Of a DNA stretch of 36,675 nt, positions 1-36,675 are shown piece after piece. Source of the stretch: Candidatus Bathyarchaeota archaeon. Its GTDB lineage: Archaea; Thermoproteota; Bathyarchaeia; TCS64. The DNA lies in assembly GCA_030601645.1 (NCBI GenBank), contig JAUWBQ010000003.1, positions 1 to 36,675 on the forward strand, read 5' to 3'. The position numbers were made by a program, and so were the translations under genes. How positions within the stretch are numbered: the first letter of the stretch is position 1; each line of letters starts with the position of its first letter. Below the pieces are notes generated by a model that was not told the DNA's origin, did no database searches, and saw only the letters and a program-made list of their open reading frames with translations.

Positions 1-917
1 CGCCTTCAGCGTCTCTGAGCTGGCTTGCTGGACGATGAACTTACCGAGCAGCGTCTCCGAGCTGGCCTGCTGGGCGGTGAACTCCGCGGGCAGTTCCTCT
101 TCATTCTTATGCCGGACGATGAAGAAGCAGTGGGGATCAGATATCCCTGCTTTATGCTTGACGATGAACTCCGCTGGAAGATTCAAAGATACCTGTCCAT
201 CAAAGCCCGCCTTCAGTTCTTCTGAGTCGCTTTGTTGAACGATAAATTCTCCAAATAGTATTTCTGAATCCTTATGCTGGGCGGTGAACTCCCCAAGCAA
301 CGTTTCTGAATTAGCCTGCTGGGCGGTGAATCCGCAGAGCAGCGTCTCGTAGTCTGTTTGCTGGACGATGAACTTACCGAGCAGCGTCTCCGAGCTGGCC
401 TGCTGGGCGGTGAACTCCGCGGGAAGGTTCAAGGACACCTGGCCATCGAAGCCAGCTGCGAGATTCTTGTATGCCGAATGTTTGACCTCGAACTTACCGA
501 GCAACGTCTTGTAGTCTGCTTGCTGAACGATGAACTTACCGAGCAGCGTCTCTGAATCTGCTTGCTGGACGATGAACTTACCGAGCAGCGTCTCTTCATC
601 CTTATGCTGGGCGATGAATTTCCCGAGCAGATTCTCAGTTACCTGTCCATCAAAGCCCGCCTTCAGCGTCTCTGAATCGGCATGCTGGACGATGAACTCC
701 CCAAGCAACGTCTCTGAGTCTGCTTGCTGGACGATGAATTCGCCAGGGAGAACTTCAGTTACCTGTCCATCAAAGCCCGCCTTCAGCGTCTCTGAGCTGG
801 CTTGCTGGACGATGAACTCTCCAAGCAACGTTTCTGAATTAACCTGCTGGGCGATGAACCCGCAGAGCAGCGTATCTGAATCGGCATGTTTGACGCTGAA
901 TCCACCGAGGAGGTCGA
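1..917 (-). repeat. 42-bp tandem repeat array inside the partial fibre gene
   Basis: Roughly twenty imperfect 42-bp units (some 39 bp) encode 14-residue units such as TLLGKFIVQQADSE. Because 42 is divisible by three, all six frames repeat and several plus-strand frames stay open by chance. Units of the same type, including a rarer one coding for HCFFIVRHK, occur in the gene at 5643-7166. The window ends inside the array, which fits an assembly break in repeats. Confidence 0.85.
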
Positions 918-2106
918 CGGATCCATCTTCGGGAGGCGGTTCTATGTAGCAGACGAAGCCCCAGCAGGCGTCGGCGGCGTCGGGTTTGGAGGTGGGAATA
1001 GTTCTGAGATTTACATATTCGTCGAGAGCAACGGTATCCTCCAATGCCCCTGAATCTCCTGTAGTTTCTGCGTCACTAATTTGAAGGGTTACAACGTTAG
1101 TTCCCGCTATTCTGATAGCGAAGTCACGGTCATTATTAGTCCCAGGGTCAGCAGTTAGCAATACATGAAGCTTCTTCAAGGTGCAATTTTGTCCAAGTTG
1201 ATAGCGTCTAGTTTCATCAGGATGCCAAGCACGACCTCCCCAACCAGTAAGTATCATATACTCTGTGTCTGTATCATCGAGGTCACTCCTAGCACCGCCT
1301 ATGACAATGCTCTCTCCATTGATATCAGCCTTAAATGTCAAGCCCCAACGGGCGTGGATTTGATATTCTGGCTCATTTAAGGGTTCAATCATTATATTGA
1401 GGATATCACCTGCGACTACGGGCAAGCTATTAACGAGGTCGTTGCCAGCCAAATCGGGTCCTATAATTGTGACTATTGGACTATTCTCGTCTGTTCCTCC
1501 ATTCAATCTAACTGTAAACCTAAAGGCCTCAGGGGGGGCGTCGCCAGGTCTAAAATTCATATTAACATAAAAATTTTCTATTGTTCCCGAAGTGGGCACG
1601 AGCTGACCGAAACCACTTTCATCAACGGTATCATAACTTGTATAGGCACACATTAATTGGCCATAGATAATATTTACTCGGTCTAGTCCGGCACCTGAAC
1701 CTCCCAATATGAGAGATTCATTAGCATTATCGCTCTGAAATACACTGGTCCAAGTAGCATATCTAGCTGTAGGTGTGTCATCAGGATTGCATCGAATAGA
1801 AATTCTATCACCGCCGGTGACAGTTATCTGATTAACCATGTTACTGCCGGTGGTGTTAGCGTCGATAATATCCAAGGACAGAGCAGTCGGATTCTCATTA
1901 AGCATTAAGGTGAAGGTGTATTTTTTACCCGCTCCAGGCGCACCATCCAACTTCACTCGGAGATTCTTGATTACCCCGTCGGTGCTGACTACTCTTTTTC
2001 GCCAGCTTTCGTCTAAAGTCCAGTTATATCCGCCAGCCAGCGCGTTATATTCTGTATCGGTAGGGGATAGGAGGTCATACCAACCACCAAATAGCACTTG
2101 CTCCAA
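1..2106 (-). CDS. Partial fibre-like protein with three beta domains and a 14-residue repeat array
   Basis: The minus strand is open from 2106 to base 1 (702 codons) and runs off the window, so the C-terminus is missing. I chose TTG at 2106 because it directly follows an in-frame TAG and has a GAGGGG ribosome site about 9 bases upstream; GTG at 2097 is the alternative. Residues about 44-110, 174-258 and 308-388 look like three diverged copies of one beta domain (pattern L-x-V-x-L, then PG, then F-T/A-x-x-L-N). From about residue 398 the protein is a repeat array of the LLGKFIVQQADSET type, mixed with a 13-residue variant (LKAGFDGQVTEN). The architecture and the neighbouring glycosyltransferases suggest a virion fibre or adhesin; that role is inferred. 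It is a paralogue of the 5643-7166 gene. Confidence 0.8.
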   Translation of the reverse strand, partial: MEQVLFGGWYDLLSPTDTEYNALAGGYNWTLDESWRKRVVSTDGVIKNLRVKLDGAPGAGKKYTFTLMLNENPTALSLDIIDANTTGSNMVNQITVTGGDRISIRCNPDDTPTARYATWTSVFQSDNANESLILGGSGAGLDRVNIIYGQLMCAYTSYDTVDESGFGQLVPTSGTIENFYVNMNFRPGDAPPEAFRFTVRLNGGTDENSPIVTIIGPDLAGNDLVNSLPVVAGDILNIMIEPLNEPEYQIHARWGLTFKADINGESIVIGGARSDLDDTDTEYMILTGWGGRAWHPDETRRYQLGQNCTLKKLHVLLTADPGTNNDRDFAIRIAGTNVVTLQISDAETTGDSGALEDTVALDEYVNLRTIPTSKPDAADACWGFVCYIEPPPEDGSVDLLGGFSVKHADSDTLLCGFIAQQVNSETLLGEFIVQQASSETLKAGFDGQVTEVLPGEFIVQQADSETLLGEFIVQHADSETLKAGFDGQVTENLLGKFIAQHKDEETLLGKFIVQQADSETLLGKFIVQQADYKTLLGKFEVKHSAYKNLAAGFDGQVSLNLPAEFTAQQASSETLLGKFIVQQTDYETLLCGFTAQQANSETLLGEFTAQHKDSEILFGEFIVQQSDSEELKAGFDGQVSLNLPAEFIVKHKAGISDPHCFFIVRHKNEEELPAEFTAQQASSETLLGKFIVQQASSETLKA

Positions 2107-2182
2107 CTAGGGACCCCTCACGTACCTGATACGGATTATCTGTCACCGCTTCTTGTTATTTAATTGTTTACAGGGTTATAAC

Positions 2183-2193
2183 TATTTTATATT
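2183..2193 (-). promoter_or_regulatory. TATA box for the partial fibre gene
   Basis: On the minus strand the AT-rich AATATAAAATA lies about 80 bases before the TTG start at 2106. Transcription would begin near 2160 and leave a short leader carrying the GAGGGG ribosome site. The surrounding intergenic stretch 2107-2224 holds no other gene. Confidence 0.4.
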
Positions 2194-2224
2194 GTCTAAT
2201 CCCGGCTCTGAAGGGGGTTAGTGA

Positions 2225-2833
2225 TTATTCCGGAGAAATTATGAGATGACAGCTTTTTTTCAGTATTCGAATCTCGGCTTTAACCCTCAGGTTTTTGTTC
2301 ACAGAAATTAAACAACCTAAACCATTCGGCGTCCCGTAGACACGGCGGACTGGAGGTTCATTAACGATCGACCATATGAGTTCTGCTTTTTTACCCATCG
2401 ATTTGGTTAGGGCCCTCTTCACCACTCCCTTTCGTGGCTTGTGCAGACGTGCTGAGAATCCGTCAGGCCTAAAGTCTTTCGTCCACGTGCTCTCGAGGAA
2501 AACATTGTTCAAAGGATCCATGGCAAGAATAAGCTTCACCGGAGGATCACTATCTTTCAAGTAGCATCCCAGAGCTCGGAAAGAGATCTGGGGAGGAGGC
2601 GTATGCCTCCCAGCTCGTCCTAGTTTCAAGGCTTGATGGGCTTCAGTCAGGATGAAGAAGTTTTTGATCAGATCGGATTTTAGGATGCTTAGATGCCATC
2701 CTTTTACTACTCGCTCGACGCTTGTAAGATTCTGGAATTGTTCCTCAGAAAGCTGGTGAGGATAGAGGTCTCTTTCGGTGAGAGTTGTGCCGTCCTTGAA
2801 ATGCATGATTGTACGGCCTTCTAATTTGCTCAT
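2225..2833 (-). CDS. Hypothetical protein, 202 aa
   Basis: ATG start at 2833, followed by N-terminal MSKLEGRTIMHFKDGTTL. I do not recognise a family. It is a soluble, basic protein with no membrane segment or signal peptide, and with a Lys/Arg-rich C-terminal half (KPRKGVVKRALTKSMGKK). It lies between the partial fibre gene and a small beta protein on the same strand, with AT-rich putative promoter sequence ahead of it (about 2850-2870). Position suggests a fibre-region accessory protein, but that is inference only. Confidence 0.65.
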   Translation of the reverse strand: MSKLEGRTIMHFKDGTTLTERDLYPHQLSEEQFQNLTSVERVVKGWHLSILKSDLIKNFFILTEAHQALKLGRAGRHTPPPQISFRALGCYLKDSDPPVKLILAMDPLNNVFLESTWTKDFRPDGFSARLHKPRKGVVKRALTKSMGKKAELIWSIVNEPPVRRVYGTPNGLGCLISVNKNLRVKAEIRILKKSCHLIISPE

Positions 2834-2947
2834 GAATAGTTAGACTGTTCCCTACATTATTTAGATTTTCGGCAGAAAAACCCGGTTTCCTGGACCCTGC
2901 CACGAGCCGGGGAAATGATTTTGATGATAGCTGTCTTGACACCTATC

Positions 2948-3349
2948 TTAGCCAGTGTACTGATACCTGTGATGCAGTAGGAAGCCGACGTGGCCAGCTG
3001 CGCTTGCACCGGTGGGGATGGATACCCAGGTGGTGATCTTACCCCAAGCAGAGCTGGGCCCTGCGAGGATTGAGTTCACCCACGCTTCGCTGGCGCCGAT
3101 GCTGCCGATGTAGCAAGAGTGCTCGACGGTGGATACGAATGTCCATCTCTCAGCCCTTGCCTCAGATGCTTCGTAGGACTCTACGAAGCTGATGCTCATG
3201 TTGATCGCACGAGCATAGCTGTCATCTGCTGAGGCTCCGCCGTGGCCGTAGATGTAGTATACCTCTTTGCCAGAGGAACCGTCGACGTCAATGGTTCCGT
3301 AGTCGATGCTATCTACCGAGAAGGATATCTCGGGAGCAGACTTTACCAT
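2948..3349 (-). CDS. Small Ser/Ala/Gly-rich putative virion protein, 133 aa
   Basis: ATG start at 3349. The sequence is rich in Ser, Ala, Gly, Tyr and Trp with alternating hydrophobic residues, as in beta-sandwich virion proteins, and it ends HVGFLLHHRYQYTG. No catalytic motif or membrane segment is seen. It lies directly downstream of the glycosyltransferase pair in the same direction. A host-surface or fibre-tip role is possible, but no family is recognised. Confidence 0.6.
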   Translation of the reverse strand: MVKSAPEISFSVDSIDYGTIDVDGSSGKEVYYIYGHGGASADDSYARAINMSISFVESYEASEARAERWTFVSTVEHSCYIGSIGASEAWVNSILAGPSSAWGKITTWVSIPTGASAAGHVGFLLHHRYQYTG

Positions 3350-3397
3350 TGGATTTCTCCCGAGGAATATTTAGTGATAGTGCTTATAACTATTCCG

Positions 3398-4558
3398 TCA
3401 TTGTTGTGCTACGACTTGCCTCAAAATATCCACTATTGATTTTGCTTCTTCGTTTATGTCGAAATATTGCTCCGCGATTTGACGGCATTTCCTGCTTACA
3501 GCTTCCGGATCGTCAAGAACTTCATTATACGCTTCCTCGATTTTATCCGCCATATCGATAACATCAAATCCCTTGGCGGCCTTGTAAGGGTAGTTTTCGC
3601 CATAGGGATCAGTATCCCATGAAACAACTGGACAGCCACAAGCCATAGACTCCTGAGCTACACGGGATAGGTCTCCTGCAGTGACAGGGCTTACAAGAAC
3701 GTGGCCATGGCTGTAATAATGTTCAGGGTACTCTTCTACTCCTGGAAGATTTTCCTGGCCCATGAAATCCCAGAATCCTGCTTGTCCTATAAAATTTAGC
3801 CAGAGTTCTCTATGATGGATCAGGGCCCAGACGTTAAGCCTGGCTTCTTTGTTTCTGCGGTAGAGTTCGGCCATGGCATATAATAGTAGTGCAGGATGTT
3901 TGATGCCTCGCCACACTTCACCGTAAAGAACACTGGGATCTCCAGAAAGATCTTGAGTAGTTCCTGATTTCTGCCACCATTCAAGGTCTATTCCTTTATT
4001 GACTAGATGTGTTTTCTTTCCGGTGCTATCGAATGCGCCCCAGAACATTTTAGCCCGCTGACTAGTAACGATGGTGGCCTCAAATCTGTTGATCCACTCC
4101 GCGCCGGTCAGAAAAGGTGTTTTATCATCTCTTTTCATAGCGCCATCAAGAACTGCATCGGGGGTTCCATGGGCCATAAAGACTTTTGGTTTTAACTTTC
4201 CCATACGCTTATCGAAGCTGAAGTGGATAATATGGATATTCGCGAATTTATAGGCCCAGCCCCAATCCTGAGTTCGCAGTTCCATGTGAATCGGGTCGAC
4301 CATGCCTCCTTCAATATAACGCTTGGCTTCCCGTTTCAAGCCTACCAGCTCAATGGGAGGTATGACACACATCCCTGCGAGAACGCCTTCTATCTTGTTC
4401 TCGGCAGCTATAAGCTCCCGGACAGTTTCATACATTCCCGAACGACGTGGGCCCCAAAGACACCAATGTGCAACAGTTAAATCGATTTTTTGGCCTTTCT
4501 TCCAAGGAGGCACGCCGCCTCCGGGGCCTTCAGCAAATTTACCTGACGGTGCGCCCAT
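3398..4558 (-). CDS. GT-B fold glycosyltransferase (GT4-like), 386 aa
   Basis: The C-terminal half has the GT4-type nucleotide-sugar region: a segment around residue 296 (GDLSRVAQESMACGCPVV) with Glu303, followed by a Gly-rich turn and a C-terminal helix. The N-terminal half resembles a GT-B acceptor domain, with VFMAHGTPDAV near residues 127-137. The first 25 residues are low-complexity Gly/Pro and may not belong to the fold. It is 7 bases downstream of a second glycosyltransferase, so the two are probably co-transcribed. Likely role: sugar transfer to virion proteins or host surface glycans; donor and acceptor are unknown. Confidence 0.8.
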   Translation of the reverse strand: MGAPSGKFAEGPGGGVPPWKKGQKIDLTVAHWCLWGPRRSGMYETVRELIAAENKIEGVLAGMCVIPPIELVGLKREAKRYIEGGMVDPIHMELRTQDWGWAYKFANIHIIHFSFDKRMGKLKPKVFMAHGTPDAVLDGAMKRDDKTPFLTGAEWINRFEATIVTSQRAKMFWGAFDSTGKKTHLVNKGIDLEWWQKSGTTQDLSGDPSVLYGEVWRGIKHPALLLYAMAELYRRNKEARLNVWALIHHRELWLNFIGQAGFWDFMGQENLPGVEEYPEHYYSHGHVLVSPVTAGDLSRVAQESMACGCPVVSWDTDPYGENYPYKAAKGFDVIDMADKIEEAYNEVLDDPEAVSRKCRQIAEQYFDINEEAKSIVDILRQVVAQQ

Positions 4559-4565
4559 CTTGTTT

Positions 4566-5594
4566 TTACCTCCGGAAGGATTCGGCCACTTCCTCGAGGA
4601 AGAGACGGATATCCTTCGCGGCTTTCCTACAGTTATATTGTTCGATGTGTTTACGGATGATTTCTCGCTCCTTTATTTTTTGCTCTGGGCTGAAGTTCCC
4701 CCATTCGATGGTTTTGCGTACCATTTCACCGGAGGTTTTGCAGCGATATTTTTTCGGGTACAGTTTATCTGCGCCCAGGTAGTTGTTGAGGAGTGGGTAC
4801 CCGCCGCTCGCGCAGACCTCGGCCATGCTCAAGCCAAAGCTCTCACGCCAGCTTGTACACCAGTACAGATCAGCGGTCTTGGCAAAGTTAGCCCACATAT
4901 CCGGAGGGAAGTTCTCGGTTTTCAGAAATACTCTCCCAGATGGAAAATCAAGTCGATCAATGAGATCCTTGCAGGTAAAAATATATTCGACCCCTTCTTC
5001 TGAGGGAGGCTCCCAAGATCCGATGAGCGTCATTTTCCAGGGTTTATCTCCGTCGAGCTGGATGAGATCGTAGAATTGCTGTAGTGCTTCGTAGACGCGT
5101 TTTGTCGGTCGGATAATACTGGCATGAGTTACGATATGGTATTCGGGGATGGGTAGTGCTATAGGGGTGAAGGTTTTGAGGTCAACCCCGAGGCTTTTAA
5201 TCAGGATTTTTTTAGGAAGTCGAGGCAGAGGTTTGTCGGGATAAATAATACTCCAGTCGGCCCGAAGCTTTAGTAGTACCGGATGATTGGAATCTTGAAT
5301 GATCAAACCGGCGATATTACGCCAATCCACAAAATAATGGTTAAACACATCGATTCCATGGCAGAATGCAACGAGGGGTTTACCGAGTTCATTGATCTGT
5401 GTAATTTCGAGGTTCTGCGCCTGAAGCCATTCAAGATAAGCCACATCACACCATTCTAATAATTTGACGGTGCTGATCCAGCTGATTGTTTCATTGGAAT
5501 TGAGGCTCCATATTTTGACTGTGTGATATTTGCTTAATTCCTCAAGAATAAAATGAGAGAAGTTTCTATTCCGTGAGAAGAAGGCGATGTTCAT
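4566..5594 (-). CDS. GT4-like glycosyltransferase, copy A, 342 aa
   Basis: Starts MNIAFFSRNRNFSHF, a typical GT-B first strand. It carries an EX7E-type motif at Glu251-Glu259 (WRESFGLSMAE), the usual nucleotide-sugar site of GT4 enzymes, and a conserved FCHGID at residues 77-82. It lacks a signal peptide and membrane segment, so it should be cytosolic. It is a close paralogue of the gene at 32582-33622: same length, start and motifs, with long near-identical DNA runs around the catalytic motif. It follows the fibre gene and a T-tract, and has its own TATA-like box about 25 bases ahead of the ATG. Confidence 0.85.
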   Translation of the reverse strand: MNIAFFSRNRNFSHFILEELSKYHTVKIWSLNSNETISWISTVKLLEWCDVAYLEWLQAQNLEITQINELGKPLVAFCHGIDVFNHYFVDWRNIAGLIIQDSNHPVLLKLRADWSIIYPDKPLPRLPKKILIKSLGVDLKTFTPIALPIPEYHIVTHASIIRPTKRVYEALQQFYDLIQLDGDKPWKMTLIGSWEPPSEEGVEYIFTCKDLIDRLDFPSGRVFLKTENFPPDMWANFAKTADLYWCTSWRESFGLSMAEVCASGGYPLLNNYLGADKLYPKKYRCKTSGEMVRKTIEWGNFSPEQKIKEREIIRKHIEQYNCRKAAKDIRLFLEEVAESFRR

Positions 5595-5642
5595 ACTAGA
5601 TATGAGTCTAGAACAAATATAAAAAAAAGAGGGTTGATTTGG
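5595..5642 (-). promoter_or_regulatory. T-tract terminator and leaderless-type promoter between fibre and glycosyltransferase genes
   Basis: Reading the minus strand after the fibre stop, CTC is followed by eight T residues (5621-5628), an archaeal-type terminator. This runs into TTTATATTTG (5614-5623), a TATA-like box about 25 bases before the ATG at 5594, so the next transcript may be leaderless. A 5-bp hairpin CTAGA/TCTAG lies between box and start (5596-5611). Confidence 0.5.
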
Positions 5643-7166
5643 TTATGCGATTATACTCATGTCCTGGTAGACATCGACAGATAATCCCTTTGACATAAAG
5701 TCTTTATCTATCCTGAAATGCCCCGAAAGCTCCACGGGAACGCCGACATGTCTGACGACAAAACCACAGAGCAGCTCCTCATCATCTTTGTGCCGGACAA
5801 TGAACTTACCGAGCAGTGTCTCTGAATCCTTGTGCTGAGCGACGAATTTCCCGAGCAGTGTTTTGGAGTCCTTGTGCTGGGCTATGAACTTACCGAGCAG
5901 CGTCTTGTAGTCTGCTTGCTGAGCGATAAACTTACCGAGCAGTGTCTTGTAGTCTGCTTGCTGGGCGACGAATTTCCCGAGTAGATTTTCAGTTACCTGG
6001 CCATCAAAGCTTGCCTTCAGCGTCTTGTAATCTGCTTGCTGGACGATGAATTTCCCGAGCAGTGTCTTGGAATCCTTATGCCGGACGATGAAGAAGCAGT
6101 GGGGGTCAGATATCCCGTGTTTTTGCTTGACGATGAACTTACCGAGCAGCGTCTCGTAGTCTGCTTGCTGGACGATGAACTCTGCGAGCAGCGTCTTTGA
6201 ATCCTTATGCTGGGCAGTGAATTTCCCGAGCAGTGTTTTGGAGTCCTTGTGCTGGACAATGAACTCACCGAGTAGCGTCTTGTAGTCTGCTTGCCGGACG
6301 ATGAACTCACCGAGTAGCGTCTTGTAGTCGGCATGCTGAGCGATGAATTTTCCGAGCAATGTCACAGGAACGCCGGTGTGCCTTGCCTCGAATTCTCCGA
6401 GTAGCTCTTTATTATCCGCCTGTTGTGAGATGAATTTTCCGAGAAGATTCTCAGTTACCTGGCCGTCGAAAGCCGCTTTCAGCTGTTCTTCATCCGCCTG
6501 TTGCGAGATAAATTCTCCGAGCAGCTCCTCTGAACCTTGACCGACTTCGAAGCCTGCCTTGAGATCCTCATATGATTCTGGGTCATCCATGTCCTGGATG
6601 TAGCCTGAGATCTCATCGGCGTCTCCGCTGCCGTTGCTTTGGGGGGCCATAACGTAGGTAATGGCATATGCTGCCTGCAGTGTGAGGGTAAGTGTGGCAA
6701 CGAGGGTTGTCCGCCCCGAGTCTGAGTAGATGTAGAGTGTTACGTCCGCGCCTAGTTTGACGAAGGTGCAGTAGAATAGGGTATCCATGGCCGGGCTGTA
6801 AGTGGCGGCTGAGGAATAGACTGAGCCTCCGTTGGTTTCGATGATGGCGACGCGCGGGGCTGGCCCCGCTGCGATATTGTCTACCATCACAGAGATCTGA
6901 TTCTTATTGCCGGCTCGGTTTGCTTCCCAGTCGTCGAGGTCCTGCACGTATGATACGAGGGCGACGCTGCGGTCTCCCGCTGTTGGATCGGCGGCGTCTA
7001 TGTAGAATTCGAATTCCTGGTTGAAGTCGGATAAAGCCTTGACGATGGCCTTGTATAGGTAGACGTCTGCATCGTCGCCGCGGAGGGACATGAATGTGGA
7101 TCTTGTGTCGATCTGCGTTAGCCGCCCGGGAGTATCTACCTCCGTCCATGAGGTGAAGTCCTGCAT
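5643..7166 (-). CDS. Fibre-like protein with LamG-like N-terminus and 14-residue repeats, 507 aa
   Basis: Residues 1-205 form a beta-rich head resembling concanavalin/LamG-type folds (alternating strands; VTLYIYSDSGRTTLVATLTL). Residues about 208-480 are some twenty tandem units of the TLLGKFIAQHKDSK type with occasional LKASFDGQVTEN units, and a short C-terminal cap follows. There is no signal peptide or membrane segment. ATG at 7166 overlaps the upstream stop as TAATG, so translation is probably coupled to the virion gene before it. Likely a receptor-binding or decoration fibre. It is paralogous to the truncated gene at 1-2106, which has a different N-terminal head on the same repeat stalk. 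Confidence 0.8.
   Translation of the reverse strand: MQDFTSWTEVDTPGRLTQIDTRSTFMSLRGDDADVYLYKAIVKALSDFNQEFEFYIDAADPTAGDRSVALVSYVQDLDDWEANRAGNKNQISVMVDNIAAGPAPRVAIIETNGGSVYSSAATYSPAMDTLFYCTFVKLGADVTLYIYSDSGRTTLVATLTLTLQAAYAITYVMAPQSNGSGDADEISGYIQDMDDPESYEDLKAGFEVGQGSEELLGEFISQQADEEQLKAAFDGQVTENLLGKFISQQADNKELLGEFEARHTGVPVTLLGKFIAQHADYKTLLGEFIVRQADYKTLLGEFIVQHKDSKTLLGKFTAQHKDSKTLLAEFIVQQADYETLLGKFIVKQKHGISDPHCFFIVRHKDSKTLLGKFIVQQADYKTLKASFDGQVTENLLGKFVAQQADYKTLLGKFIAQQADYKTLLGKFIAQHKDSKTLLGKFVAQHKDSETLLGKFIVRHKDDEELLCGFVVRHVGVPVELSGHFRIDKDFMSKGLSVDVYQDMSIIA
5727..6545 (-). repeat. 42-bp tandem repeat array inside the 507-aa fibre gene
   Basis: About twenty 42-bp units with occasional 39-bp units stay in frame throughout and encode 14-residue stalk repeats. 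Unit sequences are shared with the array at 1-917, including the unusual unit coding for ISDPHCFFIVRHK (about 6080-6130 here and 110-160 there). Such arrays can change unit number by recombination. Confidence 0.85.
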
Positions 7167-7813
7167 TAGACGTTCTCCCCCATGTCGGCTATTTTTATGG
7201 TCACGGCGAAGTCGCTTTCCGTGCCTGCCGATACGTCGTTCTCGAGTCTGCAGTGAAGTCGGTATGTACTCTCCTCGTCGACGGCGTCTCTGTCATAGTA
7301 GGGCATGGGCCCTCCGGCGAGGGTTTCCCCGTATTCTCCACCCTGTTCTTGAGTCATCGTGATCCTGCGGTTGATGATTTTCTGGTAGAGGTTGGCACGT
7401 GTATTCGGAAGCAGTCGTGCGGCTGTTGATTCCCAGATCTCGAAGTTTATCTGCATGGGTCCAGGGGTTAATTGGACGATGCCGATGTAGACGATTTTGC
7501 AGAATTTGCTTGTGATCGGTAGGTCGAACCTTAGGGGTCTATCTACTCCGAGTCCGGTCCAGATGATGAAATCGTCGTCGCCGGGGACTCGGGATAGTGC
7601 GTCAGCGGTCTCCAAGGTTATCTCCCCGAGGAGATTTACGTAGCTCAAGATGGTTGCTTGCTGGCTCTTGCACGGTCCGGAGATGAACTCGATTTCCATG
7701 CCGTCGTAGAAGCCGTCTGCTGCAGTCAGGTTTGTTGCGAAGACGGTGGTTGTTCCTTCAGCTACAGAGATACCAGTAACGTTGTTGACCGTCAGTCTCT
7801 CGGTTATGTACAT
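7166..7813 (-). CDS. Putative virion structural protein, 215 aa
   Basis: Beta-rich, no membrane segment. Residues 8-70 have a pattern often seen in virion beta modules (GMEIEF, then ITLETADALSRVPGDDDFII). The middle contains a strand-rich segment (MQINFEIWE). It lies between the 417-aa virion protein and the fibre, with TAATG overlap to the latter, so it probably belongs to the same late operon. The exact role (head, adaptor or fibre base) cannot be read from sequence. Confidence 0.65.
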   Translation of the reverse strand: MYITERLTVNNVTGISVAEGTTTVFATNLTAADGFYDGMEIEFISGPCKSQQATILSYVNLLGEITLETADALSRVPGDDDFIIWTGLGVDRPLRFDLPITSKFCKIVYIGIVQLTPGPMQINFEIWESTAARLLPNTRANLYQKIINRRITMTQEQGGEYGETLAGGPMPYYDRDAVDEESTYRLHCRLENDVSAGTESDFAVTIKIADMGENV

Positions 7814-7846
7814 CCTCCATACCTCCTTTAAGGAAAGCCGGGAGGA

Positions 7847-9100
7847 CTACGAACCCGAGGTTCCTGGCATACCCAACAGTATTGGAATTAGTTCCGTAGC
7901 GCCCCCGCCTTCCGTAGACTTGCCGATCATGATACCCTGAGAGCTGGCCCCGCCGTTATCTATCTGCGGCGCGGCGCCTGCTTCGGAGAGGCTGACACCA
8001 ATCCCAGCAGCAATGATGCTGTCATCTTCACAGAGCATGTTGACGATGCCGGATTCCACGATGTCGACTCTGATCGAGCCGACTTCATTTCCGATCATGG
8101 CGAGCCTGGCGTTATTTGCTATGGTGTACGCGGCCACAGTAGCAGCAACCGTGATCTCGTTCGTGACTCTATTCACGGCTGTGATGGTGAGGACTTCGTC
8201 GTTCGGTGCATCATCCCAGATCGTGCATGTGCCAATCTCGAATAGAGAGGCATCCACGATTGTGATGGTGGTAGGCACAGCGCTGATGGTAACATCGACG
8301 GCGAGAGATGTTTGACTGGGGTTGTCGACACAGATTCCTGCGAAGTTAGGTTCATTGTCGATTGCCGCATCTACACGGCCTGCGGTTTCAGCCCATGCCA
8401 TGGCGTAGCCTTTGACGGCGTGAACATCGTCGCGGAGGGGTACGGATATGATGTTGCCTCGGGCGGGTCCGTAGCCGGTTCCATGGGTGTAGAACTCGAT
8501 CTGGTCAAATCTTAGGACATTGCCGTTGACTCCGCCTTTGCTATAAAAGCCGACTCCCCAGACTTCGGAGAGATCTTCGGCTCCATAGCCCGTAGCTCTC
8601 GTGAAGCGGGCGAGGTCGAGCTCCATATAGCGCCAGATGCTTCGGCCTTCATCGGTGTATGCTTCCTCGAAGAAGTCGAGATGCATCGCCCGGTTGGCAT
8701 AGAGATAGTTGCCTTCTCTCGTGAAGATGTAGAAATCTATGTCGTCGGGGGTGAACACATCACCGCCTCCGGCTCTGTACCACATACCCACATATCTTGC
8801 CCATCGAAGGTCCACAGGCTGGGTAAGAAGTAGGTAGATGGATTTATCGCAGGCGGCGGTGAGTTGCTCTAATTCGAGGCTTTGGATGCCGACTCTCGGG
8901 CCCTTAGCGACGATTTCAAACTGTGTTCCGTCTTCTGATTCCCAGAGACTAAAGGTCTCGCAGTCTCCGCCGGGTATGACTTCGGCACGCTGGTACTGTG
9001 GCTTGATCCCGTAGTATGGGTTGAGGACGTGTAAAGCTTTAGAGATCTGTACAGGGTGTTTCTTGTATCGGGTCGTTTTTACGACTAAATTTTGTCTCAT
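7847..9100 (-). CDS. Putative virion protein with jelly-roll-like N-terminus and decoration-like C-terminus, 417 aa
   Basis: The ATG at 9100 is preceded by AGGAG at 9 bases. Residues about 30-215 look like a carbohydrate-binding-type jelly roll (MWYRAGGGDVFTPDDIDFYI; LRFDQIEFYTHGTG). Residues about 225-417 resemble small capsid decoration proteins (AVKGYAMAWAETAG, then GSIRVDIVESGIV and GVSLSEAG), interrupted by a strand-rich insert at about 270-335. It directly follows the major capsid gene. Capsid decoration or a vertex protein is the best guess; family membership is not certain. Confidence 0.65.
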   Translation of the reverse strand: MRQNLVVKTTRYKKHPVQISKALHVLNPYYGIKPQYQRAEVIPGGDCETFSLWESEDGTQFEIVAKGPRVGIQSLELEQLTAACDKSIYLLLTQPVDLRWARYVGMWYRAGGGDVFTPDDIDFYIFTREGNYLYANRAMHLDFFEEAYTDEGRSIWRYMELDLARFTRATGYGAEDLSEVWGVGFYSKGGVNGNVLRFDQIEFYTHGTGYGPARGNIISVPLRDDVHAVKGYAMAWAETAGRVDAAIDNEPNFAGICVDNPSQTSLAVDVTISAVPTTITIVDASLFEIGTCTIWDDAPNDEVLTITAVNRVTNEITVAATVAAYTIANNARLAMIGNEVGSIRVDIVESGIVNMLCEDDSIIAAGIGVSLSEAGAAPQIDNGGASSQGIMIGKSTEGGGATELIPILLGMPGTSGS

Positions 9101-9256
9101 CTTTTTTTTCTCCTAACCTTTTTTCTTTCTCTCCCCACATTTTCACTCTCCGCGGGGAGCGTCCAGAGAGTTCCATATCGCCTTTAGGGCGCGGTTCGGG
9201 CCATTTCCCCCAGCTCGGTCAAAAAAAGGGTAGGCTGGTTACCCTGGTTAAGGATC
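9101..9256 (-). terminator. Capsid gene terminator and leader of the next gene
   Basis: After the capsid stop the minus strand reads CCTACCC followed by seven T residues (9221-9227), a T-rich archaeal terminator. The rest is a GC-rich leader with a small hairpin (CTCTCCGCGGGGAG near 9151-9164) and an A-rich ribosome site region before 9100. I see no convincing gene here. Confidence 0.45.
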
Positions 9257-10288
9257 TCAGAACGTAAACGTTGGAGTTGCCCATGCACCTGATGTAATCT
9301 GACGTACGGCGCCGGCACCTCGGTGCACGACGGCCATGTCGAACCAGTGGCTATAGTAGGATTCCGACAGCGGGTAGTCGCTGTAGGGGCCCTGCCATAG
9401 TTTGAGGCCTCGAGCTTTCGCGTTTACAGGGTTCCTTATGGTGATCGGCTTGATCCTGCTTTCAATGGCCAGTAGATAGCCGGCAGGTATCCAGTCGTCC
9501 TGGATAAGGGTGAAGCCCTGGAATTGTTTTATGACTTCGAAGCCGCCTTTCGCCACTGCCTCGGTGATACTTGTGGGGGTCATCGCGGTTGTCCAGCCTG
9601 CGAGGTTCTCGCATTCCTCGACTTGCTCCAGGTTCATGAAGAGGAACAGCGAGCCGGAATATCCGTGCTGCCTGATCTCCCTCTTAATCGCTGAGAAGTC
9701 GCTGAGCGCGATGTTAAGTGCACCTGAAGTATCGTAGTGATTATGAGTCAAGCCAAAAGTGTTGCCTTTCCAGTTGGGTGGAGCACGCATACTGGCGTTC
9801 TCCATGTTAGCGTCCCACCATCCGATGGACCGCGATCCCGTGCCGGGGGTCAAGCATCTGAACATGAACCGCTTGGCTAAGAGTCGCTGGTCGGCGCGGA
9901 GCGCCTCACCCTGCGTCTCCCTGAGTTCGTCGACTGTGCTCATCTGGATTGCTCTCTTGGTATAAGCATAGCCGAGTTCGAACTCGTCGAGAGGCACGCT
10001 GATTTCCATGGCTCTTAGTTTCTGCCAGTCTTCTAGGAAGCCTTCAGATGCTCTTACGAACTCCATGTTCCTTTGCCAGACGCGAACGTTTTCCTTGGTG
10101 GTCTCCCTGCAGAACCGGGACATAAGGCCCCATTCGACTTCATTGTAGACCTGTACACCTTCCTGGAACTCCTTGTACAGCATGCGAGTGTCGACATCAT
10201 CATAGGTGAAGAGTCCCTCGATGGTGAGGGGCTTCTCTACACGTAGACTGCCTTGACTTGCCGATAGGCTAGGATCTTCATATGACAT
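9257..10288 (-). CDS. Major capsid protein, HK97-like fold, 343 aa
   Basis: Length, position and composition fit an HK97-fold capsid protein: it follows scaffold and decoration genes and ends at a terminator. Visible features are a charged helical N-terminal region (about 30-130) like an N-arm plus spine helix, and a middle segment with a DFSAIKREIRQHGYSG helix and FLFMNLEQVEECENL. A late beta-rich part contains GFTLIQDDWIPAGYLLAI and PITIRNPV, the pattern by which capsid proteins describe the substrate-adding loop and A-domain. No clear cleavage site for removal of an N-terminal scaffold is visible. Called by context and pattern, not by a search. Confidence 0.75.
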   Translation of the reverse strand: MSYEDPSLSASQGSLRVEKPLTIEGLFTYDDVDTRMLYKEFQEGVQVYNEVEWGLMSRFCRETTKENVRVWQRNMEFVRASEGFLEDWQKLRAMEISVPLDEFELGYAYTKRAIQMSTVDELRETQGEALRADQRLLAKRFMFRCLTPGTGSRSIGWWDANMENASMRAPPNWKGNTFGLTHNHYDTSGALNIALSDFSAIKREIRQHGYSGSLFLFMNLEQVEECENLAGWTTAMTPTSITEAVAKGGFEVIKQFQGFTLIQDDWIPAGYLLAIESRIKPITIRNPVNAKARGLKLWQGPYSDYPLSESYYSHWFDMAVVHRGAGAVRQITSGAWATPTFTF

Positions 10289-10297
10289 TCATATCAC

Positions 10298-10693
10298 CTA
10301 GCTGTGCGCTCCGCCGTTCTGCGCTGGAATCGGTACGAAGAGGAAGACCATGTTAGCCGCGTAAGCAAAGCCACAACAGACACCGTCGGTTGCGAGGGTT
10401 GTCGAAGGAGCGCTGCCTCCAGTTTCATCTCCCGTGTATACCATGTTACCGATGGTCTGAGTTGTCTCCACTTCCATCCGGCATGTGGTTACGATGGTCA
10501 GCGGATCGCCTTCCGCGACGGTGAATAAGGCCCATCCGTGGACAATGTCGTATTTAACCTCGTCGATGTTCCATGCCTTTCCGCTGGTGTCGACCCAGAC
10601 GCTGTGGCCTATCGTGATGGCTTCTCCTGCCTCGGCTTTGATGGTTGTCCGCATATCGAACATCTTGATTCCGCGGGCTACTAATGTTGCCAT
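10298..10693 (-). CDS. Capsid decoration protein (DUF2190/gpD-like), 131 aa
   Basis: Small Ala/Thr/Val-rich beta protein with typical decoration-protein order: an early strand and turn (AEAGEAITIGHSVWVD), a middle VHGWALFTVAEGDPLTIV, and a C-terminal GVCCGFAYAANMVFLFVPI. Families such as DUF2190 use this layout to cap HK97 capsids. The gene lies immediately upstream of the major capsid gene (9-base gap) and overlaps the scaffold stop by one base, the usual scaffold-decoration-capsid order. Expected as trimers on the outer capsid surface. Confidence 0.7.
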   Translation of the reverse strand: MATLVARGIKMFDMRTTIKAEAGEAITIGHSVWVDTSGKAWNIDEVKYDIVHGWALFTVAEGDPLTIVTTCRMEVETTQTIGNMVYTGDETGGSAPSTTLATDGVCCGFAYAANMVFLFVPIPAQNGGAHS

Positions 10694-11559
10694 CAGTTAT
10701 TCATCTCCTTTTGCCAGGGAAGCTTGTTCTTGTCAGCCTTATCCTGGATCAAGCTGTCGAGTCCGTGCAAACCAATTAGCTCCATTTTTCGCTCAGGTGT
10801 GAGGCCGGTGCCTACGGCGCCTCCGGGCTTGCCGGATTCTAGGTGTCCCACATCTTGGTGAGAGGAGAATTTCTGGGTTTTCTCGAAGAATTCGAGAAGC
10901 TCGCCCTGATCCTCGTCATTGAGTTTGGCCGCTAGTTTGATGACCATGTCTCTCTGGATCGGTGCAAGGTGCTTGTCTTGGATCAGAGCTTCCACTTTCG
11001 CGGATACTCCGTCAAGTTCCTTCTCTTTCTCGAGCTTCGAGAGGCGTTCCTGTAGGTCGGTGATGAGATCGTCTTTCTCATCCTTTTTCTTCTTCTTCCC
11101 CTCGTCGTCGTCGTCGTCGTCGTCACCGTTGACTTTCTTTGCGAGCGCCTTGGCGAGCTCCTCTACCTCGGCGATCTCCTCGTCTTTAGGAGCTGGCTCA
11201 GGATACTTTTTCTTGAACTCTTCACCGCATTCCTTGAGAGATTTACCTTCGCCCAGGCATTCCTTCATGAAGTCCTTGTAGGAGACGTCTTTTCCATCGT
11301 CATCGCCGTCACCGTCACCTTCTTCCTTGCCTTTCAGCAAGACCTTGATGGCGTCATAAAGTTCGGCGTTGGACATCTCGTCTTTGATTCCCATGTCTTC
11401 TAGAACCTTGGCGTAGTCCTCGGCTTCGAGCTTTTCCTTCAAGAATGTTAGTACGGCTTTCATCTTCTGCTCTTTATCGGGAGAGTCTTCTCCCCCTGTT
11501 TCAGCATCAAGTGTTTCAAAGTTTACGATCGGGTTATCATTATCTTCTGGTTTAGACAA
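10693..11559 (-). CDS. Scaffold-like acidic coiled-coil protein, 288 aa
   Basis: Very acidic and lysine-rich helical protein with no membrane segment. It has a run of seven Asp (near residues 146-152), followed by KKKKK, then a coiled coil around residues 160-185 (ITDLQERLSKLEKEKELDGV) and a basic C-terminal tail (DKNKLPWQKEMNN). This is the expected make-up of an internal scaffolding protein, which shapes the procapsid and is removed by the prohead protease. It starts with TTG at 11559, about 35 bases after a TATA-like TTATAA, and opens the capsid operon. Confidence 0.7.
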   Translation of the reverse strand: MSKPEDNDNPIVNFETLDAETGGEDSPDKEQKMKAVLTFLKEKLEAEDYAKVLEDMGIKDEMSNAELYDAIKVLLKGKEEGDGDGDDDGKDVSYKDFMKECLGEGKSLKECGEEFKKKYPEPAPKDEEIAEVEELAKALAKKVNGDDDDDDDEGKKKKKDEKDDLITDLQERLSKLEKEKELDGVSAKVEALIQDKHLAPIQRDMVIKLAAKLNDEDQGELLEFFEKTQKFSSHQDVGHLESGKPGGAVGTGLTPERKMELIGLHGLDSLIQDKADKNKLPWQKEMNN

Positions 11560-11787
11560 TGTGTTTTCCAGAGAATGAAATAGTGACAGCCCTTATAACG
11601 TATACCGACAAACACCACGGACAACAACCATACTTTTCCCCAGTATTTATTCTACAAGGATGAGAATTATCATGTTTTAATTGGATAATGCATTAGGAAG
11701 GGACATTGTTATTTGAAGGGAATAATTTGCATATTCCATCGGACAATCTTAAATATAACGTGGAAAATGAGGTAATACGGTGGGAAA
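11560..11787. promoter_or_regulatory. Divergent promoter region between scaffold and winged-helix regulator
   Basis: This AT-rich 228-bp stretch separates the minus-strand capsid operon from the plus-strand regulator. A TATA-like GTTATAAG (minus, 11592-11599) serves the scaffold and CTTAAATATA (plus, 11749-11758) serves the regulator. GAGGT at 11769 and GGTGG at 11779 precede the TTG at 11788. No gene is seen inside. It is a natural operator site for the regulator. Confidence 0.5.
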
Positions 11788-12420
11788 TTGGATAAACAAT
11801 TATCTAAATCCATGATTCTCTCATCAAATGAAAATAACCCTATACTTAAACTAATAGAGAAAATGAAGTTATTATTCTCATATGGCGCGAACAACCTCTC
11901 CCAGCGAGCTGTAGCCGTCCAGGAGTTAGTTGCATTCCTTGAGAGTATCATGAAAAGCCCTGTCACATCGGATGTTTTCTTCTACTTCCTTGAACATGGC
12001 GCCGCCACGGCCTGGCTTCTCCAAGTAGATCTCACACAGCCGGAGGCCTCAGTCTATAGAGCCCTAAAAAACCTCCGAAAGATGGACATCCTAGTTAATG
12101 CCATAAAAATCTCCAAACACAAAGATTCAAGGGGAGGGCCCCGCCCCATCGTATGGGCTCTTCAGGGAGCACATGCCACGGATGTTGCTGCGGCGATACG
12201 CAAGCATTACAGATCCCTTTCGCCAAAGTACCGCGTCGCGGAGGAGCTGGTTCAGACAGTCATCAAGGACCACCTTGAGAGGAACACACATGTTGACGGG
12301 ATAACTCACCGGACGATCCTCGGTATCATAAAAGGACAAGCTGAGCCATATCATACACGGGATATCGCGGACCTCGCCGCGACAATCCTTCATGGCCAGG
12401 GCATCAAAGTCTGGAGATAA
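11788..12420 (+). CDS. Winged-helix DNA-binding protein, likely transcription regulator, 210 aa
   Basis: Residues about 58-127 form a winged helix: helices around FFYFLEHGAATAWLLQV, a recognition helix in QPEASVYRALKNLRKMDIL (84-102), then a strand-turn wing with a GGPRP loop. The C-terminal part is helical, with a possible second DNA-binding helix pair (GITHRTILGIIKG). TTG at 11788 is used here; ATG at 11812 is an alternative. It is the only plus-strand gene within the 22-kb minus-strand morphogenesis block. It ends exactly where the convergent 12421-12933 gene ends, and it faces away from the scaffold promoter. Regulation of late genes is inferred. Confidence 0.75.
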   Translation: MDKQLSKSMILSSNENNPILKLIEKMKLLFSYGANNLSQRAVAVQELVAFLESIMKSPVTSDVFFYFLEHGAATAWLLQVDLTQPEASVYRALKNLRKMDILVNAIKISKHKDSRGGPRPIVWALQGAHATDVAAAIRKHYRSLSPKYRVAEELVQTVIKDHLERNTHVDGITHRTILGIIKGQAEPYHTRDIADLAATILHGQGIKVWR

Positions 12421-12933
12421 TTATTCAGGTCTCCACTGGTAAAAGGGAACATCCTCCATGGTGAAAACGGGATCCTCGTCGATGGTGTCAATCCATATCC
12501 GATCGAGCCCCTGGGCGGAGAGATAGAATTCCAGTATTTGCATCATCATACCTTCCCAGTATTCCATAGCTGACTCGTTCGTGGTGAGGATCTTAACGTC
12601 AACAGGTGCGACTTTTACTATATATCTTGCCCGGGGGCCAAAGACATTCCTAGCATACAGGCTCGCCACGACCCCGTAGGTCGTCGCCCGTCTGATGGCC
12701 ATGGGGGTTTTACTGATGTCAGTCCAGCTCACATATTGTCCTATCTCGTTTGCTATCAGCCAAGTTTTAATATCCTCCATCACACCAATGATAATTTCTT
12801 CAAGGAAGCTATCGGAAATCCTAGCTTCACTCAATTCTACGACACCATTCACCCATCGACGGTTGGTCCAAAAAGGATATGACCGGACATTAAAATAGGC
12901 TAGAAGCCTCACGCTACCGTCGTAATCAACCAC
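12421..12933 (-). CDS. Putative head-completion or connector protein, 170 aa
   Basis: GTG start at 12933 overlaps the end of the giant gene by 8 bases, so translation is probably coupled. The protein is mixed alpha/beta: a helical region (EEIIIGVMEDIKTWLIANEI, 46-65), RRATTYGVVASLYARNVFG in the middle, and an acidic Trp-containing C-terminus. Its place after portal and protease, and the repeated helix-turn pattern, are what head-tail connectors show, but I see no diagnostic motif. It ends tail-to-tail with the winged-helix gene with no spacer. Confidence 0.55.
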   Translation of the reverse strand: MVDYDGSVRLLAYFNVRSYPFWTNRRWVNGVVELSEARISDSFLEEIIIGVMEDIKTWLIANEIGQYVSWTDISKTPMAIRRATTYGVVASLYARNVFGPRARYIVKVAPVDVKILTTNESAMEYWEGMMMQILEFYLSAQGLDRIWIDTIDEDPVFTMEDVPFYQWRPE

Positions 12934-15900
12934 CCTCGATCAATTCCGCATCGTGAATATAGGCCCCCGCTATTTTATCCGCCCTGACCTCCTTCGCTGG
13001 TTCGAACCGTTTCAGAATTCGAGGATGATAAACCCAGACATCCGGTCCCTCGAGGACCGCCCATTCCTTATCAGACAGCCCATGCTTGAGTTTCTTTGCC
13101 TCCATCAACGACATCTTCTCGGGGAATCCCTCAACATAAAGTCCGTGGGCTAATCCATCACAGCCTAGAAGTATGGCCTGCTTCGCATATTCACTGTATG
13201 GCTTCGAACGAATGAGCACTTTAACCTCGTTGGAGATGAGGCCCTTTACGATATGCTCAGGGAGGACAGCTAGGGGATTACTTCCACCTAAGCCGATCTG
13301 GGCTCCATCGAAGAGAGCCTGGGCATTGGGCGCCATTTCTTTAAGTTCGTCATTCAGACCCTCATGGGTTTTACCGACGTGGCCTATCTGCGTGAAGAAG
13401 ATCTTGGGGATATCGGCTTCTTGGGCCCATTTAATCTGATCCTCCATAGAGGCATGGCCAGGGCGTATGCCCCGACGTAATGAAGCGCCGTCACCGATGA
13501 AGATATCCACCCCTTTCAGGAGGGTTTCATGGTTCGGGATAGAAAGTACATCACTACAATGCCATACGTTTCTATTCCCTAGCTTGATTTTGAAACCGAG
13601 AGCATCGGGATCTCCTGGCTTCGCGTGCTTAACAGCTGCGCCCATGACTTCGAACTGTCCTGCCTTGAAGGTTTCCCCGGGCTTGATGACATATCGCTTG
13701 AAATTGTAGATCTTATCGAATTTTCCTTTCTGACCGCTGAGAGCCCGATAATGCTTCCTGAGGTAGGCCCATACTTCCTTCGTGGCAAATACGATCGGCT
13801 TCAAGGCTCTGAGCTCATGGAGACCACCAATTACATCCTCATGGATGTGCTCAAGGAGAACGAAATTGGGCTTTACTTTCCGGTCGCCTACCATCCCGAT
13901 GATTCCTTTTGGAGCGTTGATGAGAAGATTATCATCTCCTATGGTAAATAGGGTGGCCGTGTAATTGCGTCGGCTCTTTCCTCCAGCTTTGTATTCCTTA
14001 CATTGTGGACTTTCCTCACGGCCTTCCTTGCAGATATCGGTGAATGCTCCCGTGCCTAGGGCGGTTATGGCCACACGTCCTCCCAATTCCTTAACTTCCC
14101 CATCCTTGAGCTTGCGGAGGGCCCTGGCCTCAGCGTAATCGCGCCGAGGGATACCATACCGTTTCATCCAGTTTTCCACTGTGGAGCGGGGGATCCCTGT
14201 TTCGGTTGAGATCTCCTGGGTGCTCTTTGTCAGATCGTAATAGCTATGTTGCAGGTATTGATCTATCGTCATGCCGAATTTGTAGACTTTCCCGTCGAGG
14301 TCAGCTATGGTACCCATCCTCGCGTCTATTGGGTGGCAGGTCGGACAGGCGCCTTTTGGAACGACGGAGAGACCCTGGCAGACTCCGCCGATTACATGGC
14401 TGTGCTGATGTTCTGCATCCCATACTGTCTCAGGTATGACTTCGATGCTGAAGGCTCCAAGCGTCTTGTTCAAGATGAGTTGCATGGCCATGGGATGCCA
14501 GATTACAGCTTCAACGTGGCCCCAGCCCGTGTTCTCATCATACCATCGTTTATGGACGAAGCCTACGACATCGCCTTTAAGCTCCCCATGGAGCACGACC
14601 ACGGGCTGCCGGTACATCGAGGGCCAGAAGGCCTTGATCCCCTGCTTCGTGAAGAAGCTGGGCTCAGCATCCATAGGGATTACTTCACCTGGTTTGATTG
14701 CGGGCCCTCGTATCAGGAGGATTCCGTCTTTCTCCGTCACGTGGAGATCGTTTGTTCCACAGGAGAGAACAGCTCGAGAGGAAAGGAGTAATGCCTTTTT
14801 CTCAGCGGGGAGCTCGGTCTTCTGTAAAGTCCATGTCTCACCGCTTCGAACCAGGACATAGGATCCTTCAAGAGTTTTACCATGGAAACGGAGCATCAAA
14901 CGGTTATGGAAATCCTCAAGGATTCTGATTCGTCCGTAATCACTCGTGTCGAATTCAGTCTTGATCTTCTTGACACGGCTTGCAGAATGCTTCGGTGCAA
15001 GTTCACCTGTGGTTGGAATCAACTCCTTCAGGTCTGCATCAGTCCGACGCCGTGCAGTGGCGCCTGCCTCCTTGAGGGGATCTGTGTCTTTACCGAAGTC
15101 AAAGGCATCATGGATTTTTGAGCCATCATGGATTATCAGCCAATACCTCGTTACGGGGAGGCCACGCCGCACTTCGGGTCCTTTATGCCATACCCGCTTC
15201 ACGGCGAATTGGAGGCCGGCTTCAAGTTTAATCGGCACTTTCTTGGCTTTAATCTCTTTAACGAGGCCATCTCTCACCGCCTTGGCGTTTTTCGCCCTCC
15301 AATACTGACGATTTCGAGGGATCTGACTCCTGACGTATTCGGGGAGGGCGGATACGCCTTTGGGCGGCATCCACGGCTTGGCGACGGCCCTCGAGGAAAT
15401 TACATAAGGCAGGTCCTCGGGTTTGGTGAAGAATGTGAGCCATGCAAAAGATTCTTTGACATCCCAAGTCTTTCTCGTGGGGACTCTCCGCACGACCATC
15501 CGGCGCTTGCCTAGTTTCTCACCTTTCAGGAAGTATTCATGGAAGCTTCCTTTCTGTGCACCGAATTCGATGGTACCCCGGTCCATGATGATGAGGTGTC
15601 CTTCAAGTTCCTTGGTGGCCCCGACGGCGCCGGCGGGGATTTCCTCTTCATAGTCTAGCCAGACGGGGGACATTGGAGCTTTCTTCTGGGCTAGGATCTT
15701 CGCGTTGGGATCCTTCAGGTAGCCTTCAACTTCATCTTTCCATAATTCCTCGACGAGAGCTCGGATTTGCTTGGAGGAGAGTGTTTGAGTCCTCTTTTGA
15801 AGCGCCTTCCTCAGCGTCCGGCCATCCTTGGTTGAACTGAGTTTTTTCGAGAGATCTCCCAGGGACAGGTTCTTCAGATTCCCTTCAGTTATTCCGGCTT

Positions 15901-18900
15901 TGGCTCTGAGGGCAGGGTTTACCTTTCTCAGCAAGACGCGGATGAGGCTCTTGCCCACGTTCAAAGTCCAGCCAATCGCCTGGCTTTTACTGATCGTCAT
16001 CCTGAAATCCCCATGGACGCTTAACCCGCGAACATGGAGCTGCAGGGTGAACCTCTGTGGAGTCTCAGGGTACACCATGTACGGGTTCTCCCTGAGGCGC
16101 ATTACCTTCTTGAGAGGGACAATGGCACCACAGGACAGTTTCATACCGGGTATGGAGGACGACCGGATACTCTTGAAGAATGAGGCTAACTCCCGGGTGT
16201 TGAGTCTCACTTCATCGGGCAGAGTAGTTTCTTGAAGGCTGATAGGTGGGAATAATATCTCACCGAGAGGAAGAGGCTGCTCCAGGGAGAAGTCTATTTC
16301 ATGCTCCATCATCTTCTCGAGAAGTTCTCTCTTCGTAGCAGTGCCGATGATCTCCGTGATCCCGAGATCTTTCAATTTAGAATAAACATCGTCGACATTC
16401 TTGAGATAGGCCCATTCTAACTTCTGTCCTCGAGGAGGAAGTTTTTTGATGTATTTCTTCTTCTGCTTCTCTGTAAGCGCATTCCACTTGTCGCGATCTC
16501 CGTCAAAGAAGTGTTCAATCGCCCTTTCTTCATCTGTTCTCGGGATTCCGGTGGTTAAGGCAATCCACGGAGCGTCACAGCAGGCAAGTGGAGAATAGAT
16601 ACCATACCTGGCAGCCACGAGGTAGGCAGATGCTCTCTGTTTCTTTTTTACCGTTTTACTGATAGTTTCGGCTGTCTGGACAGGGTCAGGACGGGTCTTG
16701 TCCTCTCTAATTTCAAGAACTTGGGGATGGAACCAATGGTAGGCGTGTTCTCCGATCTTCCGGATATCCTTCACGCTCACCCTGATGATATCCCCGACGC
16801 TGGCCTCTTTCTTCGTATTGAAGGTTTTACCGAGGACCGCATAGACCCGCCCCTTCCACTTCACGAAATCGTTGCTCGTGGAATCCAGCGGCGCAGGTTC
16901 TGCTGAACCCACCCCTCCAGGGGATGGACCAATAGCTCCGATGTAGTTGAAGGTGGTCCCCTTCTTGATGACTCCAACCACCAAAACATCGATCTCGAAG
17001 GCCGCCTTCATTTTACTCCATAAAGGCGTGCTCCCGGAGAGCCTGTACTTTGAGTCGGCCTGCTTGAACATGGCTCCCTCGCTCCCTGAAACCTTGGCGG
17101 CTTCACCGGCGAATTTGACCATCTGCTCCGCAGATGTAGCCCAGTTAAGTTTGTTTTCCCAGATATGGAACTTGAAATCAGAAGCGGATTTGGGCACATC
17201 TCTGACGGGGAACTCGAGTCCATGCAGCCTGCTTCGGCGTTCTTCATAGGGCTTGTTGTGGAGCTGCTCGCCATCGATCAGCAGCACGTCGAAGACATGG
17301 ATTGCCCACCGGCTATCGTCGACGGGGCCTTTGGCTCCCTTGGCGAATGCGGGGGCAGCCCCGACTCGGCCTAGGTTGGTGAACTCCTCATCATAGGGCG
17401 TAGCCTCACCATCGATCACATAGGACTTGGCAGCCGACCGCTTGATATCCGCGACTATACTGGGCAGCTGCTCCGTGATCTCATGGCCGGACTCCGTGAA
17501 GATTTTACCCTGATCCCCACCTTTATGCAGCTGCACCCTGAAGCCATCTACCTTCACCTCATTGGCCTGCTTGTTAGGGACTTTGAAGAGATCCTCGGCG
17601 AGATCTTCAACCGACTCGAGGCCAAAAACCTCCCTCTCGGAGTATCCCTTCTTAGTGGTTTTCATTTGAGCGAAGGGATAGAGAGCCTCGATCTGTTTGC
17701 GCTTCGTCATCAAACTGAAACGCTCATCAGCGGACAGGCCCTCCCAGCGACCTGAATCGACGAGGCTGCGGATTTTCGCGTCGGCAGCCTCCGCCAGTTT
17801 CAGCTTTTCACTTCTTTGATACATGAACCAATTAGAGCTACCATCGACAGGATATCCTGTGCTTCCAGGAATGAGGAAAAATGGTCCGTCTTCCTCTTTC
17901 AGGAAGTCTATAGTATCCCGCCTTCCATTAAAATAGAATACGGGAGCAATGCGAAGAGGGTCCTCCACGGAGAGCTTATTCATGAAGTGTCTGCGCTCCA
18001 CGGCCGTCTGGAAGATGTGTTCAGATTCTCGGTACCAAATGAGGTCTAAGATGTAGTAGCGGTATTTTCCACCTTCTTTTGTGAGGAAACCATCCAAAAC
18101 AAGAGTTTTAGGATCCTCAATGGCGAGGACGGCCTCCACAATATTATCGGGAATATCCACCTCATCTAAGCTTTCATCGAATGCGATGACCTGCGATTCC
18201 TTCCGGTGGACCATCATTCGGAGGCCCTTAGGCTCAACAACAAAATAACCGTCCTCGAGGAGCTCGCGAGGATCATCTATGAAATAGCTTGGAGTAGCAG
18301 GCTTTATGGGTGCCATTGGACTAATATGATACCTCGGCTCGAGTGGTTTCGGATTTTTGACAGGAACCGCCCAGAGCTCGTATACGGGGATGTGAGGACC
18401 ATGGGGGCCTCCTGGTTCCCAGAGGAGCTCCACGGATTCCCTCAGTTCCTCAGGTAGAGCCTCTAAAAATCGATGCTTATAACCTTCATTACGGGTAGCA
18501 TGGAAGAGAACATCGAGATCGCTACCTTCCTTCCCTGAAACCGAGCTCCCGACTAGGCTGATGAAACCTTCATCGAGTAGGAAGCTCTCCCTCTGTTTCA
18601 ACATTGCCTCGAGGTTGCCGCCGAGCTCCAGGGGCTCGGTCTTCATCGGTGATTTGTGGTTCCGCCCCGCGTCTAGGCCTCTGTTCTGGAATTCGTCTAC
18701 TATGAGATCGTGAAGCTTCACCAACTCCTTCTTCTCGAGGAATAATTTATTGCCTCGAGAGAGGGTCTTCTCCCACATATGCAGCCATCGGTGGTCGTCC
18801 AACACGACGGCATCCGGCTCCCCCTTCCAAACTCGTTTACCTGCGAGGGCGGCCTCAGCTTTCTCACGGTCCATCAACTCGAGGCCTAATAAATCCGTGG

Positions 18901-19072
18901 CCATAAGCTCCAGGCGGTATAGTGCATACCAAGCTTCTGGAGCGAACTGCATGAGGATGGGGTCCTGCCCCTCAATCTTCCGCTTAAGCCATGCGCAGAA
19001 AGCATCTGGATCCTTCTTGTCAGGATTCTTCCGCACGCAATCTGCATGATTCTTGTACTTGCCGAAGGGCAT
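12926..19072 (-). CDS. Giant multidomain protein: NTase, DNA ligase, LigD-type phosphoesterase, prohead protease, HTH and MBL fold (2048 aa)
   Basis: Domains in order. 1-36: phage-type motif beginning MPFGKYKNHADCV. 155-240: minimal nucleotidyltransferase, GSS then SDLDV (184-188). 255-420: degenerate ligase-like domain (PKGLR at 281-285, LDGF at 326-329). 470-795: ATP-dependent DNA ligase with motif I Lys507 in KVDGFR, DGE 554-556, EG 665-666, WSKMK 685-689, then OB fold. 1005-1200: LigD-type 3'-phosphoesterase with His1013, His1020, Asp1022, Arg1024, split by a helical insert. 1285-1420: a second, degenerate copy. 1455-1580: prohead protease (candidate His1495, Ser1542; ends VVPKGACPTC). 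1598-1655: HTH. 1663-1930: metallo-beta-lactamase fold (His1742, His1744, Asp1746; Val replaces the usual His at 1747). TAATG overlap with the portal. Domain calls are by motif; joint function is inferred. Confidence 0.85.
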   Translation of the reverse strand: MPFGKYKNHADCVRKNPDKKDPDAFCAWLKRKIEGQDPILMQFAPEAWYALYRLELMATDLLGLELMDREKAEAALAGKRVWKGEPDAVVLDDHRWLHMWEKTLSRGNKLFLEKKELVKLHDLIVDEFQNRGLDAGRNHKSPMKTEPLELGGNLEAMLKQRESFLLDEGFISLVGSSVSGKEGSDLDVLFHATRNEGYKHRFLEALPEELRESVELLWEPGGPHGPHIPVYELWAVPVKNPKPLEPRYHISPMAPIKPATPSYFIDDPRELLEDGYFVVEPKGLRMMVHRKESQVIAFDESLDEVDIPDNIVEAVLAIEDPKTLVLDGFLTKEGGKYRYYILDLIWYRESEHIFQTAVERRHFMNKLSVEDPLRIAPVFYFNGRRDTIDFLKEEDGPFFLIPGSTGYPVDGSSNWFMYQRSEKLKLAEAADAKIRSLVDSGRWEGLSADERFSLMTKRKQIEALYPFAQMKTTKKGYSEREVFGLESVEDLAEDLFKVPNKQANEVKVDGFRVQLHKGGDQGKIFTESGHEITEQLPSIVADIKRSAAKSYVIDGEATPYDEEFTNLGRVGAAPAFAKGAKGPVDDSRWAIHVFDVLLIDGEQLHNKPYEERRSRLHGLEFPVRDVPKSASDFKFHIWENKLNWATSAEQMVKFAGEAAKVSGSEGAMFKQADSKYRLSGSTPLWSKMKAAFEIDVLVVGVIKKGTTFNYIGAIGPSPGGVGSAEPAPLDSTSNDFVKWKGRVYAVLGKTFNTKKEASVGDIIRVSVKDIRKIGEHAYHWFHPQVLEIREDKTRPDPVQTAETISKTVKKKQRASAYLVAARYGIYSPLACCDAPWIALTTGIPRTDEERAIEHFFDGDRDKWNALTEKQKKKYIKKLPPRGQKLEWAYLKNVDDVYSKLKDLGITEIIGTATKRELLEKMMEHEIDFSLEQPLPLGEILFPPISLQETTLPDEVRLNTRELASFFKSIRSSSIPGMKLSCGAIVPLKKVMRLRENPYMVYPETPQRFTLQLHVRGLSVHGDFRMTISKSQAIGWTLNVGKSLIRVLLRKVNPALRAKAGITEGNLKNLSLGDLSKKLSSTKDGRTLRKALQKRTQTLSSKQIRALVEELWKDEVEGYLKDPNAKILAQKKAPMSPVWLDYEEEIPAGAVGATKELEGHLIIMDRGTIEFGAQKGSFHEYFLKGEKLGKRRMVVRRVPTRKTWDVKESFAWLTFFTKPEDLPYVISSRAVAKPWMPPKGVSALPEYVRSQIPRNRQYWRAKNAKAVRDGLVKEIKAKKVPIKLEAGLQFAVKRVWHKGPEVRRGLPVTRYWLIIHDGSKIHDAFDFGKDTDPLKEAGATARRRTDADLKELIPTTGELAPKHSASRVKKIKTEFDTSDYGRIRILEDFHNRLMLRFHGKTLEGSYVLVRSGETWTLQKTELPAEKKALLLSSRAVLSCGTNDLHVTEKDGILLIRGPAIKPGEVIPMDAEPSFFTKQGIKAFWPSMYRQPVVVLHGELKGDVVGFVHKRWYDENTGWGHVEAVIWHPMAMQLILNKTLGAFSIEVIPETVWDAEHQHSHVIGGVCQGLSVVPKGACPTCHPIDARMGTIADLDGKVYKFGMTIDQYLQHSYYDLTKSTQEISTETGIPRSTVENWMKRYGIPRRDYAEARALRKLKDGEVKELGGRVAITALGTGAFTDICKEGREESPQCKEYKAGGKSRRNYTATLFTIGDDNLLINAPKGIIGMVGDRKVKPNFVLLEHIHEDVIGGLHELRALKPIVFATKEVWAYLRKHYRALSGQKGKFDKIYNFKRYVIKPGETFKAGQFEVMGAAVKHAKPGDPDALGFKIKLGNRNVWHCSDVLSIPNHETLLKGVDIFIGDGASLRRGIRPGHASMEDQIKWAQEADIPKIFFTQIGHVGKTHEGLNDELKEMAPNAQALFDGAQIGLGGSNPLAVLPEHIVKGLISNEVKVLIRSKPYSEYAKQAILLGCDGLAHGLYVEGFPEKMSLMEAKKLKHGLSDKEWAVLEGPDVWVYHPRILKRFEPAKEVRADKIAGAYIHDAELIEGG

Positions 19073-20418
19073 TATTCTTCAACCTCCTCTTCCTTTTCTT
19101 CTCCTTCCGGAGGGAGTTTCGCAGTCTCTTTTAGCCTTTTCCGAACTTCGTCGCTAGGGGCGGGGAAGTGGAGCTCGGTTCTCACCCACGGTTCATCAGT
19201 GTAGACCAATCCCTTATCGAGGGCTGTGAAGATCTTCTGGAAGATGGCTGCTTGATCCAGCGTTGTCAGAGGGGCGAATGAGAGTTTGGGGTAGACGTCC
19301 ACGGACCAGTTGAGATCCGTGATGATTTGGAGCATATCATTCGTTACCCCGATTAGTTCGAGGCGGAAATCCTCGAAGCGCATCATCAACAGATCGAGCG
19401 GGACTTTAGAACTGTAGGTGCTCCCGCCTCCGGAGAAGATGGGTTCACCAATAAGCATCCTGCGGAGGATCATCTCGTCCTGGTATCGAATGTACCTCTC
19501 AAACGGCATCTCCGCACGTTTTGATTCGAGGACCTTAATATCTGTGGGATCCTTCTCGTCGCCTCTCCGTATCACGGCTTGGCTTCTGGCGAAAAGATGC
19601 TCGATCGCCTCTCCGATGGTGACCATATCCTTGAGGGTGGATGATATTCCGAGAAGGATTGGAGATCCGAAGCGTTCGTATGCTATGTTGGCGAACTTCA
19701 ACATCGCGTCTTTGATGAACCAGTTTTTATAGCAGCCCCGGAGGATGGATTTTCCATACCAGTTACCCCATTGTTTTTCATGGCTCCAGATGAGGGTGCG
19801 GTCGAGAGGAAGGGGGATTCGCTGCCCGCTGATTCGCTGTTCCACTTTAAGGAGGTTTCCGGGGGGGTCTGTGTAGAATACTATCTGTTCGGGGTTGAAA
19901 GTTTTCAGAGCATTGAGGCGCCGAGGCATCCAGAAATTCTTATAATCATCAAAGACAAGCTCGGTCGCAGTGAAGCCATAGGGGATGGCGAGCATCATTT
20001 GTTTCATGGCATCCCGAAAAGTAGGCCATCTCATGCGGTCAAGAGAGTCAGTCAGGGTTTTAACGATCTCCTCATCTTCGTGAACGATCTTCCACGGCTT
20101 CATCAAGACGCCCATTTGGATGATGTCAAAGCCAGCGATGACTTGAGCATCATAGTCGAGCATCTTCTTATACTCGTCAAAACCGATTTCTTCAGGATTG
20201 TAATCGCCTATGGTGAGGTTTGCCCAGGTTGTTGGCTTATAGACTCCGATATCCTCCGTGAGGCCTTTTACCTTCTGTTCGGAGCGCTGCAGTTTGAGTA
20301 TCATCCCCTCGATCTGGTCATCTATTTGACGGTAAAACGCCAGATCTTCGGGGGGCATCAGGAAATTGGATATCCTTCGTCGGATGGTTCTCATCCTCGG
20401 AGTTTGTTCTACTCCCAT
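19072..20418 (-). CDS. Portal protein, Mu gp29-like (DUF935 type), 448 aa
   Basis: Residues 147-157 (YGFTATELVFD) and 217-256 (WGNWYGKSILRGCYKNWF and onward, to RFGSPILLGI) match the signature of DUF935 portals, the phage Mu gp29 group. The C-terminus is a glutamate-rich tail (EEKEEEVEE), likely disordered. The product should form the dodecameric ring at one capsid vertex through which TerL pumps DNA. It overlaps the terL end by 10 bases and the giant gene by one base, giving the canonical terminase-portal-protease order. Length is close to the family norm. Confidence 0.85.
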   Translation of the reverse strand: MGVEQTPRMRTIRRRISNFLMPPEDLAFYRQIDDQIEGMILKLQRSEQKVKGLTEDIGVYKPTTWANLTIGDYNPEEIGFDEYKKMLDYDAQVIAGFDIIQMGVLMKPWKIVHEDEEIVKTLTDSLDRMRWPTFRDAMKQMMLAIPYGFTATELVFDDYKNFWMPRRLNALKTFNPEQIVFYTDPPGNLLKVEQRISGQRIPLPLDRTLIWSHEKQWGNWYGKSILRGCYKNWFIKDAMLKFANIAYERFGSPILLGISSTLKDMVTIGEAIEHLFARSQAVIRRGDEKDPTDIKVLESKRAEMPFERYIRYQDEMILRRMLIGEPIFSGGGSTYSSKVPLDLLMMRFEDFRLELIGVTNDMLQIITDLNWSVDVYPKLSFAPLTTLDQAAIFQKIFTALDKGLVYTDEPWVRTELHFPAPSDEVRKRLKETAKLPPEGEEKEEEVEE

Positions 20419-22064
20419 ATGTTCTTCCTCAAATCGCCTCTATTCTTCCAATTGGCAGGCATCCAACCTTTTTCTCCCGACTCAAACTTCTCCCAATCAT
20501 TAGCGCTGGGGGTGGAGACTGGTTGTACATTAGGCTGACCAGTTTCGGCTCCTTCATAGTAGCGTGGTTGCCATCCAGATAAAAGGCAGATGAAGGCGTC
20601 ACAGCAGTGGTCGTAACCTTTCTTCGGTTTACCATCCGTTCCTCGCTTCCATTTGAGCAGCTGTTTTTTTAGCAGTTGAAACTCGGGGGTATCAGGGATT
20701 ACAATCTTCCGCTTTGACAGCCAATAATATGCGATTCCAATCATCCACTCTTTGCCATAGGTCTGCCGCTGGAATGCACGGGAGACGACTCGGAAGCCGC
20801 GATCTCTGATCTCCTGATTCTGGAAGGCGCCGGATGCGTCGGCAAACCATTCGTTAATATCATAGGCGAAGGCGTCCTGTTCGGCTTGATCGGCCCAATC
20901 TGAGGGGCTTGTCCCGCTTCCAGCCACCATTTTTAGGATGGCAATCTTCCCTCCCAAGGCTCGGTATCCTTCAAGGAGGACTGTATCATGATCGAAGCCC
21001 CAGTCTATGCCCCCCTTGGAATCACCTTGGAACTTGAGCCCGTAGGAGAATGTCACCCAGGGTTTATCTTTTATTTCAACTTTATTGGCATCGATCGGTG
21101 TTCCATCGACTAAAAAGCCGGGATTATCAGGATCCTCGGGATTATAGGGGGTGCCATCGAGGAGGAAACCGGGGTTGTCGGGGTCTGGCGCGACGAAGGC
21201 CTCCCGGATGAAGGTGCGTGGGAAAACTCTGCCCGCCCGCTTCGGTAGGCCGCCGACGTACTGGGTATGGAACATATCATCACTGAGGAAGTAGGCTGCA
21301 CTTTCAGTATCCTCGAGGGCTGCTTTAGTCTGCAGGTGGGGGGAATCTTTAGCCTCCCATTCGATTTTGATCCACCCCTTTTTATGGAGAGGCTTACCTG
21401 GTTCACAGTCATCCAGGATATCGAGGAATGCATCGGTGTTCTCCTTTCCCTCTGTAGCGGTGCTGAGTAGGAACCGCATGGGTTTTTTACTGCTTCGGTT
21501 CATCGGCCATGCCTCCTCGACGATTTGATTGGGGATCAATACAAACTCGTCCATAGCCTGACCATCGGAGGTGGGGGCGTTGACCTGCCTCGAGGTGGCC
21601 GCGGTATACATGATCCAACCGCCAGCCTTGTATTCAGTGATCGTGGTCATAGGCGGCCGCACGAGGAAATTCGCTAAGAATTCTCTTTGTTCTCTGAATT
21701 CGGGGCCGGACGGTGAAAGGATGGCCTTACAATAACTATAGAGCCATTTCGCCTGAGCCTCTGAACCCGAAACGATGAAGAATCGATAAGTCTGATCTCT
21801 GAGTGTCAACCAGACGACGACAATGGCGACGAGGATCGTCTTACCTCCCTTACGGGGAGCCCGGATCGCAAAATATTTATGGCCATCTTGAACGAACTGG
21901 AGGAGCTTGATTTGCTGTAATGAAGCAAGTTTGAGGTCAAATAGCCGCTTGGGGACGTAGTGTTCTACGAAGTAGAATATGTTCTTCATTGCCTTTTCCC
22001 ATTTTCCTGCACCTCGTTTTTTCTGGACAAGGGAGAGGATGGGATCTTCTAATTCACTCGTCAA
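20409..22064 (-). CDS. terL: Terminase large subunit, 551 aa
   Basis: ATP-driven DNA packaging motor plus headful nuclease. Walker A is APRKGGKT (69-76), Walker B ends at MDEF (Asp172, Glu173), and a coupling motif STAT follows at about 201-204. The RNase H-like nuclease has Asp354 (GGIDWG), Asp409 (WFADASG) and Asp485/Asp489 (YDHCCDA). Between the two domains a 13-residue unit DPDNPGFLLDGTP is duplicated (294-306 and 311-323), which is unusual. TTG at 22064 is the start used. It lies upstream of and overlaps the portal gene, and is probably translated from the same transcript. Confidence 0.92.
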   Translation of the reverse strand: MTSELEDPILSLVQKKRGAGKWEKAMKNIFYFVEHYVPKRLFDLKLASLQQIKLLQFVQDGHKYFAIRAPRKGGKTILVAIVVVWLTLRDQTYRFFIVSGSEAQAKWLYSYCKAILSPSGPEFREQREFLANFLVRPPMTTITEYKAGGWIMYTAATSRQVNAPTSDGQAMDEFVLIPNQIVEEAWPMNRSSKKPMRFLLSTATEGKENTDAFLDILDDCEPGKPLHKKGWIKIEWEAKDSPHLQTKAALEDTESAAYFLSDDMFHTQYVGGLPKRAGRVFPRTFIREAFVAPDPDNPGFLLDGTPYNPEDPDNPGFLVDGTPIDANKVEIKDKPWVTFSYGLKFQGDSKGGIDWGFDHDTVLLEGYRALGGKIAILKMVAGSGTSPSDWADQAEQDAFAYDINEWFADASGAFQNQEIRDRGFRVVSRAFQRQTYGKEWMIGIAYYWLSKRKIVIPDTPEFQLLKKQLLKWKRGTDGKPKKGYDHCCDAFICLLSGWQPRYYEGAETGQPNVQPVSTPSANDWEKFESGEKGWMPANWKNRGDLRKNIWE

Positions 22065-22121
22065 GACTTATTCAAAAAGAATAGGGGGGGACTATACTAA
22101 AAGTTTAGCCTACCGTCACTA

Positions 22122-22424
22122 TTAAGTTGGGGGGGGCGGAGCGAAAAGATAGTCGAAACAGACCTTGATCCGGTGCTGTATGTCTTCCGGGAGCGTTTTT
22201 TCCTCCACAAGGGCCTCATTTACGGCATTTCGGAAATCAGCGAAGACGTATTCGCCTTTATCAGCGGATATACTAATGTACATCTCCTCAAGGTCGGTTG
22301 CTACTCGGGGGTCCATATGTTCATAGATGATGTCAACCAGTTGACCAAGCACCATCAGGCGCAGAATTTTCTCATTAGCGGTTAGCCGCCGCATAATTCC
22401 ATCAAAATGTTCAGGTCTCATCAT
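22122..22424 (-). CDS. Small helical protein upstream of terL, 100 aa
   Basis: Mostly helical and acidic, ending in a PPPPT tail, with no membrane segment. It lies immediately upstream of terL on the same strand, where a small terminase subunit often sits. However, I see no HTH or other diagnostic TerS feature, so the packaging role is only positional inference. The ATG overlaps the stop of the 76-aa Cys-rich gene by four bases (ATGA). Confidence 0.55.
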   Translation of the reverse strand: MMRPEHFDGIMRRLTANEKILRLMVLGQLVDIIYEHMDPRVATDLEEMYISISADKGEYVFADFRNAVNEALVEEKTLPEDIQHRIKVCFDYLFAPPPPT

Positions 22425-22651
22425 TTTGTTTCACCTACATTATATCGGATGCCTGTGATCTCGCAGGGCTCTTCTGCCTCTATACACTCGCAGTATGCTA
22501 TGACTCTGCGTGCTCCGGGACTGGCTTTTGCGTGGAACCGGGGGCAATTTTTGCATCGGTCTACATTATACCAGGAGGTGAGGAAGGCAATCGTGAAAGT
22601 GCCCGCCTTTTCGTTAATACCCACAAATGACGGCGTTTTGTTCAAGCTCAT
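22421..22651 (-). CDS. Cys-rich putative zinc-binding protein, 76 aa
   Basis: Cysteines at 33, 36, 54, 56 and 63 with His40 (DRCKNCPRFH; AYCECIEAEEPC) suggest a metal-stabilised small fold, perhaps one zinc site. No family is recognised. It shares a four-base overlap with the next gene, and its start overlaps the upstream gene by 38 bases, so these three small genes form a coupled set before terL. Confidence 0.6.
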   Translation of the reverse strand: MSLNKTPSFVGINEKAGTFTIAFLTSWYNVDRCKNCPRFHAKASPGARRVIAYCECIEAEEPCEITGIRYNVGETK

Positions 22652-22829
22652 GTTCTCTCTCCCGGGGACACATCACCGATAACGGGTGAATCTCAGCGGG
22701 GGTTTGATCCTTTTTGATACGATATTTGCAGAGAAGCGCGTTGCATCGGCTATCGACTTCAAGCCCAAACTGGCAGCCATCCAAAACTTCGACTTCATCG
22801 ATGAGAGGATTATACTGCCACTCAGACAT
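22614..22829 (-). CDS. Hypothetical protein, 71 aa
   Basis: Starts MSEWQYNPLIDEVEVLDG and contains cysteines at about 19, 29, 34, 54 and 69, so it may also bind metal. First gene of the small coupled set leading to terL. A TATA-like CTTATATAATATAG lies about 35-50 bases ahead of the ATG (22855-22870). The 38-base overlap with the next gene is long, and the next gene may start later. Confidence 0.55.
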   Translation of the reverse strand: MSEWQYNPLIDEVEVLDGCQFGLEVDSRCNALLCKYRIKKDQTPAEIHPLSVMCPREREHELEQNAVICGY

Positions 22830-22860
22830 CCGATCACTAAAATCTATACTGGACTCTATA

Positions 22861-23280
22861 TTATATAAGAATATTTAACGCAGACATCTCATGCTTGAGG
22901 AAAGACCGGTACATTGAAAGGGTGATAATCCGAAGAGAATCCGTCTTTGGAGTTTCGTTTTCACATTCCTCGTTTACGAGAGTATACAAATTTCTTATTT
23001 CATTGATCGTCATCTGCCCTATGCCTTCTTTAGCCTTATCCAATAAAACATCGAGTTCAGGACTGTGAGGACTAAGGAGGGCTGCCGGAAGATCCCTCTC
23101 GAAGAATTTCCAGATTGTACGCATTTTAGTGTCAAGATCATGGAGGCATCGACGGTCCTCTACAGTGAGTTGATTTTCTTCTAACTTCGTTAGGCGGTTT
23201 TCCATCTTCTTTCCGGAGTTCATCCATGAAAAGATCATGGCAATGATGGAGAGGGATACACCGACTATCCCGAAGATCAA
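22861..23280 (-). CDS. Membrane-anchored coiled-coil protein, 139 aa
   Basis: One N-terminal transmembrane segment (IFGIVGVSLSIIAMIFSW, residues 2-19) is followed by a short basic stretch and a coiled coil (KKMENRLTKLEENQLTVEDR, about 24-43), then a soluble helical domain. This fits a type of small viral membrane protein that could act as a spanin or lysis accessory, or anchor a complex, but no family is evident. It starts with TTG at 23280; its promoter region is shared with the divergent RHH gene. Confidence 0.6.
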   Translation of the reverse strand: MIFGIVGVSLSIIAMIFSWMNSGKKMENRLTKLEENQLTVEDRRCLHDLDTKMRTIWKFFERDLPAALLSPHSPELDVLLDKAKEGIGQMTINEIRNLYTLVNEECENETPKTDSLRIITLSMYRSFLKHEMSALNILI

Positions 23281-23411
23281 TTCAGGGTTCGTATTGCACC
23301 GCCTCGTTAATTATAGTTGAAACATGATTAACTTAGGCTAAAGAGAATAAAATAGTTTCGTCCACGATAACGATTATTCTATATATCCATCCAGAGTATA
23401 ACCCAATCGAA
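23281..23411. promoter_or_regulatory. Divergent promoter region between membrane protein and RHH gene
   Basis: 131 bp, AT-rich. TCTATATATCC (plus, 23379-23389) is a TATA-like box about 30 bases before the RHH ATG. TAATTATAG (23309-23317) could serve the minus side. No gene inside. A likely autoregulatory site for the RHH protein, by analogy with other RHH regulators. Confidence 0.4.
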
Positions 23412-23636
23412 ATGTCTGAAGAAAATGAGACATATCAAGATATTACAATTAAATTACCGGTCAATATGATAAAGAAGATTCAGGAGGACATCGAAGGAAC
23501 TAGCTTCACAGGAGTTGAAGGCTTCATCGTATCCCTCGTTCTCCAAAAATACCCGGAACTGCGAAAGCCAGATTACACCGAAGAAGAAGAGGAAATCATC
23601 AGGGAACGCCTCCGCAAACTTGGATATCTCGGATGA
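23412..23636 (+). CDS. Ribbon-helix-helix regulator, 74 aa
   Basis: The N-terminal strand YQDITIKLPVNMIKKIQEDI (8-27), followed by a turn and a second helix (GVEGFIVSLVLQKYPELR), is the CopG/MetJ-type ribbon-helix-helix layout. The strand contacts the DNA major groove as a dimer. The C-terminal part is an acidic helix (EEEEEIIRERLRKLGYL), perhaps for tetramer contacts. It is the first plus-strand gene of the small-gene region, divergent from a membrane protein gene. Likely a local repressor. Confidence 0.75.
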   Translation: MSEENETYQDITIKLPVNMIKKIQEDIEGTSFTGVEGFIVSLVLQKYPELRKPDYTEEEEEIIRERLRKLGYLG

Positions 23637-23731
23637 AGGCTTAAATCCTACTCATCCACCCATTAAAGCAGGGTGGGCATGGGGGTTTTGTCCGATTCTC
23701 ACCGGTCCGGTCATTCTGCCCCTATGCCTCC
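23637..23731. other. Short intergenic stretch with a possible mini-ORF
   Basis: Downstream of the RHH gene. On the minus strand ATG at 23714 opens a 20-residue frame to TGA at 23652 (MTGPVRIGQNPHAHPALMGG), preceded by GGAGG at some distance. ACCGGTCCGGT (23701-23711) is a near-palindrome. Too little to call a gene. Confidence 0.3.
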
Positions 23732-23887
23732 TTAATATTTTAGCTCTTCAAGAGTGGGTTTTCTATCGCTAAAATTTAGGATTGGGCAGCCGCATCTTGG
23801 ACATTCAACCGGGAGGTCCTTCTCCTCCAGCAATGTATTACTCCACCAAGGGCAATCCGGGGCAGGACAGAAAAGCCTCCTCATCAT
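23732..23887 (-). CDS. Zinc-ribbon microprotein, 51 aa
   Basis: Translated from the minus strand: starts MMRRLFCPAPDCPWW and contains VECPRCGCPILNF, giving cysteines at 7, 12, 29, 32 and 34, a compact zinc-ribbon pattern. ATG at 23887 or 23884. A TTTAAA element lies about 25 bases upstream, so the message may be leaderless. It fills what would otherwise be a gene-free gap and is divergent from the 23936 gene. Coding potential is judged by the Cys pattern and promoter only. Confidence 0.6.
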   Translation of the reverse strand: MMRRLFCPAPDCPWWSNTLLEEKDLPVECPRCGCPILNFSDRKPTLEELKY

Positions 23888-23935
23888 CAATCAATAAGGG
23901 ATGGAAAAGATTTAAACAGTTTAGCACCTACAGTT
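23888..23935. promoter_or_regulatory. Bidirectional TTTAAA promoter
   Basis: The self-complementary TTTAAA at 23911-23916 lies about 25 bases from the ATG of the minus-strand zinc ribbon and about 20 bases from the TTG of the plus-strand gene. One box could drive both directions. Confidence 0.4.
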
Positions 23936-24172
23936 TTGTGGGGTTTTATTATAACGAAGCGCGATCCGGATAAAACCATTCTGCATGTGCCACTCCCTAA
24001 CGAGGAATTCGATTACCTCTCCAAAATGAGAGGCCCACGGAAGTGGAGAACCTTCTTCAAGGAGATCCAGGACGACGCGAGGAAGGCGGCTGAGGTGAAC
24101 CAGCATCTCCGGGAGAGGATAAAATTCCTCAAGGCGCAGCTCAAGAACACTACGTGGGACTTGGAGGAATAG
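23936..24172 (+). CDS. Small coiled-coil protein, 78 aa
   Basis: Soluble, charged helical protein whose second half (EIQDDARKAAEVNQHLRERI and following) is a likely coiled coil. TTG at 23936 is the upstream start; no ATG lies close behind it, and it sits about 20 bases after the TTTAAA box, which suits a leaderless start. First gene of a plus-strand operon of six small genes ending at 25635. Function not recognised. Confidence 0.6.
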   Translation: MWGFIITKRDPDKTILHVPLPNEEFDYLSKMRGPRKWRTFFKEIQDDARKAAEVNQHLRERIKFLKAQLKNTTWDLEE

Positions 24173-24173
24173 A

Positions 24174-24368
24174 ATGTCTGAGAAAAAGAAATCACCATTA
24201 CAGGTGGCTTTGGAGAAGGATTGCATCTTCCTCGTCGTGGCCGAGATCATCAGCCAAGTTTTACGACCAACGACGTATGGGCAGGGTCCCAAAACTAGTG
24301 TGAAATGTCGCGGGGCCGAATGCGCACAGTTTGACATATTCGCTGCTAGGTGCGGATTCTTGAAGTGA
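24174..24368 (+). CDS. Hypothetical protein, 64 aa
   Basis: Starts one base after the preceding stop. N-terminal helix rich in Lys, then KCRGAECAQFDIF with cysteines at about 45, 50 and 60, possibly metal-binding. No known family. The final GTGA overlap with the next gene suggests coupled translation. Confidence 0.6.
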   Translation: MSEKKKSPLQVALEKDCIFLVVAEIISQVLRPTTYGQGPKTSVKCRGAECAQFDIFAARCGFLK

Positions 24369-24586
24369 GCGTAGAGGAAATAAACGAAGAGGAAGAAGAG
24401 GTCAGCGCTGAAGACCTCAAATACCGACTACTCAGGATGATCTACGACCAACCGACCATTCTCTTCTATATTTTAGAGGTATTATTCGAGCTTCTGGAGG
24501 CCCGTGAAGTCATGAATGAAGGAGAAGCAAAAGCTCTCATCAGCGAGGCTGTAAAAAGGTGGAGGGATGAAGGTGGAGAAATCTAG
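24365..24586 (+). CDS. Small acidic helical protein, 73 aa
   Basis: I chose GTG at 24365 because it overlaps the previous TGA (GTGA), matching the coupling seen across this operon; GTG at 24350 in the same frame is possible. The protein is acidic at the N-terminus and then amphipathic helical (ILFYILEVLFELLEAREVM). No membrane segment is certain. Function unknown. Confidence 0.55.
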   Translation: MSVEEINEEEEEVSAEDLKYRLLRMIYDQPTILFYILEVLFELLEAREVMNEGEAKALISEAVKRWRDEGGEI

Positions 24587-25115
24587 TGGGAAACTGAAGA
24601 ACCTTGAAGAATCCTTGGGCGCTCCCGTCAAACTAAGCGCGAAGGAAAAGGAAAAATTCGAAAGAGTATTCGAGGGTCTTAAAGAATGGTTAGATGATGC
24701 ACAGGGAGTTATCCTAGAAAAAGACCGCGATGAGGCCTACCGTTATCTTCGACTATTACTTATTGCTCTCGCAAAAGTCGATGTCGATTACCTAGCAGGA
24801 GTTAAAGTCGCCATGGGTGACGGCGAACTTGGCCGTATTGAAGATCCTAAGGAAAAGATTCCAGAACCTATCGTCAGGCCCACCAAAGAACAGGTTGATG
24901 GATGGCTCGATCAGATGCCTGCCAAAATGAAACGAAACGCAATAACGCTCCTTGACTGCCTCAAACAATATTGTGACCCGGAGAGCGAAGTGGGTGTAGA
25001 CATCATCTGCAATCACTGTAGCCTCGAGGAGATGGAGCAGTGTATTCGCAATGCAGACCCCTCCATCACAGATTCGATGACAGTATTCATGAAGGTCCAG
25101 CAGGAGGGTTCATAA
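24567..25115 (+). CDS. Hypothetical protein, 182 aa
   Basis: Helical, charged protein that overlaps the preceding gene by 20 bases and the next start by one base (TAATG). Residues 20-75 are helical with LRLLLIALAKVDVDYLAGV. The C-terminal third has four cysteines in LLDCLKQYC, IICNHC and MEQCIR, which may form a metal site. I recognise no family; an early viral accessory role is likely from its position beside RadA. Confidence 0.65.
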   Translation: MKVEKSSGKLKNLEESLGAPVKLSAKEKEKFERVFEGLKEWLDDAQGVILEKDRDEAYRYLRLLLIALAKVDVDYLAGVKVAMGDGELGRIEDPKEKIPEPIVRPTKEQVDGWLDQMPAKMKRNAITLLDCLKQYCDPESEVGVDIICNHCSLEEMEQCIRNADPSITDSMTVFMKVQQEGS

Positions 25116-25384
25116 TGCGTGAGAAGAGGGTCTTAATCGTCAAATGGGATGAAGAAAAGGAAAGCCTAGAGGAACTCGTCCCGGCAGAGAAGGAGACCAG
25201 ATTCATCTACGGGAATGATGATATGATCCTTCTGGTTATAGTCAAAGATCCTGGCCGAGCCCCGCGTGTGATGCCCGTGAATATAGAGGATCCTGGACTG
25301 TTTATCTCCGAGGATTTTGAGGAAACATGGGAGGACATAGGTGATAAGGTTAGAGCGGAAATATCGAGGATAGGGCTGAAATGA
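25115..25384 (+). CDS. Hypothetical protein, 89 aa
   Basis: ATG at 25115 is favoured over upstream in-frame starts: it has GGAGGG at 8 bases and overlaps the previous TAA. Beta-rich start (EKRVLIVKWDEEKESLEELV) then acidic. No recognised fold. It overlaps the next gene by four bases (ATGA). Confidence 0.65.
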   Translation: MREKRVLIVKWDEEKESLEELVPAEKETRFIYGNDDMILLVIVKDPGRAPRVMPVNIEDPGLFISEDFEETWEDIGDKVRAEISRIGLK

Positions 25385-25635
25385 AAAGGATTACCGATCC
25401 AGAATATATTGCCTGGCAGGCGATGGGGACTCTACCGCGGAATAAGAATTACTGGATCTACTTCAGCCCGGATAACCTGTACGCGGCTCTGGTGAACTCC
25501 ATAAACCAGGAGATAATATTCATCTCAGATCGAACTTCCGGGCATGAAATCTATAAATCTCCCAACTCGAGGAAGCATGCCCAGTTCTTCTATGCAATGA
25601 AGAAATCGGCATTCATTCCACGGAAAATAGTTTAG
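25381..25635 (+). CDS. Hypothetical protein, 84 aa
   Basis: Aromatic-rich alpha/beta protein (NKNYWIYFSPDNLYAALV) ending in basic residues, without cysteine or membrane segments. Last gene of the small plus-strand operon; it converges with radA and overlaps its end by four bases. Function not recognised. Confidence 0.6.
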   Translation: MKRITDPEYIAWQAMGTLPRNKNYWIYFSPDNLYAALVNSINQEIIFISDRTSGHEIYKSPNSRKHAQFFYAMKKSAFIPRKIV

Positions 25636-26630
25636 ACTTCTATTTCATCCCCGACGATCCCGAAACTTGAGATCCGAAAAGGAGTCTCACCATCAGGGAG
25701 GAAGGGACTTGCCACGATCTTCGCGATCCTGAGATTATCACGGCCTTTACGCAAGAAGACTCGTGTATGAACGGCATGACCGAGCACATGGCCGCCCGTA
25801 GCCGTCGGATATTGAGGCCCGCCATATGAATCAGGATGGGCTAATACTTGGTTTGTCACGACACCGGCCGCGTTAAATCCCATGCAGAGCCGCTTCAGTT
25901 TACTCAGATGCTGGTTCAGCTTTCCCTGACGTGGAGCTAGGACTTCCCTTCCAATGAACTCGCTACGGAAATGAGCCATCACACTGTCTACGATGATAAG
26001 CCGAACCCCATTTTCCTTAATTACCTCGTCAGCATTATCGAGGAGAACCACTTGATGCTCGCTAGTATAAGCTCCGGCATAGATAATCCGTTTCAAAACC
26101 TTCTTAGGATCAAGCTTGAGATGAGCGGCCATCTCAACGATTCTCCACGGCCTGAAGACATTTTCAGTATCGATGTAAAGACATGAACCATCCAAGCCCC
26201 CCTCTTCGACGGGGAGCTGTACAGTGACAGCGAGCTGCTGGCAGATCTGCGATTTCCCGGATCCGTACTCCCCATGGAATTCAGTTATACTTCCGGTCTC
26301 GAGGCCGCCCTCCAGCAGCTTGTCGAGAGAATTGCATCCCGTCGTCATCTTGGTTTTATCCTTGTACATTTCAGCCAGCACTGCGGCGGTGACGAATTTT
26401 ACCTCGAGACTCAGGCGCGCTGCTTTAATCACCTTGCCAGCCAAGGTTTCTCCGATTCCGGCCTCAATCAACTCTATTGTACTCGCCGTTGCGATTCCCT
26501 GAACCGTTCTGAAACCGGCTTCTCGCAGCTTGCCAGCGCCGGCTGGGCCCATGCCTGGAAGGTCTTCTATGGTTTGATACTTCGCCCGATAATATTCTCT
26601 GGGATCAGGTTTTTTCTCGTCCATTCTCAC
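25632..26630 (-). CDS. radA: RadA recombinase, 332 aa
   Basis: Archaeal Rad51/RadA strand-exchange ATPase, full length. Residues 18-65 are the helix-hairpin-helix DNA-binding domain (DLPGMGPAGAGKLREAGF). FVTA at 79-82 is the polymerisation motif. Walker A is GEYGSGKS (120-127) and Walker B is LIIVDS (211-216). The L2 region precedes GGHVLGHAVHTRVFLRKGR (279-297). All catalytic motifs look intact, so it is likely active. ATG at 26630 or 26624. Expected to promote recombination-dependent replication or repair of viral DNA; no DNA polymerase, helicase or primase accompanies it here. Confidence 0.93.
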   Translation of the reverse strand: MRMDEKKPDPREYYRAKYQTIEDLPGMGPAGAGKLREAGFRTVQGIATASTIELIEAGIGETLAGKVIKAARLSLEVKFVTAAVLAEMYKDKTKMTTGCNSLDKLLEGGLETGSITEFHGEYGSGKSQICQQLAVTVQLPVEEGGLDGSCLYIDTENVFRPWRIVEMAAHLKLDPKKVLKRIIYAGAYTSEHQVVLLDNADEVIKENGVRLIIVDSVMAHFRSEFIGREVLAPRQGKLNQHLSKLKRLCMGFNAAGVVTNQVLAHPDSYGGPQYPTATGGHVLGHAVHTRVFLRKGRDNLRIAKIVASPFLPDGETPFRISSFGIVGDEIEV

Positions 26631-26694
26631 CGCGTATAAGCGGGTTTCTAGATGTATAAATAGCTTTTTTATAGAGGTAAGAATATAGAAAAAA

Positions 26695-26997
26695 TTAGGA
26701 GTTGCGCCCGATCCACTTGTTCCCTAAGGCGCCTTTGAGGAATTTTTCGATAAGCACAGTAAGCCATCCATAGAGACCCATCTGCGCGATCCAGAACTCT
26801 TTTGTGACGTTGATGCCTGTGAAGGTGGCAATAAGACCTATCGATATAGAAACGATGACGGTAGCTCCAATCTTAGCTATATCAAAGAATTCGAATGGGC
26901 TCGGTCTAGGATCTGCATCCAGCCATGCCTGCATGAATCCAACCAAACCATAGCCGACTGCAGCGAAGATGGCAATCCAGAGATTTGTCCAGTCCAT
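26695..26997 (-). CDS. Small multi-pass membrane protein, holin-like, 100 aa
   Basis: ATG at 26997 (MDWTNLWIAIFAAVGYGLVG) is preferred over the longer upstream frame, whose extra N-terminus lies over the opposite-strand gene at 27095-27349. Three hydrophobic segments are visible: about 6-23, 44-62 and 68-84. Small size, three spans and a short charged tail (KWIGRNS) fit a holin-like or channel-forming viral protein. No lysis enzyme is next to it, so this is tentative. Upstream lies a ribosome-like GGAG about 13 bases away. Confidence 0.65.
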   Translation of the reverse strand: MDWTNLWIAIFAAVGYGLVGFMQAWLDADPRPSPFEFFDIAKIGATVIVSISIGLIATFTGINVTKEFWIAQMGLYGWLTVLIEKFLKGALGNKWIGRNS

Positions 26998-27094
26998 TTG
27001 ATTATCTCTTCTCCAAAAAACTATAAAAGATAATTGGCGAAATGATAAGTATTTAAATAAAAAACTTATACACCACCAAAACATGCTGTGAACC

Positions 27095-27349
27095 ATGGAA
27101 GTAATCGCGAAATTCAGATTAATCGAATGGAAAAACAGCGCATCCTCAAAGAAAGTCGGAGACAAATACGTGGACTGCATACTATCCACACTCACCTTCA
27201 TCCCCGTCGCAGGCGACACCCCAGAGAACAAACTGTTCTGGGACGCAACCCCATCAGGAAAACTTGAACTAGGCATGGTCAACGAAAAAGCCGTAAAAGA
27301 ATTCGAGATGCTAAAAGAATACTACATCACCATCAAACCAGCGGAGTAA
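27095..27349 (+). CDS. Small beta-type phage-like protein, 84 aa
   Basis: Ends with the pattern ENKLFWDATPSGKLELGMV followed by EYYITIKPAE, which resembles a recurring small phage protein with TPSG and YY motifs; its function is not established to my knowledge. No membrane segment. TTTAAATA about 40 bases upstream is a probable TATA box (27053-27060). Divergent from the holin-like gene and followed by a run of seven or more T residues at 27358-27364. Confidence 0.65.
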   Translation: MEVIAKFRLIEWKNSASSKKVGDKYVDCILSTLTFIPVAGDTPENKLFWDATPSGKLELGMVNEKAVKEFEMLKEYYITIKPAE

Positions 27350-27355
27350 CACATC

Positions 27356-27364
27356 CCTTTTTTT
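27356..27364 (+). terminator. T-tract after the 84-aa gene
   Basis: CCC followed by a run of T residues immediately downstream of the stop codon at 27349, typical of archaeal intrinsic termination. It abuts the operator module that starts at 27362. Confidence 0.45.
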
Positions 27365-27409
27365 ATAGACGCTTCTCTATATTTCTTGCCCATGGGCAAG
27401 ATTTATAGA
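27362..27409 (+). promoter_or_regulatory. Operator/promoter module, left copy
   Basis: A perfect 16-bp palindrome CTTGCCCATGGGCAAG (27385-27400) is flanked by two direct repeats TTTATAGAC-N-CTTCTCTA (27362-27379 and 27402-27419). The right-hand TTTATAG is a TATA box about 25 bases before the ATG at 27432. The palindrome therefore lies where the transcription-factor-B site would be, so a dimeric regulator bound there would be expected to block or control transcription. The same module is present inverted at 28706-28753. Confidence 0.75.
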
Positions 27410-27431
27410 CTCTTCTCTAGTATTTTCGTAT

Positions 27432-27989
27432 ATGGCCGCTGAAATGATTGGGCGGGCGATGCGGCTACCGCTTTCCATCATCAGCTATGGCCCCCTAGTT
27501 ACTTCCTGGTGTTACCTGGAGTACCCGAATCATCCAGACGGCTGCCCGAATTATCTCGACAAGGACTGGTGCCCGCCTAAAGTGGCCGAATTCCCCGCCG
27601 GGGCCGACGTCAGCAGCTACAATGTGATCCGTGGCCATAACGACGAGATGTTCCTGCTGAAACTGAAGCCGGACATGGAGCCGACCATGTGGCTATTCAT
27701 CCGACACTTCAACCTTAAAGCATGGGTGAAGAAACTCAGGGATAAACATCCCAAGATGTCGAATGCCCAGGCGAGGATCCCTTACCTCTACCACGACAGG
27801 GTGTACGCCCAGGTCTACGCTGATGCCGAAGCTTTCCGATGGACCCTGGGACGCCCCACTATCCTGCTGCGGAGGCCTGAGGCAAACGGCGTCAATCTGT
27901 TCGCGACGTCCCGGGTCAACGGAGGACCCCAGCTGAAGAAGAACCCGCAGGATGACGTCTACTTTATGGGGATTCTAGCTGAGAAATAA
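27432..27989 (+). CDS. Cys-containing putative metal-binding protein, 185 aa
   Basis: Cys27, Cys38 and Cys47 lie in a segment reading CYLEYPNHPDGCPNY and then WCPPK, reminiscent of small metal-binding proteins (compare DUF2284-type CP-x-Y/CPP patterns), but homology is not certain. The rest is alpha/beta with a Trp-rich region (TMWLFIRHFNLKAWVKKL) and NGGPQLKKNPQDD near the end. It is driven by the palindromic operator module and converges with the 28074-28650 genes, which carry the same module. Function unknown. Confidence 0.65.
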   Translation: MAAEMIGRAMRLPLSIISYGPLVTSWCYLEYPNHPDGCPNYLDKDWCPPKVAEFPAGADVSSYNVIRGHNDEMFLLKLKPDMEPTMWLFIRHFNLKAWVKKLRDKHPKMSNAQARIPYLYHDRVYAQVYADAEAFRWTLGRPTILLRRPEANGVNLFATSRVNGGPQLKKNPQDDVYFMGILAEK

Positions 27990-28023
27990 TGGATTATAGC
28001 TCCATCATTTTCCGTGTTAACTC

Positions 28024-28037
28024 TGGGTCGCGACCCA
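28024..28037. promoter_or_regulatory. Perfect palindrome in the convergent gap
   Basis: TGGGTCGCGACCCA is a perfect 14-bp palindrome between the two convergent genes (27989 and 28074). It could be a bidirectional terminator hairpin or a binding site; there is a T-rich run 12 bases to its right. Which one cannot be decided from sequence. Confidence 0.45.
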
Positions 28038-28073
28038 ATTTATTCTTCGATTTTTTCGTATAAGTTCGAAGCA

Positions 28074-28388
28074 TTAGAGGAGCCGTAGCTTCATCGACCA
28101 CTCGTCCAACCGATTGCTCAAGATGGCCATCTCCCAAGCGGAGAGAGCATCCACTGCATCCGCTAACTCCTCCGCTGTGGCTGCTTCCTTGAAGTTCATA
28201 TATAACACGATCCAGCGCATACGGGACCGTTTCTCTTGATTTTCAATTTCCCTAAGATATCTCAGGAACTTATCATTCTCTTCGAGCTTGGTTACGACAT
28301 CCCTCATTTTAGAGCTCAGCCAGAGGTGACCGTCAGGATCCTCGTCGAAGACCCCTTCGTCCACCAGGGATTGAATTATGCTAGACAT
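28074..28388 (-). CDS. Helical protein with possible winged-helix start, 104 aa
   Basis: ATG at 28388 is chosen: it has GGAGG about 4 bases upstream and overlaps the upstream zinc-ribbon gene. The N-terminus (IIQSLVDEGVFDEDPDGHLW) followed by KMRDVVTKLEENDKFLRYLR suggests a small winged-helix or helical bundle. The remainder is helical with an AEELADAVDAL heptad-like stretch. Last gene of the three-gene minus operon from the 28706-28753 module. Function unknown. Confidence 0.65.
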   Translation of the reverse strand: MSSIIQSLVDEGVFDEDPDGHLWLSSKMRDVVTKLEENDKFLRYLREIENQEKRSRMRWIVLYMNFKEAATAEELADAVDALSAWEMAILSNRLDEWSMKLRLL

Positions 28389-28546
28389 GGGTCCTCCACG
28401 ACGGGAAGGAAAGTAGTACAATTTCGCTCTAGCTTCCAGATATATTTTCCTCTTATAGGACAACGTCCTTCTGGAGGTTGAGTATATGGCCCCCAAGAAA
28501 TATTTGTACGAAAATTGTCACAGAATGAACAATTTACTTTGGGCAT
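28376..28546 (-). CDS. Cys-rich zinc-binding microprotein, 56 aa
   Basis: Reads MPKVNCSFCDNFRTNIS, with Cys6, Cys9, Cys29, Cys43 and Cys54 by translation. A CxxC near the start with later single cysteines suggests a metal-stabilised fold. AGGTGAT, a near-perfect ribosome site, lies just before ATG 28546; another ATG at 28552 overlaps the upstream stop. It overlaps the next gene start by 13 bases. Too short for routine gene calling but well supported by its site and coupling. Confidence 0.65.
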   Translation of the reverse strand: MPKVNCSFCDNFRTNISWGPYTQPPEGRCPIRGKYIWKLERNCTTFLPVVEDPCLA

Positions 28547-28551
28547 TTCCA

Positions 28552-28650
28552 TCACCTTAACAGGGGAGAGGCCTTAGGTTGTTCCCCACGCATCCTGATG
28601 GTAACGCAGTGGATTTTTCCCTCCCACCAGGCCGTGTATTCCTCATCCAC
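28552..28650 (-). CDS. Microprotein, 32 aa
   Basis: GTG at 28650 opens a 32-residue frame (VDEEYTAWWEGKIHCVTI...) ending TGA at 28552, with AGGT four bases upstream. The TGA overlaps an ATG of the next gene (TGATG), so it is probably the first gene of this operon. It is about 60 bases from the TATA box of the operator module. Confidence 0.5.
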   Translation of the reverse strand: MDEEYTAWWEGKIHCVTIRMRGEQPKASPLLR

Positions 28651-28668
28651 CGACCTAATTCCCCCGTC

Positions 28669-28682
28669 CCGGTTCGAACCGG
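28669..28682. promoter_or_regulatory. Perfect palindrome in the 5' leader
   Basis: CCGGTTCGAACCGG is a perfect 14-bp palindrome downstream of the TATA box (28707-28713) and upstream of the microprotein start, near the expected transcription start. It may be an operator or a leader hairpin. It resembles a tRNA T-loop by chance only. Confidence 0.45.
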
Positions 28683-28705
28683 TGATTGAATATTATAGAG
28701 GATAA

Positions 28706-28753
28706 TCTATAAATCTTGCCCATGGGCAAGAAATCTAGTGAAGACTCTATAAA
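28706..28753 (-). promoter_or_regulatory. Operator/promoter module, right copy (inverted)
   Basis: CTTGCCCATGGGCAAG recurs at 28715-28730 with the same flanks as the left copy when read on the minus strand: TTTATAGAGTCTTCACTA upstream and ATTTATAGA (TATA box, 28706-28714) downstream. It would drive 28650-28074 leftwards. The two copies are inverted, about 1.3 kb apart, and share about 45 bp with few changes. Confidence 0.75.
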
Positions 28754-28754
28754 T

Positions 28755-29033
28755 TTACCCCCATGGTCTCCTTCCCATCATCCGCTCTCGTCTCTTCTTC
28801 ACGGATTCTAGATCCTCATAGAAGTCCTCAGGGGTAGGGTTCTGCTTACTCCAATCACCCTTTGGTTCAGGTACCTGAACGCCGCATTCGACGCAGTATC
28901 CGCTCTCATATATCTCCCCCTCAAAAGGGTAAGTCAGGGAGCTGATGAGCTTCGTGCTGCAGTCCGGGCAGTGCTCCGGCGCCGGATGATCGGCATATCC
29001 CGCGAGCATGCGTTTAAACAGTGTGGATTCCAT
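28755..29033 (-). CDS. Zinc-ribbon protein, 92 aa
   Basis: Two CxxC knuckles, HCPDC (Cys22, Cys25) and YCVEC (Cys47, Cys50), about 22 residues apart make a classical zinc ribbon. The C-terminal half is charged and helical (EDFYEDLESVKKRRERMMGR). It overlaps the preceding gene by 20 bases and ends just before the operator module. Might act in transcription or as a protein-binding adaptor; no closer assignment. Confidence 0.7.
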   Translation of the reverse strand: MESTLFKRMLAGYADHPAPEHCPDCSTKLISSLTYPFEGEIYESGYCVECGVQVPEPKGDWSKQNPTPEDFYEDLESVKKRRERMMGRRPWG

Positions 29034-29412
29034 TCTCCATCGCCTCCTTAACCGCTGTCTTCAACCTTACAAGCCACTGGTCGACTAGTTCGATCATCTC
29101 AGGCTGGAAGGGTAGATGAAAGACGAGCTCGAAGTCATCGTCCAGAGTTTTAACTTTCCCATTCTCGAGTTTTACTATCTGGAGCAGGGCTATCCCCCAG
29201 AGGCCCTCGGGAGGATCATGAGTATCCAGCTTGACGAGCTCGAAGGTAAACTTGGGATCCGGTATTGACACCCAGAAATGAGTCCTATCGAATATCTCCT
29301 CACCTCGGTTGAACTGAACATAACGATAAGTAACGGGCAAACATGAAAGAGGCAGTACGCCTTGATAGTCTTTATTCAGCGCAGGGTTCTCCAATGTATG
29401 ATCAGAGTTCAT
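29014..29412 (-). CDS. Hypothetical protein, 132 aa
   Basis: ATG at 29412 (MNSDHTLENPALNKDYQG) is preferred over the longer upstream frame, which would lie over the nucleotidyltransferase-like gene; it overlaps that gene by 11 bases. Alpha/beta with alternating strands (FELVKLDTHD; LWGIALLQIVKLENG) and a C-terminal helix. No motif recognised. Likely co-translated with its neighbours. Confidence 0.6.
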   Translation of the reverse strand: MNSDHTLENPALNKDYQGVLPLSCLPVTYRYVQFNRGEEIFDRTHFWVSIPDPKFTFELVKLDTHDPPEGLWGIALLQIVKLENGKVKTLDDDFELVFHLPFQPEMIELVDQWLVRLKTAVKEAMENGIHTV

Positions 29413-29779
29413 CTTCCGGACACCTCTCAACTGCATGATTCTCCAAGTTGGGGAGGCCGATACCCCATGACTCCGGTGGCGCCGTGATTTTGATCTTCCG
29501 GCATGGCTCGTGAAGCAGTGACTTCGGGAGATATTTGAAGTCGAGGGGTACAAGCTGCAGTATGTCTTCCCGCAGCGCCCTCAGGGCGCCCATGGTCTGC
29601 TCCTTCCATTTGGTCAGTTCGAATCCCCAGGCCTTTCCGCCGCTGCTACGCTGCTCCTCGAACTCTCTAGCCGTCATGCCGAAGTTGGCCTTGAAGACGG
29701 GGTCCTCCATGACTCCGAACATATCGACGTCCCGGGGCTCCTCCTCGTTGAGGGCGGATCCGACAATGTAGAACTCCAA
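29402..29779 (-). CDS. Small nucleotidyltransferase-like protein, 125 aa
   Basis: MEFYIVGSALNEEEPRDVDMF shows the minimal nucleotidyltransferase signature: Gly7-Ser8, then Asp17-x-Asp19. The rest is helical and lacks a further recognised motif, so it may be a lone MNT-like domain. Starts with TTG at 29779, with GGAG about 10 bases upstream. A similar motif opens the giant protein at 12926-19072. Substrate unknown; the fold call rests on one motif. Confidence 0.6.
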   Translation of the reverse strand: MEFYIVGSALNEEEPRDVDMFGVMEDPVFKANFGMTAREFEEQRSSGGKAWGFELTKWKEQTMGALRALREDILQLVPLDFKYLPKSLLHEPCRKIKITAPPESWGIGLPNLENHAVERCPEDEL

Positions 29780-29780
29780 A

Positions 29781-29843
29781 TCAATAGGGCTCCTTGGTTT
29801 TCCTCCTCTTCTTCAGGCGCTTCTTCTTGGCCTTCTTCGTCAT
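29781..29843 (-). CDS. Possible very basic micro-peptide, 20 aa
   Basis: ATG at 29843 opens MTKKAKKKRLKKRRKTKEPY, 13 Lys/Arg in 20 residues, ending TGA one base before the next gene. Such a peptide could bind nucleic acid. There is no strong ribosome site, so it may be a chance frame; it fills the only gap in this operon. Confidence 0.3.
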   Translation of the reverse strand: MTKKAKKKRLKKRRKTKEPY

Positions 29844-29862
29844 CCGTTTATGCGGGATGACA

Positions 29863-30102
29863 TTAGCCTCCCGCAATCACGGGAACCAACCTGAGGGTCT
29901 GCTCTTCACGCTCCATCAGAGCCGCGAGGATCCCGGTCCGGGTAGCCATCTCAAGCTCGAGTTGGGCGTTCTGCCCCTCCCACACTCCGAACTTGCAGGG
30001 CAGCTTCTCCCTCTGATCCAAGATGAAGTCCACAGCCTCGGCAGGCATCATCTCCTGAATCTGGTCCCCGACGTTAGGATCGGGCCATCTTATCTTAACC
30101 AT
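29863..30102 (-). CDS. Hypothetical protein, 79 aa
   Basis: Acidic, helical small protein starting MVKIRWPDPNVGDQIQEMM, without cysteine or membrane segments. It lies in the overlapping minus-strand operon between the 258-aa gene and the nucleotidyltransferase-like gene. No recognised family. The opposite-strand frame here is rich in His, Leu and Pro and is a shadow. Confidence 0.6.
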   Translation of the reverse strand: MVKIRWPDPNVGDQIQEMMPAEAVDFILDQREKLPCKFGVWEGQNAQLELEMATRTGILAALMEREEQTLRLVPVIAGG

Positions 30103-30108
30103 CCATTC

Positions 30109-30885
30109 TCACCTCCTCTCCCCCTCTCTGACTATGCCGTATGTTCCACAACCCCACTGAGCGATGAGCTCCCTGGTCCTGTGTTTGAACCAGTCGATGA
30201 ACGCCGAAACCTCGTCCCCGAGCGGGTACTTGTAGCTCCGGACGTTGCCGCTCGAAGCCACGATCCCGGCGCCCCGGGCGCCCTCCAGGATGGTGAACTT
30301 CCCCGACTTGTTGATGATCAGCCGAAAATCACCCACCAGATTCTCCAGTTCTATGTCGGCGCCCTCCATGAAGGCGAAGTACTGGGCCGAGCTCATCTCC
30401 TCTTCGACCAGCTTCCAAGCCCGATCTCTCACCTCCTGGGGGAACTTCTCGGTGTACTGGAACTGCCGTCCCCCCACACGGGGGAAACCCCATTCGCCCG
30501 GGGCCATCATAATACTTCCCACATGCATGGCCATACTGCCATATCTGGCGACAGACGCATGAAAGCCCCCGAGAGCAACACGGTCTCCGTCGAGGGCCAC
30601 GCCTATAGGGGTTTCATTTCTCCTCGCAGTGCCGTCTTCATTCATGATAACGAGATCCCCCGCTTCGAAGCCCTCGGCAGCTTCCCTCGTTGTAATTATA
30701 CCCATTTCAAGAGCTCTAGCGAGGACAAGCAGACGCTCATCCGTCGTCCCGGCCTCATCGCCAGCGAAATCCATTCCGATAACGGCGTCCATCTTACTAT
30801 CGGAGGAAAATTTCTCTCGCCAGAGACGCACAATATCCCCAAAGCGGATAGGCACCTCTTCATCGGGTTCGACCATGTGGTTCAC
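30109..30885 (-). CDS. Hypothetical protein, 258 aa
   Basis: Starts GTG 30885 or ATG 30876. Contains GDLVIMNEDGTARRNETPIGVALD (about 76-99), a beta pattern like those in capsid-surface proteins, then an Ala/Gly/Met-rich middle and a helical segment (RDRAWKLVEEEMSSAQYFAF). Tyr- and Trp-containing C-terminus. No membrane segment. It overlaps the preceding gene by up to 26 bases. I cannot assign it; a virion-associated or DNA-metabolism role are both possible. Confidence 0.65.
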   Translation of the reverse strand: MNHMVEPDEEVPIRFGDIVRLWREKFSSDSKMDAVIGMDFAGDEAGTTDERLLVLARALEMGIITTREAAEGFEAGDLVIMNEDGTARRNETPIGVALDGDRVALGGFHASVARYGSMAMHVGSIMMAPGEWGFPRVGGRQFQYTEKFPQEVRDRAWKLVEEEMSSAQYFAFMEGADIELENLVGDFRLIINKSGKFTILEGARGAGIVASSGNVRSYKYPLGDEVSAFIDWFKHRTRELIAQWGCGTYGIVREGERR

Positions 30886-31183
30886 TTTTTCTTCGTATCG
30901 GCATCTCTTTTAACTTATCCCAGAGCGTATTGAAGACAGTTTCGGAATAGATGCAGAACCCCTCGAGGAGCTCGCCTTCCTCTTCCTTTTTCTCGGTGAG
31001 GGTAATGAAAGGAAGCGCTTCGCCAGATGCCCTACTGATCTGTATGTTTCGATTTCCACATTCGATTACGGCTTGTGTCTCTTTATCCCGCCCCAAGACA
31101 AATTTGAATATGAGTCTAGGCACCACATCGAGCCGGGGTTTCACATTTAACTTCGAGGAGCAGTTTTCGCTACCGACGCACAT
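30860..31183 (-). CDS. Hypothetical protein, 107 aa
   Basis: ATG at 31183 (MCVGSENCSSKLNVKPRLDV) is favoured over the longer frame because TATA-like sequence (TTTTATTCTATAG) lies 20-35 bases ahead of it, giving a leaderless-type start. Beta strands in the middle (RLIFKFVLG; AVIECGNRNIQI) and a charged C-terminus. No recognised family. First gene of the operon reaching to 28755. Confidence 0.6.
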   Translation of the reverse strand: MCVGSENCSSKLNVKPRLDVVPRLIFKFVLGRDKETQAVIECGNRNIQISRASGEALPFITLTEKKEEEGELLEGFCIYSETVFNTLWDKLKEMPIRRKSEPHGRTR

Positions 31184-31220
31184 GAAATTATAGAGGGGAC
31201 TATAGAATAAAAGATGTTCG

Positions 31221-31457
31221 TTAACCCTCACCTAGCCTCCATTTTTGATCATTCTCATAAAATTTCCAAACCTTTCTGACTAGATAAAAGTATCCCCATA
31301 AGATAACGTATATTGGAACATTAATCCATTCTTGATTCCATTTAAAATATTCTTTAATGGCATCTGCGCATGGAAGAAGAAAAGGAACCATTAGGAGTAC
31401 GGCAACAAACCAAACAGCGGCTCTCCAGCCGTTGAACTCGATTTTAACCATCTTCAT
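31221..31457 (-). CDS. Two-span membrane protein, 78 aa
   Basis: ATG at 31457 (MKMVKIEFNGWRAAVWF) is chosen over the longer frame that overlaps the previous gene in full; it overlaps that gene by 14 bases. Two hydrophobic segments at about 12-30 and 47-60, separated by a short charged loop, with a basic C-terminal tail. Could be a small holin-type or membrane accessory protein; nothing specific is seen. Confidence 0.6.
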   Translation of the reverse strand: MKMVKIEFNGWRAAVWFVAVLLMVPFLLPCADAIKEYFKWNQEWINVPIYVILWGYFYLVRKVWKFYENDQKWRLGEG

Positions 31458-32121
31458 TCTCACTGGATGACTTCTCGAGTATCGCAGCAAGGACGTCACG
31501 GGCCTCGTCGATGCCGAGGTAGCCTGACAGCTTCGCGAGATCCCTGGCCACGGTCCACAGTGTCGGATAGCCCGGGGGCAGCGTATAGACTGTACCCTTC
31601 GCGAAGACATGATCCTTATGCATGACTACAAACCCCGGCTCAGGATCCCTCTCGCGCTTCCCATCTTTAAATGGAATATAATCGGTTAGGAGCCCATAGG
31701 GTTGGAATCCAACCTCAGGCGCCTCCTCGAGCTCCTCGACGGGGAACTCGACAAAAGGCTCGAGCGCCGCGATCTGCTCGGGGGATCCTTTGACTAGGAC
31801 CCAGTAGAAGCCGCTGAAGCTTGATTCAGAAGCCACTATAATGGGGCGACCCCGGGGATTCAACCAGGGGTCAAAGAACCAGCCGTCCTTCAGATCCGCG
31901 GTGAGGTCCTCAACCAGTTTTCCGGTTAGGCTGGCCGCGTGGAGGATCTTGCGCTCCGCTACGGGCCTCCACTTCCGGTAGTATTCGATGGCCTTCGGCA
32001 CCAGTGAATTGGAGATACCTGCCTGATTCGAGATCTCACGGTAATAATCCAGTGCCCGATCACATAGTTCACCATGAGGGACAGCCTTGATGGTTTTAGG
32101 CATTTCTTCAAAGTCTGACAT
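31444..32121 (-). CDS. Hypothetical protein, 225 aa
   Basis: Begins two bases after the stop of the frameshifted ART-like gene and shares a conserved 33-bp upstream element with the 34611-34925 gene. Helical N-terminus (LDYYREISNQAG; AIEYYRKWRPVAERKILHAA), then a mixed middle (GRPIIVASESSFSGFYWVLV) and a C-terminal helical part. No catalytic motif recognised. Its C-terminus overlaps the membrane-protein start. Confidence 0.65.
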   Translation of the reverse strand: MSDFEEMPKTIKAVPHGELCDRALDYYREISNQAGISNSLVPKAIEYYRKWRPVAERKILHAASLTGKLVEDLTADLKDGWFFDPWLNPRGRPIIVASESSFSGFYWVLVKGSPEQIAALEPFVEFPVEELEEAPEVGFQPYGLLTDYIPFKDGKRERDPEPGFVVMHKDHVFAKGTVYTLPPGYPTLWTVARDLAKLSGYLGIDEARDVLAAILEKSSSENEDG

Positions 32122-32154
32122 TCTATTCTATATTCCCGTCTAGAGGTGTTAAAG
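32122..32154 (-). promoter_or_regulatory. Conserved upstream element, copy 1
   Basis: 33 bases directly ahead of the ATG at 32121 match those ahead of the ATG at 34925 with only three changes. On the minus strand it reads CTTTAAC at the distal end (TATA-like, about 30 bases before the ATG) then CTCTAGACGGGAATATAGA. The spacing suits a leaderless promoter. Here it also encodes the end of the frameshifted gene. Confidence 0.55.
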
Positions 32155-32406
32155 ACTTTCGGGTACAGATAACCGGCTGCCTGACATTTTCAGGCGGTAT
32201 ATGCCCCCAGCAGAGGACCTCCCAATCCCGGCAATCATCAAAAGCTGAAAGTTTCAGATCTCCTGTTTCAACCTCCAGGCAGACCTCTCCATTCCAGTAG
32301 CGTTCCGGTTTAGGGTGAGGTACACTATGCCAAACCCGTTGGGGCGCAAGCCTTCCTTGAATATACTCTCAAGGTTTCCCCTCTCAGTCCAGTGATACAA
32401 TATCAA
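32123..32406 (-). pseudogene. Frameshifted ART/KptA-like gene
   Basis: Frame A from TTG at 32406 reads MILYHWTERGNLESIFKEGL and continues to GIVYLT, the start typical of ADP-ribosyltransferase-fold and RNA 2'-phosphotransferase-like proteins (YHxT, NLESI, EGLxP). It then breaks. A second frame continues KPERYWNGEVCLEVETGD through WGHIPPENVRQPVICTRK and stops at 32123. The break lies near 32300, in a run of C residues, and losing one C (CCCC to CCC) would explain it. GGAGG lies about 12 bases before the TTG. It may be true decay or a sequencing error. Confidence 0.6.
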
Positions 32407-32581
32407 GAGTATCCCTAATCCTCCCCCTCCCCATTTGACTGTACGGGGGACCCGGAATCGCCTAGGCCTCCCGTGCCGGCTCCGACCCTCGCCCGACGCC
32501 GTCGCGCCATATATAGGTGTGCACCCGGGGCACCGGCATACAGGGATGGGAGACGCGTGTTTAAAATACTTCCCACATGAA
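32407..32581 (-). promoter_or_regulatory. GC-rich leader and promoter of the ART-like gene
   Basis: No gene is seen in this 175-bp stretch. CCTATATATGG (minus, 32508-32518) is a clear TATA box, about 105 bases before the TTG. The leader between is GC-rich with inverted pairs such as GGTCCCCC/GGGGGACC, so a structured 5' leader is possible. TTTAAA near 32562 lies in the tail of the upstream gene. Confidence 0.45.
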
Positions 32582-33622
32582 TTAGCCAGCTCTATGATTT
32601 TCTACTATTTCCTCTATGAAGAGCCGTATCTCCCTTGCGCTCTTCTTTGCGTCGAATTGTTCTATATGCTTCCTGATGGCACGGCGTTCCCCGATCTTCT
32701 CTTCCAAGCTCAAAGCCCCCCATTCGATGGTCTTCTGCACCATTTCATAGGGAGTCTTACAGAGATACTTTTCCGGATACACCTTATCTGCGCCCAGATA
32801 ATTGTTGAGGAGCGGATATCCGCCGCTCGCGCAGACCTCGGCCATGCTCAAGCCGAAGCTTTCCCGCCAGCTTGTGCACCAGTACAGGTCAGCGGTCTTG
32901 GCGAAGTCGGCCCAGGTACCCCTAGGGAAGTTCTCCGATTTGATGAGAAGCCGATTGGGAGGGAAGTCTAACTGTTCTATGAGCTCACGGCAGGCTACAA
33001 GATATTCCTGGCGCTCTTCTAGCTTGTAACTACCCTCCCACCGCCCGATGAGCGTCATCCTCCAGGGTTTATCCTCGTCGAGTTGGATGAGATCGTAGAA
33101 TTGCTGGATAGCGGCGTAGATGCGCTTCACTGGAACAACCCAGGAAGCATGCATGACGATATGGTAACCAGGTACAGGTTGTTGGGGCGGTATGAATGTT
33201 TGAAGGTCGACGCCGAGGCTTTTGATCAGGATGTTCTTCGGGAGCTTGGTGAGAGGGGGGCGGTCTGGATTATTCTTAGTCCACTCGGCTCTGAGACGCA
33301 GCAGGCGCGGATAATGCGCATCCTGGATGATGAGCCCCGCTATATTACGCCAGTCCACAAAGACATGGTACATGACGTCAATCCCATGGCAGAACGCAAT
33401 GAGAGGTTTTGTGTTCCCCTGGATCTGGGAGATCTCGATGTTTGGCGCCTGGGTCCATTCAAGGTAGGCGGCATCACACCAGTCCAGCATTTTCACCGTG
33501 TTAGCCCATCTTATCTGGACGTTGGGATTATTCGCCCACATCTTTACCGTATGATGTCGATTCAATTCGTCAAGTATGTGACGGCAGAAAGCTAGGTTCG
33601 TCGAGAAGAACGCGATCTTCAC
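32582..33622 (-). CDS. GT4-like glycosyltransferase, copy B, 346 aa
   Basis: Close paralogue of 4566-5594: starts MKIAFFSTNLAFCRHILDEL, has FCHGID, the EX7E motif in WRESFGLSMAEVCASGGYPL and a comparable C-terminal helix. GTG start at 33622 overlaps the micro-ORF stop region. DNA around the catalytic motif is nearly identical to copy A, while the flanks have diverged, suggesting recent duplication or gene conversion. It sits among small unknown genes rather than fibre genes, unlike copy A. Likely glycosylates the same class of acceptor. Confidence 0.85.
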   Translation of the reverse strand: MKIAFFSTNLAFCRHILDELNRHHTVKMWANNPNVQIRWANTVKMLDWCDAAYLEWTQAPNIEISQIQGNTKPLIAFCHGIDVMYHVFVDWRNIAGLIIQDAHYPRLLRLRAEWTKNNPDRPPLTKLPKNILIKSLGVDLQTFIPPQQPVPGYHIVMHASWVVPVKRIYAAIQQFYDLIQLDEDKPWRMTLIGRWEGSYKLEERQEYLVACRELIEQLDFPPNRLLIKSENFPRGTWADFAKTADLYWCTSWRESFGLSMAEVCASGGYPLLNNYLGADKVYPEKYLCKTPYEMVQKTIEWGALSLEEKIGERRAIRKHIEQFDAKKSAREIRLFIEEIVENHRAG

Positions 33623-33623
33623 A

Positions 33624-33740
33624 TCATCCCTCGCTCACGGCGATAGAGATCCTTACAATCATCTTTGAATTAAGGAGGATCCCTATAGCCTTGAGGACGT
33701 GCTCCTCGGTGCCGATTAACTCTAACTTCAGCTCATTCAC
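33624..33740 (-). CDS. Small protein, 38 aa
   Basis: GTG at 33740 opens VNELKLELIGTEEHVLKAIG and ends TGA at 33624, two bases from the glycosyltransferase start. It overlaps the previous gene by 8 bases. Amphipathic helix and strand only. The chain of overlaps is the main support. Confidence 0.45.
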   Translation of the reverse strand: MNELKLELIGTEEHVLKAIGILLNSKMIVRISIAVSEG

Positions 33741-34071
33741 CTCCGACCGTCTCGTCGGATATCTTGAGGAGGCCGCAGCCGGTGCATTTCCCATACTCCA
33801 GCGCCAGCTTGCGCCTGTTCACCCATCGGTAATCCCCCTTCACTATGAGGCGCAGGGCCCAACTCGGAAGGTCCCGCTTTTCGATCAGCGCACGCCTCTC
33901 CTCCGTGACGTCCTCGAAGACGTGATCACACTTACGGAAGAGAGCCCGCTCTATCTGCCTCGCCTCCGCCTCGAGTTTCCTCAGCTTCTCACGGGCTTCG
34001 AATGCCTCGATCTCCTCTTTCTTGGCTTGGGGTCCCAGGCCAATCGTAGGATCCGCGAGATATCCGGACAT
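33733..34071 (-). CDS. Coiled-coil, Cys-containing protein, 112 aa
   Basis: N-terminal coiled coil (KKEEIEAFEAREKLRKLEAE, about 17-36), then KCDHV (Cys48, His50) and CTGCG (Cys96, Cys99), which together could hold one zinc. The middle part is basic with Trp residues. It overlaps both neighbours. No family recognised. Confidence 0.65.
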   Translation of the reverse strand: MSGYLADPTIGLGPQAKKEEIEAFEAREKLRKLEAEARQIERALFRKCDHVFEDVTEERRALIEKRDLPSWALRLIVKGDYRWVNRRKLALEYGKCTGCGLLKISDETVGGE

Positions 34072-34229
34072 CAGTTGGCCCCTCGTGGCTGCGGGGTTTT
34101 CGGTATAGGAAAGATCTTAGTCGGGTTCGCCACTTTTCCATGTTTGATGATGACACCCCTGTTCAAATGATAATCAGCAATCTTCTTCATTGCCTCTCTA
34201 TATCGAAGCCGTTTGAGTAGCTTATGCAT
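34071..34229 (-). CDS. Small basic protein, 52 aa
   Basis: ATG at 34229 (MHKLLKRLRYREAMKKIADY) is preceded by GGAGGGAG about 4 bases upstream. Basic amphipathic helix then a Pro/Lys-rich tail. It overlaps the Cys micro-ORF upstream by 8 bases and the next gene by one. A nucleic-acid-binding role is possible from charge only. Confidence 0.55.
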   Translation of the reverse strand: MHKLLKRLRYREAMKKIADYHLNRGVIIKHGKVANPTKIFPIPKTPQPRGAN

Positions 34230-34311
34230 CCTTCTCCCTCCAGCCCTGGGCAACTTTGAACATGCCCAGGAGACGGGCGGCCCTGCAAACTACGCAGCCG
34301 CATCCTTTCAT
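34222..34311 (-). CDS. Cys-cluster microprotein, 29 aa
   Basis: ATG at 34311 opens MKGCGCVVCRAARLLGMFKV and ends TAA at 34222, with AGGGG about 9 bases before it. Three cysteines at 4, 6 and 9 lie in GCGCVVCR. Its stop overlaps the ATG of the next gene (ATGCATAA). Small but well placed. Confidence 0.5.
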   Translation of the reverse strand: MKGCGCVVCRAARLLGMFKVAQGWREKDA

Positions 34312-34314
34312 CAA

Positions 34315-34605
34315 TTATCCCCTCAGTGCCTCCAAAGTCTTGTCGACGTCAGAACTTATCTTCTTGATATTAGATCTTATCTCATCCGCCTTTTTGAGGA
34401 AAATGTCGAGCATTTTATCGACAGCTTCTTCATCCATGACACTGAAGGATATATCCTTTGAGTCTAAAAATTCATGATGGGTATGAGGATTCAATTCCAT
34501 AACAGACATCTTAACGTGTAGAAACCTATCCTCGCGATTGATCTCAACAGAATATACGACATGGCCTTCGAGGCCCTTCAGTAACCTCGCTAAACCGTCA
34601 AGAAT
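34315..34605 (-). CDS. Helical protein with a probable non-ATG (ATT) start, 96 aa
   Basis: The frame containing MSVMELNPHTHHEF (first ATG at 34509) continues open upstream as ILDGLARLLKGLEGHVVYS and onward, up to the stop of the previous gene. A strong GGAGGT lies 7 bases before ATT at 34605, and there is no ATG, GTG or TTG between 34605 and 34509 in frame. I therefore suggest an ATT start; the shorter ATG start would lack a clear ribosome site. C-terminal part is coiled-coil-like (KKADEIRSNIKKISSDVDKT). Confidence 0.5.
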   Translation of the reverse strand: MLDGLARLLKGLEGHVVYSVEINREDRFLHVKMSVMELNPHTHHEFLDSKDISFSVMDEEAVDKMLDIFLKKADEIRSNIKKISSDVDKTLEALRG

Positions 34606-34610
34606 CGTTT

Positions 34611-34925
34611 CTACCTCCTTCCAAGCTCTTTCTGAGCATACTCGTATAGAGTCACCAGTGGCCCGTAGCCTTCGCCCCGTTTAACCAGGGCCACCGCGGC
34701 GAATTTGAGGATGAGTTTGTTGAACGCGTATTGGACCTCATCTTTGAGCTCCTTCATTTCTTCGGGTGTAATTTCCTTGAAGGCGGCCATGTCCATCTGC
34801 ATATTTCCCAGAGCCCATTCGCCGAGAATCCCGAGATCGGCGGTGGTATCCGCGTTCATGCCGCCATCGCAGGGCTTGAATTCTACAGGTATCTTCGGGA
34901 TCTCAGGCCAGGTATATTCGACCAT
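34611..34925 (-). CDS. Hypothetical protein, 104 aa
   Basis: Starts MVEYTWPEIPKIPVEFKPCDG, then mostly helical and acidic (EITPEEMKELKDEVQYAFNK). No membrane segment or motif. The ATG at 34925 is preceded by the conserved 33-bp element also found before the ATG at 32121. It opens the long overlapping minus operon that runs to 30860. Confidence 0.65.
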   Translation of the reverse strand: MVEYTWPEIPKIPVEFKPCDGGMNADTTADLGILGEWALGNMQMDMAAFKEITPEEMKELKDEVQYAFNKLILKFAAVALVKRGEGYGPLVTLYEYAQKELGRR

Positions 34926-34958
34926 TCTACTCTATATTCCCGTCTAGAGACGTTAAAG
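34926..34958 (-). promoter_or_regulatory. Conserved upstream element, copy 2
   Basis: Differs at three of 33 positions from the element at 32122-32154 and has the same distance to the ATG. The reading VRKPLTSLDGNIE plus stop also survives here in frame, matching the end of the ART-like gene, so this may be a relic of a second copy of that gene rather than only a promoter. Confidence 0.55.
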
Positions 34959-35026
34959 GTTTTCGCACCCAGAAAAAACTTATCTACCAGTGAGAACAGA
35001 ATCCTAGTCACTTCCCACGCCACCGT

Positions 35027-35214
35027 TGAAGGCATAGGGAGCAGCCTCTGACGAGGCGCAATACCCCTGATGCCTTCATCAAAATAGTTGGGAGGGTAAA
35101 ACCCTTCGGCTCACCCGCGGACGGCGGGACGTGTAAACGTGAGGGGTACTCCAAGGAAGAAGCGGAACAGCCGAGGGTGGCCGGCCCGCCTAAACCGGGG
35201 CCGTAAGAAGCCCC
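35027..35214 (+). ncRNA. Structured RNA candidate, possible IS605/TnpB right-end relic
   Basis: A chain of stems is visible: TGAAGGCAT (35027-35035) with ATGCCTTCA (35070-35078), inner AGGG/CCCT and GCCTC/GAGGC (35044-35057). Then CCCTTCGGCT (35102-35111) pairs with AGCCGAGGG (35169-35177) across one bulge, enclosing CCCGC/GCGGG and ACGT-GTAA-ACGT hairpins. Last is GGGGC/GCCCC (35197-35214). A plus-strand frame reading VKPFGSPADGGTCKREGYSK to a stop just before GAAGCCCC looks like a TnpB C-terminus followed by an IS200/IS605 right end, where omega RNAs arise. No tnpB body is present. It overlaps the end of the 35190 gene. Confidence 0.45.
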
Positions 35215-35522
35215 ACCCCCTTAAAGCCGCCGAGCACTTGGAAAGCCCTTACACACCTTGATTCAACCTCGACGATAAACCTGAAACGATTGTAGCCTTC
35301 TCCTTCAAGGCCCCACTCGAACCTTCCTGACACCTTGTAAGCCACCACGGGAGAGAGATCAGCGTCATCGGCGTCATCGGAGGGAACCGGGAGCCTCCTC
35401 CAGATCTTGATTTTCTCCACACTGATCACCTCAGGGTTTTCCACCTTATCCCACGAATCCACATATCTCAGAGCCATGGCTCCAACTTCATCCATACCAA
35501 GGACTTTGACGCAGTTTGACAT
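35190..35522 (-). CDS. Hypothetical protein, 110 aa
   Basis: Starts MSNCVKVLGMDEVGAMALRY. Beta-rich C-terminal half (GRFEWGLEGEGYNRFRFIVE, then a VRAFQVLG strand). The last residues (FKGVGLLTAPV) are coded by the IS605-like right-end sequence, so the natural end may have been replaced. A TATA-like CTTATAAG lies about 25 bases before the ATG. No family recognised. Confidence 0.6.
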   Translation of the reverse strand: MSNCVKVLGMDEVGAMALRYVDSWDKVENPEVISVEKIKIWRRLPVPSDDADDADLSPVVAYKVSGRFEWGLEGEGYNRFRFIVEVESRCVRAFQVLGGFKGVGLLTAPV

Positions 35523-35632
35523 GATTATAGGGTCGCTGAATAGTCTTATAAGGTTTCTAGAGAACAGTATAGATAAGATGATAACAAGACCAACACGGAT
35601 ATCTTCAAGAACTTCGTCGTCGAGGGACTGAC
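35523..35632. promoter_or_regulatory. Divergent promoter region
   Basis: CTTATAAG (35545-35552, self-complementary) is a TATA-like box about 25 bases before the minus ATG at 35522. The plus gene at 35633 begins about 80 bases to the right, behind AT-rich sequence (AGTATAGATAAG near 35567-35578). No gene is seen here. Confidence 0.4.
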
Positions 35633-35872
35633 ATGGACAAATCCGACATCAACATAGGACTGGATGAGAAAAACGGCCTAGTCAAGAACCTACGAGTTCA
35701 TCTAGTTGACGGTCCGGGGATAGGCCACAAAACCACCTTCACCCTGATGCTGAACGGAAAACCAACCGATCTTACAGTTACTCTCGAGGGCGAAGAAACT
35801 GAATCGAACATCTCACCCCACGAGGTTGCCGTCACAAAAGACGACGTTCTAACTCTCACATGGAACCACTGA
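35633..35872 (+). CDS. Single-domain fibre-like beta protein, 79 aa
   Basis: GLVKNLRVHLVDGPGIGHKT followed by TFTLMLNGKPT closely matches the first beta domain of the partial fibre protein (1-2106), whose matching part is GVIKNLRVKLDGAPGAG and then YTFTLMLNENPT. Here the domain stands alone with a short N-terminal lead and ends WNH. No signal peptide or repeat stalk. It may be a free-standing virion module or a relic of a larger fibre gene. Plus strand, opposite to the fibre operon. Confidence 0.65.
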   Translation: MDKSDINIGLDEKNGLVKNLRVHLVDGPGIGHKTTFTLMLNGKPTDLTVTLEGEETESNISPHEVAVTKDDVLTLTWNH

Positions 35873-35888
35873 GGGAGTCCTAGACAGT

Positions 35889-36103
35889 ATGACCGAGACA
35901 CATTCGCGCCCGATGCTGTACAAGGATTTTAGGACCGGAGAAGTCATCTGCGTGTCCATAGAAATCGAGGGGGAGCCTCTAGAGGCAGAATTTCTCAAGG
36001 TCGCCTTGGCCTTCCTCGAAACTCGGGAGCACCAGCCTGGGCCTTCTTCGGAATGGGCTGGATCAAAAAGCCCAAGGTCCCGTTTTCGAGCTCAGATATC
36101 TAA
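35889..36103 (+). pseudogene. Frameshifted small gene
   Basis: ATG at 35889 reads MTETHSRPMLYKDFRTGEVI through ALAFLE and then drifts into an unlikely Ser/Pro/Arg-rich tail. In the next frame the same DNA reads SGAPAWAFFGMGWIKKPKVP and ends FSSSDI with TAA at 36103. The switch lies at the A run near 36019-36021; one lost A would explain it. As with the ART-like gene, this is either decay or a homopolymer error. Function unknown. Confidence 0.5.
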
Positions 36104-36675
36104 CCCTCTTCCCTTTTTCTTAAGGATTAAATAACAGCGTTCCATGCGCTGTCAAAAGTGTACCCCGGCCGTACCGTTGTCTCAAGCGGTCGGCCGGGGT
36201 GGCCTCCAGGTGGCCGCACGTGCCTTGGTCGCCGTACTATGCTCAGCGTACCATGCTTATAAGCACCCACAGGGTTCACTTACGGGGGCTGTCTTCCCCA
36301 AGGGGCCCGGAGGCGCCCCAAAGCGCCAACCACAACCCTGGTCATTCACCGGGCCCCACCGTTCTCAGGCAACACGGCTCCGTACCGCAGCCGGCGCCGT
36401 ACCGTCGGCCCAGCACATGCCCCCACGGGCTTCGGCACGTACCGTCCACCACCAACGGTTGACCGGTCAACGGCGGCCCCGACGACCTGACAACCAGAGG
36501 ACGGAACGACATGAAGCTCCTGCGAGGACGTTCCGGCCTCGAGGGGGACGCCGCCCCCCTCCCCGTCGGGGGCTGGGACTCCCACAAAAACCCCACAAGA
36601 GATCTAAGCCCCAAAACCACAGCGGCGCGCGCGGAAGTCGAACCGTATGTATGTAACGTCCGTAAAAAAAATCGG
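36104..36675. other. GC-rich non-coding region with hairpins and CGTACCG repeats
   Basis: No credible gene in 572 bp. After a T-tract (about 36113-36120) come a hairpin ACAGCG/CGCTGT (36134-36152) and a strong 10-bp stem ACCCCGGCCG/CGGCCGGGGT (36162-36200). CGTACCG occurs at 36170, 36381, 36398 and 36438. TGCTTATAAGCA (36254-36265) is a palindrome holding a TATA-like box, and GTTGACCGGTCAAC (36458-36471) is a perfect palindrome. Composition is far more GC-rich than neighbours. Possible origin, regulatory RNA or foreign DNA. Confidence 0.5.

Follow-up and report, generated by a model that had tools for sequence, protein, structure and literature searches.

Background

Portal-terminase phages encode large multidomain proteins, called polyvalent, whose packaging and injection along with the DNA has been predicted (Iyer et al. 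2017, PMC5512222). As far as the accessible text of that paper goes, some of them carry an assemblin-like peptidase, always at the C-terminus, there is a paucity of such proteins in archaea, almost all examples longer than 1,000 aa are bacterial, and the term "DNA ligase" has no occurrence in the main text. For phage P1, the available portions of the literature describe DarA as being cut by the protease Pro (PMC9024508, PMC12810830), and report that the first 30 residues of DarB (251 kDa) suffice to carry a reporter into the head (PMC9024508). Here we examine an archaeal contig for which an earlier note, made from the DNA letters, had proposed that one capsid-locus protein joins a DNA-end repair kit to a prohead protease.

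Results

A single open frame next to the portal gene

The window (the whole stretch of DNA that was analysed, 36,675 nucleotides) indeed contains an uninterrupted frame of 2,048 aa at 12926..19072; it lies on the minus strand, begins with an ATG at 19072 and ends with its stop codon at 12926. Its surroundings are as follows:

20409..22064, minus strand: terminase large subunit (phrog_2, 1.7e-19)
19072..20418, minus strand: portal protein (Portal_Mu, 3.9e-39), whose end shares one base with the start codon of the fusion
12926..19072, minus strand: the fusion gene
12421-12933: 170-aa gene, between the fusion gene and the scaffold-like gene
10693..11559, minus strand: scaffold-like protein, matching the C-terminal part of the head-protease family phrog_976 (E 2.2e-5, profile positions 224-337 of 415)
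9257..10288, minus strand: major head protein (phrog_3990, 7e-41)

Downstream of the fusion the order is 170-aa gene, 85-aa ORF, scaffold-like gene, 131-aa gene and major head protein gene. A RadA/Rad51 recombinase is encoded on the same contig (Rad51, 1e-79). The placement between portal and scaffold claimed in the earlier note holds for the portal, which adjoins, whereas the scaffold-like gene lies further off, behind the 170-aa gene and the 85-aa ORF. The closest genome contig to the window belongs to a Geothermarchaeota MAG (L076, 66% identity), and eight others with relatives are assigned, by assembly names, to Euryarchaeota, Methanosarcinales, Archaeoglobales (two), Methanophagales, Thermoprotei and Planctomycetota (two). 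The fusion gene belongs to a tailed-type virus, whose host is likely an archaeon.

The possibility that the frame is an assembly chimera, which the earlier note had raised against itself, was considered and is rejected on account of 38 near-full-length homologs from other contigs, together with XkdF fusions on other contigs.

Domains and homologs

The chain can be divided, from its N-terminus, into the following parts:

18953..19072, minus strand: N-terminal head-protein tag, MPFGxYxxFxDCVxxN..DPxAyCAxIxrKIEG (aa 1-40; match to HFTV1 gp17)
18632..18940, minus strand: helical region (aa 45-147; helices in the AF2 model)
18317..18631, minus strand: nucleotidyltransferase-like (NTase-like) domain (aa 148-252; motif and predicted topology)
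17813..18316, minus strand: degenerate second ligase adenylation domain (aa 253-420; hhalign with the ligase domain of the same family, P 2.6e-5)
16997..17614, minus strand: DNA ligase adenylation domain with K507 (aa 487-692; Pfam DNA_ligase_A_M over 487-689, E 5.8e-25)
16637..16996, minus strand: ligase OB domain (aa 693-812; within a match to archaeal ligases, aa 489-811)
16118..16636, minus strand: alpha/beta domain (aa 813-985; AF2 model)
15209..16060, minus strand: LigD-type phosphoesterase-like domain, PE1 (aa 1005-1288; hhalign P 9.7e-7; conservation)
14753..15208, minus strand: second phosphoesterase-like domain, PE2 (aa 1289-1440; hhalign P 1.1e-8; 3p43, E 0.011)
14273..14752, minus strand: XkdF-related prohead-protease-like domain with H1495 and S1542 (aa 1441-1600; profile comparison, BFVD)
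14081..14272, minus strand: helix-turn-helix (aa 1601-1664; phrog_7545, 1e-6; Pfam HTH_23, 0.0014, below cut-off)
13283..14080, minus strand: PhnP-like MBL-fold domain (aa 1665-1930; Lactamase_B_2, E 8.9e-16; incomplete metal motif)
12926..13282, minus strand: C-terminal domain (aa 1931-2048 and the stop), which accompanies the MBL domain in several other viruses

A homolog search that scored the 7,985 candidates sharing most words found 48 other proteins, of which 38 (P0002-P0039) are 1,866-2,342 aa long and contain the ligase. The partial P0040, P0041, P0045 and P0046 were omitted from the alignment, and the distant P0048 and P0049 from the residue counts, which thus refer to 43 rows (the window and 42 homologs). 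A single-sequence scan of viral contigs gave no relatives; an alignment query against IMG/VR gave 73 viral contigs with parts of the module set, in which MBL, C-terminal, NTase, ligase, PE and protease modules occur in varied orders, fused or as neighbouring genes. With 48 homologs and 73 further viral loci, the fusion protein is more than a product of chance.

Ligase and phosphoesterase modules

The ligase residues named in the earlier note (K507 in KVDGFR, E556, E665-G666, K687 and K689) are all where it had placed them. In the 40 ligase-bearing rows (window included), K507, D509, R512, E556, F594, E665, G666 and K689 are kept without exception and G510 in 39, so that the ATP-dependent adenylation and OB domains of a LigD ligase are present here with intact motifs. 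The second copy (aa 253-420) is different in that the catalytic Lys is missing from its expected place. Two homologs (P0030 and P0037) harbour inteins in ligase motif V, with the canonical Cys start and His-Asn/Ser end, and three distant loci (L040, L062 and L068) have a C-(I/L)-TGGS start at the same site. The ligase core is absent from three homologs (P0043, P0044, P0047), 4 of 44 viral records have no ligase match, and the kit therefore seems to be dispensable in some relatives.

Of the small nucleotidyltransferase that had been proposed, the motif and the predicted topology stand: G175-S176...D185-x-D187, which we take to be the nucleotidyltransferase motif, is kept in 42-43 of 43 rows. 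Residues 148-252 found no database match, however, and the alpha/beta domain (aa 813-985) no Pfam match over cut-off in the whole-protein scan.

Pfam LigD_N reaches only E 0.022 with the window protein, below cut-off. Profile-profile comparison, for which PE sequences from 30 genome loci were used, agrees with the proposed LigD-type phosphoesterase assignment for both PE1 and PE2 (P values above). PE1 contains H1013, H1020, D1022 and R1024, kept in 42-43 of 43 rows, and HEY at 1178-1180; no catalytic motif was seen in PE2. Counted in what we presume to be the active-site numbering of the LigD phosphoesterase, H84 and Y88 are both replaced in PE1, with W at the Y88 position, and its activity is for this reason unsure.

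The protease-like domain

The window sequence on its own has no Pfam protease match, and the window family alone compares only weakly with XkdF in hhalign (P 0.0026, probability 11.6%; best of 12 unrelated controls, 0.0056). When 7 or 31 relatives, gathered by iterated search, were added, P became 9e-7 and 1.4e-6 respectively (best unrelated control, 0.0039), against an XkdF set from which L096 and L097 had been removed and with no overlap listed. A comparison with P 3.7e-17 was set aside, its iterated profile having a protein in common with the XkdF set. In the profile alignment with XkdF (Peptidase_S78_2), His falls on His and Ser on Ser: H1495 and S1542, the candidate residues of the earlier note, are kept in 43 of 43 rows and face the conserved His and Ser of XkdF, which we take to be catalytic. 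Among the 50 matches that BFVD lists for the C-terminal model, 15 bear the name of a prohead, head or capsid maturation protease (best E 2.8e-5), in a listing that does not show which part of the model matched. The domain is thus best viewed as a probable distant relative of XkdF rather than as a filed member of Peptidase_S78_2, and it is internal in the chain, whereas XkdF relatives carry theirs at the C-terminus.

The window protease profile also found separate genes in other loci, two of which fall in PHROGs head-protease families: that of L040 (phrog_976, 0.0014, positions 72-198) and that of L165 (phrog_4523, "major head and protease protein", 1.2e-9; phrog_976, 3.3e-5). The seven others do not: L053, L057 and L060 have no PHROGs match, the sole match of L050 is to a major head protein family, and the families matched by L066, L084 and L146 are all of unknown or other function. 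An unnamed family, phrog_36109, is common to the window protease domain (0.0035), L040 and L146. Since the scaffold-like gene of the window covers positions 224-337 (of 415) of phrog_976 and the L040 protease gene positions 72-198, the usual protease-scaffold protein appears to be divided between two genes here, and the fusion would contain its protease half.

The N-terminal tag

Residues 1-39 share 61.5% identity with the N-terminus of the scaffolding/protease protein gp17 of HFTV1 (Haloferax tailed virus 1). Used as the only query, these residues picked up 45 viral loci; the tag opens an ORF in 29, is internal in 11 and meets frame breaks in 5 (one of the loci, L129, has the same tag protein as HFTV1). 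We scanned 30 tag-bearing proteins, i.e. 29 and the gene behind the L165 tag ORF, leaving out the frame-broken L166-L169 and L172, short ORFs, the near-copies L136 and L171, and L146 and L149, which were already known as ligase-PE loci. The commonest named PHROGs families among them are the head maturation proteases phrog_976 (in 4) and phrog_80 (in 3), with the major head protein family phrog_617 also in 3; the Pfam matches are DUF2213 (3), Peptidase_S78 and S78_2 (2 each), and Phage_capsid, Mu-like_Pro and Phage_Mu_F (1 each). Some tag-bearing proteins belong to families without known function, or to none of those named, and among the best 25 of the 57 families in the PHROGs tally several are functionless and one is a DNA methyltransferase family (2 members). 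The tag also occurs on some PE genes (L043, L050, L060, L069). Judged by the proteins that bear it, the tag is a head-protein signature, and by analogy with the N-terminal 30 residues of P1 DarB we predict that it targets proheads.

Gene neighbourhoods

The earlier note had suggested looking in metagenomes for the same fusion beside portal genes; where a portal was found, the modules, fused or not, mostly lie near it. We searched 44 of the 73 viral records further (near-copies and many short ones were dropped by hand; some near relatives remain). A portal gene was found, with three portal models, in 26 of the 44 and not in the other 18; among the PF04860 portal matches, 13 of 21 exceed the Pfam cut-off. 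Of the 26 portal-bearing records, 24 have the portal on the same strand as the modules and less than 10 kb upstream of them (0.06-9.2 kb). The other two are G002, with the portal on the other strand, and G013, whose portal sits at the distant end of its contig. About 5.4 such records would be expected from random placement, and 15 was the maximum in 200,000 simulations, the records being taken as independent although a few are near relatives. Terminase genes were found in 19 of the 44, but only 9 of these records have one on the same strand less than about 10 kb upstream.

XkdF itself is over the Pfam cut-off in 11 of the 44 records, in 10 of them within the same open frame as PE; six of these ten frames also contain the ligase, and the other four belong to records without a ligase match. 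Across 71 PE loci, the protease is fused in 12 (in 2 of them a related protease, not XkdF) and a separate gene on the same strand in 25 (within about 0.5 kb in 15), and was not found in 34, XkdF being known for the 44 records only. On a tree of the PE domain, the fused or separate state needs at least five changes by parsimony, with L027 labelled by its near-copy L006, 26 of 70 rows unlabelled and 18 of 67 inner branches poorly supported. A D12 DNA methyltransferase occurs in L005, L024 and L032, and in L005 it accompanies ligase, PE and XkdF.

Discussion

A putative repair kit delivered from the virus head

The domains and their conserved residues, the proximity to portal genes, the repeated occurrence of head-protease-like domains in the same chain or next to it and the common N-terminal tag are features of these loci; the packaging, cleavage, delivery and reaction that follow are what we infer. 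We think there is about an even chance that the capsid-locus fusion is taken up by the prohead, cleaved by its own protease domain, and leaves the head together with the genome, whose ends and nicks it would then repair or join. The protein would enter the prohead by means of its N-terminal tag; on head maturation, the internal protease would cut the chain, so that the N-terminal kit, roughly aa 1-1440, comes apart from the HTH and MBL domains; and the freed ligase, PE1 and NTase-like parts would stay with the DNA and, once ejected, act on the ends of the packaged genome, on nicks or on breaks inflicted by the host. DNA-binding or structural roles would fall to the dead ligase copy, PE2, the HTH and the often degenerate MBL domain. 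Several observations speak against this reading: the protease is internal in the chain, the H84/Y88 positions of PE1 are changed, no Ku was found in the 44 records, some relatives have no ligase, 18 of the 44 records gave no portal and 34 of the 71 PE loci no protease, the terminase is close upstream in 9 of 19 records, and the protease domain showed no likeness to HFTV1 gp17. A more general form of this idea, which we put forward tentatively and with rather less than even confidence, is a self-sufficient, Ku-less end joining borne by the virion, in which archaeal (and some bacterial) tailed viruses would carry in their heads a protease-released ligase, a virus-specific PE and an NTase that rejoin the genome on entry.

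The position between portal and scaffold, the protease fusion and the head tag suit the prohead as well as they suit a role after ejection, so that the kit might instead seal nicks or fix ends during packaging and then be degraded by the protease, never being delivered. We consider this unlikely, if still deserving attention, because the variety of the payload (L005, with D12 methyltransferase, ligase, PE and XkdF) better suits the protection of incoming DNA.

Alternatively, nothing may be packaged: the fusion would only couple expression, and the protease would free the repair enzymes for replication in the infected cell. Many phage ligases do serve replication, and several relatives have ligase and PE as genes apart from the protease. 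However, these genes, fused or split, are near the portal in nearly all portal-bearing records, many of them adjoin or carry head-protease domains, and the head tag is present on some PE genes, all of which makes this explanation quite improbable in our view.

Another explanation involves the C-terminal part of the protein. The HTH that had been proposed is supported by weak Pfam matches and by the PHROGs match (E 1e-6). The MBL fold is confirmed and is PhnP-like, but the link to Artemis-type processors did not hold: the metal motif HxHxDH is incomplete in all 43 rows, its sixth position never being His, with 25 having HxHxD[VA] and the other 18 having lost HxHxD. The domain thus has the fold of PhnP-like MBL hydrolases without their complete metal site, the motif of the Artemis/SNM1 nucleases was found in none of the 43 rows, and nothing in the sequence beyond the broad MBL fold seems to support a link to Artemis. 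HxHxD is lost in all three ligase-less rows and also in 15 of the 40 ligase-bearing ones, and we therefore claim no link between the two losses. One could imagine a counter-defence payload, in which ligase and PE mend DNA broken by host nucleases and the MBL domain (PhnP/Apyc1 fold) degrades a signalling cyclic nucleotide; with such a metal motif, this is distinctly improbable. Finally, the degenerate ligase copy and PE2, and the decay of the MBL domain in many homologs, might suggest dead enzymes retained as internal scaffold mass, but a purely structural role is disfavoured by the inteins in ligase motif V, by the invariance of K507, E556, E665 and K689 across the 40 ligase-bearing rows and by the retention of the PE1 H/H/D/R set in 42-43 of 43, and we regard it as very improbable indeed.

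If delivery from the head is correct, DNA repair would join antirestriction and host takeover among the functions of proteins carried in tailed-virus heads, and this class of proteins would extend to archaeal viruses, where it is reported to be rare. The ways in which uncultured archaeal viruses close or protect their genomes when they enter a cell also become open to experiment, and the conserved N-terminal tag may target proteins to proheads across many viruses.

Comparison with known systems

The earlier note had compared the protein with the LigD end-joining combination. It resembles bacterial and archaeal LigD, and stand-alone PE proteins, in its ligase core and PE-fold domain, and this part of the comparison stands. 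On the other hand, Ku was found in 0 of 44 relative records (many of them fragmentary) and has no match among the 25 window ORFs scanned, the whole-protein scan gave no Pfam match to the LigD polymerase/primase, the PE active site is half changed, and the whole is fused to a head-protease-like domain. Judged from its sequence, then, the fusion protein does not appear to be a LigD. Taken as a whole, the interpretation in the earlier note is partly supported. The Ku/NHEJ system of mycobacteriophage Corndog, as described in the available text, is similar in that end joining circularises the phage ends; it uses a phage Ku, whereas the present system has ligase and PE-like domains. Circularisation in Corndog also relies on the LigD of the host.

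In the virus ANMV-1, which comes from methane-seep archaea, the portal is immediately followed by a gene for 866 aa (AJP62006, annotated as ATP-dependent DNA ligase) that combines NTase-like, ligase and PE modules; this gene differs in that the window protease, HTH and MBL profiles do not match it. (The portal of ANMV-1 is annotated there as a MutT-like hydrolase.) HFTV1 gp17 (P0053), a P2 gpO-like scaffolding/protease protein of 480 aa, has the same N-terminal tag and lies between portal and capsid gene. It has no repair domains, no PHROGs or Pfam protease match, and no likeness to the window protease domain found beyond the tag (0.044; 0.12 after the iterated profile); XkdF does not match it either (0.54).

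The Dar system of P1, in the portions of the literature available (PMC9024508, PMC12810830), likewise has a very large, head-packed protein equipped with an N-terminal targeting stretch (DarB), a protein processed by the prohead protease (DarA), and ejection with the DNA, features that would apply to the window protein by inference; it differs in serving antirestriction and in having a separate protease gene, and no ligase is mentioned in those portions. No description of a ligase-PE-head-protease protein was found in the literature covered, which took in a minority of subscription papers and no preprints. Within that coverage, the earlier claim of novelty holds for this combination but not for the kind, which is known from P1 Dar and the polyvalent proteins. 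Like the latter, the window protein has several unrelated catalytic-type domains in one chain and is encoded with terminase and portal genes; compared with those in the accessible text of PMC5512222, its payload is a DNA ligase with PE and its peptidase is internal. Our best reading is that of a predicted virion-packaged, protease-processed polyvalent protein, for which a DNA-repair payload would be a new cargo.

The main protein and its homologs

The 2,048-residue protein opens with a tag of about 38 residues (window 18953-19072; pattern MPFGxYxDFxDCVxxN..DPxAYCAxIxxxIEG), also present in the viral loci L129-L173. This tag is common to head proteases, capsid proteins, one MuF protein and short stand-alone ORFs in many viruses, and is possibly a prohead-targeting signal.

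A further domain is conserved and found in many homologs, and had no Pfam match over cut-off when the whole protein was scanned:

16118-16636, minus strand: alpha/beta domain (aa 813-985), between the ligase and the phosphoesterase-like domain PE1

Two homologs (P0030, P0037) carry inteins in ligase motif V, inserted before the position of residue 686 of the main protein (P0001), and inteins or intein-like starts share one site in this motif among the distant members P0030, P0037, L040, L062 and L068. In locus L014, a LAGLIDADG-bearing intein-like stretch stands immediately ahead of the ligase match.

Other genes of the window

1-2106, minus strand: 14-residue-repeat protein, long repeat runs
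3398-4558, 4566-5594 and 32582-33622, minus strand: three glycosyltransferase-like genes (Pfam)
5643-7166, minus strand: 14-residue-repeat protein, long repeat runs
25632-26630, minus strand: RadA/Rad51-type recombinase (Rad51, E 1e-79)

Both repeat proteins, perhaps tail or fibre proteins, have a LLGKFIVQQADYKT-like unit of 14 residues, seen in the DNA as 42-base tandem repeats. Two of the glycosyltransferase-like genes adjoin each other; two of the three matched only below the Pfam cut-off.

Related viral loci

The phosphoesterase-like domains are fused to a D12-type DNA adenine methyltransferase in L005, L024, L032 and P0049, with the head-protease family XkdF in three of these four and a ligase in two. 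Finally, in virus ANMV-1 (KP703175.1, L001), the gene at 1913-3193, annotated as "MutT-like phage hydrolase", matches Phage_portal_3 (3.2e-22), and we replace this annotation by portal protein.
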